In this document: in pieces, positions 1-39,982 of the stretch
Position numbering within the stretch: position 1 is the stretch's first letter
Layout of the letters: each line of letters opens with the position of its first letter
DNA from: a virus
Length of the DNA stretch: 39,982 bases
Strand: one strand, 5' to 3'
IMG/VR virus record: IMGVR_UViG_3300029397_000037
Coordinates: 1 to 39,982 of that record
Made by a program: the position numbers and the translations under genes
Notes under the pieces: model-generated
What the model was told of the DNA's origin: nothing
The model's database searches: none
What the model saw: only the letters and a program-made list of their open reading frames with translations

Positions 1-1236
1 ATGGCTTCCTCCAGACAGATTCACCGCCTCAATGCTCTGCGCGTCGCCAAACTGCTGACGCCTGGCTACCACGCCGACGGCGGCGGCCTGTATCTCCAGA
101 TTTCCGATAGTGGCTCGCGGTCGTGGATCTACCGCTACTCGCTGGCCAAGCGTGCGCGCGAGATGGGCCTCGGCCCGTTGTCGGCCATCTCGCTGGCGGA
201 GGCCCGAGCCGAGGCCGCGCGGTGCCGCAAGCTGGTGGCACTCGGCATTGATCCCATCGAGGAGCGCAAAGAGCGTCAGCGCGCCGCCGAAGCTACCCCC
301 AATTCGATGCTTTTCCGCGACGCCGCGCGGACCTACATCGAGTCGCAGCGCGAAGGCTGGAAGAACGCGAAACACGCCCAGCAATGGGAGAACACGCTCA
401 CCACCTACGCCTACCCCATCATGGGCGACGTCGACGTCCGCGACGTGGACACGGCCATGGTCCTGCGCGTGCTGCAGCCGATCTGGACGAAGAAGGCCGA
501 GACGGCCAGCCGGGTGCGCGGGCGCATCGAGTGCGTGCTCGACGCGGCCAAGGTGCTGGGCAAGCGATCGGGCGAGAATCCCGCGCGCTGGCGCGGCCAC
601 CTGGACAAGCTGCTACCCAAGCGCGAGCGGTCCAAGAAGGTGAAGCACCACCCCGCCCTTCCCTGGCAACAGATTCCCGAGTTCATGCCGCAGCTCACGG
701 CGCGCGACGCGCCGGCGGCCCGCGTGCTGCATCTGCTGATCCTGACGTGCGTACGCACGACCGAAGCACTGCATGCGCGGCCGGAAGAGTTCGACCTGGA
801 GCGCCGCGTGTGGACTGTGCCGCCCGACCGCATGAAGATGGAAAAGGAGCTGCGCGTGCCGCTCTGCGTCGACGCCGTGCGCCTGGTGCAGGAAGCGAAG
901 AAGACGGCGGACGGCTACCTGTTCCCTGGCCAGAAGAAAGGCAAGCCCCTGTCGAACATGGCCATGCTGAACATGCTCGACCGCATGGGCTACTGCGACA
1001 TCACGGTGCACGGCTTCCGCTCGACGTTCCGCGACTGGGTAGCCGAATGCACCGAATACCCCGACTCGCTGGCAGAGATGGCCCTCGCGCACGCCGTGGA
1101 AAACAAGGTGGAAGGCGCCTACCGCCGAGGCGACATGCTGGAGCGCCGGCGGAAGATGATGGAAGACTGGGCCAGGTACTGCAGCGGCCGGACGGGCGTT
1201 GTGGTGCAGCTCAGGGATGACCAGGCTGCAGCGTAA
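1..1236 (+). CDS. int: Tyrosine recombinase, P4/DUF4102-type phage integrase
   Basis: 411-residue site-specific recombinase that would integrate and excise the phage. The N-terminal part (about 10-90, with ADGGGLYL and a YSLAKRAREMGLG-like strand) is the DUF4102 arm-binding region of P4-type integrases, followed by a SAM-like core-binding domain (about 105-205) and the catalytic domain. The catalytic residues can be placed: Arg252 (TCVRTTE), His337 and Arg340 (VHGFRSTFRDW), His364 (LAHAV) and nucleophile Tyr374 (GAYRRGD). Length is normal and no residue is missing, so it looks active. The window begins at its ATG, so its promoter and ribosome site are not visible. An array of short repeats follows its 3' end, and an AlpA-like gene that could act as excisionase closes the window. 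Confidence 0.96.
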   Translation: MASSRQIHRLNALRVAKLLTPGYHADGGGLYLQISDSGSRSWIYRYSLAKRAREMGLGPLSAISLAEARAEAARCRKLVALGIDPIEERKERQRAAEATPNSMLFRDAARTYIESQREGWKNAKHAQQWENTLTTYAYPIMGDVDVRDVDTAMVLRVLQPIWTKKAETASRVRGRIECVLDAAKVLGKRSGENPARWRGHLDKLLPKRERSKKVKHHPALPWQQIPEFMPQLTARDAPAARVLHLLILTCVRTTEALHARPEEFDLERRVWTVPPDRMKMEKELRVPLCVDAVRLVQEAKKTADGYLFPGQKKGKPLSNMAMLNMLDRMGYCDITVHGFRSTFRDWVAECTEYPDSLAEMALAHAVENKVEGAYRRGDMLERRRKMMEDWARYCSGRTGVVVQLRDDQAAA

Positions 1237-1340
1237 CGTCGGGCTGCCAGGTGCACCGTGGCAACAGCATGAGAGTGCGGGCATTCGCCGGCCGGCCTGG
1301 CAGAGGTGCGCCGCCCCGCCCGCTCCAGTTGACCATCGGG

Positions 1341-1625
1341 AAAAGGTAATCTCGGTAATCCCTCATGCCGCTTCGGCCGCAAACCGTTGTGGGACTAGGC
1401 TTTGCAGGTCATCGAGCAAAGGTAATTTCTTGGTAACCTATAGGTAATCTCATTACCTTTGTAGAGAGTCACCTCTCGCCTTGTTCGAACCTATAAGAAT
1501 CAAGGACTTACGTTGAGATTACCTTTTCGATTACCGAACATTACCTTCTAGGGGTAATCCGAAAAGCGGTGTTAAATCAAACAGATACGTTGCTTTTTTG
1601 GGTGGGATTACGGAAATTACCTTTT
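1341..1625. repeat. Array of GGTAAT/ATTACC boxes (candidate attP arms or iteron origin)
   Basis: The 432-base gap between int and the next gene is A+T-rich and contains ten exact GGTAAT boxes plus degenerate ones. Forward boxes: 1345, 1354, 1421, 1432 (GGTAAC), 1443, 1553. Reverse boxes: 1452, 1518, 1530, 1540, 1607 (ATTACG), 1616. Many neighbours are 9-13 bp apart, about one helical turn. The best extended form is AAAGGTAATYTC. Forward copies dominate the left half and reverse copies the right half; the outer pairs (1341-1364 and 1602-1625) form a long imperfect inverted repeat. This suits integrase/excisionase arm sites around an attP core or iterons for the primase-helicase. Which one is inference. 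Confidence 0.72.
1479..1505. other. Candidate recombination core between the GGTAAT boxes
   Basis: An imperfect inverted repeat, CCTTGTTC (1479-1486) and GAATCAAGG (1497-1505) around a 10-bp centre, lies in the middle of the only large box-free stretch inside the GGTAAT array. Two inverted core-type sites around a short overlap, flanked on both sides by arm-type sites, is the layout of attP in lambda and P2. It contains TTCGAAC, which resembles a tRNA T-loop, but the flanking bases do not form a T-stem. No host junction is in the window, so this remains a hypothesis. Confidence 0.3.
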
Positions 1626-1668
1626 TCCGATGCTATTCCCAACAACATGACAACGAAGTGGGGTAGTA

Positions 1669-2640
1669 GTGAACGTTCTGGATCACGAACCGCAAGGCTG
1701 GTATTTGCTTAAAGACGAATGGGGCCTGTACCTGGACGTCAACTGCAACCACAGCTTTGCTGGTTACAGCTTCATGATGCGGCTCGACTTCGATGAGGCC
1801 ACGAAATACCTGCGGCAAGGGCGGCGCTATTTGAACCAGTTGGCACAGGCTGTTCAGAAGTCAGCGCCGGGGATATCTGGAAGTCAGTCCCCTTACAAAG
1901 ACCGGATGGCTCCGTCCGATGTGAACGCGAGGGCCAACGACGCTATCCGGCAATGGCAAGCTGCAAACGCGCAACCAGCAAACGAAGCAGCCGAACCAGC
2001 GCAGGCAAATGGAGACGAGATGCCAGCGGTCCTCACCGCCGCGCCTGATAAACGGCCACAATCATCAATCGGAGCACTGACAATAACGCTTTGGCTGCTC
2101 TCCATTGGGTTCTACGTCGCATCCCTTACGCAGACAGCGCTCTCCACGTACTCCTTTCCAATGTCCGGCTTCTTCGTTTTGACGTTGGGCTGGATATCCG
2201 CCTTCGACAGAGTTAACTTTGCCTGGCTAGCAAACTTTGCCTTCGTTATCTGCCTCATCGAAATCCCCTCACGCAATCCTGCGGACTGGAGGTTTGCCGC
2301 ACGCGCGAGTATCGCTGCAGTATTGCTCTCGCTGGATACAGTCAGGTTCACCGCCACCATGATTGATGAAAGCGGACAATTGGCAACGATTCGGGGATAT
2401 GGATGGGGCGCCGCCTTGTGGATCATGGCCCTGTGTTTGGCCATGGCGGCAATTGGTTCTCGCTATTCGGATGCACCCGAAAAGGATATAGACGGCACCT
2501 TTGATGGTGCGCTGTTGCGACCTATTGGACTGGCGCTATTTGTTGTCGTCGTTGCGGCTTCCGCATACTGGTCGAAGCAAGTGCCCCACGAGTACACCCC
2601 CGGCGGCGAACGTATCGTTTTTGTCCGCGAGCACTATTGA
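1669..2640 (+). CDS. Polytopic membrane protein, cargo gene, function unknown
   Basis: 323 residues from a GTG start. The first ~60 residues are soluble and aromatic-rich (GWYLLKDEWGLYLDVNC), then a charged, Ala/Gln/Pro-rich linker (about 60-125), then roughly five hydrophobic segments (about 132-152, 162-180, 183-200, 249-266, 283-302) and a short hydrophilic tail ending VFVREHY. I do not recognise a family. The gene stands alone between the GGTAAT array and cos, the position that corresponds to the old/tin cargo region at the right end of P2 DNA, and it is less GC-rich than the structural genes. A soluble sensor joined to a membrane domain near a lysogeny locus would suit an exclusion or conversion protein, but nothing in the sequence proves it. 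Confidence 0.75.
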   Translation: MNVLDHEPQGWYLLKDEWGLYLDVNCNHSFAGYSFMMRLDFDEATKYLRQGRRYLNQLAQAVQKSAPGISGSQSPYKDRMAPSDVNARANDAIRQWQAANAQPANEAAEPAQANGDEMPAVLTAAPDKRPQSSIGALTITLWLLSIGFYVASLTQTALSTYSFPMSGFFVLTLGWISAFDRVNFAWLANFAFVICLIEIPSRNPADWRFAARASIAAVLLSLDTVRFTATMIDESGQLATIRGYGWGAALWIMALCLAMAAIGSRYSDAPEKDIDGTFDGALLRPIGLALFVVVVAASAYWSKQVPHEYTPGGERIVFVREHY

Positions 2641-2806
2641 GCCACGCGGTTGACGGCCAATGCAAACATGGAGATCCTCCATTGCAGTGGCTGAGTGCAT
2701 AAATCTGCATAGGTCCACCGAGGCTGCGACGACCTTGCCTAGCCTTGCTGGTAGCCGCTTCAAGCCATCTATGCAGCCGCATAAGAATCACTCGATGAAG
2801 CGCGCA

Positions 2807-2832
2807 GGTGAGGCGGGGTCCCAACCGCGCGC
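2807..2832 (+). other. cos: Putative cos site (P2-type cohesive end)
   Basis: The gene-free stretch 2641-3186 contains GGTGAGGCGGGG, seven bases, one base, then GCGCGC. As I recall it, the P2/P4 cohesive end is GGCGAGGCGGGG plus AAAGCAC followed by TGCGCGC, so the match is in register over 12 bases with one change, then keeps spacing to the GCGCGC block. Orientation relative to the portal/terminase operon is the same as in P2, where cos lies beyond the 3' end of Q. Here 3.3 kb of cargo separates cos from Q. The rest of the gap is GC-rich, with a minus-strand terminator at its right end and no convincing gene. Confidence 0.68.
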
Positions 2833-3093
2833 GCCCGGGTGACGGGCGGCCCTCCCCCCCCACAGGGAAGACCCACCAGACTGCGCCAGGGACCCGTGGA
2901 GGCGCGTTCAGGTGCTCGGGGGCACCGCGTGGCTGCGCAGCCGCGAAGCGCCCGCAGGGCATCGCAGATGCGGCCGGAGCCATGTTTGCAACGTCGATAT
3001 TGACGGGCGCACCTCCGCCATTGACACAGTCTGCAGAGAGTGGCGCCGCGCCAAGCGCCCTCGCCAGATGCGACGGTCCTACCGCGTGCCCAT

Positions 3094-3119
3094 AAAAAAA
3101 GCCCCGGATAGTCCGGGGC
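3094..3119 (-). terminator. Intrinsic terminator of the T6SS-relic operon
   Basis: GCCCCGGA (3101-3108) and TCCGGGGC (3112-3119) form a perfect 8-bp stem with a 3-base loop. The run of seven A on its left (3094-3100) becomes a U-run for leftward transcripts, so it terminates the minus-strand genes at 3187-4035. Confidence 0.85.
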
Positions 3120-3186
3120 CTCTTCTGGTGTCGCTGTAACGCTATCGGGCGTCCACCATAACGCCAATCGCCTGCCCGTCCGATTG

Positions 3187-3417
3187 TCATCGCCTCTCTG
3201 ACTGCTTGGCCTGACGACTCTTGGCCGCCACCCAACCGATAGCCGCCAACAGCAGCCCGGCAACTAAGCCGCAACGCAAGGCAAACATCAGTGCACGCGT
3301 ACCGCATGCATCACCGCATTCGACGGTTCCGGCCGGCAGAGCAACATAAAGCGCGAGAAGCCCCCCGCCCAATGCCCCAACGACAAATAGGAGCATGGCG
3401 GCTAGCGCCACCTTCAT
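3187..3417 (-). CDS. Small two-helix membrane protein, possible immunity partner of Tae4
   Basis: 76 residues with two hydrophobic segments (about 3-26 and 48-65) separated by a short loop containing two Cys (ECGDACG), and a basic C-terminus. Its ATG overlaps the TGA of the upstream Tae4-like frame (ATGA), so the two are translationally coupled, and a strong terminator follows. The last gene of a PAAR-amidase unit is normally the immunity gene; known Tai4 proteins are periplasmic rather than two-helix membrane proteins, so an immunity role is only a context guess. It may simply be a leftover of the degraded cassette. Confidence 0.55.
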   Translation of the reverse strand: MKVALAAMLLFVVGALGGGLLALYVALPAGTVECGDACGTRALMFALRCGLVAGLLLAAIGWVAAKSRQAKQSERR

Positions 3418-3851
3418 GCCACCCCCCAGAAGAGGATCTGTTTGGCGTCTGCAAGATTGGAATACAGATTTTCAGGCCCCACGCCGATGACCGACAGAGG
3501 ATTCCATACCTTGCTTATGCCGAACGTAAACCGAAGGGTCGTTTCCGAGCTTGGCGTAAGGCGGTCTCCATTCCACAAATCGATGTGATCCCCCGTCGGA
3601 GTCTTTTCCTTTAGGTTGCGCCTCCAATAACTGCCAAAGAAGATGATTCCCGTTCTTCCTTTCGCCTTATCCTGCCAATCGGCTCCGGTAATCACTTCTG
3701 GAGACGGACAGCCGGCGAAAGGGCGGCGCAGAAGCCATTCGGCCACTTCCTTCGCTCGAAGCATATGGCTGTGAGGGTGTCCATGGAACCAACATGTTGC
3801 AACCGCACAGCACGATGTCACCGTCTGCCGCAGTCTCGCCCATGAAATCAA
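3414..3851 (-). pseudogene. Tae4-like T6SS amidase effector, 5'-truncated remnant
   Basis: The frame encodes a C-terminal part that resembles Tae4 amidases, which cleave peptidoglycan cross-peptides in rival cells: SHMLRAKEVAEWLL, then GRTGIIFFGSYWRR, GDHIDLWNGDRLT (with the catalytic His), then NLYSNLADAKQILFW. The Tae4-like part starts at about 3790. Upstream residues are only an out-of-frame reading of the neighbouring PAAR gene, and the N-terminal segment with the catalytic Cys is absent. The simplest reading is a deletion that joined the middle of a PAAR gene to the middle of tae4 out of frame. The effector should be inactive. Its stop overlaps the start of the small membrane protein downstream. 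Confidence 0.7.
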
Positions 3852-4035
3852 TGCGCCTCGGCCCTCCTGCCTTCGCTATCACCCCGGTACTCTTGCACGC
3901 CCTACAGTAGGCCTGCCCACCAATAAGAGCGACTTGATGGCCAGCATCGCCCATGGTGAAGACCGGACCGGCGTAAGGCATTATTTCGCCGCCGCGTTCC
4001 AGGCTGTCACCAACAACAGCAATTCGACGCATCAT
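3667..4035 (-). CDS. PAAR-domain protein, probably 3'-truncated (T6SS spike tip)
   Basis: 122 residues. The first ~80 match PAAR-motif proteins that cap the VgrG spike of type VI secretion: RRIAVVGD, then GDAGHQVALIGGQAYC, ACKSTGVIAKAGGPRR and FMGETAADGDIVLCGC. After residue ~80 the sequence becomes Ser/Arg-rich and unlike the family, because the frame there reads through tae4 sequence in another frame. PAAR and Tae4 genes are commonly neighbours, so one deletion could have removed the end of one and the start of the other. The gene could still make a short PAAR protein. It is not the phage's own spike tip; that role fits gpV at 16286. Confidence 0.68.
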   Translation of the reverse strand: MMRRIAVVGDSLERGGEIMPYAGPVFTMGDAGHQVALIGGQAYCRACKSTGVIAKAGGPRRIDFMGETAADGDIVLCGCNMLVPWTPSQPYASSEGSGRMASAPPFRRLSVSRSDYRSRLAG

Positions 4036-4153
4036 GCTCTCAACTCCCTATGCCGATTCTTTTGTAGTCGCATTCAAAGACAAAGCGCTCCGCGCATGCG
4101 CCGAATGTGCACGATCATAGCCCCGCCCCCCGCGCACAATTGCAAAACATCTG

Positions 4154-4333
4154 TCAGTGCACAGGCAGCACCACATGCTCGCGACACTTACGCACGTGGT
4201 GCTCAGTCATGCGCCGACTCTTGTGGCCTAGCAGGTCTTGTGCGTGCGCCCGCTCCTCTGTGTCGGGGGCAGCCTTAGCGCGAATGTTATGAAGCGGGCA
4301 ACTTACGCCGGCCTTGACCGAGATGGTTGCGAA
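4154..4333 (-). pseudogene. C-terminal stump of a second tyrosine recombinase
   Basis: The 382-base gap 4036-4417 has no intact gene, but its minus strand reads as the last ~59 residues of a phage integrase: VKAGVSCPLHNIRAKAA (His-x-x-Arg motif), then AQDLLGHKSRRMTEHHVRK. The LLGH and MTEH motifs are typical of Int C-termini, but the catalytic Tyr position (usually MTEHY) is His here. Upstream the frame runs into the antisense of the SRAP gene, so the rest of the recombinase is missing. It is a relic of another integrative element and marks this region as an old insertion site. Confidence 0.72.
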
Positions 4334-4417
4334 GATGAAAGCGCAGCAGCCACCGGGCGACCGAAGGTAAAGCGCCTCGCGGCGTATGATGAGACACCCC
4401 GCCAGGAGGCCGCGCCC

Positions 4418-5356
4418 ATGTGCTACTCCGCCCAAATCGAAGCCGACTATCGACGGTTCGTACACGAGTACGGCGCCATCATGTCGCTGGACGAATTCAC
4501 GCGCATGGTGGTCGAGTACTTCGACAACCCTAAGATGCGGGTGCCCAAGGCAATGACCGCGCATTTCCTCGAATCGCCCGAGACTCACGAAGAAAAGAAG
4601 ATCGCCGAGGTCATCCGCGCGCGCATGGCGGCAGACGAGATCGCGCTGCTGCAGGAGCTGGCCAAGCAGACCGAACGGCTGGAGAAAGCCCAGCAGAGCC
4701 TCGCCACCAAGGCCACCAAGAAAGCCGCCGAAGACGTCCGCATCGCCACCAACAAGATCGCGGCCGCCAAAGGCAAACTCGAAGAACTGAAGAGCACGGA
4801 GCTCAAGCCGCGCGACTCGCGCATCTACCCCGGCTGGTACGCGCCAGTGATGGTCATGGAGAACGGCCGGCGCGTCGTCAAGCCGATGCGCTACCAGTGC
4901 CGCCCCGCCGGCAAGCCCGCGTTCTACGACGAACAGTACCCCGGCACCTACAACGCCCGCCGCGACAACCTGCGCGGCTTCTGGAAAGGCCAGTACGGCC
5001 ACACACACGGCCTGGTCCTGGTCGACGCGTTCTACGAGAACGTAACTGGGCCAGACGGCAAAAACGTCATCCTCGAATTCCGCCCCGACCCTCCGCAGAC
5101 GCTGCTTGTCGCCTGCGTGTGGTCACACTGGCGTGCGACCAAGCCCGGCGAGAAGGATCTGCTGTCGTTCGCCATCATCACCGACGATCCGCCGCCGGAG
5201 ATTGCCGAGGCGGGGCACGACCGCTGCCCGGTTCCGATCAAGCCGGAGAACATCGACGCATGGCTCAACCCAGCGCCGCGCGAGCTGGCGGCAATGGACG
5301 AAATTCTCGATGATCGCCCGGCGCTGTATTTCCGGCACAAGGTCGCAGGCCCATAA
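4418..5356 (+). CDS. SRAP (YedK/HMCES) abasic-site shielding protein with coiled-coil insertion
   Basis: 312 residues. SRAP proteins form a thiazolidine crosslink between Cys2 and abasic sites in single-stranded DNA. The start is fixed at the ATG giving Met-Cys (MCYSAQ), because Cys2 must become N-terminal; AGGAGG lies 8 bases upstream. Other active-site residues are visible: Asn179 (TYNARRDNL), Glu207 (DAFYEN) and His267 (GHDRCPVPI). A Lys/Glu/Ala-rich helical stretch (about 55-130) between the N-terminal strand and the main fold makes it much longer than E. coli YedK (about 222). It lies between recombinase and HicAB relic/cargo genes and could protect abasic replication intermediates or be SOS-linked cargo. 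Confidence 0.92.
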   Translation: MCYSAQIEADYRRFVHEYGAIMSLDEFTRMVVEYFDNPKMRVPKAMTAHFLESPETHEEKKIAEVIRARMAADEIALLQELAKQTERLEKAQQSLATKATKKAAEDVRIATNKIAAAKGKLEELKSTELKPRDSRIYPGWYAPVMVMENGRRVVKPMRYQCRPAGKPAFYDEQYPGTYNARRDNLRGFWKGQYGHTHGLVLVDAFYENVTGPDGKNVILEFRPDPPQTLLVACVWSHWRATKPGEKDLLSFAIITDDPPPEIAEAGHDRCPVPIKPENIDAWLNPAPRELAAMDEILDDRPALYFRHKVAGP

Positions 5357-5379
5357 AAAAAGGGCAGCCGTAGCTGCCC
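5355..5379 (-). terminator. Terminator of the hicAB operon
   Basis: GGGCAGC (5362-5368) pairs perfectly with GCTGCCC (5373-5379) around CGTA. The A7 run on the left gives a U-tract to leftward transcripts, so it ends hicB. It lies directly after the stop of the convergent SRAP gene and may also stop that transcript weakly. Confidence 0.82.
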
Positions 5380-5399
5380 CATATCTGTATAGCGTGGCG

Positions 5400-5819
5400 T
5401 TACACCACTCGAACGTCAAGCCGCTTTCCGAGCGCGGCAAGCGCTGATTCCACGGCTTCAATCTTCGACGCATGGCCGAACTTAAACAACCGATCGACCT
5501 GCACCTGGTTGACGTTAAGCAGGCGCGCCAAATCGGCCTTGCGCACTTTCCGGGCCACCATCTCGTTGGCCAGCAACACCTTGGCCGTCACAAGCGCGGG
5601 CAGCGTGACCACTTTCTGGCCACGCTTAGGTTTCGACGGCATCGGGATCAGCCGCTTCTCATCGAAATAGACTTCTAGCGCCGCCTCCAAAGCGTCCAAG
5701 CCTTGAACAAGCGCATCCGCCTCGTCATCGCCGGCGGTAATCGCCTCTGGCACGTCGGGAAACGTAACCAGCAGCGTGCCGTTCGTGTCGGGCGTCAGTT
5801 TGACGGGGTATGACAACAT
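5400..5819 (-). CDS. hicB: HicB-family antitoxin
   Basis: 139 residues from an ATG preceded by GGAG; a GTG two codons earlier is possible. The N-terminal half (YPVKLTPDTNGTLLVTFPDVPEAITAGDDEADAL, split over two motifs) is the degenerate RNase H-like HicB fold that binds and blocks HicA. The C-terminal half (about 80-130, ADLARLLNVNQVQVDRLF) is a helix-turn-helix that would bind the promoter. It is the second gene of a leftward hicA-hicB operon, 64 bases behind hicA with a strong hairpin between, and it ends at an intrinsic terminator. It should neutralise HicA and autoregulate through the palindromes upstream of hicA. Confidence 0.93.
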   Translation of the reverse strand: MLSYPVKLTPDTNGTLLVTFPDVPEAITAGDDEADALVQGLDALEAALEVYFDEKRLIPMPSKPKRGQKVVTLPALVTAKVLLANEMVARKVRKADLARLLNVNQVQVDRLFKFGHASKIEAVESALAALGKRLDVRVV

Positions 5820-5855
5820 TTCCACTCCATTGGCGCGGGGTCATGAACCGCGAGG

Positions 5856-5881
5856 GAACTGCGGCCCGAAAGCCGCAGTTC
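5856..5881 (-). promoter_or_regulatory. Perfect 10-bp hairpin between hicA and hicB
   Basis: GAACTGCGGC (5856-5865) and GCCGCAGTTC (5872-5881) form an uninterrupted stem with a 6-base loop, three bases after the hicA stop. There is no U-run, so it is not a standard terminator. It could stabilise the hicA 3' end or set the hicA:hicB ratio. Confidence 0.6.
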
Positions 5882-5883
5882 TG

Positions 5884-6069
5884 TTACTTCAAACCGAGTT
5901 GCTTCTTAATCGCTTCGACCAACCCTTTACCGATCTCTTTGCTGCCGTGATCGGGAAAGATCGTGGTCTTGCCATTGACCGTCACCCGGTAGTGGCTGGA
6001 GCCGCTTCGGTGCTTCTCAAACGTTGCACCTTGCTCCTTCAACCACCTGCGAAACTCGCTGTATTTCAT
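5884..6069 (-). CDS. hicA: HicA-family mRNA interferase toxin
   Basis: 61 residues, normal for HicA, a ribosome-dependent or free mRNA endonuclease with a double-stranded-RNA-binding-like fold. MKYSEFRRWLKEQGATF is followed by the region with the catalytic His (GSSHYRVTV) and PDHGSKEIGKGLVEAIKKQL. I chose the ATG at 6069 because GGGAGG lies just upstream; a longer frame to 6132 would cross the operator sequences. It precedes hicB on the minus strand. In a prophage it could act as an addiction or abortive-infection module. Confidence 0.93.
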   Translation of the reverse strand: MKYSEFRRWLKEQGATFEKHRSGSSHYRVTVNGKTTIFPDHGSKEIGKGLVEAIKKQLGLK

Positions 6070-6101
6070 GACCTCCCTTGTTTGTCGCGATGGGGATAAA
6101 T

Positions 6102-6154
6102 ATACAACACATATGTTGTATCCGCAATCCAACTTCGCAACATAAATGTTGTAT
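6102..6154. promoter_or_regulatory. Two palindromic operators upstream of hicA
   Basis: ATACAACA (6102-6109) and TGTTGTAT (6114-6121) are perfect inverted arms around CATA. A second copy, CAACA (6138-6142) TAAA TGTTG (6147-6151) followed by TAT, is centred 33 bp away, about three helical turns. They lie in the hicA promoter region, in an A+T-rich patch of an otherwise GC-rich genome, so HicB dimers or tetramers on one DNA face are likely. The second box abuts the end of the portal gene. Confidence 0.75.
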
Positions 6155-6156
6155 TT

Positions 6157-7203
6157 CTATGAGGCATTGGATTCATCGAGCACATACGGCCCAAACCTAA
6201 CCACCTCCTCCCCCACCCACTCATTAATCGCCAACAGCCGATCCTGCAGCGGCTTGACCTCATTCCGCGCGAACACTAGCGCAGCCTTCTCCACATCCCC
6301 AAAGCCCCCAGTGTTCGACGGAATGATCCCCATGAGCTGGGGCGGCACCCGATGCGCCGCGAGCTGGTCGTCGCGCGTCACGTTTTTGATGTTCCAGAAC
6401 TCATCCTTCGCCGCCACCTCTGACACCGGCAGAATCTGAATCCCCTCCTTCTTGCCGCCTGGCGCATACATGAACAGGTTGCGGAAGTTGCCAGGCCCCT
6501 TGGCCTGCTTAATCTTTTCCCGCAAATCATCAACATCTTCCTGCTTGTGCGCGGCGTCGGTCATGTACAGGATGAACCCGGCGTGTGAGCCGTTCTTGTA
6601 ATACCGCCGGCGGAACAGCGTTGCAGACTCATTCAGCCACGTTGCATTCAGCGACGACAGATATTCCGGCAACCCATACACCTCCTGGTTAATGTCCGGC
6701 TCCTGTAAATGGAAAATCGTGCCGTGAGCAAACTCGTGCGTCTCCTTCCATCCCTGCACAAAGTAGTACGTCGACAAGTCCACGCCTCGCCGCATGTACT
6801 TGGCCATCGCCGGCACCAGGCCCATGCTGGAACCCGCTAGGCTCAGTCGGTTCTCCAGATACCCGTTGCCAAACACCTGCCAGTCCAGAACAAGCCGCTC
6901 GAACGCCGCACGCGACAACAACGGGTGCGGAATGAACGTACTCACCAGGATATTGCGCTTCACATAGATCGCCGAGCTGTGATGCACCGCCGCGCGGAAG
7001 GACCGCGCCAAGCCATCTAACGGCAGTGGCGGCTCGAACCACTTCCCCGAGCGCATGCACTCCACGTAATCGAGCAGCTCGCGCCGGTCGAGTACCTCCG
7101 TGGGATCGCCAAACGAAAAGACCTCCGGGCGGGCCGCCTGGTCGTTGAGGTGCGAGACGGGCGTCGCTGCGCCGGCGGCCAGCCGATTCTTCTTGCGGCT
7201 CAT
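6157..7203 (-). CDS. Q: Portal protein, P2 gpQ family
   Basis: 348 residues from the ATG that overlaps the terminase stop (ATGA). It forms the dodecameric ring at the capsid vertex through which DNA is packaged and the tail attaches. Recognisable gpQ stretches include VFSFGDPTEVLDRRELLDY, the SGKWFEPPLPLDGLARSF region, HLQEPDINQEVYGLPEYL, RRRYYKNGSHAGFILYMTD and QLMGIIPSNTGGFGDVEKAA. Length matches P2 Q (about 344). It is the last gene of the leftward P-Q late operon; the hicAB operators follow immediately, so the cargo was inserted right behind it. Confidence 0.96.
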   Translation of the reverse strand: MSRKKNRLAAGAATPVSHLNDQAARPEVFSFGDPTEVLDRRELLDYVECMRSGKWFEPPLPLDGLARSFRAAVHHSSAIYVKRNILVSTFIPHPLLSRAAFERLVLDWQVFGNGYLENRLSLAGSSMGLVPAMAKYMRRGVDLSTYYFVQGWKETHEFAHGTIFHLQEPDINQEVYGLPEYLSSLNATWLNESATLFRRRYYKNGSHAGFILYMTDAAHKQEDVDDLREKIKQAKGPGNFRNLFMYAPGGKKEGIQILPVSEVAAKDEFWNIKNVTRDDQLAAHRVPPQLMGIIPSNTGGFGDVEKAALVFARNEVKPLQDRLLAINEWVGEEVVRFGPYVLDESNAS

Positions 7204-8987
7204 GAAAACTCCATAAAGCTGGTATTGGTCGAGGTCGCGCCTTCGAGGGGTTCGTACGAAAGCGCATGCATGCAGGCCCACGCCAGGTCGGCATGGCTGG
7301 TTTCCTCCGAGCGCCCCGCCTGATAGGTGACGCGCGCGCCGGAGGCGGTAACGGTTTTCTTTATCGACATGAACGACGCGGCAAAGTCCGTCCAACCGGC
7401 GTCGAATTCCAGCCGGCCCTTGCTGATGACGTCGTACGCCTTCAGCACCAGGTTCGTCTTCACATCCACGGAATACGAGAAGCCGTGCGCATCCGGCCTT
7501 GTCTTCGTCACGAGCTGGTAGACGGCGTCGCCAACGCCCGTGCGGTCGATCCCAATAAAGGCGACGTTGTAGCGAGAGCACACCCGCAAGATGGCGTTCG
7601 CCTGATCTTCAAAGTCGATGCCCTTAAACTGGTGTTTCTCCAGCACGCGGAACTTGCCATCGGGCACCGCCGGCGGCGCAAGCACCACAATCGCAGCGCT
7701 GTCACCAGTTGGCCCGCCCCCGTTGGGGTCGTACCCCAGCCACACCTCCCGAGTGCCGAACGGACGCGGCGCAAACGGCCGGAAGTCCACCCACTCCTCC
7801 CAGCTATCAACCATCCCGCGCGACAGCATCGACAGCGGAAAAACCGACGCCGTGTCATCCACAAACTGACACATCAGCAAGTTCGCGTAGTCCGGCTCGC
7901 TGTACTCCAAGCGAAGTTGGTCCAGGTCGAACAGATTGCAGCCGCCGCGCAGCGCATCCTCCACCGTCACGATCTGGCGCCACTGCCCATCCGCGCAGCG
8001 CAGGCCATCGCGCAGCGCCGCATGGCTCACGTCGATCTTGACCTGCCTGTCCTTCGCCTTCCCCCGGTTGAACAGCGCGCCCGACCAGAACGGATAGGCG
8101 TCATGCGCCAGGCTGGAAGGCGTCGAGAAATACGTCTGCCGCCAGTGCTTGTGGATCGCCATCCCAGAGGCGACCTTGCGCAGCTCCTGGAAGCGCGGCA
8201 CCCAGAAGTACTCGTCGAAATACAGGTTGCCGTGATAGCTCTGCGCCGTGCGCGCGTTCGTGCCCAGGAAGTACAGCGTGGCGCCGTTCGGCAGCACGAT
8301 GGGATCGCCCTTCAGCTCGACGCCGGCCGCGTCCTTGGCGAACTGCACCATGTACTGCTTAAACACGTGCGCCTGCGCCTTGCTGGCGGAAAGGAAGATC
8401 TGATTGCGCCCCGTCGTCAGCGCATCAATCAGCGCTTCACGCGCGAAATACCAGGTCGCCCCAATCTGGCGTGACTTCAAGATGTTGCGAATCCGCTCCG
8501 CCTCGCCCGCTCGGTGCCACACCTCCTGATACCCAAACAGTGAATCGCGGAAGGCCTCCTGCAACTGCTCCTGCTCTTCAGGGCTCATCGCATTGCGCTC
8601 CGCCTTCTTGCGCGGCCCCGCATTGCGGTTCGCCACCTTCGGGTTGAGGTCGGTCTCGTTGCCGCCATCGCGGTAGCGCTCGCGCCGTGCGACGTTGTTG
8701 AGCTGGCGGTTCAGCAGGTCGATCTCTTTGAAGTCCCGCCCCTCCTTCTGCTCCTTCGTCACCAGGCGCATCAAGCGCTCTTCAATCGTCAGCGCCACGC
8801 GTTCATCCGGCGTCGTGTCCGCCCATGCATCGCGGCGCTTCCAACTGTGCACCGTGACCGGCTTCACCTTGAGCATTTCCGCGATGCGCGCCACGCGGTA
8901 GCCCTGCCAATAGAGCGAACGCGCCACGCGGCGCGGGTCCATTTCCGGGTCGATTGAGAGAGAAGCGATAGGCGGCAACGTAGTCAT
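7200..8987 (-). CDS. P: Terminase large subunit (ATPase), P2 gpP family
   Basis: 595 residues, as in P2 P (about 590). An N-terminal helix-turn-helix (ARSLYWQGYRVARIAEML, then VTVHSWKRRD) is followed by the ATPase domain beginning near RNILKSRQIGATWYFARE and a nuclease-like RNase H-fold domain (WLGYDPNGGGPTGDSAAIVV, IDRTGVGDAV). It drives packaging of DNA cut at cos together with the gpM subunit. It is read leftward from the shared P/O control region and its stop overlaps the portal start by four bases. Confidence 0.96.
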   Translation of the reverse strand: MTTLPPIASLSIDPEMDPRRVARSLYWQGYRVARIAEMLKVKPVTVHSWKRRDAWADTTPDERVALTIEERLMRLVTKEQKEGRDFKEIDLLNRQLNNVARRERYRDGGNETDLNPKVANRNAGPRKKAERNAMSPEEQEQLQEAFRDSLFGYQEVWHRAGEAERIRNILKSRQIGATWYFAREALIDALTTGRNQIFLSASKAQAHVFKQYMVQFAKDAAGVELKGDPIVLPNGATLYFLGTNARTAQSYHGNLYFDEYFWVPRFQELRKVASGMAIHKHWRQTYFSTPSSLAHDAYPFWSGALFNRGKAKDRQVKIDVSHAALRDGLRCADGQWRQIVTVEDALRGGCNLFDLDQLRLEYSEPDYANLLMCQFVDDTASVFPLSMLSRGMVDSWEEWVDFRPFAPRPFGTREVWLGYDPNGGGPTGDSAAIVVLAPPAVPDGKFRVLEKHQFKGIDFEDQANAILRVCSRYNVAFIGIDRTGVGDAVYQLVTKTRPDAHGFSYSVDVKTNLVLKAYDVISKGRLEFDAGWTDFAASFMSIKKTVTASGARVTYQAGRSEETSHADLAWACMHALSYEPLEGATSTNTSFMEFS

Positions 8988-9028
8988 GCCGCAACGCTAC
9001 CGGCCGCGCGCGCGCGTGCCACGCGCTG

Positions 9029-9053
9029 CCTGTTGTCGCGCCGGTTCGCACAA
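9029..9053. promoter_or_regulatory. Ogr-type activator box between P and O (late promoters P_P/P_O)
   Basis: TGTTGT (9029-9034), 13 bases, ACAACA (9048-9053) lies in the 141-bp space between divergent genes P and O. P2 Ogr/Delta activators bind a TGTTGT/ACAACA dyad centred near -55 of late promoters. The same element with the same spacing occurs before V and before FI, so it is very likely the binding site of the Ogr-like protein encoded at 34947. Confidence 0.82.
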
Positions 9054-9128
9054 CACCAACGCGTTGCCCGCGCGATGCACGGCGCTGAAGATGACAGCAC
9101 CAACGAACCCCAGACCAACGAGGACAAC

Positions 9129-9959
9129 ATGGGCACCAAGGCCAACAGGTTCTTCCGCATCGCCACCGAAGGCGCCACCAGCGACGGCCGCATCATTGAT
9201 CGCAACATGCTCGTGCAGATGGCGAAGAACTACGACCCGAAGACGTACTCCGCGCGCATCAACATGGAGCACATCCGCGGCTATTCGCCGGCCGGCCCGT
9301 TCAAGGCCTACGGCGATGTCATTGCACTGAAGGCGGAAGAGCACGACGGCAAGATGGGCCTGTACGCACAGCTCGACCCCACCGATGAACTCGTCGCACT
9401 CACCAAGGCACGGCAGAAGATTTTTTCGTCGATGGAAGTGCAGCCGAGCTTCGCCGACACCAAAGAGGCCTACCTGGTCGGCCTGGCTGTCACCGACAAC
9501 CCCGCAAGCCTGGGCTGTGAAGTGCTGCAGTTCAGCGCCACCGCCAAGGTCAACCCGCTCGCGGCGCGCAAGCAAGACCCCGACAACGTCTTCACCGAAG
9601 CCGTGGAAGTCGACCTCGACTTCACCCTCGAGCAGCCCAGCGCCACCGCAGGCCTAGCCGACAGCATCAAGCGCCTGTTCTCGCGGCAGGCCAAAGCCGA
9701 GACCGGCAACGATGCCCGCTTCTCCGACGTGCAGGACGCCGTGCAGACCATCGCCACTCAGGTGCAGTCGCTGGGCGACCAGTTCACCGCAGGCCTCAAC
9801 ACGATCAACAACCAGTTGGCCGAGTTCAAGGCCCAAGCCGACGAGCGCGACAAGGCCTTCAACACCCTTAAGCAAGGCTTGGAAAACACGCCCGCCTTCA
9901 GCGCCCGGCCGCCCGCCACCGGCGGCGACGGTACCGCCGACATCAAGACCGACTGCTGA
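9129..9959 (+). CDS. O: Capsid scaffolding protein/protease, P2 gpO family
   Basis: 276 residues (P2 O is 284). It scaffolds the procapsid and its N-terminal serine protease matures capsid proteins. I chose the ATG giving MGTKANRFFRIATEG because P2 O starts at the equivalent point; an in-frame ATG 96 bases upstream would run through the late promoter region. Conserved motifs: NMEHIRGYSPAGPFKAYGDV (catalytic His region), FSSMEVQPSFADT (catalytic Ser region) and YLVGLAVTDNPASLG. The C-terminus (about 170-260) is helical, as expected for the scaffold part. First gene of the rightward O-N-M-L operon. Confidence 0.94.
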   Translation: MGTKANRFFRIATEGATSDGRIIDRNMLVQMAKNYDPKTYSARINMEHIRGYSPAGPFKAYGDVIALKAEEHDGKMGLYAQLDPTDELVALTKARQKIFSSMEVQPSFADTKEAYLVGLAVTDNPASLGCEVLQFSATAKVNPLAARKQDPDNVFTEAVEVDLDFTLEQPSATAGLADSIKRLFSRQAKAETGNDARFSDVQDAVQTIATQVQSLGDQFTAGLNTINNQLAEFKAQADERDKAFNTLKQGLENTPAFSARPPATGGDGTADIKTDC

Positions 9960-10002
9960 CCCGGCCACCGCCGCACAACCCGACCAACACCCGGAGCACC
10001 CC

Positions 10003-11040
10003 ATGCGTAACGATACCCGCCGCCTCTACGACGCCTACACGGCCGAAATCGCCAAACTGAATGGCGTCAGCCGCGTCGACACCAAGTTCTCGGTCAATCC
10101 GACCGTGCAGCAGCGTCTGGAAACAAAGATTCAGGAATCCAGCCAGTTCCTGTCCAAGGTGAACATCCATGGCGTCTCGGAACAGGAAGGCGAAAAGATC
10201 GGCCTGGGCGTGTCCGGCCCCATCGCCAGCACGACAGATACCACCAAGCAAGACCGCGAAACGGCGGACCTGTCGACGCTCGACGCCATCGGCTACCGCT
10301 GCGAGCAAACCAACTCGGATACCCACATCACGTACCGAAAGCTCGACGCCTGGGCCAAGTTCAAGGACTTCCAGACCCGCATCCGCGACGCCATCATCAA
10401 GCGCCAGGCACTGGACCGCATGGTCATCGGCTTCCACGGCATCAAGCGCGTGCCCACATCCGACCGTGCGACCAACCCGCTGTTGCAGGACGTCAACAAA
10501 GGCTGGCTGCAGCACATCCGTGAAGGCGCCCCGCAGCGCGTGATGACGCACGACGGCAAGAACGCAGACAAGATCGTCATCGGCGGCGACGGCTCCGCAT
10601 ACGAAAACCTGGATGCGCTGGTCTTCGACATGGCGGGCAACCTCATGGAGCCCTGGTACGCAGAAGACCCAGAGCTGGTCGTCGTGTGCGGCCGGGAGCT
10701 GCTGGCCGACAAGTACTTCCCCATCATCAACCAGCCCAACCGCCCGACGGACACGCTCGCGCTGGACTTGATCGTCAGCCAGAAACGCATCGGCAACCTG
10801 CCGGCCGTGCGCGTGCCCTACTTCCCGGCCAACGGCCTGCTGCTGACGCGGCTCGACAACCTGTCCATCTACTACCAGGAAGGCACCCGCCGCCGCACCA
10901 TCGTCGACAACGCCAAGCGTGACCGCATCGAGAACTACGAATCCAGCAACGACGCGTATGTCGTGGAAGAGCTGGGCTGCGTGGCAATGGCTGAGAACGT
11001 CCATATCACTGGCGCAGCACCAAAGGCGGGCGAGAAATGA
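10003..11040 (+). CDS. N: Major capsid protein, P2 gpN family
   Basis: 345 residues (P2 N 357). Forms the icosahedral shell; in P2 the precursor is cut at its N-terminus by gpO. The start giving MRNDTRRLYDAYTAEIAKLNG follows the O stop by 43 bases. Conserved stretches include FSVNPTVQQRLETKIQESS, the GLGVSGPIASTTDT loop, LDRMVIGFHG and LPAVRVPYFPANGLLLTRLD. A longer in-frame extension upstream overlaps O and is not coding. Its stop overlaps the gpM start (ATGA). Confidence 0.96.
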   Translation: MRNDTRRLYDAYTAEIAKLNGVSRVDTKFSVNPTVQQRLETKIQESSQFLSKVNIHGVSEQEGEKIGLGVSGPIASTTDTTKQDRETADLSTLDAIGYRCEQTNSDTHITYRKLDAWAKFKDFQTRIRDAIIKRQALDRMVIGFHGIKRVPTSDRATNPLLQDVNKGWLQHIREGAPQRVMTHDGKNADKIVIGGDGSAYENLDALVFDMAGNLMEPWYAEDPELVVVCGRELLADKYFPIINQPNRPTDTLALDLIVSQKRIGNLPAVRVPYFPANGLLLTRLDNLSIYYQEGTRRRTIVDNAKRDRIENYESSNDAYVVEELGCVAMAENVHITGAAPKAGEK

Positions 11041-11759
11041 CCAGCCCCGCCCGCAACCACTTCCTGCGGGCCTCCGCCGCCCTGGCGGCGCAGGCCGAGC
11101 AGGAAGCCAACCCGCTGCGCCACGCCAACGGCTACGAGCTGATGCTCGCGCAGCTCGCCGAGCACAAGCGCCAGCTCAAGCAGGTGCAGTCCGTCGAGCG
11201 CAAGGCGGACACCAAGCGCCGCATGCTCCCCGAGTACGCGGCCTGGGTGGAAGGCGTGCTGCAGGCCGACAGTGGCACGCAAGACGACATCTTCATGACA
11301 GTCCTCGTCTGGCGCATCGACGTGGGCGACTTCGCCGGCGCCCTGCCGCTGGCCGAATACGCCATCCGCCACAAGCTGGCGATGCCCGATCAGTACCAGC
11401 GCACCACCGCCTGCCTCATCGCAGAGGAGTTCGCCAACATGGTCTTGAAAGACCCGGCCGCCATCCAGTCGGCCGACGTTGAAGCGCTCGTCGAGGTGGA
11501 AGCGCTCGTGCGCGACCAGGACATGCCCGATGAAGTGCGCGCCAAGCTGCACAAGGCGCTCGGCTACATCATTGCGGCGGTGGCGACCGGTCACGACCAG
11601 GCCACGGCCAACGCCTGCCGCGAAGAAGCCCTCGCGCACCTGCGCCGCGCGCTGGAGCTGCACGACAAATCCGGCGTGAAGAAAGACATCGAGCGCATCG
11701 AGCGCGACATCAAGAACGCAGCCGCTGCCGGCACCAAGAATCGCACCGGCAAAAGCTGA
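11037..11759 (+). CDS. M: Terminase small subunit/endonuclease, P2 gpM family
   Basis: 240 residues (P2 M 247), helical and charged. In P2, M is the DNA-cutting terminase subunit that works with gpP at cos. Recognisable features are ELMLAQLAEHKRQLKQVQS, then MTVLVWRIDVGDFAGALPLA and the RTTACLIAEEFA segment. It is translationally coupled to N by an ATGA overlap. About 100 non-coding bases separate it from L. Confidence 0.93.
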   Translation: MTSPARNHFLRASAALAAQAEQEANPLRHANGYELMLAQLAEHKRQLKQVQSVERKADTKRRMLPEYAAWVEGVLQADSGTQDDIFMTVLVWRIDVGDFAGALPLAEYAIRHKLAMPDQYQRTTACLIAEEFANMVLKDPAAIQSADVEALVEVEALVRDQDMPDEVRAKLHKALGYIIAAVATGHDQATANACREEALAHLRRALELHDKSGVKKDIERIERDIKNAAAAGTKNRTGKS

Positions 11760-11855
11760 CACCGAGCGTGACCCCGCGCATCAGGCGGCACGGGGCAGTC
11801 TTCCGGCGTGCCGCGAAGCCTCGCCCCGTCCACCGCCTCCCAGCCCACTGAACCC

Positions 11856-12335
11856 ATGTCCTCCTTCATCGCAGCCGCATCCGTACCGCAGCCCGCCGTG
11901 GCAGGCGGCCCGCCCATCGCCAACGACGGCTTCTTCCCCGACATCGACGTCGACCAGGCCTACGCCGCCATGCGCCTGGACGGCACCGTCACGCAACAGC
12001 GCATGCGCGCAGCACTGGTCGAGGCGGTGATTTCCGTCAATGACGAGCTGGAGGCCTGGAAGGTCGCGCAGGTCTCGTTTGGTCGGAACAGGCTGGCCGC
12101 AGTGCCCGCGCCCAAGATCGACGGCGAAAGCGCCCATCTGCACCGCTACCGGCGCGCCGTGCACTGCCTGGCCGCCGCCTGGCTCATCGAGCGCTACCGC
12201 ACCTTCGACGCCACCGCCGCCGGCGACCGCAAGGCTGAAGCCGAAAACCTGGGCGTTGACGATCTGCGCCGCGACGCCCGCTGGGCCATCAGCGACATCA
12301 AGGGCGCTGCCCGCACCACCGTCGAGCTCATCTGA
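11856..12335 (+). CDS. L: Head completion/stabilization protein, P2 gpL family
   Basis: 159 residues (P2 L 169). Closes the filled head before tail joining. The typical core is visible: NDGFFPDIDVDQAYAAMRLD, then VTQQRMRAALVEAVISVNDEL and YRRAVHCLAAAWLIERYR. The chosen ATG (MSSFIAAAS) follows the family start; an in-frame ATG 48 bases upstream adds an unconserved Pro/Ser-rich leader. Its TGA overlaps the ATG of X (TGATG). Confidence 0.93.
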   Translation: MSSFIAAASVPQPAVAGGPPIANDGFFPDIDVDQAYAAMRLDGTVTQQRMRAALVEAVISVNDELEAWKVAQVSFGRNRLAAVPAPKIDGESAHLHRYRRAVHCLAAAWLIERYRTFDATAAGDRKAEAENLGVDDLRRDARWAISDIKGAARTTVELI

Positions 12336-12538
12336 TGCGCGTGCGAGCCATCCAGGGCGACACGGTCGATGCCATCTGCCACCGCGTCTACGGCCGCACC
12401 GCAGGCGTCACAGAAGCCGTCTTGGCCGCCAACCCAGGCATTGCCGATCTTGGCCCCGTCCTGCCCCACGGCACCGAACTCGTCATGCCCGACATCTCCC
12501 CGCAGCCGGCCATGCAAATGGTCCAGCTCTGGGACTGA
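12335..12538 (+). CDS. X: Tail protein X, P2 gpX family (LysM-like)
   Basis: 67 residues, same as P2 X. A small LysM-like fold: RAIQGDTVDAICHRVYG, then VLAANPGIADLGPVLPHG, then LVMPDI. An essential tail component in P2. It overlaps the L stop by one base and is followed 14 bases later by the first holin-like gene. Confidence 0.94.
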   Translation: MRVRAIQGDTVDAICHRVYGRTAGVTEAVLAANPGIADLGPVLPHGTELVMPDISPQPAMQMVQLWD

Positions 12539-12552
12539 CCACAAGGAACCCA

Positions 12553-12948
12553 ATGGCTGAACCCATCTCCACCGGCTCCACCGCCACCCTCGCCGTCACG
12601 GGCGTGGGCGCGTTGTCCCTGCTGCCAGGCGTCGACCCGGGCACCGTGCTGGGCGCCTTCGCCGGCGCCGCTGTCTTCGTGCTCAACAGCGGCGAGCTCG
12701 GCACCGTCAAGAAGCTCGGCTTTCTGGCCGCGTCCATCGTCGCAGGGCTGCTGTCCGCGCCGCTGTCGGCCGCGCTCATCGCCAAGGCCCTGCCCACCAA
12801 TACCGAAGTCAGCCACGCCGTGGGCGCGCTGGTCGCCTCCACCGTCGTGGTGAAGCTGCTCCTGGCTCTCATCCGCCTGGCAGACAACAGCGACCGCCTC
12901 TTCGCCTCGCTCAAGGGCGGCGCAGACAAGGGAGGCAAGCAACCATGA
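12553..12948 (+). CDS. Putative holin-type membrane protein (first of two)
   Basis: 131 residues with an N-terminal hydrophobic stretch (about 10-45), a second (about 55-80) and a third (about 85-110), and a Lys/Gly-rich cytoplasmic tail (KGGADKGGKQP). P2-like phages of Burkholderia and Ralstonia carry a pair of small membrane proteins between X and the endolysin; one is the holin and the other may be an antiholin. RBS AAGGAA precedes the ATG. Its stop overlaps the next start (ATGA). Confidence 0.82.
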   Translation: MAEPISTGSTATLAVTGVGALSLLPGVDPGTVLGAFAGAAVFVLNSGELGTVKKLGFLAASIVAGLLSAPLSAALIAKALPTNTEVSHAVGALVASTVVVKLLLALIRLADNSDRLFASLKGGADKGGKQP

Positions 12949-13256
12949 AAACGCTCTTCATCGTGCAGGCCGCGTTGTGCGCCCTGATCGCCCTGCGGCT
13001 GCTTCTGTTCAAGCGCGACGGCGCCGCGCACCGGCCGTGGGCGTCACGCCTGGCGTACGGCCTGGTCGTGCTCGCCGGCGCCGTCACCATCAGCGTGCTA
13101 TTCGGGCGGTATGACTGGGCGCTCGCCGCACAGAACGGCATCACCGCCGTGCTGTGCGTCGCCGTCTACGCCGTGCGCGGCAACGTGGTCGAGCTTTTCC
13201 GCATGGGCGGCGCACGGCAGGGTTGGTTTGTTCGCATCCTGCGGAGGTCCGCATGA
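12945..13256 (+). CDS. Three-helix phage holin (PF05449-like)
   Basis: 103 residues with three hydrophobic segments (about 4-22, 33-55, 62-82), matching the small three-TM holins found next to muramidases in this phage group. It would make the membrane lesion that releases the endolysin and sets lysis time. Overlaps both neighbours by ATGA, so the membrane pair and endolysin are co-translated. Confidence 0.82.
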   Translation: MKTLFIVQAALCALIALRLLLFKRDGAAHRPWASRLAYGLVVLAGAVTISVLFGRYDWALAAQNGITAVLCVAVYAVRGNVVELFRMGGARQGWFVRILRRSA

Positions 13257-14059
13257 CGATCCTGCGAGAAGGCATGGTCGGCGCTGCTGTGTTGGAGTTG
13301 CAGCGGCTGCTCTCCGCCAACGGCTTCACTGCCCCGGACACCGCGGTCTACTGCGCAGACACCGCCGCCGCCGTGCGCGTGGCACAGATCCGTTTCGGCC
13401 TGGTGGTCGACGGCATTGCCGGCCCCAAGACCATGGCAGCGCTGCAGTCCGGCGCGCGCAACATCCGCCACCTGACGGCCGCCGACCTGCAGGCCGCCGC
13501 TGAAACGCTCGACGTGCCTCTGGCCGCCATCCGCGCCGTCAACGAGGTCGAAAGCCTTGGCAACGGCTTCCTGCCGGACGGCCGCCCGGTCATCCTGTTC
13601 GAGCGGCACATCATGCATCGACAACTCCAACGCGCCGGCAAAGACGCCGACGCCCTGGCGCGCCAGTTTCCCAACCTGGTCAACCCCAAGCGCGGCGGCT
13701 ACGTCGGCAACGCCGGCGAACACATGCGCCTGGCGCGCGCCATCCAGATCGACGAAGACTGCGCCCTCGCCTCGGCCAGTTGGGGTTCCTTCCAGATCAT
13801 GGGGTTTCACTGGAACCTGCTCGACTACCCCAGCGTGCAGCACTTCGTCGCCTCCATGCGCACCAGCGAGGCGGCGCAGCTCGATGCGTTCGTGCGCTTC
13901 GTCAAAGCAGAAGCCACCCTGCTCAAGGCGCTGCGCGCCTGCAAATGGCCCACCTTCGCCAGGCTGTACAACGGCCCCGGCTACAAAGCCAACCTGTACG
14001 ACGTCAAACTCGCCCGCGCCTTCGACCGCTACCAAGCCAAAGAAGAGGCCGCAGCATGA
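13253..14059 (+). CDS. Endolysin, N-acetylmuramidase with N-terminal peptidoglycan-binding domain
   Basis: 268 residues. Residues ~1-65 are a PG_binding_1 domain (VLELQRLLSANGF, FGLVVDGIAGPKTMAALQ). The rest is the muramidase domain of PF11860 type: AIRAVNEVESLGNGF contains the likely catalytic Glu, followed by VILFERHIMHRQL, ASASWGSFQIMGFHW and FARLYNGPGY. It degrades host peptidoglycan at lysis. GGAGG precedes the ATG. The fold differs from the P2 K endolysin. No signal peptide is seen, so export relies on the holin. Confidence 0.93.
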   Translation: MTILREGMVGAAVLELQRLLSANGFTAPDTAVYCADTAAAVRVAQIRFGLVVDGIAGPKTMAALQSGARNIRHLTAADLQAAAETLDVPLAAIRAVNEVESLGNGFLPDGRPVILFERHIMHRQLQRAGKDADALARQFPNLVNPKRGGYVGNAGEHMRLARAIQIDEDCALASASWGSFQIMGFHWNLLDYPSVQHFVASMRTSEAAQLDAFVRFVKAEATLLKALRACKWPTFARLYNGPGYKANLYDVKLARAFDRYQAKEEAAA

Positions 14060-14556
14060 CCCGCCCCGTCGCCCTGCTCACCGGCGCTGCGGTCGCCGCA
14101 GGCTTGGCCTGGTGGGCCACCGCCAGCTACAACGCCGCAGTGCAGCGCGCCAGCCTGGCAGAAGCCACCGCCGCCACCCTGCGCAAGCAGCTTCACAACG
14201 CCCAGGGCGCCACCGTCACCGTCACGCAGTACGTCGACCGCGAGCGCGTCATCCGCCTCAAGGGCGACACCATCATCAAGGAAGTCCCCCGCTATGTCCC
14301 CGTTCAAGCTGACGCTGCCTGCGTTGTCCCTCGCGGCTTTGTGCGCCTGCACGACGCCGCAGCCGCCGGCACCGTGCCAAATCCAGATACCGGAGATGCT
14401 GATGCGGCCCCCTCAGACGTTGCGCTCTCTACCGTCGCCGGCACCGTCGCTGCCAACTACACCGACTGCCACGTCGACGCCGCGCGACTGACCAGCCTGC
14501 AGCAGACGCTGCGCGATCAGGGCGTGACCATCATCGGGGAGCCGACCGCGCCATGA
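14056..14556 (+). CDS. Rz/LysB-like inner-membrane spanin
   Basis: 166 residues: a short N-terminal membrane anchor (about 5-22), then a helical, charged periplasmic part (RASLAEATAATLRKQLHNAQ) with TVTVTQYVDRERVIRLKG, ending in another helix (LTSLQQTLRDQG). This is the layout of an i-spanin. It follows the endolysin with an ATGA overlap and contains the Rz1-like lipoprotein gene in another frame. The pair would fuse inner and outer membranes in the last step of lysis. Confidence 0.86.
   Translation: MTRPVALLTGAAVAAGLAWWATASYNAAVQRASLAEATAATLRKQLHNAQGATVTVTQYVDRERVIRLKGDTIIKEVPRYVPVQADAACVVPRGFVRLHDAAAAGTVPNPDTGDADAAPSDVALSTVAGTVAANYTDCHVDAARLTSLQQTLRDQGVTIIGEPTAP
14294..14491 (+). CDS. Rz1/LysC-like outer-membrane lipoprotein spanin, nested in Rz
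   Basis: 65 residues in a different frame, wholly inside the Rz-like gene. A lysine-containing signal peptide (MSPFKLTLPALSLAAL) ends in a lipobox (LCAC, Cys19), and the mature part is Pro-rich (TTPQPPAP, PSPAPSLPTTPT), as in Rz1 proteins. Full nesting of Rz1 in Rz is classic for lambda-type spanins. Confidence 0.85.
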   Translation: MSPFKLTLPALSLAALCACTTPQPPAPCQIQIPEMLMRPPQTLRSLPSPAPSLPTTPTATSTPRD

Positions 14557-14987
14557 TGAAACCCAACAGCCTGCGCGAAGCCCTCACGGCCGCCGTGCCC
14601 TACCTGGCTGCGCACCCCGATGCGCTGCATGTCTTTGTCGATGAAGGAAACGTGGTCGGCACCGGCGCTCGGTCACTCGGCTTCGAATACCGATACACGC
14701 TGACGTTGATCGTGACCGACTACCCCGACAGCTCCGACACCGTCGTCGTGCCCGTCCTGGCCTGGCTGCGCACCAACCAGCCCGACGCCTTCACCAACCC
14801 CGACAAGCGCGAAGACGCTTTCAAGTTCGAGGCCGAGATCCTGAACCACACGACCGCCGATATCTCCATCAAGCTGAAGCTGACCGAGCGGGTCACGGTG
14901 AAGGTGGATGGCAAGGGCTACCAGGTGGAACACCACCCGGAACCGGTCAACGAAGACGACGACCCTGCGACATGGAGGCCTGCGTGA
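14553..14987 (+). CDS. R: Tail completion protein, P2 gpR family
   Basis: 144 residues (P2 R 155). Needed for tail completion. Family features: SLREALTAAVPYLAAHPDAL, then FEYRYTLTLIVTDYP and AWLRTNQPDAF. Two adjacent Met codons (14553, 14556) can serve as start; the first overlaps the Rz stop. It has an acidic C-terminus. Overlaps S by four bases (GTGA). Confidence 0.9.
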   Translation: MMKPNSLREALTAAVPYLAAHPDALHVFVDEGNVVGTGARSLGFEYRYTLTLIVTDYPDSSDTVVVPVLAWLRTNQPDAFTNPDKREDAFKFEAEILNHTTADISIKLKLTERVTVKVDGKGYQVEHHPEPVNEDDDPATWRPA

Positions 14988-15436
14988 GCAACCTGCACGA
15001 GCTGGACGCCTACCTGGTCGGCCTGCTGGGCAAATTGGAAGCGCCGCAGAGCCGGGCGCTGGCCCGCGCCATTGCGGTGGAGCTGCGGCGCCGGCAGTCC
15101 GCCCGGATCGCCACGCAGCGCAACCCGGATGGCACCGCCTACGAGCCGCGCAAGCCGCAGCTACGACACAAGCGCGGCGGAATCCGGCGCTCGATGTTTA
15201 CGCGGCTGCGGATGGCGAAGTACATGCGCATTGAGGCGAGCCCGAACGCGGCTGTCATCACGTTTGCCGGCAAGGTTCGGCGCATTGCGTCGGTGCACCA
15301 CTTCGGCCTGCGGGATCGGGTCAATAAGAATGGGCTGACAGCGCAATACGCGGCGCGCGAGTTGCTGGGCCTAGACGATGGCGATATCGCAAACATCACC
15401 GACACGGTGTTGCTGCACCTGCTTCGACCCGCCTAG
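14984..15436 (+). CDS. S: Tail completion/virion morphogenesis protein, P2 gpS family
   Basis: 150 residues from GTG 14984, exactly the P2 S length. I prefer this GTG because GGAGG lies 5 bases upstream and the protein then begins VSNLHELDAYL like P2 S; an ATG at 14972 would add four residues and overlap the ribosome site. Features: RRRQSARIATQRNPDGT, YEPRKPQL, MFTRLRMAKYM and HHFGLRDRV. Last gene of the O-to-S operon; a leftward moron follows. Confidence 0.91.
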   Translation: MSNLHELDAYLVGLLGKLEAPQSRALARAIAVELRRRQSARIATQRNPDGTAYEPRKPQLRHKRGGIRRSMFTRLRMAKYMRIEASPNAAVITFAGKVRRIASVHHFGLRDRVNKNGLTAQYAARELLGLDDGDIANITDTVLLHLLRPA

Positions 15437-15492
15437 CCCGCAGCACTGTTGGACTCGATACTCGGACGCTACGGCTGCTGGCGCATGCGAGG

Positions 15493-16152
15493 CTACTTGC
15501 TTTCGTTCATGCGCTTTTCGGCCTCCACTATGGCCGTCTCTTTATCGACGATCCAATGAATCAGGAAGCGCAAGCAGGCGCGGTAAGCGTCTGTGACGCT
15601 GGACATAAAGTCGCTGGCGATCGAGTCTCTGATGTGGTCGGGGCTGGTACCGCCATCCAATCGAGATCGAGCCTCGGCTGCCATGTTCTTGACCATGTCG
15701 TACATGTGCATGCTTTGAATCCAGCTGCGAACCGGATCGCTGTCGAACTTCACAATAGTGAGGTCGTGGGCAAACACATTTCGTATTTTGCTGACGGCGG
15801 TGAGATCACGCTGTAGCTCGGGACCTATGATGCGAAGCATATACGCAAGGCGTATCTTGGTTCCAAACGGACCGAGCGGACCGCTGGGTTGGAACAGCTC
15901 CCGTGCGATCTTTTCATCTCGGCGCATATACAGACGCAGCAGACTGGTCAGATGGTTTTCAACTATCGCACCGAGGAGCACGGCCATCGCACGCTCAGAA
16001 GATTGATCGTAAAAGGCGTGCAGCTCTTCTTCTGTGAGCTTGTCATTCAATGCCCTGCGACCGCTGCGTTGCTCTTCTTCTTGCAGCAGTGCATCGAGGG
16101 CGTCCATTGGTTGGGAAACAGCGCCTTCTTCTGCATGAACGTTGTCGGTCAT
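15493..16152 (-). CDS. MltR/HEPN-like protein, moron opposing the tail operon
   Basis: 219 residues. After a ~45-residue acidic leader, the helical core reads ERAMAVLLGAIVENHLTSLL, then LFQPSGPLGPFGTKIRLAYM and KIRNVFAHD, which resembles the MltR (mannitol repressor-like) family. The motif R124-N-V-F-A-H129 is the RxxxxH seen in HEPN ribonucleases, so an RNase or toxin-like role is possible; MltR itself is a regulator. The start is the ATG with GGAGGAG upstream. It lies on the opposite strand between S and V, is less GC-rich than its neighbours, and leaves the P_V activator box intact, so it is an added moron. Confidence 0.8.
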   Translation of the reverse strand: MTDNVHAEEGAVSQPMDALDALLQEEEQRSGRRALNDKLTEEELHAFYDQSSERAMAVLLGAIVENHLTSLLRLYMRRDEKIARELFQPSGPLGPFGTKIRLAYMLRIIGPELQRDLTAVSKIRNVFAHDLTIVKFDSDPVRSWIQSMHMYDMVKNMAAEARSRLDGGTSPDHIRDSIASDFMSSVTDAYRACLRFLIHWIVDKETAIVEAEKRMNESK

Positions 16153-16218
16153 TGCTCCTCCGCCTTTGCCGATTGGTGGGCTACATTCGGTTGATATTCT
16201 GCCCTGTGTCACTCGGTC

Positions 16219-16241
16219 GTTGTGGCAACCGCCCGCACAAC
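16219..16241. promoter_or_regulatory. Ogr-type activator box upstream of V (late promoter P_V)
   Basis: GTTGT (16219-16223), 13 bases, ACAAC (16237-16241). Same half-sites and spacing as the boxes before O and FI, in the place of P2 promoter P_V. The centre is only ~55 bp from the V ATG, so the leader would be extremely short if the P2 geometry holds. Confidence 0.76.
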
Positions 16242-16285
16242 AACAGTCAGGTGCAGTCTTCGCGCGCGCACGGCACTCTGCAGGC

Positions 16286-16903
16286 ATGGACCTCGCAGAA
16301 CTCGCCCGCCTCATCGAAAACCTGATCCGCATCGGCACCGTGGCCGACGTGCGCCACGGCAACCCACCGACCGTACGCGTGCGCACCGGCGGCATCACCA
16401 CCACCTGGCGCCCGTGGTGCGAACGCCGAGCCGGCACCACCCGCACCTGGAGCCCACCCACCAAGGGCGAGCAGGTCGTGCTGCTCTGCCCCAGCGGCGA
16501 CCCGTCCAACGGCATCATCCTGTGCGCCATCCCATCGGCCGCGAACGACGTGCCGAGCCATTCGCCCAACGAAACCGTCACGCTCTACCCGGACGGCGCG
16601 CTCACCAAGTACGACCATGCGGCCGGCATGCTTACCGTGCAGGGCGTTAAGACCGTCTTCCTGGAAGCCGCCACCAGCGTGCTGGTGAAGTGCCCGGACA
16701 CGACGTTCGACGGCTCCGTCACGGTCAAAGGCCTGCTGTCCTTCATGAACGGCATTGCCGGCCAGGGCGGCAGCAACGGCAACGTCATCACGGGCGACCT
16801 GACGCACCAAGACGGCAAGCTCTCTTCCAATGGCGTTGTGCTCGACGACCACAGCCATGGCGGTATCAAGCAAGGCGGAAGCTGGACGGACGGCACGCGA
16901 TGA
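16286..16903 (+). CDS. V: Baseplate spike protein, P2 gpV family
   Basis: 205 residues (P2 V 211). Trimeric membrane-piercing spike at the centre of the baseplate. OB-fold N-terminal part: ELARLIENLIRIGTVADV, RVRTGGITTTWRPWCERRAG, SPPTKGEQVVLLCPSGD; then a beta-helical spike and a C-terminal tip with HSH (about 189-191, DDHSHGG), the His-x-His that in P2 V coordinates an iron ion. The longer upstream reading crosses the promoter and the moron, so the ATG at 16286 is preferred. Stop overlaps W start (ATGA). Confidence 0.94.
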   Translation: MDLAELARLIENLIRIGTVADVRHGNPPTVRVRTGGITTTWRPWCERRAGTTRTWSPPTKGEQVVLLCPSGDPSNGIILCAIPSAANDVPSHSPNETVTLYPDGALTKYDHAAGMLTVQGVKTVFLEAATSVLVKCPDTTFDGSVTVKGLLSFMNGIAGQGGSNGNVITGDLTHQDGKLSSNGVVLDDHSHGGIKQGGSWTDGTR

Positions 16904-17247
16904 CAGGCATGAACAACACCACCGGCCGTGCCGTCGCCGACGTCGCCCATATCCGCCAGTCCGTACGCGACATTCTCACCACGCCGATTGGCTCCCGCGC
17001 GATGCGCCGAGACTACGGCTCGTTGATCCCCGAGCTGGTCGACCAGCCCATGAATCCGGCAACCCGATTGCGCGTCATGTCGGCCTCGGTTTCTGCGTTG
17101 GTGAGGTGGGAGCCCCGCATCCGCGTTGCATCCGTTCGCTTGGCGGTGGACGCAAAGGGCAGCGCTGTCGTTGATATCGAAGGCGACCGTATTGACGGGC
17201 CGCGTCCCGAATCGCTCGGCCCGGTCTCTGTGGCGCTCCGGGGCTGA
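16900..17247 (+). CDS. W: Baseplate assembly protein, P2 gpW family (gp25-like)
   Basis: 115 residues, same as P2 W. The gp25-like wedge core is clear: VADVAHIRQSVRDILTTPIG, then SRAMRRDYGSLIPELVDQP. ATG overlaps the V stop; a second in-frame Met lies three codons in. Works with J and I to form baseplate wedges. Confidence 0.94.
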   Translation: MTGMNNTTGRAVADVAHIRQSVRDILTTPIGSRAMRRDYGSLIPELVDQPMNPATRLRVMSASVSALVRWEPRIRVASVRLAVDAKGSAVVDIEGDRIDGPRPESLGPVSVALRG

Positions 17248-17249
17248 CC

Positions 17250-18158
17250 ATGGGCGCAATCGACCTCTCACTGCTACCCGAGCCCACCGTTGTGGAGGTG
17301 CTCGACTACGAAGCCATCCTGGCCGAGCGAAAGGCGTACTTCGTCGCGCTGCATCCAGCCGACGAGCAGGACGCCGTGCGCGCCATGCTGGCGCTGGAAT
17401 CCGAGCCCATCAATAAACTGCTGCAGGAGAACGCATACCGGGAGCTTGTTTGGCGGCGGCGGGTGAACGATGCCGCGCTGGCAGTCATGCTGCCCTTTGC
17501 AAAAGGCAAAGACCTCGACAACCTGGTCGCCAATTTCAATGTCAAGCGGCTCACCGTCCTGCCCGCTGATGACACGACCGTTCCGCCCACCGCGGCCGTC
17601 ATGGAGTCCGACGAGGCGCTGCGTGAGCGTGCTCAAGAGGCATGGGAAGGCCTGTCCGTCGCAGGCCCGGCCAAAGCGTACGAGTTCTACGCGCGCTCGG
17701 CCGACGGTCGCGTAGCAGACGCTCGCGCCACCAGCCCGGCCGGGGCAGAAGTCGTGGTCTCGGTTCTTTCCCACATCGGCGACGGCAGCGCAGACGAAAA
17801 CCTGCTGCGTATCGTGTACGCGGCACTCTCAGGGGAAGATACCCGGCCGTTGGCTGACCGCCTCAAGGTGCAGTCCGCAACAATCGTCCCGTATCGCATT
17901 CGCGCTACCGTGTACCTGGCGCCCGGTCCTGCAGCAGAACCCATCCTCGATGCAGCTCTGAAACAAGCAACCCGCTACACCACAGCGCGGCGCCGTATCG
18001 GCCGCGACATCAACCGCTCGGCCATTACCGCTGCGCTGCACGTGGAAGGCGTGGAAAAGCTTGTCCTGGTGGAACCCGTCGCCGACATCCCGCTCGACCT
18101 CACGCAGGCGAGCTACTGCACGGGCGTGGAGATCATCAATGGGGGCACCAGTGAGTAA
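17250..18158 (+). CDS. J: Baseplate assembly protein, P2 gpJ family
   Basis: 302 residues, same as P2 J. Baseplate wedge protein. Typical stretches: LPEPTVVEVLDYEAILAERK, NKLLQENAYRELVWRRRVND, AGPAKAYEFYARSADGRVAD and RRRIGRDINRSAITAALHVE. Two bases separate it from the W stop, and the I gene starts inside its 3' end. Confidence 0.95.
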   Translation: MGAIDLSLLPEPTVVEVLDYEAILAERKAYFVALHPADEQDAVRAMLALESEPINKLLQENAYRELVWRRRVNDAALAVMLPFAKGKDLDNLVANFNVKRLTVLPADDTTVPPTAAVMESDEALRERAQEAWEGLSVAGPAKAYEFYARSADGRVADARATSPAGAEVVVSVLSHIGDGSADENLLRIVYAALSGEDTRPLADRLKVQSATIVPYRIRATVYLAPGPAAEPILDAALKQATRYTTARRRIGRDINRSAITAALHVEGVEKLVLVEPVADIPLDLTQASYCTGVEIINGGTSE

Positions 18159-18768
18159 CGCCACGCTGCTGCCACCCAACGCCACACTGCTGGAGCGCAG
18201 AGCGGCTTCGGCTGGACAGCGCATTGAACACGTACCGGTGCCGCTGCGCGAGCTCTGGAACCCGGCCACGTGCCCAGCCGAACTGCTTCCGTTCCTGGCT
18301 TGGTCTTTCTCCGTCGACAGATGGAACCCAGACTGGCCGACATCCACCAAGCGCGCCGTCACATCCGCGTCGTACCTGGTGCACCGGCGCAAGGGAACCA
18401 TCGGCGCCATCCGCCGCGCGGTGGAACCGCTCGGGTTCGAGATCCGCGTCACCGAGTGGTGGGAGACGGAGCCGCCCGGTCCCCGTGGGTCTTTCAAGCT
18501 CGATGTGCAGGTCGGAGCGTTCGGCATTGATGAAACCACCCACATCGAGCTGGAGCGCGTGGTCAACGACGCAAAGCCATGCTCGCGCCCGATGCTCGCT
18601 CTACAGATCAGCCTCGTCACGCGCGGCGCAGACGCCGCCAGTGCCGCCGCCTATCTGGGCGACACGTTGACCGTCTACCCCTACGCACCACCAGACATTG
18701 TCGTCGCGGGTACCACCCGGTTCCTCGGCGCGACGCATGACATCGACACCCTCACCGTCATTCAGTAA
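18151..18768 (+). CDS. I: Tail protein I, P2 gpI family
   Basis: 205 residues from GTG 18151 (after GGGGG), overlapping the last codons of J; an ATG at 18139 behind GGAG would add four residues. Baseplate wedge protein linking fibres. Family core: LLPPNATLLERRAASAGQRI, LRELWNPATCPAELLPFLAW, SFSVDRWNPDWPTSTKRAV and HRRKGTIGAIRRAVEPLGF. It is somewhat longer than P2 I (176) because of an extended C-terminus. Confidence 0.92.
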   Translation: MSNATLLPPNATLLERRAASAGQRIEHVPVPLRELWNPATCPAELLPFLAWSFSVDRWNPDWPTSTKRAVTSASYLVHRRKGTIGAIRRAVEPLGFEIRVTEWWETEPPGPRGSFKLDVQVGAFGIDETTHIELERVVNDAKPCSRPMLALQISLVTRGADAASAAAYLGDTLTVYPYAPPDIVVAGTTRFLGATHDIDTLTVIQ

Positions 18769-18773
18769 CCGCT

Positions 18774-19349
18774 ATGTCGCAAACATTCTTTGTCGTCCCC
18801 ACCGCTGCAGGCGAGGCACGCGATGCCAACGCCAAGGCGCTGGGCCTACCCCGGCGCTACACCCACATGGCCATCGGCGATGGCGGTGGCGCGCTGCCCA
18901 CGCCCGACCGCAGCCGCACAACGCTCGTGCATGAACACCACCGCGCCCAACTAAATGCCCTGTGGCAAGACCCGGGCAATCCGAGCCAGTTTGTCGCCGA
19001 GCTGGTCATTCCTGAAACGCTGGGCGGCTGGTGGATTCGCGAGCTGGGCCTGTACGACGAAGACGGCACGCTTTGCTACTACGGCAACTGCCCCGAGACC
19101 TACAAGCCACAGATGGCAGAAGGCTCCGGCCGGACACAGGTCGTGCGTATGGCCGTGCTGTCCGCCTCCGGTGCCACGGTGGAATTGAAGATCGACCCCA
19201 CGCTAGCTCTGGCCACTCGGCAGTACGTCGATGAAGCCGCAGTCAAGCAGATCGCAAATATCGCGAGCAACCAGTTGCTGCATATGACCACGGTATTGCG
19301 ATCCCTCTGCGACACGAACAGGCTCGTCCTGAAGAACCACTATCTATGA
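18774..19349 (+). CDS. H: Tail fibre N-terminal part, P2 gpH-like, short form
   Basis: 191 residues. The first ~150 match the baseplate-attachment domain of P2-like tail fibres (DUF3751 type): FFVVPTAAGEARDANAKALG, YTHMAIGDGGG, LNALWQDPGNPSQFVAELVI and GGWWIRELGLYDEDGTLCYY. After LALATRQYVDEA it ends in a short helical tail, whereas P2 H continues to ~670 residues. The shaft and tip are missing from this gene, so it must act as an adaptor for the next protein(s) or be a reduced fibre. Confidence 0.87.
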   Translation: MSQTFFVVPTAAGEARDANAKALGLPRRYTHMAIGDGGGALPTPDRSRTTLVHEHHRAQLNALWQDPGNPSQFVAELVIPETLGGWWIRELGLYDEDGTLCYYGNCPETYKPQMAEGSGRTQVVRMAVLSASGATVELKIDPTLALATRQYVDEAAVKQIANIASNQLLHMTTVLRSLCDTNRLVLKNHYL

Positions 19350-19359
19350 AAGGTGAAGC

Positions 19360-19998
19360 ATGACTCTTGAACAACAACTGGCTGATGCCATTGCCGCGCA
19401 AAATGCCCTGACACAGGCGGTTGCAGGCAAACAAGCGCAGATTGATGAAGCAACTACAGCGCAGCAGGCGGCGTTTGTGGCATGGATGGACAACGCGAAA
19501 CACCAATTCGCAGCGAACAACCTTCGCGCCCTATTCGTAGGTGGCTCGGAAAGTAAGTGGTACCCGGTCGTGTTCTCGCTGCCGGCCCGCGTGCTCGGCC
19601 GAGTCAACATCGGCCGCGGCGTGCATAACGATGCCGACAAGTACGGCAGCTTTAACGGCTCAATGAACTTCAGCCTCGATGTCGTCAGCGGTGAATGGGG
19701 CGGCGCGCCGGGGCGAGTCATCCCATATAGCTACCAGTATTCCTTGGGCACGAACGTCGTGAATCCCTATGTCGCCGACTTTGGGCCAGACGTGTACGGC
19801 ATGGCGCTCGTCGTTTATCTGTTGGGTCAGCGTACATACGATATCTCAACGTCATGGCAAGGGGACGTGACGGCCTACACGGCAGACAAAGACAATCTCA
19901 TCTATTCCGCTGAAGGCGACGAATACGCGATCTTTCGTGACGCCAGGACGGCAGTCGCTCCGTCCATGTTGCCCAACAACTATCTCCGTGGAGGTTAA
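19360..19998 (+). CDS. Probable distal tail fibre/receptor-binding protein
   Basis: 212 residues, 10 bases after the H-like gene and preceded by a ribosome site (AAAGGTGAAG). An N-terminal helix (about 1-45, QQLADAIAAQNALTQAVAGK) is followed by a Gly/Asn/Ser-rich beta-type domain (RVNIGRGVHNDADKYGSFNG, WGGAPGRVIPYSYQYSLG) ending YLRGG. I do not know the family by name. Coiled coil plus beta domain, directly after the adaptor and where P2 carries its fibre tip, supports a receptor-binding role. The fibre is thus split over two genes. Confidence 0.66.
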   Translation: MTLEQQLADAIAAQNALTQAVAGKQAQIDEATTAQQAAFVAWMDNAKHQFAANNLRALFVGGSESKWYPVVFSLPARVLGRVNIGRGVHNDADKYGSFNGSMNFSLDVVSGEWGGAPGRVIPYSYQYSLGTNVVNPYVADFGPDVYGMALVVYLLGQRTYDISTSWQGDVTAYTADKDNLIYSAEGDEYAIFRDARTAVAPSMLPNNYLRGG

Positions 19999-20000
19999 CC

Positions 20001-20432
20001 ATGCAGGCACCGAACGATTCCGTTGACTTCACAAGCCTGAGCGCAGGCCAGAAGACTGAGCTCCTAAAGCAATGGGAGTCCCAGCAGGCTCAAATTGCCA
20101 AAGACCGTTTGCGCATGCAAATCGAAGGCGTCGCCGACACGAAGACCCGTGAAGGCGTCATGTCAGATGTCGTCGGCATGATGTTTGTCGGCCTGGCCGA
20201 GCTAGTCGTTGCGCTGTCGAAGGCAAAGAGCATTGCAGACGTCAACTCTGCAGCCGAGCCGCTTTTCAAGATCGGAAGTGCCGTCGATTCGGCAGTGAAA
20301 TCGGGGGCATTGAAACTGCCCTACATGGTCAAGGTTGGGGGCGCTCAGGGCGTGCTAGCTGACATGACGGAACTGTCGAACGGCATCGCCGCAGTCATCG
20401 CAGCGCAGCGATCGGCTTCGAACCAGCAGTAG
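20001..20432 (+). CDS. Unknown helical protein of the tail-fibre cluster
   Basis: 143 residues starting two bases after the fibre gene. Predominantly helical: SAGQKTELLKQWESQQAQIA at the start, two moderately hydrophobic helices (MSDVVGMMFVGLAELVVALS; AVDSAVKSGALKLPYMVKVG) and a terminal helix. No similarity to P2 G could be recognised, but it sits in G's place, so a fibre-assembly chaperone or fibre-associated role is a reasonable guess. Confidence 0.62.
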   Translation: MQAPNDSVDFTSLSAGQKTELLKQWESQQAQIAKDRLRMQIEGVADTKTREGVMSDVVGMMFVGLAELVVALSKAKSIADVNSAAEPLFKIGSAVDSAVKSGALKLPYMVKVGGAQGVLADMTELSNGIAAVIAAQRSASNQQ

Positions 20433-20554
20433 ACGTGGTGGCGCCGGGTGCGGAGTACTCAGCCGGCGCGCTCCTTGTAACCTCACTCCGATCGTGCCGG
20501 CATAAGAAATGGGGCTCCCGAGCACAAGCTGGAGCCACCGCAAGTGCGGCGCGC

Positions 20555-21319
20555 CTATTGCAGGGCCGTCGCGCTGGATGACGGTGGCACCTGGCCGGCT
20601 GGGCTCGGCACCATCCGTTTCAGGCGCTCCACCTTGTTTGTGGCAACAATGTCGTCGACGTACCGGTCGCAGACTTCAGTGACCCACCTGTAATCCCCGG
20701 CGTTCAGTTGCGGCGCGTGGAGCTGGATAAAGAGCAGCTTCTCTTTCACGCGCGCAATGTACGTGCACAGCAGGAACTTGGCCGCTACGTGGTCTCCGCC
20801 GGTGTTGATGTCGGCTCGCCACACTGCTGTGTAGCCAGCGGCATCGTCGTCTTCGCGTCCACGATGAAGCAGCGCAAGCTGCCCAATCCGCAGTTTGTCG
20901 ACCTTCTGGCCAAGCGCTTCGTCCAACTCGTGCTCTCGGCCCTTGACCGCTTTGTTGGCAAAGGCGGCAAAGTTCGCAAGCGCGGTACTTGATGCCTTTG
21001 TCTGCGAAGTGATCTTGAGGAAATCGTCCAACGAAAGGCGCTGATCCGCCATGGCGGCGGGCGTCTTGATCAGGATGTAGCTATCTCTGTCCCCGTGGCG
21101 AACCTGCATGGAGACCAATTGCGCGCCCGGCTCAAGGCGCACCGTTGATTCTTCTTTCTCGCCATCCGGCATCACCTTCGTATCGGTGTAGCCAGACGCA
21201 ATAGGCACGTACAGCTCGGTGTGCCCGACCACCACTGTCCTTTCTTCGGCCGCGCTTGCGGCGCCCGCAAAGGTCAGTGCGGCAAGGAGCAGAAATGTCT
21301 TAAAGCGGTTGCTTGTCAT
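20555..21319 (-). CDS. Secreted protein with signal peptide, moron at the P2 Z/fun position
   Basis: 254 residues from the ATG at 21319. A clear signal peptide (FKTFLLLAALTFAGAASA, cleavage before AEE) is followed by a periplasmic domain: VVVGHTELYVPIASGYTD, LEPGAQLVSMQVRHGD, a central KAVKGREHELDEAL helix and an Ala/Ser/Pro tail. I do not recognise the family. It lies on the minus strand between the fibre genes and FI, the site where P2 carries Z/fun, a known cargo site. A secreted product fits lysogenic conversion. A further in-frame start upstream would add a non-signal-like leader over the P_F region. Confidence 0.76.
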   Translation of the reverse strand: MTSNRFKTFLLLAALTFAGAASAAEERTVVVGHTELYVPIASGYTDTKVMPDGEKEESTVRLEPGAQLVSMQVRHGDRDSYILIKTPAAMADQRLSLDDFLKITSQTKASSTALANFAAFANKAVKGREHELDEALGQKVDKLRIGQLALLHRGREDDDAAGYTAVWRADINTGGDHVAAKFLLCTYIARVKEKLLFIQLHAPQLNAGDYRWVTEVCDRYVDDIVATNKVERLKRMVPSPAGQVPPSSSATALQ

Positions 21320-21460
21320 GCGCGGTGAGAGGTGGGTTTTATAGGCAACCTGCATAGTGCAACGTCGCGCGCGGCACCGCTCGAAGTTCGGCGCTTCCCC
21401 CCTCTTCTGACGGGTCCAAATGCAGCGAATTTGCGACATTCGCCGCTGCGGCCTGTGTTC

Positions 21461-21485
21461 TGTTGTGCAGCCTCACGCCACAACA
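21461..21485. promoter_or_regulatory. Ogr-type activator box upstream of FI (late promoter P_F)
   Basis: TGTTGT (21461-21466), 13 bases, ACAACA (21480-21485), identical half-sites to the P/O box. Its centre is ~90 bp before the FI ATG, which leaves a ~35-base leader if the P2 -55 geometry holds. Confidence 0.83.
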
Positions 21486-21563
21486 CCCAGCGCGCGACAC
21501 GCTCGCGCGCGCGCCGCATCCTTGCCGGGTCTGATCCAACGTCGGCTCACCCCGGAGGAATGC

Positions 21564-22739
21564 ATGCCCACCGACTACCACCACGGCGTCCGTGTCATCG
21601 AAATCAACGAAGGCACACGCCCCATCCGCACCATAGCAACCGCCGTCGCCGGCGTGGTCTGCACGGCCAGCGACGCGGATGCGGCCGCCTTCCCGCTAGA
21701 CACTCCCGTGTTGCTCACCGACGTGCAAGGCAGCGTTGGCAAGGCCGGCGACAAGGGCACGCTCGCCCGCACGCTGCAGGCCATTGCAGACCAAACCAGC
21801 CCTCTGACCGTCGTCGTGCGCGTGGCTGAAGGCAAGGCCGAAGGCGAGACCACCAGCAACCTGATCGGCACCACCAACGATCAAGGCCGCTACACCGGCA
21901 TGAAGGCGCTGCTCGCCGCGCGCAACCGCTTTGGCGTCACGCCGCGCATCCTCGCCGCGCCTGGGCTCGACTCGCTGCCCGTCGCATCCGAGCTGGCCAG
22001 CATCGCCCAAAAGCTGCGCGCCTTTGCCTACGTCAGTGCCGCCGGCTGCAACACCAAGGAAGACGTCGTCGCCTACCGCCAGAACTTCGGCGCGCGCGAG
22101 CTCATGATGCTGTGGCCGGACTTCGTGGGCTGGGACACCGCCACCAACGCCGAGCGCACGCTCTGGGCCACCGCCCGCGCCATCGGCCTGCGCGCCAAGA
22201 TCGACAACGAGACCGGCTGGCACAAAACGCTCTCCAACGTGCCCGTCAACGGCGTAACGGGCCTCTCGCGCGACGTGTATTGGGATCTGCAGAACCCCGC
22301 CACCGATGCCGGCTACCTCAACTCCCACGACGTCACCACGCTCATCAATCAAAACGGCTTCCGCTTCTGGGGCTCGCGCACCTGCAGCGCCGACAAGCTG
22401 TTCGCCTTCGAGAACTACACGCGCACCGCGCAAGTCCTGGCCGACACCATGGCCGAAGCGCACATGTGGGCCAACGACCTGCCCATGACGCCAAGCCTGG
22501 TGCGCGACATCCTGGCCGGCGTCAACGCCAAGCTGCGCAACATGGTGCGCAACGGCTACCTGCTGGGCGGCGAAGCGTGGTTCGACCCCGCCGTCAACGA
22601 CAAAGACACGCTCAAGGCCGGCCAGTTGGCCCTCGACTACGACTACACGCCCGTCCCGCCGCTGGAAGACCTCACCTTCCGCCAGCGCATTACCGATCGC
22701 TACCTCATGCAGTTTGCCGACGCCGTCAAAGCGGCCTGA
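21564..22739 (+). CDS. FI: Tail sheath protein, P2 gpFI family
   Basis: 391 residues (P2 FI 396). Contractile sheath subunit. The ATG giving MPTDYHHGVRVIEINEGTRP is preceded by CGGAGGAA and is the family start; upstream reading crosses the promoter. Conserved: FPLDTPVLLTDVQGSVGKAG, LWPDFVGWDTATNAERTLWA, NGVTGLSRDVYWDLQNP and NGFRFWGSRTCSADKLFAFE. Confidence 0.96.
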   Translation: MPTDYHHGVRVIEINEGTRPIRTIATAVAGVVCTASDADAAAFPLDTPVLLTDVQGSVGKAGDKGTLARTLQAIADQTSPLTVVVRVAEGKAEGETTSNLIGTTNDQGRYTGMKALLAARNRFGVTPRILAAPGLDSLPVASELASIAQKLRAFAYVSAAGCNTKEDVVAYRQNFGARELMMLWPDFVGWDTATNAERTLWATARAIGLRAKIDNETGWHKTLSNVPVNGVTGLSRDVYWDLQNPATDAGYLNSHDVTTLINQNGFRFWGSRTCSADKLFAFENYTRTAQVLADTMAEAHMWANDLPMTPSLVRDILAGVNAKLRNMVRNGYLLGGEAWFDPAVNDKDTLKAGQLALDYDYTPVPPLEDLTFRQRITDRYLMQFADAVKAA

Positions 22740-22778
22740 GCGGCGGCACCCGCAATTGCCATCTGACAAGGAACCACC

Positions 22779-23288
22779 ATGGCACTCCCCCGCATCCTCA
22801 AACAGTTCAACGTCTTCGCCGACGGCATCTCGCACGCCGGCGAAGTGGAAGAAATCACCCTGCCCAAGCTCACGCGCAAGCTGGAGGAATACCGCGCCGG
22901 CGGCATGAACGGCCCCATCGACATCGACCTCGGCAACGAAAAGCTGGAGATGGAAACCACTTACGGCGGCCTGATGCGCGAAATCCTCAAGCAGTACGGC
23001 ACCACAACCGTGGACGGCGCCATGCTGCGCTTCGCCGGCGCCTATCAGCGCGAAGACAGCAACGAGGTAGACGGCGCAGAGGTTGTCGTGCGCGGCCGTC
23101 ACACGGAAATCGACTTCGGCAACGCCAAGGCCGGCAGCAAAGACCCGTTCAAAGTCAAGTCGTCGCTCTCGTACTACAAGCTGACCGTCAACGGCGAAGA
23201 GTGGATCGAGCTCGACCACGTCAACTTCATCGAGCGCGTGTTCGGCGTCGACCGCCTGGCCGAACAACGCAAGGCCATCGGGCTCTGA
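22779..23288 (+). CDS. FII: Major tail tube protein, P2 gpFII family
   Basis: 169 residues (P2 FII 172). Forms the inner tube. Family stretches: ALPRILKQFNVFADGISHAG, LPKLTRKLEEYRAGGMNGPI, IDFGNAKAGSKDPFKV and LTVNGEEWIELDHVNFIERV. It starts 39 bases after the sheath gene in the same late operon. Confidence 0.96.
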   Translation: MALPRILKQFNVFADGISHAGEVEEITLPKLTRKLEEYRAGGMNGPIDIDLGNEKLEMETTYGGLMREILKQYGTTTVDGAMLRFAGAYQREDSNEVDGAEVVVRGRHTEIDFGNAKAGSKDPFKVKSSLSYYKLTVNGEEWIELDHVNFIERVFGVDRLAEQRKAIGL

Positions 23289-23374
23289 CCGCTCAAAAGC
23301 CACCTGGCGGCCCGCCTGGCGCGGGCCATCCGCCCACACGGGGCAACCCTCCTTTCTTCTTCGCACTCATCACC

Positions 23375-23701
23375 ATGGACAAACAAACCGCCACCATCAC
23401 CCTGGACACCCCCATCAAGCGCGGCAACCAGGAAATCACCACCATCACCGTGCGCAAGCCCGGCTCGGGCGAGCTGCGCGGTGTGAGCCTCATTGACCTG
23501 ATGCGCATGGAGGTGACCGCCCTGCACACCGTCCTGCCGCGCATCACCGACCCGACGCTCACCACCGCCGACGTAAGCAAGCTGGACCCCGCCGACCTGG
23601 TGCAGATCGCCAACGAGGTGACGGGTTTTTTGCTGCGGAAGCAGGACAAGGAGGACGCCTTCCTGACCGAATCGAAGACGCCGCAGCAGACGTTGCAGTG
23701 A
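23375..23701 (+). CDS. E: Tail assembly protein E, P2 gpE family (tape-measure chaperone)
   Basis: 108 residues (P2 E 91). Zero-frame product of the E/E' pair, needed for tape-measure folding and tail length. Begins TATITLDTPIKRGNQEITTI and contains VSLIDLMRMEV and DLVQIANEVTGFLLRKQDKE. The T-TTT-TTG slippery heptamer lies inside it. The long in-frame extension upstream is antisense-free noise over FI/FII and is not coding. Confidence 0.92.
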   Translation: MDKQTATITLDTPIKRGNQEITTITVRKPGSGELRGVSLIDLMRMEVTALHTVLPRITDPTLTTADVSKLDPADLVQIANEVTGFLLRKQDKEDAFLTESKTPQQTLQ

Positions 23702-23799
23702 TCTTCGGCTTCCGCCTGGAGGAGCTATACGCCATGGGCATCATGGAGCTGATGGAGTGGCGCGAACGCGCCCGCGAGCGTAGCGAGGCGCAGGAATGA
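23375..23799 (+). CDS. E+E' extended product by -1 ribosomal frameshift
   Basis: The zero frame reads GGT TTT TTG at 23624-23632, so T-TTT-TTG (23626-23632) is in the right phase for -1 slippage, the same heptamer P2 uses for E+E'. After slippage the frame runs on to TGA 23797-23799, giving about 141 residues and ending FRLEELYAMGIMELMEWRER, which is the GpE/E' family signature. The E' part has no good start of its own. Its stop overlaps the T start by ATGA. Confidence 0.86.
23626..23632 (+). other. Programmed -1 frameshift slippery site T-TTT-TTG
   Basis: Six T and one G phased X-XXY-YYZ with the E frame. It gives a fixed ratio of short E to long E+E' chaperone, a conserved feature of caudoviral tail assembly genes before the tape measure. 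Confidence 0.85.
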
Positions 23800-26411
23800 G
23801 CGACGCTCGCCGCCTGCGCCTGGAGGTTGTGCTGCAGGCTGTGGATCGGGCCACGCGCCCGTTTCGCAGCCTGCTGAAGACCAACAACGAGCTTGCCCGC
23901 TCGATGAAGGCCACGCGCGACCAGCTCAAGGCGCTGGAGCGTGCGCAGGGGCTGACCAACCAGTTCGGCAAGCTGCGCTCCAATATCGGCGAGACCGCCA
24001 CTGCGCTCAAGGCCGCCCGGGAGCGGATGGTTCGTCTCCGCGAAGCCGTAAAAGCGGCCGAGTCGCCCACCGCCAAGCTGGTGCAACAGTTCCGCCAGGC
24101 CTCGGCCGAGTCCGTTCGTCTCGCCAGCAAATACCAGGCACAGCGCACCCAGCTCGAAGAAGTGCGGCAGAAGCTGCGGGAGGCGGGGCGCGGCTCCATG
24201 ACGATGGCGCAGTACCAGGATCACCTGCGCAAATCCACCGAAGCCGCCACGCGGGCGCTAGAACAGCAGGACGCCAGGCTTAAGGCTCACAACTCTCGCG
24301 CAAAGGCACAGGCGGCGGTGCAGCACACCGCAGACCGAATCCGCGCGCGCGCCGGCAACCTGGCCGCTGCCGGAGCCGGCGCGTCGGTGGCCGGCATGGC
24401 GGCTGGCTCGCCCCTCTTGAAAGGCATTGGCCAGGCGAAAGACTACGAACAACAGGTCTCCCAGTTCCGCGCGCTCGGCATTGGCGAGAAGAAGCTGCAG
24501 GAGGCCGCAGCGTTCGCCAACAGCATCAACGTTCAGGGCCTGAGCCAGCTCGACAAACTCAAGCTGCTCAAAGAGACGTACACCATCACGCGGGACATGC
24601 ACCACGCCGAAGAGATCGCGCCTGTCCTCGCAAAGATGAAGGTCGGCATCGAATCGGTCATGGCCCGGCGCGGCCACGGCGAAGGGCACGGTGAGATCGC
24701 CGAGCAAATGCTCATGGACCTGGTTAAGACCACCGAGCTGCGCGGCTCCCTCAAGAGCCCCGAAGCCTTCAAGCAGGCCGTGGATAACGCGACCAAGGCC
24801 TATGTGGCTTCTGGCGGCACGGTCAAGCCGGAAGACTTCCTCAATGCCATCAAAACGGGGGGGATCGCAGCCAAGCAGTTGGGCGACGATAGCTTCTACT
24901 TTGGCCTGCTGCACACCATGCAGGAAATGGGTGGCTTTCGCACAGGCACGGGCTTGATGAGCGCGTACACAAACTGGGTGCAGGGCCGCAGTACGCAGCA
25001 AACTGCGGAAGAGCTCGTCAACGCCGGCATGGTCGATCCGGCCTCGGTCAAGTACGGCAAGACCGGGCACGTCACCAAGATGCTGCCCGAAACGCTCGAA
25101 CAGGTTGAGCTCTACAAGACCGACCCGTTCGAGTACATGACGAAAGTGCTGCTGCCCAAGATCAACCCGGACGGCAAGCTGAGCGACCAGCAAGTGGTTA
25201 GCAAAATCGGCCAAATGTTCTCCGCCCGCAAAGGCGGCGACCTTCTTGCATCGCTCTTTCTTGAGCGGGCCAATATCCAAAAGCACCGGGAGAGCGCGCC
25301 CAAAGCGTACGGAGTGGATCCGCTCTACGCCGAGGGAATGCGCATGACGCAAGGCAAGGAAATGGAAACCCTTGCCAAGGTCCGAGATCTGGAAAAGGAA
25401 ATCGGCGAGAAGGTATTGCCGCTGTACGCCAGCGCCCTGGAGTGGGTCGCACGTGCAGCCGATCGCGTCACCAAGTTCATGCAGAAGAACCCCGGGCTCG
25501 CCAAGGCCATGGCCATCAGTGTTGGCGTGCTGGCCGCCTCGCTGCTGGTGCTCGGCCCCATCATGCTGGCGATTGCATCCGTGCTCGGGCCGTACGCCAT
25601 GCTGCACATCCTCCTGGGCAAGATCGGCGTGTCGGGCGGCGTGCTGTCCGCCGTGCTGCGGGGGCTGGGCGGCGCCTTCATGTGGGTGGCGCGTGCGGTG
25701 CTGTTCATCGGCCGCGCTCTGCTGCTGACTCCCATCGGTTTGGCAGTCACGGCCATTGCAGTGGCAGCCTATTTGATCTACAAGCACTGGGACTGGATCA
25801 AAGGCAAGTGGCGCGAGATTTGGCAAGGCATGGAAACCGACACCAGCGGCACCATTGCCCGCATCAGCGCGATCGTGCTGAGCTGGGCACCGCTCAGGCT
25901 CTTTTACGCCGTGCTCGCGCCCGTGCTGCGCTGGTTCGGCGTCGATATGCCAGACAAATTCTCGGAGTTCGGCGCCAACATCATCAAAAGCCTGATCGAC
26001 GGCCTGTTCAGCAAATTCCCCGCGCTCAAAGACGCCCTAGGGAAAGTCGCCGCGTGGTTCAAAAACCTGTTTGGCGACACCGCCCCCGCGCTGCCCACAC
26101 CTCCTGAAACACCCGCGCTGGAAGCGGCCAAGACTGGTGTCGGCAAGCTGGCCGGCATCGGTGCAGGCATCGCCATCGGCAGCGCACCGGCGCTGGCCGC
26201 ACCCATTTCTTTCGACATGCGCCCGGCGCTCACAACCATCGCCGCCGCCGGCGCCGCGGCCCATGCCGCGCCCATGCAGCCCATCATCAACGTGTACCCG
26301 CCCGCCGGCGCCGACCCGCAGGCCATCGCGCGCATGGTGCGCGACGAGCTGCGCCAGATCGAAAACCAACGCGCGGCGCGTGCGCGCTCGCGCCTCTCAG
26401 ACAGGGATTGA
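23796..26411 (+). CDS. T: Tape measure protein, P2 gpT family
   Basis: 871 residues (P2 T 815). N-terminal long coiled-coil region (about 1-190: LRLEVVLQAVDRATRPFRSL; LRKSTEAATRALEQQDARLK), a TP901-type domain (about 210-430), hydrophobic segments (about 565-600 and 620-660: LLVLGPIMLAIASVLG, LTPIGLAVTAIAVAAYLI), and a tail domain (HWDWIKGKWREIWQG) with a C-terminal basic end. It sets tail length and is ejected with the DNA. ATG overlaps the E' stop. Confidence 0.95.
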   Translation: MSDARRLRLEVVLQAVDRATRPFRSLLKTNNELARSMKATRDQLKALERAQGLTNQFGKLRSNIGETATALKAARERMVRLREAVKAAESPTAKLVQQFRQASAESVRLASKYQAQRTQLEEVRQKLREAGRGSMTMAQYQDHLRKSTEAATRALEQQDARLKAHNSRAKAQAAVQHTADRIRARAGNLAAAGAGASVAGMAAGSPLLKGIGQAKDYEQQVSQFRALGIGEKKLQEAAAFANSINVQGLSQLDKLKLLKETYTITRDMHHAEEIAPVLAKMKVGIESVMARRGHGEGHGEIAEQMLMDLVKTTELRGSLKSPEAFKQAVDNATKAYVASGGTVKPEDFLNAIKTGGIAAKQLGDDSFYFGLLHTMQEMGGFRTGTGLMSAYTNWVQGRSTQQTAEELVNAGMVDPASVKYGKTGHVTKMLPETLEQVELYKTDPFEYMTKVLLPKINPDGKLSDQQVVSKIGQMFSARKGGDLLASLFLERANIQKHRESAPKAYGVDPLYAEGMRMTQGKEMETLAKVRDLEKEIGEKVLPLYASALEWVARAADRVTKFMQKNPGLAKAMAISVGVLAASLLVLGPIMLAIASVLGPYAMLHILLGKIGVSGGVLSAVLRGLGGAFMWVARAVLFIGRALLLTPIGLAVTAIAVAAYLIYKHWDWIKGKWREIWQGMETDTSGTIARISAIVLSWAPLRLFYAVLAPVLRWFGVDMPDKFSEFGANIIKSLIDGLFSKFPALKDALGKVAAWFKNLFGDTAPALPTPPETPALEAAKTGVGKLAGIGAGIAIGSAPALAAPISFDMRPALTTIAAAGAAAHAAPMQPIINVYPPAGADPQAIARMVRDELRQIENQRAARARSRLSDRD

Positions 26412-26413
26412 CC

Positions 26414-26836
26414 ATGATGATGGCACTGGGTCTGTTCGTGTTCAGCCTGGACACGGCCCCGTATGCGGAGTTTCAACGCCAGATCGGCTGGCGCCACCCC
26501 GGCAACAATCGGGTCGGCCGCCGCCCATCGCACCAATTCACCGGCCCGGACGACGAAACCATCACGCTATCGGGCAAGCTGGTGCCCGAGCTCACCGGCG
26601 GCGAATGGACGCTCGCCGCGCTGGAAGTCATGGGCGACAGCGGCGAATCTCACACGCTCATCGAGGGCACCGGCCGCTACTACGGCCAGTTCATCATCGA
26701 CAGCCTGGACACCACCCGTACCTACTTCTTCCAGGACGGCGCCGCCCGCGTGTGCGACTTCACCATCAAGCTGACCCGCGTAGATGACGGCCTGCTGTCC
26801 AAGGCGGCGAGCGTTGCAACGGACTTGCTGCGATGA
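26414..26836 (+). CDS. U: Tail protein U, P2 gpU family
   Basis: 140 residues from ATG 26414 (three consecutive ATG codons allow one- or two-residue differences). Tail-terminator-type protein. Family stretches: ALGLFVFSLDTAPYAEFQRQ, IGWRHPGNNRVGRRPS, HQFTGPDDETITLSGKL and SLDTTRTYFFQDGAARVCDF. It starts two bases after the T stop and overlaps D by four bases. Confidence 0.94.
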   Translation: MMMALGLFVFSLDTAPYAEFQRQIGWRHPGNNRVGRRPSHQFTGPDDETITLSGKLVPELTGGEWTLAALEVMGDSGESHTLIEGTGRYYGQFIIDSLDTTRTYFFQDGAARVCDFTIKLTRVDDGLLSKAASVATDLLR

Positions 26837-27930
26837 CGGACAAGCACACCACCGCCCTCTCCCCCCGCCCGGCCTACCGCATCAAGGTGGGCGACAAAGA
26901 CATCACCGACCGCTTCCAAGGCCGGCTGATCGAGCTCACGCTCACCGACAACAGCGGCTTTGAAGCGGACCAGCTCGACATCGAGCTCGACGACAGCGAC
27001 GGCAAGCTCGACCTGCCCGAGAAAGGGGTACGCCTGGCGCTGTCGCTCGGGTGGGCAGATTCCGGCCTGGTGGACAAAGGCACCTACAAGGTGGACGAGC
27101 TGGAGCACAGCGGCCCGCCGGATCGGCTCATCATCCGCGCGCGCAGCGCAGAGATGGACGGTGGCCTCATCACCCGGCGCGAAGACTCGTATGCCGACAA
27201 GACCGTCGCGGAAGTCGTCCAAGCCATCGCTCTGCGCAACAAGTTCACCTGGTTGGTCGGCAAGAAGCTGGCCGGCCAAGTCATCACCCACGTGGATCAG
27301 ACCGGCGAGTCAGACGCCAACTTCCTCTCGCGGCTGGCGAAAGAGTTCGACGCCATTGCCACGGTGAAGAACGACAAGCTGCTATTCATTCCCGCCGGAG
27401 AGCCGACCAGCGGGTCGGGCCTGCCGCTGCCCACGGTCAGCATTACGCGCGCGTCGGGCGACACCCACACCTTCAGCGTTGCCGATCGGGAGAACTACAA
27501 CGGCGTGAAGGCGCACTACCAGGACACGCGCGCCGGCGTGCGTGGTGAGGTGGTCATCGATGCTTCCAATGCCGTGGCCACCAAAGAGAAGCGCACCACC
27601 AAAGAGAAAAAGAAGAAGCAGGAGACGGTGCAGGCCGACCCGAACCCGGACAACGTGAAGGTGCTGCGGCACACATACGCGTCACGGTCCAACGCCGAGC
27701 GGGCTGCACGGGCGGAATGGCAGAAGATTCAGCGCGGCGTGGCGACGTTCAACATCACGCTGGCGCGCGGGCGGGCGGAGCTGTTTCCCTCGTTGCATGC
27801 GAAGGTGAGCGGGTGGAAGCCGCAGATTGATGGGACGGGCTGGTCTGTCGGCCGTGTTGTTCACAGCTTGAACGACAACGGTTTCATAACAACCATCGAT
27901 CTTCAGATCGCTTCTAACAAGGTTAGTTGA
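26833..27930 (+). CDS. D: Tail protein D, P2 gpD family (baseplate hub)
   Basis: 365 residues (P2 D 387). A gp27-like hub that joins the tube to the spike. Family features: RPAYRIKVGDKDITDRFQGR, LTDNSGFEADQLDIELDDSD, GTYKVDELEHSGPPD and RVVHSLNDNGFITTIDLQIA. A Lys-rich loop (TKEKKKK, about residue 255) sits between domains. Last gene of the FI-to-D operon; it ends ~100 bases before an intrinsic terminator. Confidence 0.95.
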   Translation: MTDKHTTALSPRPAYRIKVGDKDITDRFQGRLIELTLTDNSGFEADQLDIELDDSDGKLDLPEKGVRLALSLGWADSGLVDKGTYKVDELEHSGPPDRLIIRARSAEMDGGLITRREDSYADKTVAEVVQAIALRNKFTWLVGKKLAGQVITHVDQTGESDANFLSRLAKEFDAIATVKNDKLLFIPAGEPTSGSGLPLPTVSITRASGDTHTFSVADRENYNGVKAHYQDTRAGVRGEVVIDASNAVATKEKRTTKEKKKKQETVQADPNPDNVKVLRHTYASRSNAERAARAEWQKIQRGVATFNITLARGRAELFPSLHAKVSGWKPQIDGTGWSVGRVVHSLNDNGFITTIDLQIASNKVS

Positions 27931-28029
27931 CCATCGACAAACAACATATCAACCGTTTTAGTTCACTAAATTCATGGGCACCACCTGCAGTGGGGGATTC
28001 TCGGCTTCTGCATACCAGTCGATAATGAG

Positions 28030-28052
28030 ATCCAACTTTGGGTTGGATTTTT
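28030..28052 (+). terminator. Intrinsic terminator after the late tail operon
   Basis: ATCCAAC (28030-28036) pairs with GTTGGAT (28042-28048) around TTTGG, followed by a T-run to 28052. It is placed to end the FI-to-D transcript, but its T-run is only three bases before the ATG of the next gene. Confidence 0.8.
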
Positions 28053-28055
28053 CTC

Positions 28056-29720
28056 ATGCGTCTTACCGATTCGGCTGCCACCAAGCTTGAGCACTACTTC
28101 TTGGACATTAAGTTCGCGCCCTTAGCCCTCAGCGCCATTAGCGAGTTGCTGGCTGAAGTACTGAAGGAAGCACCGCCCCCTGCCGAGGAGATGGAAGGAG
28201 AGTTGGCAGCAGCCTTCCTTGAGAGGCTGATTCCTCTAGTACAAACAGCCATCATCAAGAAACAGCAGGCATATGGCGCTGTGCAGTGGCTTTGGTACCT
28301 TCGTCGAATGCCGGAGTTCCCCTTGATGGGTAGTTACCATACGACGCTTGCGTACGACCTCGCATTGGCAGAGTCGCTATCTTGGTATTGCCCGCAAACT
28401 GGTGCCAGCCCCTCGGGCAATCCCCTCGCCTTCAACTGCGATGAGTCAGTTGCAAGACACCTCGCAAGGTTTATTGGAAGAATCAAGCTGCTGTCGCAGC
28501 TCCACATCGCCTATCGGCGGGTCGGCAAGGGTTCAAGACTGACGGTCAGTTCAAAGGAAGTACGTTTTCATACTGACGCTGCAACAGAAGCCGCCATTAA
28601 TCTCTATGACGAGCGGCATGACGCTGCGCGACAACACAATGGCGGTCGACTTGGGATCGCTGAAGGAAATACTGACTTCACCGATCCGGAACATTTCTCA
28701 GAGCCCGACATAGCGAGAGCGCACCTTGTGTTCGGCTTCCATGGCGACAAAATAGACGCCCCAACACTTTTCCCGCATGAAGGACGGCTTGTAGCCGGTC
28801 TTGTCGCAACGCGCTTCATTCTTCAATCCGCAAGTGTCGACCGTATCATCCGCCCTTTTTTGGCGGGAAACGGGCCAACGCCCGCCTATGTGCAACAACT
28901 GTCGGCATTGGTGCTGCTCCTGATTTTGTTGCCCTCACTTTTCGTTGAGTTCCCATGGGCGTTTTCGACCGTTCAGCAACGTGGGTACTTCTTAACTATG
29001 GGTGCGCAACTCCGGGCATGGGCAGACAAGAACTTAGAGCATGTAGCAAGGCAGCTCTCTGAGCGCTACCCAGAGATCGTTTGGCCCGGCAAGTACGACG
29101 ACTGGATCAATAGCCTTAACTCTATTGAACCGAACCTGTGGCCACTGAAGTCCGGAGGTGTCCTGCGAAAGTTGGGAGAAATTACGCTCATAGACTTTTC
29201 AGCAGCGACTAGTTCCTTACTTGCTGGGCAGCAAATTGATAGAGACCCGGCCATAGGGAACGTTCGAGCAGGCATCTTCGAGGATGAATGCCAGGAAATC
29301 ATCGATGCAAGCTCATGGGTGCCGCCGGACGCGCTCAAGCAACAGCGCCGAAAGCAGCTAAGGCGTAATGGAAACAAAATCACTGATGTCGATGCCGTCG
29401 GCTGCCGGGATGGCCAACTGCTCCTGGTTTCCTGCAAGAGCCTCGTCTACGACGGTGACTATGACAAAGGCGTACTCCGGGTGGTGAAGAACCTTCAGTC
29501 AACCATTGACAAGGCCGTTGCCGATTGGAACGCCAAGATTGAGGACATTCGCAACAACCCAAGGGGAGACAACTTCGATTTTTCCGGGTACCGCGAAATA
29601 CACGGAGTCGTATGCACGCCCTTCGTGGCCTACTCGAATACGGCGGCAACCCTCCAAAGGTCTATCTTTGGATGGCACGCATGCGCCTCTGCCGAGGAAC
29701 TGCGGAATGCCCTGGCCTGA
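28056..29720 (+). CDS. PD-(D/E)XK-like nuclease-domain protein, accessory (possible defence)
   Basis: 554 residues from ATG 28056; a TTG at 28038 inside the terminator is the only near alternative, and neither has a clear ribosome site. The first ~380 residues are mostly helical with one hydrophobic stretch (LSALVLLLILLPSLFVEFPW). The C-terminal part resembles a restriction-endonuclease fold: Glu409-Asp-Glu (IFEDECQEII), Asp444/Asp446 (ITDVDAVGC) and a strand ending Ser459-Cys-Lys461 (LLLVSCKS), where ExK would be usual. It is much less GC-rich than gene D. Position behind the tail operon and fold suggest a defence or exclusion nuclease; no named system is recognised. Confidence 0.78.
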   Translation: MRLTDSAATKLEHYFLDIKFAPLALSAISELLAEVLKEAPPPAEEMEGELAAAFLERLIPLVQTAIIKKQQAYGAVQWLWYLRRMPEFPLMGSYHTTLAYDLALAESLSWYCPQTGASPSGNPLAFNCDESVARHLARFIGRIKLLSQLHIAYRRVGKGSRLTVSSKEVRFHTDAATEAAINLYDERHDAARQHNGGRLGIAEGNTDFTDPEHFSEPDIARAHLVFGFHGDKIDAPTLFPHEGRLVAGLVATRFILQSASVDRIIRPFLAGNGPTPAYVQQLSALVLLLILLPSLFVEFPWAFSTVQQRGYFLTMGAQLRAWADKNLEHVARQLSERYPEIVWPGKYDDWINSLNSIEPNLWPLKSGGVLRKLGEITLIDFSAATSSLLAGQQIDRDPAIGNVRAGIFEDECQEIIDASSWVPPDALKQQRRKQLRRNGNKITDVDAVGCRDGQLLLVSCKSLVYDGDYDKGVLRVVKNLQSTIDKAVADWNAKIEDIRNNPRGDNFDFSGYREIHGVVCTPFVAYSNTAATLQRSIFGWHACASAEELRNALA

Positions 29721-29740
29721 AAGAACCTCCCACCACACGT

Positions 29741-29872
29741 ATGCATATGCCGAGGAGCCCATCCCCTTCGGCTCCGACAAAGCGGTCTCCCGCCGAGCAA
29801 ACGCAAACCTTCATTGCGAAGCCTCCTTCACGCTTCAAGTTCGACCACCCCCGCACTAAGCTCAACGTCTAA
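29741..29872 (+). CDS. Possible 43-residue basic, Pro/Ser-rich ORF
   Basis: Starts 20 bases after the nuclease stop, sequence MHMPRSPSPSAPTKRS then FIAKPPSRFKFDHPRTKLNV. No ribosome site stands out and no family is recognised, so it may be spurious. The remainder of the 239-base gap up to 29959 is GC-rich and contains nothing I can identify. Confidence 0.22.
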   Translation: MHMPRSPSPSAPTKRSPAEQTQTFIAKPPSRFKFDHPRTKLNV

Positions 29873-29959
29873 CGCGTTGCCACACTCGTTAACCCACAGC
29901 CCCGCCACCGCGCCGTAGCCTCACCACGCGGCCCGCGCGCCGCTGTGGGAGATACGTAA

Positions 29960-30514
29960 GTGAGCAACAAGACGAACATCAAGCAGAGCATTTCCGCCGG
30001 CAATGGCAACGTGCAAATCGGCCAGGTGATCCTATGCGGGTCCGCCGCCCGTTCACGCTGCCCCACTCCGCCGGCGCCAGCCAAAGAACGCATGACCACC
30101 GAGCAACGGGCAGAACTCACCCACATCGCATTACAGATTGAACTGGAGGAAGATGGCGCCGTGGACGCCGGCACCGTTTGGAAAGCCTTGTGCAACCACC
30201 TCAACGGCCGGGGCTTACAAGACGTGAGAGACAACACTGAGTTGTCTCACGAGCAGTACTGGGCAGCCCGATCCTATTTGGATGGCTGGTTATCCTGCGC
30301 GCGGGGTGAAAACCTGCCGCGTACCGGCATGATTCGGGAGATCATGCGGATGTGGGGACTTCGGGGTGGGCTTCGAGCGTCCACAATGGCGTTGTGCGAA
30401 ACACGGTTTCGTGCGACTACGCTGGGCGATCTAACAGACGCCCAACTACGGGCAGCGCTATGGGTTACGGTGGCAGATTGGCGCGCATACTGGACGCAAC
30501 TGGAAACCAACTAA
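29960..30514 (+). CDS. ORF6C-like regulatory protein with NVQIG motif
   Basis: 184 residues from GTG 29960, with GGGAGA upstream. The N-terminus (TNIKQSISAGNGNVQIGQV) is a short beta-type repeat motif seen ahead of ORF6C-type domains in phage regulators. A Cys/Pro-rich linker and then a helical domain follow (AELTHIALQIELEEDGAVDA, VWKALCNHLNGRGLQDV, LSHEQYWAARSYLDGWLS). The repressor at 33207 ends with a similar motif (GGSNNVQVGNV), so the two may share an assembly mode or partner. An antirepressor/regulatory role is plausible, not shown. Confidence 0.68.
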   Translation: MSNKTNIKQSISAGNGNVQIGQVILCGSAARSRCPTPPAPAKERMTTEQRAELTHIALQIELEEDGAVDAGTVWKALCNHLNGRGLQDVRDNTELSHEQYWAARSYLDGWLSCARGENLPRTGMIREIMRMWGLRGGLRASTMALCETRFRATTLGDLTDAQLRAALWVTVADWRAYWTQLETN

Positions 30515-30556
30515 CTGCCCCTATTCCGTCAGATCAGACGATCCAGAGGAATTACA

Positions 30557-31414
30557 TTGGAATACGCTGGAAGAAACTGGCACTACAGCTACCGTCGCTA
30601 CTTCGATCTTTGCGAAGAAGCAGAGTTGAAGACTTGCTCCAATCGAATTTCAGAGCAATATGCCAGGCTGACTAAGAACTGGACAACTGAACTCAACTCT
30701 GAATGGTCATGTCGCATCTACTTTGCGACAAAGATGATTCTCAACGCCACTGTGCTCACCAACAGCCTGGATTTTTCCACCAGCGTCGGGTTGAGAGTCG
30801 CCAATCCATATTTTGAGTACTACGCCACCCTCTCACTCTTGAGAGGCTTGGTCTACACGCTCCCAAGCGAGGCGTGGCAGGATGGAAAGCTCCTAGAGAT
30901 ATCGCACAGCAAGGCAATCAATGTTGCCTTCGACTGGATAGCAAAGTTCAACCGACCAAAGGCTGATCAACTCAAAGAGTTGACGTTGCAGCTCAAAGCT
31001 CAACGCGAACTCATTGCGTATCGCGCCCCTGCCAGTGGCGACAGCAATCTCGGCAAGGACTACGATCTCAATGAGTTGCTTGTTCTTCTAGCCGAGTCGG
31101 CACAATTCAACTCAGAGCTGCTACAAGCCTCTGTCGAGAAAAATGCAGACCCTTCTTCTTTTGAAGTTCTATTCGAGCACATCGAATCGATTTGCTCGGT
31201 TTCAATAGAAGGCTACGATTTCGTTGACTACGAGGATGCACATCGCCTGGACTATGTACGTCGAAAGATAAAGCGCCCCTACCAGCTAGCCTTGTTTATG
31301 ACTGAAGGTCAAACTGAGGACTTCATTGGAGCGTGGGACAGCAAAGAAGATGAAGAGGGACACTTCTCAAACGGTTCGCCCTCCAATTGGCAAACCATTT
31401 TTGATATTCCGTGA
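30557..31414 (+). CDS. Unknown helical accessory protein
   Basis: 285 residues from TTG 30557, chosen because AGAGGA lies six bases upstream and no better start is near. It is rich in Tyr, Trp and acidic residues: NWHYSYRRYFDLCEEAELKT, NPYFEYYATLSLLRGLVYTL and KADQLKELTLQLKAQRELIA. It has no signal peptide or membrane segment, and an acidic C-terminus. The central helices loosely recall HEPN-like proteins, but no RxxxxH motif is evident, so I leave the function open. Base composition is among the most A+T-rich in the window, a sign of recent transfer. Confidence 0.7.
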   Translation: MEYAGRNWHYSYRRYFDLCEEAELKTCSNRISEQYARLTKNWTTELNSEWSCRIYFATKMILNATVLTNSLDFSTSVGLRVANPYFEYYATLSLLRGLVYTLPSEAWQDGKLLEISHSKAINVAFDWIAKFNRPKADQLKELTLQLKAQRELIAYRAPASGDSNLGKDYDLNELLVLLAESAQFNSELLQASVEKNADPSSFEVLFEHIESICSVSIEGYDFVDYEDAHRLDYVRRKIKRPYQLALFMTEGQTEDFIGAWDSKEDEEGHFSNGSPSNWQTIFDIP

Positions 31415-31416
31415 TC

Positions 31417-31439
31417 GAAAAGCCCGCGCCTAGCGGGCT
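31417..31439 (-). terminator. Terminator between convergent accessory genes
   Basis: AGCCCGC (31421-31427) and GCGGGCT (31433-31439) form a 7-bp stem around GCCTA. The preceding A-run gives a U-tract leftward, so it ends the OB-fold gene; it may also slow the rightward transcript. Confidence 0.72.
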
Positions 31440-31447
31440 CCCGTCAC

Positions 31448-31903
31448 CTACACCTTCGGCGCGCACTTCCTCAACACCGGGCTCCCGATAATGCGCCCAC
31501 CACCGGTACACACCCAGGCAACCTTCGCGCCCTTCTTGAGCGAAGCGGCCACCGCCTCATGCTCCTTGTCCAGGTACGCATGCACAGGCATGAACGGATT
31601 GCCGGCGCCAAGCTTCACAACGATGCCGTCGGTAAAGTCCTTGTCGATGCTCTGCACCGTACCGCTCACCAGCAGGCTCTTGCCTTTGTACTTCTGATCG
31701 GCCGCCACCTCGTTATCGTCGTAGGCCCGGAACAGCGCTTCGGCCTTGACTGGTAGGGGCGGCTCGGCAGCGTCTGCGCTCTCCAACACACTGCCCGCAC
31801 TCGGGGCACCGCCTGCCGCCGGCTTTGGCTTCATAAGGTTGCTGATCGCACTGATGATGAACACGGCAATCGCCAACCCAAACAGCAACTTCACTACCTT
31901 CAT
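31448..31903 (-). CDS. Membrane-anchored OB-fold (tRNA_anti-like) protein
   Basis: 151 residues from ATG 31903 (AGGAG upstream). An N-terminal anchor or uncleaved signal (VVKLLFGLAIAVFIISAISN) and an Ala/Gly/Pro linker precede an OB-fold: VKAEALFRAYDDNEVAADQK, YKGKSLLVSGTVQSIDKD, VAWVCTGGGRIIGSPVLRKC. This resembles the tRNA_anti-like OB domains in small exported proteins of unknown role. Two Cys near the end suggest a disulfide in the periplasm. It is the last gene of the leftward group that begins with the repressor; one copy of the 47-bp repeat lies upstream. Confidence 0.8.
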   Translation of the reverse strand: MKVVKLLFGLAIAVFIISAISNLMKPKPAAGGAPSAGSVLESADAAEPPLPVKAEALFRAYDDNEVAADQKYKGKSLLVSGTVQSIDKDFTDGIVVKLGAGNPFMPVHAYLDKEHEAVAASLKKGAKVAWVCTGGGRIIGSPVLRKCAPKV

Positions 31904-31933
31904 CACTTCTCCTTTCTATCGTCCCGACACGCT

Positions 31934-31982
31934 GGTTGATAAAAAGGCTGTATGCCGCGCCCCCCCGCGCAGCTACTGCTCT
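31934..31982 (-). repeat. 47-bp terminator-like repeat, copy A
   Basis: 49 bases, nearly identical to 33156-33202 apart from two extra C and a few substitutions. On the minus strand it reads as a GC-rich hairpin (GCTG...CAGC closing) followed by CTTTTTATC. It lies between the WYL-BRCT gene and the OB-fold gene and ends 30 bases before the latter's start. Confidence 0.78.
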
Positions 31983-32052
31983 ATTGGAATTGCTTCAGAA
32001 CGCACGCTGTCGACCATGGTGATTAAGCTAGCCGGGCCTCATCGCCCTGCGG

Positions 32053-33126
32053 CTACTCCATCATGAGCGCGATCGCTTCGTCTTCATTCATTACTGGAAT
32101 CCCAAGCGCCTCGGCCTGAGCAAGCTGCTTGTGCCCCACCAACGGCCCGGCAACCACATAGGTCACGGTCCTGGTGATTCTCTCTCGCACATCCCAGCCA
32201 GCTTCCAACGCGCGCGCCTCCAAGGCGTCGCGTCGAGTAGGGTGCAGGCCAGCGAAGACCACCGCTGTCTGCCAATCCCATGCCTCCGCTTTGCGCCGAC
32301 CTCTTTCCTTCCGTCTGGTCGAATCCGGCGACATCGCTACAGCGGAAAGCCAAGAGGCTGCGCTCATGACTTCCCCCGTCTCTGAGCGGGTAACTGAGCC
32401 AACAATGCGGTGGATCAGGAAAGAGCGCGTCGCCTTTCGATCATGGTCGTGCGCGTCCATGTATGGCCTGCCCTTTATGTCCACCACCTGAAACGCTGTC
32501 ACCGTGCGCCTCTGCTGCGTTCCATCGGCCTTGCGATACCGGAATGAAATTGTGTCGGGGAGTTGGATCGGTTCGACAGTTGCCGACAGGTACATCTCCG
32601 GTGCCCTGCCCTTCGACTTTGCTGCCGGCGTAGCCCGTCTCGGCGGCTGAACCGAATCAGACTGAATGGTCGGCGCCCCACTCGCTTTCGTGCCAGTTGC
32701 ACTTGCGCTGGTCGGAAGGCTAGACGGCGCCATCTGACGCACGTCGCCGGGCACGTAATTGAGCTCCCGCCACCACGCACCGAGCCGCTCGCGCAATGGC
32801 CCTGAAACGGGACGCAAAACTGGCTTAACTGCTAGCCCTGGCGCCTTCGTCGCTACCTGGCCATATCGGTGATATGCCCAACAAGTTCCAAAGGTGAACA
32901 GCCACATTAGCAACTTGCCGCCATCGCCCCAATCATCGTCATTTGACACTACTGCCGCACAGACGAACATGAAGGCGGGAACATGCGCGGCAAAAAGCGC
33001 AATCAAGTGCCCGCGCCACCGTGGCCCACCTCGGGCAACGTGACCACGAACCAATTCAAGCCATCCCCAAGCGGTCAGCCAAACATAACCGACCAAAATT
33101 CCGATGCTGGCAAACGCGTCCTGCAC
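32053..33126 (-). CDS. Membrane protein with WYL-like and BRCT domains
   Basis: 357 residues. Two or three N-terminal membrane segments (about 4-26, 38-62, 70-86) and a long Ser/Pro/Ala linker (about 110-185) precede a WYL-like strand set (ISFRYRKADGTQQRRTVTAF, RPYMDAHDHDRKATRSFLIH) and a C-terminal BRCT domain (VVFAGLHPTRRDALEARALE, VTYVVAGPLVGHKQLAQAEA, GIPVMNEDEAI). WYL domains bind nucleic acid or ligands and BRCT domains bind DNA ends or phosphoproteins, so a membrane-bound DNA sensor is conceivable. It lies between the repressor and the OB-fold gene, in the leftward lysogenic direction, flanked by both 47-bp repeats. Confidence 0.78.
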   Translation of the reverse strand: MQDAFASIGILVGYVWLTAWGWLELVRGHVARGGPRWRGHLIALFAAHVPAFMFVCAAVVSNDDDWGDGGKLLMWLFTFGTCWAYHRYGQVATKAPGLAVKPVLRPVSGPLRERLGAWWRELNYVPGDVRQMAPSSLPTSASATGTKASGAPTIQSDSVQPPRRATPAAKSKGRAPEMYLSATVEPIQLPDTISFRYRKADGTQQRRTVTAFQVVDIKGRPYMDAHDHDRKATRSFLIHRIVGSVTRSETGEVMSAASWLSAVAMSPDSTRRKERGRRKAEAWDWQTAVVFAGLHPTRRDALEARALEAGWDVRERITRTVTYVVAGPLVGHKQLAQAEALGIPVMNEDEAIALMME

Positions 33127-33155
33127 GTGTGCTCCACTGAATCATCCCGAGTCTA

Positions 33156-33202
33156 GGTTGATAAAGAGGCCGTATGCCGCGCCCCCGCACGGCCACTGCT
33201 CT
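33156..33202 (-). repeat. 47-bp terminator-like repeat, copy B
   Basis: Four bases after the repressor stop and 29 before the WYL-BRCT start. On the minus strand GGCCGT and ACGGCC close a GC-rich hairpin followed by TCTTTATC. Compared with copy A, one stem pair changes from C-G to T-A on both sides, which supports a real hairpin. Confidence 0.78.
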
Positions 33203-33206
33203 GTGC

Positions 33207-33656
33207 TTATTTCTTCGCCTTCTTGACCGCCGGCGCTTTCGTCCGGACGTTGCCAACTTGGACGTTGTTCGAGCCGCCCACAATGATCTGGGAGCGCTTG
33301 CCCGCCTTCACAGGCTGCACGTCAGTGGCAGGGGCCGAAAGCCCGCCAATCAGCGCAAGCACACCCGCGCGCCCGCGCGCATCGAGTTCCCGATAGCCGG
33401 CCACCACTGCGTCTTCCTCTGGTGACATCAGGGAAGTCATATGCCTGCCCGTCACGATGTAGAGAACGTCGGCGCCGTTCGCGCCCCAGCCGGCCAGGGA
33501 CAAGATCCCGGGCTCGCGTTCCCCAGATTCGTAGTTCGAGTAGGTCCGCAAGGCCACACCGCCGAGTTGGGCCATTTGAGTTTGGGACAACCCCAGCCGC
33601 ACCCGCTCTCGCGCGAGCCGCACGCCGAATTGCAACATTGTGCTATCCATGCTCAT
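33207..33656 (-). CDS. XRE-family phage repressor (immunity/C-like)
   Basis: 149 residues from ATG 33656; ATG 33650 two codons later is possible. The N-terminal helix-turn-helix is clear: FGVRLARERVRLGLSQTQMA, QLGGVALRTYSNYESGERE. A helical middle (SPEEDAVVAGYRELDARGRA) and a C-terminal tail with GGSNNVQVGNV and a basic end follow. No LexA/CI-like protease site is seen, so SOS cleavage is not predicted. It is divergent from the early operon, with palindromes in the 66-bp space between, which is the usual immunity-region arrangement. It would hold the lytic promoter off and may be the head of the lysogenic operon. Confidence 0.86.
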   Translation of the reverse strand: MSMDSTMLQFGVRLARERVRLGLSQTQMAQLGGVALRTYSNYESGEREPGILSLAGWGANGADVLYIVTGRHMTSLMSPEEDAVVAGYRELDARGRAGVLALIGGLSAPATDVQPVKAGKRSQIIVGGSNNVQVGNVRTKAPAVKKAKK

Positions 33657-33661
33657 TACAC

Positions 33662-33695
33662 GCACGTTCGTGCATATCATTAGCCTTCATATGCA
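33662..33695. promoter_or_regulatory. Candidate repressor operators in the immunity region
   Basis: GCACG (33662-33666) TT CGTGC (33669-33673) is a perfect small palindrome; TGCATAT (33671-33677) and ATATGCA (33689-33695) form a second, overlapping inverted repeat. Both lie between the divergent repressor and RHH genes, in the only A+T-rich patch there. Confidence 0.62.
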
Positions 33696-33722
33696 AGATT
33701 CTCTTTCACGAGTATATCGACC

Positions 33723-33962
33723 ATGCCCCGTGGAAATGTCGCAGAACGTCGCGCGCCAACTGGCGTCGTGACTGACAAGCCCGTCTATATCCGCCTTCGG
33801 CCCGAGGAGCTTCAGAAGTTCAAAGCGCGCGCGGCCACTGAAGGCCGGTCGCTCGGCAACATGGGCCGCCTCCTGATCCTGAGCGCGCTAGCCCAGCCGA
33901 GCCCCAACAAGCTTAAGCAAGACGTGCCCCAACGGCACGCAACATCCGTTGTGGAGGATTGA
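33723..33962 (+). CDS. Small ribbon-helix-helix-like early protein (Cro-like position)
   Basis: 79 residues. VYIRLRPEELQKFKARAATE and RSLGNMGRLLILSALAQ have the strand-helix-helix pattern of Arc/CopG-type DNA-binding proteins. First gene rightward from the repressor operators, the position of cox/cro in P2 and lambda. It could repress the lysogenic promoter or act as a Cox-like factor; neither is provable here. Confidence 0.74.
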   Translation: MPRGNVAERRAPTGVVTDKPVYIRLRPEELQKFKARAATEGRSLGNMGRLLILSALAQPSPNKLKQDVPQRHATSVVED

Positions 33963-33964
33963 CC

Positions 33965-34258
33965 ATGCACACCCAACACCGAATCGAACACGCCTTGCGG
34001 CGCAAGCTCTCCGGCCCATCGCGGCAAGACGCGCAGCAGACCATGGGCTGGGACAAAGGCGCCATGAGCCGCTTCCTGAGCGGCGAGCAAGGCGTGCTGA
34101 TCGACAAGCTGGATACGCTCGTTGGCGTTTGCGGCTATGTGCTTGTTACGCGCAAGTACATGGATGCTGTCGCCACCCTAGGCGAGGTCGGCATGTTCTG
34201 CGAGTGCGCGCGTCAGGGGCTGGGCGAGTGCAGCCGTCCGCAAGGGGGTGGGAAATGA
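33965..34258 (+). CDS. CII-like transcriptional regulator
   Basis: 97 residues from ATG 33965, two bases after the RHH stop. The lambda CII-type helix-turn-helix is recognisable: SRQDAQQTMGWDKGAMSRFL, then DKLDTLVGVCGYVLVTRKYM. CII-like proteins activate lysogeny promoters; in P2-like phages of Burkholderiaceae a similar small HTH gene follows the cox position. The C-terminal Cys-rich tail (MFCECARQGLGEC) is unusual. Confidence 0.72.
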   Translation: MHTQHRIEHALRRKLSGPSRQDAQQTMGWDKGAMSRFLSGEQGVLIDKLDTLVGVCGYVLVTRKYMDAVATLGEVGMFCECARQGLGECSRPQGGGK

Positions 34259-34347
34259 AGCGCCTGCAGAACCGCCTTGCCCGACTGCGTGCACGCAGCG
34301 ACCGTGCAGACGCCAAGTTCGACCGTGCGTTTGAGTCGTGGGCGCGA

Positions 34348-34839
34348 TTAGACGGTCGGCCCGAAAAACTCGATGAAGCTCTGGCTCTCTTCTATGCCAG
34401 GTATCCGAGCCTGACACTCTGGGCAATGAAGCAACGCCTTGCCCTGTTCAAATTCCAGCTTCGACTTACGACCGTCGTATGCACACGCTGTACAAATGTA
34501 CACACGCCTGTCGCTCTGGCTGGGTGGAAGTGGCTTGGCAAGGCATCGACCGCCCAGGGGCGTCTTAAACGATTTGTATCCGGCGAGGTCGCGGTCGCGC
34601 TCAAGCAACTCGCTCAACTGCTGTCTGAGCTCCACGTTTTCCTGCTCTGTCGTGGTTACGCGCTGCAGGAGCGCCGCATTTCCCTCTTGAAGTGCACGAG
34701 CCAACTTCAAGAGGTGCATACGCTGACGCTCAAACACCTCTTCAGCTTCTGCCAGTCGGGCGCTGTCTCTGGCCGCAACGGCGGTTTTGGCAGCGGCGAA
34801 CGTGTTGCCGATGTGACTGAGCAAGGTATCGATTTCCAT
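34348..34839 (-). CDS. Coiled-coil plus zinc-ribbon protein, moron opposing the early operon
   Basis: 163 residues from the ATG with GAGGAG seven bases upstream. The N-terminal ~95 residues form a long coiled coil (RLAEAEEVFERQRMHLLKLA, TTEQENVELRQQLSELLERD). The C-terminal part is a Cys4 zinc ribbon: YICTACAYDGRKSKLEFEQG then LLHCPECQARI (CxxC...CxxC). No named family. It is opposite in strand to the surrounding early lytic genes, is less GC-rich, and would be transcribed in the lysogen, all signs of an inserted moron. A plus-strand frame across it (from 34255) is probably a shadow or the truncated 5' end of a displaced gene. Confidence 0.83.
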   Translation of the reverse strand: MEIDTLLSHIGNTFAAAKTAVAARDSARLAEAEEVFERQRMHLLKLARALQEGNAALLQRVTTTEQENVELRQQLSELLERDRDLAGYKSFKTPLGGRCLAKPLPPSQSDRRVYICTACAYDGRKSKLEFEQGKALLHCPECQARIPGIEESQSFIEFFGPTV

Positions 34840-34946
34840 GAGGGCTCCTCTGTTGATGATTCAAACGGTGTTGGAACCAATGAGTCTATGGCCGAGGATG
34901 TCCCTCACCCACCTTCTGTAAAACAAAGCCACAAACAGGACCGCCC

Positions 34947-35198
34947 ATGCTGATGACCTGCCCCCATTGCAAAGGCCGTCTGAAAATCCGCACCAGCCGC
35001 GAGGTGACGCTGCTCACGCGCGAAGCCTACTTGCAGTGTGAAGACGTGCATTGCGCCTACACCTGCGCGGCCATCATTTCGCAGGTGCGCACCATCGCGC
35101 CCAGCATGCGGCCCAACCCGCAGGCCTATCTGCCCGTGAGCCGCAAGCGGCCAGCGGCGCAAGACACGCGCCAACTGGATCTGCTCGGCGGCAAGTAG
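34947..35198 (+). CDS. ogr: Late-gene activator, Ogr/Delta-like zinc-finger protein
   Basis: 83 residues. The Ogr zinc-finger pattern is exact: Cys5-x2-Cys8-x22-Cys31-x4-Cys36 (TCPHCKG ... QCEDVHC), with ARTSRxx-like IRTSREVTLLTREAYLQ between. Ogr/Delta proteins bind the TGTTGT/ACAACA boxes and contact the RNA polymerase alpha subunit to switch on late promoters. Three such boxes are present in this window. It is longer than P2 Ogr (72) by a basic C-terminal tail. In P2, ogr follows gene D; here it lies in the early operon, so it is expressed before the late genes by a different route. Confidence 0.9.
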   Translation: MLMTCPHCKGRLKIRTSREVTLLTREAYLQCEDVHCAYTCAAIISQVRTIAPSMRPNPQAYLPVSRKRPAAQDTRQLDLLGGK

Positions 35199-35233
35199 CC
35201 GCCCCTCTCTTTCCTCCCTTTTCCCCTGTCCGA

Positions 35234-35268
35234 CGGCGTGTCTCCCCCACGCCGGAGGGCGGCTTTTT
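35234..35268 (+). terminator. Possible terminator/attenuator before the BRO-N gene
   Basis: CGGCGTG (35234-35240) can pair with CACGCCG (35248-35254), while GCCG (35251-35254) can instead pair with CGGC (35260-35263) and is followed by T5 and, after five bases, T6. The two hairpins share bases and are mutually exclusive. Confidence 0.5.
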
Positions 35269-35290
35269 GCCCATTTTTTGCGAGGCCCGT

Positions 35291-35836
35291 ATGCAAACCA
35301 ACGCAGTCTTGACCTTTGAAAACGTCGACTTTGATGTGGTCGATATCCGCAACACGCCATGGCTAAGGGTCTTCCAGATTGGAAGTGCCTTGGGCTACCG
35401 GAATCCCAGCTCCGACATGGCGAAGCTGTATGACCGCAATGCGGACGAGTTCACCGAGGAATTGACGCAGCTCATCGAGCTCGACACCGTCGGCGGCCGG
35501 CAGCAAGTGCGCATCTTCAGCCCGCGCGGCTGCTATCTGCTCGGCATGCTGGCGCGCACCGAGCGCGCCAAGGCGTTCCGCCGCTGGGTGCTCGACGTGC
35601 TGGAAGGCCGCCTGGTGCCACAAGAGACGGGCCGCATGACGGTGCCGCAGCGCCTGGCTGCGCTCCGCTGCCGCAGCACCTTGGTCAAAGAACTTGCCAA
35701 CGCACGCACCGCGCCACTGGCGGTGGAGCTGTACGCCAACCTGCAGCAGGTCTCCCGGCTGCTGGGCATGCAGGCGCAGCCCATCTCCGTGCTTGCGCCC
35801 ATCGCGCGCCAGAACAGCCTGCAGGGCATTGCCTGA
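35291..35836 (+). CDS. BRO-N domain phage antirepressor-like protein
   Basis: 181 residues. The BRO/KilA-type N-domain is clear: LTFENVDFDVVDIRNTPWLR, VFQIGSALGYRNPSSDMAKL, DTVGGRQQVRIFSPRGCYLL and RAKAFRRWVLDVLEG. The C-terminal part is helical without an ANT domain. Bro proteins bind DNA and often act as antirepressors or early regulators. Located in the early lytic operon behind Ogr. Confidence 0.88.
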   Translation: MQTNAVLTFENVDFDVVDIRNTPWLRVFQIGSALGYRNPSSDMAKLYDRNADEFTEELTQLIELDTVGGRQQVRIFSPRGCYLLGMLARTERAKAFRRWVLDVLEGRLVPQETGRMTVPQRLAALRCRSTLVKELANARTAPLAVELYANLQQVSRLLGMQAQPISVLAPIARQNSLQGIA

Positions 35837-35846
35837 GGAGGCCAGC

Positions 35847-36017
35847 ATGCAACCGTCTGTCCTGGCTTTCGTTGTCCGCGTTACCAGCTCCACCGGCGTG
35901 CGCCAGCGTTTCTTCGTCTTGGCCCGCTCCAGCGTCGACGCACTGCTCATGGTGCTCGGCCAGCGCGGCATCAGCGCGCGCGGTGCCTCTGCCCGCCCCG
36001 CGCGGAGGGCCGCCTGA
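35847..36017 (+). CDS. Small conserved phage protein (56 aa)
   Basis: MQPSVLAFVVRVTSSTGVRQ at the start, then RFFVLARSSVDALLMVLGQR and an Ala/Arg-rich tail. GAGGAGG five bases upstream gives a strong start. A short alpha/beta fold is likely. It is part of a tight run of small early genes found in P2-like phages of Burkholderiaceae; function unknown. Confidence 0.7.
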   Translation: MQPSVLAFVVRVTSSTGVRQRFFVLARSSVDALLMVLGQRGISARGASARPARRAA

Positions 36018-36259
36018 TGCTCGCTCTCGTCAACCTCTGGATGGTGCTCACCGCCCTGGTGTCGGTGGCTCTGCTGAACTACGACAGCCGCACGCACCGC
36101 TGGGGCGCACTGGTGGGCCTGCTGGGCCAGCCTGCATGGCTGTACCTGACGCACGTAACCAATGAGCCCGGCATGTTCACCGCCAGTGTGTTCTTCCTGC
36201 TGTGCTACGGCCACGGCGTCTGGCGGGGCTTCTTCGCCAGTGGGGTGCGCCATGAGTAA
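36017..36259 (+). CDS. Small membrane protein of the early operon
   Basis: 80 residues with three hydrophobic stretches (about 3-19, 28-45, 52-72), starting at the ATG that overlaps the preceding stop (TGATG). Ends with a basic segment. Function unknown; a superinfection-exclusion or host-membrane role is possible but unsupported. Confidence 0.72.
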   Translation: MLALVNLWMVLTALVSVALLNYDSRTHRWGALVGLLGQPAWLYLTHVTNEPGMFTASVFFLLCYGHGVWRGFFASGVRHE

Positions 36260-36452
36260 GCCGAGCGTCTCCGAGGCGGATGTGCGCCGCGCCTACCGCT
36301 TCCTGCGCGTCCTCACGCCGTACAACGCCATGTCCGCGCCGCTGCGCGCAATCGTTACCGCAACCGCACGGGCACGCCTGAAGAAGCGCTCCCACACGAA
36401 CCCTCCCGCCATCGACCTGAAGCGCCGCGCCGCTGGCGACCTGGACGACTGA
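36252..36452 (+). CDS. Small basic phage protein (66 aa)
   Basis: Starts with ATG inside the end of the membrane-protein gene. SVSEADVRRAYRFLRVLTPY and RAIVTATARARLKKRSHT are helical and basic; it ends RAAGDLDD. No family recognised; the charge suggests nucleic-acid binding. Confidence 0.66.
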   Translation: MSKPSVSEADVRRAYRFLRVLTPYNAMSAPLRAIVTATARARLKKRSHTNPPAIDLKRRAAGDLDD

Positions 36453-36471
36453 CATTCATCGAGACCTGACC

Positions 36472-36780
36472 ATGAAAACATCCATTACCTTCAAAATCGA
36501 CAGCTCCCTCCTGCCGAGCTACAGCGACGAGTACATCGCAGCGCTGTGGCATATCGCCCAGGTCAACCCAGCGCCCCACGGCGACCACGACGCTGGCGTG
36601 CTGGTCGAGCACATCGGTCGCGAGATCATCCTGCGCTGGTTGCGCGGCGTGCCCGTGCCCGTCTGGAATATCCAAGGCCGCGACTACTACCACCAGCAGC
36701 TCATACGGTTTGCTCGCTGGAATGGCGTGGAATGGGTGGAGGACCACTCTTCAAATCCGACCCTGCAGGAGGCCGTCTGA
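36472..36780 (+). CDS. Conserved phage protein of unknown function (102 aa)
   Basis: TSITFKIDSSLLPSYSDEYI, ALWHIAQVNPAPHGDHDAG and EIILRWLRGVPVPVWNIQGR, then RFARWNGVEWVEDH. Mixed alpha/beta, no signal peptide, no catalytic motif that I recognise. It stands in a co-directional series of short genes upstream of the replication protein and its stop overlaps the next ATG, so the two are co-translated. Confidence 0.74.
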   Translation: MKTSITFKIDSSLLPSYSDEYIAALWHIAQVNPAPHGDHDAGVLVEHIGREIILRWLRGVPVPVWNIQGRDYYHQQLIRFARWNGVEWVEDHSSNPTLQEAV

Positions 36781-37046
36781 TGCGAGCACTCGAAGACCGC
36801 ACGCACGACACCGAGCGGGACGCCATGCGGTATCGCTGGCTTCGTGACACGCAAAACAAGCCGGTGCGCGGCGGCGAAGACCATGAACCGGCCGGTACGA
36901 TCAGCAACCTCTTTGTCAGCGAAGGGGACGGCGTGGCGATCTCGCCGGACAGCGACGAACTCGACGCCGCCGTCGATGCCGCCATGCTTGCCGCGTCGCC
37001 CGACGTCCCGTTCCAGCGCCCCGCCGCTGGCGACGCCAACGACTGA
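36780..37046 (+). CDS. Small acidic phage protein (88 aa)
   Basis: ATG overlaps the previous stop (TGATG). RALEDRTHDTERDAMRYRWL is a helix found at the start of many small phage proteins of this kind, followed by RDTQNKPVRGGEDHEPAG and an acidic DELDAAVDAAMLAASPD. The role is unknown. It directly precedes the primase-helicase. Confidence 0.68.
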   Translation: MRALEDRTHDTERDAMRYRWLRDTQNKPVRGGEDHEPAGTISNLFVSEGDGVAISPDSDELDAAVDAAMLAASPDVPFQRPAAGDAND

Positions 37047-37064
37047 CCCACCTTCCTGATCGCA

Positions 37065-39770
37065 ATGAACCTCGACCTCTCCTCCGCCCTTGCGTCGCGC
37101 CTGGTGCGCGACTACGGCTTCAAGGAACGATCGAACAAGCTGGAGAACGGCACCTGCCCCTCCTGCGGAAAACGCTCGCTGTGGGCCTTTGCAGATGCGC
37201 CCTGGGTCGTGCGCTGCAACCGGCTGAACAACTGCGCAGCCGAGTACCACGCCAAAGAGCTGTACCCCGATCTCTTCGCCTCCTGGAGCGACCGTTACGT
37301 CAAAACTGCGGAAGCGCCCAACGCAGCAGCCGACGCCTACATGCGCGACGCACGCGGCTTTGACCTGGCGCGCGTCGCTGGCTGGTACACGCAAGAGAGC
37401 TACTACAGCCACGAGCTGAAGATCGGCAGCGCCACCGTCCGCTTCCCCTTGAGCGAAGGCCGCTACTGGGAACGCATCATCGACCAGCCCGAGCGCTTTG
37501 GAGACCGTAAAGCCACGTTCAGCGGCTCATACGCGGGCACCTGGTGGCAGCCGCCCACCCTGCCGGCCCAGCCAAAAGAGCTGTGGCTGGTGGAGGGCAT
37601 CTTTGATGCCATCGCCCTGCTGCATCACGACGTGGCGGCAGTCGCCACGTTCTCTTGTTCGCACTACCCGGCCGCCGCATTGGCCGCGCTGGCCGAGCAA
37701 TGCGCCGCCGGCGGCCACAAGCGCCCGCACCTGGTGTTTGCCCTGGACAACGACGCCGCCGGCCGGCGCTACGCGCTCAAGCACATCGAGCGCGCCCGCA
37801 ACGATGGCTGGTCGGCGTCGGCTGCGCTGCCCAAGCAGGCCGGCAAGACCAAGCTCGACTGGAACGAGCTGCATGTGCGCGACCGCCTTTCCAAGCGGGA
37901 CCTGGACGAATATCGCTACCTGGGCGACCTCTTCACCGCCGCCACGCCATCGGACAAGGCGCGCTTGATGTACCGCCGCACGGGCGACGCGAAGTTTCCG
38001 TTCGAGCACCGCAACCGCCTGTACTCGTTCAAGCTCGACCTCGACGCCTTCCAGCGCGAAAGCACGACCGTGCGCGAGGTGCATGAAGACATGGCGGAAG
38101 ACGAGGTGCGCGAGCACGCCCTCCAGCGCGCCTGCATCGTGCAGCCCATCGCCAACTGCCTGCCCACCGCGCTCTACTACCAGGCCAGCCCGCAGACAGA
38201 CGAGTCCTGGTACTACTTCCGCGTCGCCTTCCCGCATGATGGCCAGCCCATCAAAGCCACGTTCACCAGCGCGCAAATCGCCAGCAGCAGCGAGTTCAAG
38301 AAGCGCCTGTTGGGCGTGGCCCCGGGCGCCATGTACACGGGCACCGGCCAGCAGCTCGACGAATACCTGGAGAAGCAGCTCGCCCACATTCCAACCGTGC
38401 AGACCATCGACTTTGTGGGCTACACCAAGGAATACGGCTGCTACGTCTACGGCGACGTGGCGGTGAAAGGCGGCAAGCTCTTTCGGCTGAACGACGAAGA
38501 CTTCTTCGACATCGGCAAGCTCTCGGTTAAGACCATCAGTCAGGCTGCAACGCTGTCCCTCTCCACTGACGTGCAGGGCATGCAGACGACCTGGTTGCCG
38601 CTGCTGTGGCAGGCCTTCGGCCCCAAGGGCCTGGCCGCGCTGGCGTTCTGGTTTGGCAGCCTGTTCGCAGAACAGATCCGCCAGGAGCACAAGAGTTACC
38701 CCTTCCTGGAGCTGGTGGGCGAGCCAGGCGCCGGCAAGACGACGCTCATTGAATTCCTCTGGAAGCTCTGCGGCCGGCGTGACTACGAAGGCTTCGACCC
38801 GAGCAAGTCATCGCTCGCCGCCCGCGCCCGCAACTTCGCCCAGGTCGCCAACCTGCCCGTCGTGCTCATCGAGGGCGACCGCGGCGACGAAGGCGCCAAG
38901 CAACGCGGCTTCGATTGGGACGAGCTCAAGACCGCCTACAACGGCCGCAGCACCCGCGCGCGCGGCATGAAGAACGGCGGCAACGAAACGTACGAACCGC
39001 CCTTCCGTGGCGCCATCGTCATCAGCCAAAACGCAGAAGTCAGCGCCAGCGACGCCGTCCTCCAGCGGATCGTCCATATCTATTGCGACCGCTCGGCACA
39101 AACGTCAGCCACGCGCGCTGCAGCCGAAGCGCTGGAGCGCATTCCCGTCGAGGATGTGTCCGCCTTCCTCCTGGCCACCGTTATGGCCGAGTCCAAAGTG
39201 CTGGAAACCTTCGCCGCCCGCGTGTCTGCTCACGAGCAGGCCTTGATGGCCCGCCCCGACATCAAGACCGTCCGCATCGCCAAGAACCACGCGCAAATCA
39301 TGGCGATGGTCGACAGCATGCGCCACGTGCTGCCGCTCACCGACGAGCAGCATGCCGCCGCCCTGGACGAGCTGGGCCGCATGGCCGCAGCGCGCCAACA
39401 GGCCATCAGCGCGGATCACAAGCACGTACAGCAGTTCTGGGAGGTGTACGAGTACATCGAGTCGGCCGACGACGACCGCCCGATCCTCAACCACGCACGC
39501 GGCGACGGCCTCATCGCCATCAACCTGCAGCACATGGAACAAGTCGCCGGCGAGCGCCGCATCGAGCTGCCCCCGATCGCGGAGCTCAAGCGGGTGCTCA
39601 AGACGTCTCGTCAGCGCAAATTCGTCGACATCCGCGCCGTCAACAGCGCGATCAACGCCCACCACAACCGCGAATACCTGCACGCCCCCAAACGGCCGGA
39701 AACGGTCAAGTGCTGGGTGTTTGAGTCGCCGTCTTCCAAGCAACACAGCAACACAGGAACCCCAGCATGA
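37065..39770 (+). CDS. Replication primase-helicase (zinc finger, TOPRIM, P-loop ATPase)
   Basis: 901 residues. Zinc-binding head Cys31-x2-Cys34 ... Cys51-x5-Cys57 (GTCPSCGKRSLW, VRCNRLNNCAAEYHAKELY); TOPRIM core with Glu177 (ELWLVEGIFDAIALL) and Asp228-Asn-Asp230 (VFALDNDAAGRRY); a large middle part; then a helicase domain with Walker A at about residue 550 (ELVGEPGAGKTTLIEFLWKL) and Walker B-like LPVVLIEGDRGDE. This resembles P4 alpha/toprim-type replication proteins of P2-like Burkholderia and Ralstonia phages, not P2 gpA, so replication should be origin-dependent theta-type. The C-terminus (about 700-900) is helical and may bind the origin. It overlaps alpA by ATGA. Confidence 0.92.
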   Translation: MNLDLSSALASRLVRDYGFKERSNKLENGTCPSCGKRSLWAFADAPWVVRCNRLNNCAAEYHAKELYPDLFASWSDRYVKTAEAPNAAADAYMRDARGFDLARVAGWYTQESYYSHELKIGSATVRFPLSEGRYWERIIDQPERFGDRKATFSGSYAGTWWQPPTLPAQPKELWLVEGIFDAIALLHHDVAAVATFSCSHYPAAALAALAEQCAAGGHKRPHLVFALDNDAAGRRYALKHIERARNDGWSASAALPKQAGKTKLDWNELHVRDRLSKRDLDEYRYLGDLFTAATPSDKARLMYRRTGDAKFPFEHRNRLYSFKLDLDAFQRESTTVREVHEDMAEDEVREHALQRACIVQPIANCLPTALYYQASPQTDESWYYFRVAFPHDGQPIKATFTSAQIASSSEFKKRLLGVAPGAMYTGTGQQLDEYLEKQLAHIPTVQTIDFVGYTKEYGCYVYGDVAVKGGKLFRLNDEDFFDIGKLSVKTISQAATLSLSTDVQGMQTTWLPLLWQAFGPKGLAALAFWFGSLFAEQIRQEHKSYPFLELVGEPGAGKTTLIEFLWKLCGRRDYEGFDPSKSSLAARARNFAQVANLPVVLIEGDRGDEGAKQRGFDWDELKTAYNGRSTRARGMKNGGNETYEPPFRGAIVISQNAEVSASDAVLQRIVHIYCDRSAQTSATRAAAEALERIPVEDVSAFLLATVMAESKVLETFAARVSAHEQALMARPDIKTVRIAKNHAQIMAMVDSMRHVLPLTDEQHAAALDELGRMAAARQQAISADHKHVQQFWEVYEYIESADDDRPILNHARGDGLIAINLQHMEQVAGERRIELPPIAELKRVLKTSRQRKFVDIRAVNSAINAHHNREYLHAPKRPETVKCWVFESPSSKQHSNTGTPA

Positions 39771-39982
39771 AAGCCCTGAACATCAACCAGGTCGCCGACA
39801 AAGTCTCGCTCGGCAAATCCACCATCTACCGTATGATTGCCAAAGGCGACTTCCCGCAACCGTTTTCCCTAGGCGGCAACCGCCGCGCCTGGCTGGAGGA
39901 AGACATCAACAAGTGGCTTGCCGCCAAGGCCGGACGGAGGCTGCCGCTGCCTGGCCCTGCTGCTGCGGCAGCACGCCCGTGA
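39767..39982 (+). CDS. AlpA/excisionase-like DNA-binding protein
   Basis: 71 residues starting in the primase stop (ATGA). A MerR/AlpA-type winged helix is visible: ALNINQVADKVSLGKSTIYR, MIAKGDFPQPFSLGGNRRAW, LEEDINKWLAAKAG. AlpA-like proteins activate or direct excision with P4-type integrases. If the genome is circular or the window is cut here, int follows at position 1, so alpA-int would be adjacent. The window ends exactly at its stop. Confidence 0.9.
   Translation: MKALNINQVADKVSLGKSTIYRMIAKGDFPQPFSLGGNRRAWLEEDINKWLAAKAGRRLPLPGPAAAAARP

Follow-up and report, generated by a model that had tools for sequence, protein, structure and literature searches.

The window analysed here, which is the whole 39,982 nucleotides of the virus record IMGVR_UViG_3300029397_000037, is a P2-like prophage, and its 554-aa cargo gene (28056..29720, plus strand) probably encodes a single-gene anti-phage nuclease that is carried as a moron and has a permuted active site. 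The product combines a long, mostly helical N-terminal region with a C-terminal PD-(D/E)XK core. An earlier note on this DNA, made from the letters alone, had suggested a candidate defence nuclease, and the proposal gains from two results: the gene lies in a cargo hotspot, and the top structural match of its product is Upx.

The prophage backbone includes genes for an integrase (1-1236), the large terminase subunit (7200-8987, minus strand), the major capsid protein (9712-11040), the tail sheath (21420-22739) and a primase (37065-39770), as well as a long ORF (23796-26411) that was assigned to the tape-measure position by its location. Among named phages, P2-like phages of Burkholderia come closest, sharing about 74% DNA identity across the tail sheath gene. 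A 92% identical copy of the cargo gene occurs in the corresponding phage setting in Ralstonia sp. UNC404CL21Col, which makes Ralstonia or a close relative the probable host. Elsewhere in the window, a 357-aa protein (32053-33126, minus strand) resembles phage DNA-ligase families in its C-terminal half (phrog_2561, E 3.6e-12), possibly through a BRCT-type domain only, and two minus-strand ORFs (35363-36253 and 34905-35360) lie in stretches whose DNA is conserved in many related phages and had no match in PHROGs.

The cargo ORF runs from ATG 28056 to TGA 29720 and is a real gene. In the comparison with the Ralstonia copy (L006) the start codon and frame are kept, and substitutions point to purifying selection (dS 0.37, dN 0.038, dN/dS 0.10). 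The mechanical ORF start, TTG 28038, was rejected: the Ralstonia copy lacks this codon but retains the ATG, and ATG 28056 is therefore the best start. The protein has the described size, and its gene is indeed lower in GC (54% against 62%): the values are 0.545 for the gene, 0.622 for the window and 0.63-0.665 for the neighbouring tail and replication genes. A base composition unlike that of the phage backbone (0.545 against 0.62-0.665) is a trait of morons.

Homologues in Paraburkholderia and Burkholderia are about 38-42% identical, one in a further genome of the same family is 35% identical, and those of Streptomyces, found on plasmids as well as on chromosomes, share 23-24% overall and about 30% in the core. 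Their distribution is sporadic. With the seed genomes included, the gene was found in at least 3 of 398 genomes sampled from the family of the Ralstonia genome, at least 1 of 399 from its order and at least 1 of 321 from its class, and in at least 1 of 296 from the phylum of the Streptomyces genome and at least 2 of 199 from its genus, all of these counts being lower bounds because few candidates per genome were scored. Searches of viral contigs with alignments returned just the known Ralstonia-type copy.

A terminator-like hairpin precedes the gene (28030..28052, plus strand), and its T-run ends three bases before the ATG, as had been described. It has a perfect 7-bp stem (28030-28036/28042-28048), a loop at 28037-28041 and a T-run at 28048-28052, reading ATCCAAC TTTGG GTTGGAT followed by a run of five T, with CTC between the T-run and ATG 28056. 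Its folding energy is -13.2 kcal/mol (z -3.07), and it is the sole plus-strand stem of this kind with a T-rich tail in the window, mononucleotide shuffles giving 0. A generic terminator scan of the window did not list it, probably because pairing of the stem can continue into the T-run; because it contains just three G-C pairs, it is uncertain how strongly it would terminate transcription. The inverted repeat reaches further, to ATGAG (28025-28029) and CTCAT (28053-28057), so that the start codon can be taken into it. The earlier note saw no ribosome site, which is mostly right: the sole Shine-Dalgarno-like triplet, GGA (28045..28047, plus strand), lies 8 nt 5' of the ATG and is buried in the 3' arm of the hairpin.

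From this arrangement it had been suggested that expression may need read-through of the terminator, late or under stress, or an unusual start; a rival reading is accordingly that the gene is silent, or expressed only late by read-through from the tail operon. The T-run right before the ATG, the position of the start codon inside the longer inverted repeat and the lone GGA all favour such a reading, yet we consider it unlikely. The gene is under purifying selection, and only the two Ralstonia-type copies have the hairpin; upstream of the homologues in Paraburkholderia and Streptomyces the sequence is different and lacks it. The hairpin thus belongs to the phage context and not to the protein family. 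Moreover, a weak promoter-like site lies upstream (27998..28026, plus strand), with TTCTCG at 27998 as the -35 element, a 17-nt spacer and GATAAT at 28021-28026 as the -10 element. It is one of four plus-strand sites in the window that score at least 5/6 in the -10 and at least 3/6 in the -35 element, and among these it is the one that directly precedes the cargo gene; in a generic promoter scan it falls below the threshold. If used, this site would start the mRNA near 28033, within the 5' arm of the hairpin, and, because the start lies there, the gene's own transcripts would lack the full hairpin while those of the tail operon would carry it. Morons usually bring their own expression signals, and in a Burkholderia prophage their expression is independent of adjoining phage genes (PMC2920897). 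Read-through as a required mode of expression was accordingly set aside as unnecessary, given the non-conserved hairpin and the promoter-like site upstream, and the hairpin is probably an ordinary insulation of the moron from the tail operon.

The fold of the C-terminal part is that proposed in the earlier note. An AlphaFold2 model of the whole protein, built from seven sequences, has a mean pLDDT of 73.9 and reaches about 90 over most of the core around residues 410-520; the core is reproduced when the domain is modelled in isolation. This core (residues 398-521, 29247..29618, plus strand) consists of a helix (398-417), three strands (440-444, 447-451 and 454-460), a helix (474-500) and a strand (514-521), which is the alpha-beta-beta-beta-alpha-beta arrangement of the PD-(D/E)XK superfamily. 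With the domain model as the query, Foldseek returns mostly PD-(D/E)XK proteins (R2 endonuclease, Card1/Can2, XisH, BspD6I, McrC, Cas4-like), with weak E-values, the best being 8.8e-3. The N-terminal region (residues 1-368, 28056..29159, plus strand) is mostly helical according to DSSP of the model, with a less confident beta part. It had been noted as lacking a recognised domain, in agreement with our searches, and it is conserved: R154, K158-G159, Y184-D185 and R187 are invariant among full-length homologues of Burkholderiaceae and Streptomyces. That it senses or oligomerises is a guess. The protein family was not matched in Pfam, PADLOC, PHROGs or NCBIfam, an Rfam search gave no match, and nothing below E 0.01 was found in a viral structure library.

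With the whole model as the query, the best Foldseek match is Upx (9wuf; E 3.9e-5, probability 1.00), three orders ahead of the rest, at a TMq of 0.36, a high rmsd of 11.9 A and 11% identity. With the nuclease domain alone, Upx drops to an E-value of 0.21; since the full model does better than the domain, the extra significance comes from outside the core, suggesting that the two predicted or known structures share an overall plan to which the N-terminal part seemingly contributes. Upx is much longer (1212 residues against 554), and 9wuf was not found when the PDB chain sequences were searched with a profile. We take Upx to be an uncharacterised PD-(D/E)XK anti-phage protein from a computational defence survey of 2020. 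Presumably PADLOC-DB 2.0.0 contains a model for it, and seven members of the present family, searched up to E 10, had no match in PADLOC. UPF0102/YraN (3fov) matches weakly by profile over the D...K part of the core, but the E-values (0.45 and 0.11) are not significant, and YraN is a short protein without a comparable N-terminal region. The CRISPR ancillary nucleases Card1/Can2, Shedu SduA and the R2 retrotransposon endonuclease share the PD-(D/E)XK core at the level of fold only (E 0.009-0.14), and for the N-terminal region no match to CARF or Shedu domains was obtained. Membership in Upx, YraN, Shedu or Card1 was rejected for want of a significant sequence match, and Upx was kept as the closest fold.

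The gene is located downstream of the P2-like tail gene D (26833..27930, plus strand; phrog_52, E 6.3e-140), in a position that varies among related phages. Similarity to relatives ends near 27885 and resumes at about 29789-29833, followed by a conserved ORF (29960-30514), so that the right border of the slot lies within 29797..30514 on the plus strand. A gene D probe yielded 53 related viral loci for comparison. Eight close relatives match the window up to the end of gene D and again from 29.79-29.88 kb of the window onward, and the intervening 1.1-4.0 kb of their DNA is different, a variable insert between conserved phage genes being typical of morons and hotspots. For the more distant relatives, the slot was defined as a stretch of at most 4 kb past gene D, so that its right border is not fixed. 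Cargo was recorded at L027-L031, L033, L035 and L067, and also at L026, L037, L038, L075 and L076. It includes ApeA (Pfam ApeA_NTD1 and HEPN_Apea, 6e-19; PADLOC, 1.4e-23), a SIR2 protein of PDC-S65 (4.7e-226), PDC-S33 in at least two phages (1e-117), PDC-S49, a type IV REase-like protein and methyltransferases, as well as non-defence cargo, namely a ricin-B lectin (L035 and L067) and several hypothetical proteins. One slot also carries an 808-aa STAND-like ATPase with TPRs (L031:5777-8203, plus strand), which has no clear PADLOC family and is a candidate defence sensor. Small ORFs that look alike by eye are located beside or in the slot (L006:11832-12317 and 12314-12796, both minus strand, and L033:9662-10351, plus strand); one of them was run against Pfam and had no match.

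P2-like prophages are reservoirs of defence hotspots (PMC9122126, PMC9519451), those of the Escherichia coli P2-like phages being the cos-proximal gpA-gpQ position (PMC9122126) and another locus, which contains fun (PMC9519451). These hotspots are similar to the slot described here in being small (about 1-4 kb) and variable and in holding single defence genes amid conserved phage genes (PMC9122126, PMC9519451); the present slot differs in following tail gene D and in belonging to Burkholderiales phages. The post-gene-D position was not found described as a defence hotspot in the accessible parts of the literature on P2-like hotspots.

The cargo protein might instead be a nuclease with a role other than defence, in lysogenic conversion, in DNA repair or recombination, or in the DNA metabolism of the phage or a satellite. 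The weak similarity to UPF0102/YraN and the ricin-B lectin in the same slot are consistent with such a role, and the family has no sequence match in the defence-model libraries, which counts against a defence function. This explanation seems rather improbable, nevertheless, because the slot, the one place where cargo contents were surveyed, is rich in known and candidate defence genes, because the top structural match is Upx, and because so sporadic a gene, even in the Ralstonia family, is ill-suited to housekeeping.

The residues of the putative active site, E409...D444-x-D446...S459-C-K461, are exactly where the earlier note had placed them. E409, the acid of helix alpha-A in the motif FExxxQ (codon 29280..29282), and both acids of D444-x-D446 (29385..29393, codons at 29385 and 29391) are invariant in 11 homologues, and so are the serine and the lysine of S459-C-K461 (29430..29438, codons at 29430 and 29436), all on the plus strand. 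Conservation was counted over 11 sequences of Burkholderiaceae and Streptomyces, a shallow alignment, since few homologues were found. All 11 have S-x-K in place of the canonical (P)D...(D/E)xK ending; this excludes the canonical motif but not the superfamily, which permits displaced acids (PMC1189080, PMC6344858). The invariant E409, D444, D446 and K461 would be enough for a predicted metal site. Enzymes of the CCGG family are active with a displaced (D/E)xK acid (PMC6344858, PMC1189080). In PfoI, the site is E113...E167-x-D169...K187, in which one acid sits two residues before the central Asp (E...ExD...K), and the substitutions E167A, D169A and K187A nearly abolish cleavage (PMC6344858). 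PfoI, like Cfr10I and NgoMIV, thus has the same order, E...(E/D)-x-D...K, and lacks the canonical (D/E)xK acid (PMC6344858), whereas the cargo protein has no detected sequence similarity to PfoI and no methyltransferase partner, and the likeness may be convergent. By analogy with these enzymes, SCK need not mean a changed or lost function and may mark a permuted intact site and not decay; as the site is conserved and PfoI provides a precedent, an active nuclease would be expected.

The loss of the (D/E)xK acid in every member could alternatively indicate a catalytically dead PD-(D/E)XK domain that serves to bind DNA or has a structural role. We regard this as quite improbable and do not favour it: all four candidates for the metal site are invariant across two phyla, which a dead site would not need, and PfoI, with its comparable E...ExD...K site (PMC6344858), as well as the CCGG-family enzymes (PMC6344858, PMC1189080), are active.

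The contexts of the homologues are mobile and diverse. In P. atlantica (L007:4525-14144), the homologue is cargo of a 9.5-kb element bounded by 54-nt tRNA-Pro repeats, which also encodes AlpA, a D5-type primase, an HK97-type capsid protein and an integrase, and which by resemblance can be labelled a capsid-bearing satellite. Burkholderia sp. OK233 has two copies in a duplicated segment (L008 and L010), neither of them intact: one is interrupted by an IS with 19-bp inverted repeats, and in the other the 3' end is replaced at a different IS. Such breakage could signal a cost, and standalone nucleases often need control, which would suit a partner in an overlooked multi-gene system, such as the toxin of a toxin-antitoxin pair or the effector of a multi-component defence; this is very improbable, because the unrelated contexts compared have no neighbouring protein in common, which argues for a one-gene unit.

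A single-gene anti-phage nuclease would thus operate in the P2-like prophage as a moron inserted after tail gene D, its helical N-terminal region possibly sensing infection, regulating or oligomerising, and its C-terminal PD-(D/E)XK domain acting as the nuclease. In the permuted site, made up of E409, D444-x-D446 and K461, serine replaces the (D/E)xK acid and D444 plausibly supplies the acid. In the lysogen, a weak promoter of its own would drive the gene, with the hairpin insulating it from the late tail operon, and infection by a competing phage might trigger cleavage of nucleic acid, either the invading or the host DNA, resulting in superinfection exclusion.

In a broader sense, the gene may represent an undescribed family of single-gene anti-phage nucleases, half-size relatives of Upx with a permuted E...DxD...K site, which travel in Burkholderiaceae on P2-like prophages and a capsid-bearing satellite, occur also on Streptomyces plasmids and chromosomes, and are found in an undescribed post-gene-D defence hotspot of Burkholderiales P2-like phages; we hold this whole picture tentatively, at slightly less than even confidence. 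Most likely it would form a new branch within an already known type of defence protein, and not a new type altogether. If true, it would add a defence nuclease family that the four searched family libraries miss, and would offer a compact 554-aa possible relative of Upx for dissecting sensing and cutting. It would also mean that what looks like a broken (D/E)xK motif can be the sign of an intact active site in permuted form, and that more defence genes could be sought in the slot past tail gene D in the P2-like prophages of Burkholderiales.

Follow-up and report, generated by a model that had tools for sequence, protein, structure and literature searches.

What is the function of a prophage gene that lies behind the repressor gene and whose product joins predicted membrane helices, a WYL domain, and a BRCT domain in a single chain? 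This question is raised by an IMG/VR virus record of 39,982 bases, which was analyzed here at its full length (the window). The record is a P2-like prophage with an integrase gene (1-1236), tail genes, a gpD gene (26833-27930), and a primase gene (37065-39770), and the tail sheath region shares 73-75% identity with the corresponding region of P2-like Burkholderia phages. The host of the virus belongs to Ralstonia-type bacteria, and the repressor gene keeps the virus dormant. Features of the locus are listed in Table 1.

Table 1. Positions of the features of the locus in the window.
Feature	Coordinates	Strand	Properties or evidence
Membrane-WYL-BRCT protein gene	32053..33126	(-)	357 aa, GTG start
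N-terminal membrane module, residues 1-90	32857..33126	(-)	hydropathy, AlphaFold2 helices, loop charges
Disordered linker, residues 122-184	32575..32763	(-)	pLDDT under 50 (AlphaFold2)
WYL domain, residues 190-262	32341..32559	(-)	PF13280, Foldseek
BRCT domain, residues 286-356	32059..32271	(-)	PF00533, VIA-align
Xre-type HTH repressor, 157 aa, directly upstream	33207..33680	(-)	HTH_3 E=5.3e-9
GC-rich hairpin leader copy 1, 5' of the WYL-BRCT gene	33156..33191	(-)	about -20 kcal/mol
Hairpin leader copy 2, 5' of the Sie-like gene	31934..31969	(-)	repeat of copy 1
OB-fold protein, 152 aa, next gene downstream	31448..31906	(-)	PF12869 E=2.2e-20; phrog_8545 'superinfection exclusion Sie-like' E=4.8e-30

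Architecture of the 357-aa protein

The original prediction that this protein carries WYL-like and BRCT domains was borne out by a Pfam search, in which PF13280 (WYL) matched residues 192-241 with 38.6 bits against a cut-off of 21.8 (E=1.1e-9) and PF00533 (BRCT) matched residues 289-349 with 22.1 bits against a cut-off of 21.3 (E=1.9e-4); fold searches agreed with both calls. This WYL domain was the only one in the whole record. The AlphaFold2 model, built from 12 sequences, showed the WYL domain as a five-strand barrel and gave the BRCT domain a BRCT fold, both at pLDDT values of about 80-90. The best Foldseek matches of the model were the WYL proteins PafBC, BrxR, and CapW and the BRCT proteins RFC1, LigA, and Rad4, and ssDNA-bound structures of CapW and DriD were found among the lower-ranked matches. 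When profiles were searched against solved structures, the BRCT part led to RFC1 and LigA, and the WYL part led to PafBC. VIA-align placed the BRCT part next to Rad4 (Z 10.7; 72 residues, 1.6 A) and RFC1 (Z 10.6); its match list consisted entirely of BRCT proteins and therefore bears on the BRCT domain, not on the WYL domain or the membrane part.

The predicted membrane segments were likewise upheld, as hydropathy, AlphaFold2 helices, and loop charges concurred. Hydropathy placed three helices at residues of about 8-26, 41-61, and 70-88, the third being the weakest, and AlphaFold2 modeled helices at residues 2-32, 38-60, and 68-89 with a pLDDT of about 60. Lys plus Arg counts in the loops were, from the N-terminus, 0, 4, 0, and 3. 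Because these charges favor an N-out, C-in orientation, the WYL-BRCT head is predicted to be cytoplasmic. Residues 1-90 matched no Pfam family, and an HTH part was not found in the protein by Pfam; hydrophobic helices occupy the N-terminus instead.

Three full-length relatives, 83-91% identical, were found in two virus contigs (L002 and L003) and in Ralstonia sp. UNC404CL21Col (L004), where phage genes surround the gene. When these were compared with the window, dN/dS was 0.26-0.29 overall, 0.21-0.29 for the membrane module, 0.18-0.22 for the WYL domain, and 0.07-0.17 for the BRCT domain; the linker (residues 91-189) had the highest values of the gene, at 0.46-0.55. The membrane module is thus maintained by purifying selection. 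Since all three full-length relatives keep all parts under such selection, sequence comparison confirmed that the membrane-WYL-BRCT architecture is real and not a product of chance. Another Ralstonia-group genome (L010, 1-3330) contained a decayed remnant in which only the C-terminal part was left, with neighbors of the same slot.

Position behind the repressor

As had been stated originally, the gene lies behind the repressor gene. The repressor is of the Xre type and is encoded directly upstream on the same strand; homologues of this repressor precede the WYL-BRCT gene in relatives as well. Wherever the genes fell inside the fetched stretch, the IMG/VR and prophage loci had the order primase (-), repressor (+), WYL-BRCT (+), and gpD (-). 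The gene was on the repressor strand, first or second behind the repressor, in the window, L002, L043, L038, L076, L079, L080, L077, and L078, and the same position was occupied in Mannheimia phage PHL101, Vibrio phage PV94, and Yersinia phage vB_YenM_201.16. Gaps from the repressor stop measured 80 nt in the window and L002, -4 nt in L043, 129 nt in L076, 2 nt in L079, and 15 nt in L080, with 3, 26, and 14 nt in PHL101, PV94, and the Yersinia phage, respectively. One small gene lay between the repressor gene and the WYL-BRCT gene in L038, L077, and L078, and several did so in L004; by a reading of ORFs only, one gene separated an HTH protein gene from the WYL-BRCT gene in L044 and in L087 (Pseudomonas phage SC_8_H2H8_2017). 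Phage Cartapus was an exception, with an integrase gene and a RES gene between the two, and in the record of phage 500465-1 the neighbors on the repressor side look like host genes. Because the loci were found by homology and not by random sampling, this regularity is descriptive and carries no P value. The usual first or second place behind the repressor, on its strand, supports a putative role for the gene in the lysogenic state.

The further suggestion that the gene belongs to a lysogenic transcription unit is less secure for the window itself, as the 80 nt between the repressor gene and the WYL-BRCT gene hold a strong hairpin, which makes their co-transcription uncertain. This 36-nt hairpin repeat, which in the window precedes both the WYL-BRCT gene and the Sie-like gene, recurred in front of these genes in L002, L003, and L004, with the copy 5' of the WYL-BRCT gene seen in L002 and L004. 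It was not called a terminator by a terminator scanner, and could be a shared leader, a weak terminator, or a recombination seam.

Other genes of the region were also inspected. The repressor-linked slot of related phage contigs held an AriA/OLD-like ATPase gene in L003 (2212-3726, minus strand) and a gene for a DUF6414 protein (E=1e-18) in L002 (6331-7374, minus strand). A 184-aa protein of phrog_5825, with no known function, is encoded in the window at 29960-30514 (plus strand), and its relatives lie beside the variable slot in L002, L003, and L004. Just after gpD, the gene at 28038-29720 (plus strand) encodes a 560-aa protein that searches of Pfam, PHROG, and PADLOC left unmatched and whose C-terminus DVDAVGCRDGQLLLVSCKS resembles by eye a PD-(D/E)XK nuclease motif; a close relative is encoded at 10949-12613 of L004.

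Linkage to the repressor would also suit a sensor of lysogeny or induction, in which the head reads host DNA damage (single strands or ends) and tunes the repressor switch, while the membrane anchor holds the head off DNA until needed. After DNA damage, the SOS-independent WYL regulators PafBC and DriD react to ssDNA, and RexA reportedly biases the lambda switch (PMC11077077). Moreover, several repressors, including that of the window, are short HTH proteins in which Pfam found no peptidase part, so that an added damage input would be sensible. However, the 357-aa protein contains no HTH or other effector domain, and anchoring in the membrane suits a regulator of the switch poorly. The longer repressor of L043, which is S24/LexA-type by eye, would already read SOS, and yet the gene is kept there. 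We regard an induction sensor as unlikely.

Variability of the slot raised another explanation, namely that the gene is plain cargo whose host-facing task lies outside phage conflict and which persists in a place where cargo is tolerated. One fused relative (L039), in which a single weak hydrophobic stretch at the N-terminus is accompanied by a helical part, indeed has no phage genes nearby. Recurrent repressor linkage across divergent phages, on the other hand, argues for a lysogen-specific task, and cargo of this kind seems quite improbable.

Distant relatives and exchange of the membrane module

A tblastn search with the whole 357-aa protein against named phages and plasmids gave no match, and distant relatives were reached, in sampled genomes, only via phrog_2561, core profile A6, and divergent members. 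They were found in Peduoviridae (P2-like) prophages and phages, and many were only 26-36% identical. The combination of domains had been called rare; full-length WYL-BRCT proteins were indeed found in only 4 of 389 sampled Burkholderiales species genomes. The description was incomplete, as the combination recurs in divergent P2-like phages. Three forms were distinguished. Predicted N-terminal membrane helices were combined with WYL and BRCT in L036/L043, L038, L042/L076, L079, and L080; in some membrane-fused relatives the Pfam WYL score fell below the cut-off and the WYL call rests on the core profile. A structure model of L042/L076, made from two sequences, had a pLDDT of 42 and was too poor for use. 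Soluble WYL-BRCT proteins were encoded in L016, L017, L044, L045, L077, and L078, in Mannheimia phage PHL101 (ORF34), Vibrio phage PV94 (gp04), and Pseudomonas phage SC_8_H2H8_2017, and in E. coli phages 500465-1 (gp44) and Cartapus (gp32). The third form, membrane helices with WYL, was seen in gp02 of Yersinia phage vB_YenM_201.16 (hypothetical, 185 aa), which shares predicted membrane helices and a WYL domain with the window protein and is encoded between the repressor and integrase genes, but differs from it in having no BRCT domain.

Three loci of the soluble form (L016, L077, and L078) had a gene for a hydrophobic-helix protein preceding a WYL-BRCT gene whose product has no membrane helices of its own, and in L016 a small membrane-WYL gene lay directly 5' of the soluble WYL-BRCT gene. 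Such an arrangement, with a separate one-hydrophobic-helix gene before the soluble WYL-BRCT gene, was noted in these P2-like loci (L016, 1080-1430 and 1504-1998; L077, 4282-4737). By eye, the C-termini of the proteins encoded at 301-1041 of L016 and at 4282-4737 of L077 are alike. No viral relative of the L016 core was found, and the mixed alignment A2, intended for a search of viral contigs, contained no conserved stretch.

To which known family does the core belong? PHL101 ORF34, 500465-1 gp44, and Cartapus gp32 are members of phrog_2561 and have the same WYL-BRCT core, which is thus an existing phage family; the PHL101 copy lies behind CI. Unlike the window protein, the phage members of this family are soluble, 160-172 aa long, and without a membrane module, and they form a separate clade. 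Phage WYL-BRCT proteins carry the annotations 'DNA ligase' or 'exonuclease' (NC_008201.1, 24798-25316; NC_049342.1, 29456-29938; NC_070909.1, 22813-23295), and no ligase or nuclease domain was matched in these three proteins. Judged by the domains matched, the family name 'DNA ligase' is misleading, and we correct it here.

That name nonetheless bears on a further alternative, in which the protein is a phage DNA metabolism factor, for instance an accessory protein with a BRCT domain that is one subunit of a split DNA ligase or that anchors replication. The phrog_2561 'DNA ligase' profile matched residues 195-355 (E=3.6e-12), the BRCT domain is LigA-like, and the PDB contains a heterodimeric ligase from a phage (9hu3) with a BRCT-like match at the end of its chain B. 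Yet the NAD-ligase adenylation domain PF01653 was found neither in the protein nor in the whole record, Pfam showed no ligase part in the protein except BRCT, and the gene lies in the repressor unit, on the strand opposite to the primase gene. A role of this kind appears very improbable. The PADLOC model PDC-S48 was considered as an assignment and rejected: only its positions 286-405 (the BRCT part) matched, and the N-terminal positions 1-220 were unmatched. The N-terminal part of that model, probably a DnaQ-like exonuclease, has protein matches in almost every genome.

A tree of 20 cores separated membrane-fused from soluble forms with 100/99 support, and the fused form made up one clade. Several independent membrane fusions were considered and found unsupported, since presence or absence of the module needs only one change on this tree. 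Within the fused clade, the cores of L076 and L079 were 80% identical, whereas alignment of their N-terminal parts gave a z of 0.8; conversely, the N-terminal module of L043 was common to L038 (z 6.6) and L076 (z 8.2), with cores only 36-37% identical. No homology of the window-clade module to those of other clades was detected by hhalign with shallow profiles, and in shuffled alignments between these modules z stayed below 2 for almost every pair, with L002/L080 reaching 3.6. Because neither approach detected a relation, a single ancestral membrane module is not claimed. These comparisons, made on a short alignment and some 20 sequences, indicate that the WYL-BRCT head is kept while the membrane part is replaced.

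A possible prophage guard

The DNA-binding sites of both domains were compared with those of characterized proteins. PafB mutants at R181, Y196, R204, R208, and R211/R214 lose ssDNA binding (PMC11804915). In an alignment, these positions correspond to R207, Y222, R230, R234, L237, and R240 of the window protein, so that five of six PafB groove residues are present, in keeping with the positively charged ligand groove of PF13280. For the BRCT domain the picture was different. RFC1-type BRCTs contact phosphate through the Thr of their 'TG' motif. At this position all four Ralstonia-type proteins have Ala292, and every other BRCT-bearing relative in the comparison has Thr. Arg299 is kept, and a Lys stands at or beside the pocket position, where the alignment is uncertain. 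The 357-aa protein thus lacks the Thr-Gly pair that closes strand 1 and, together with basic partners, characterizes phosphate or 5'-end binding of the RFC1 type, which weakens the original proposal that DNA ends could be sensed. Evidence from these residues for nucleic-acid binding by the WYL domain is stronger than that for end binding by the BRCT domain. A DNA-sensing reading is reasonable because ssDNA-binding WYL proteins (PafBC, DriD, CapW) and DNA-binding BRCT proteins (RFC1, LigA) are known. The window protein has the WYL fold in common with PafBC, DriD, BrxR, and CapW and shares most of the PafB ssDNA-groove residues; the WYL transcription factors PafBC, BrxR, and CapW, however, have an N-terminal winged HTH where the window protein has its membrane module. 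The passage of the 2014 survey by Makarova that lists BRCT among the domains combined with WYL names no protein for this combination and describes neither a membrane part nor a phage context or function (PMC4012209). In the open-access literature searched, neither the membrane fusion nor its slot behind the repressor was found described, and a literature search returned nothing joining BRCT, P2-like, and prophage and nothing on PDC-S48.

A further parallel is offered by lambda rexAB and P. putida RexABpp: both are located behind CI, and each pairs a DNA-binding protein with an effector in the membrane (PMC12894663; PMC11077077). Like rexAB, the window gene is codirectional with, and lies behind, a CI-type repressor gene, and its product likewise has DNA-binding and membrane parts, here predicted, whereas Rex consists of two proteins. 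RexB has four predicted membrane helices and the window protein three. The structural similarity reported for RexA in its paper is to RdgC, and that paper mentions neither WYL nor BRCT. Both RexA and RdgC were absent from the best 50 Foldseek matches listed, an absence that does not exclude similarity. No homology to RexAB emerged from these comparisons, and we do not file the protein as a RexAB member.

Our preferred reading, which we hold tentatively, is that the protein may act as a single-chain Rex-like prophage guard, analogous to the lambda RexA/RexB pair. Three N-terminal helices would anchor it in the inner membrane, with the WYL and BRCT domains reaching the cytoplasm on a flexible linker. 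A superinfecting phage or another event would expose single strands or DNA ends, which the head would bind; the membrane module would then respond, probably via membrane disturbance or a growth stop, and the infection would fail. Expression in the lysogen, nucleic-acid binding, membrane output, and protection against phages are what we infer.

This guard reading is favored because the repressor-linked position, the probable DNA-sensing head, and the maintained but exchangeable membrane part resemble RexAB and RexABpp, and because the fused clade stays membrane-bound although its module was exchanged (L076/L079). It is also favored by the contents of the same slot, which holds the OLD/AriA-like ATPase in L003 and a Sie-like protein, by the pairing of a separate hydrophobic-helix gene with soluble WYL-BRCT in L016, L077, and L078, and by the known anti-phage hotspot between cI and integrase in P2-related Vibrio phages (PMC9122126), whose place is occupied by PV94 gp04. 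It is weakened by the membrane module, which matches no known family, by the Ala in place of the 'TG' Thr in the four Ralstonia-type proteins, by the hairpin that separates the gene from the repressor gene in the window and makes shared transcription uncertain, and by the Cartapus version, which sits behind an integrase gene and another gene and not directly behind the repressor. Moreover, soluble forms lie behind CI in PHL101 and PV94 without an annotated adjacent membrane partner, and the output may therefore not be at the membrane.

Part of the same evidence would fit an entry block, in which the head, bound to the inner membrane, would attach to ends or single strands of phage DNA as it comes in and would directly hinder its entry, circularization, or replication without killing the cell. 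The predicted topology with a cytoplasmic head, the BRCT fold close to RFC1 (whose structure is solved with DNA), and the Sie-like neighbor gene agree with such a block. Against it, the BRCT phosphate pocket is partly degenerate in the Ralstonia-type clade. We consider an entry block rather unlikely.

A broader form of the guard reading, possible but more doubtful, is that these proteins make up a new guard family in which phage DNA would be recognized by the WYL-BRCT head and an exchangeable membrane effector, part of the same chain, would be driven directly by it. If so, WYL would serve as the sensor of a membrane effector and not of a transcription factor or enzyme, and P2-like phages would have exchanged the effector time and again in the place behind their CI repressor. 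The analysis names an unstudied gene family in the slot where lambda-type and P2-type phages keep guards. Should the membrane form prove to be a one-chain sensor-effector, it would provide a compact route to what prophages sense during superinfection, the long-open Rex question. The soluble form was present in 172 of 5,426 complete E. coli genomes, and the head is thus testable in E. coli.
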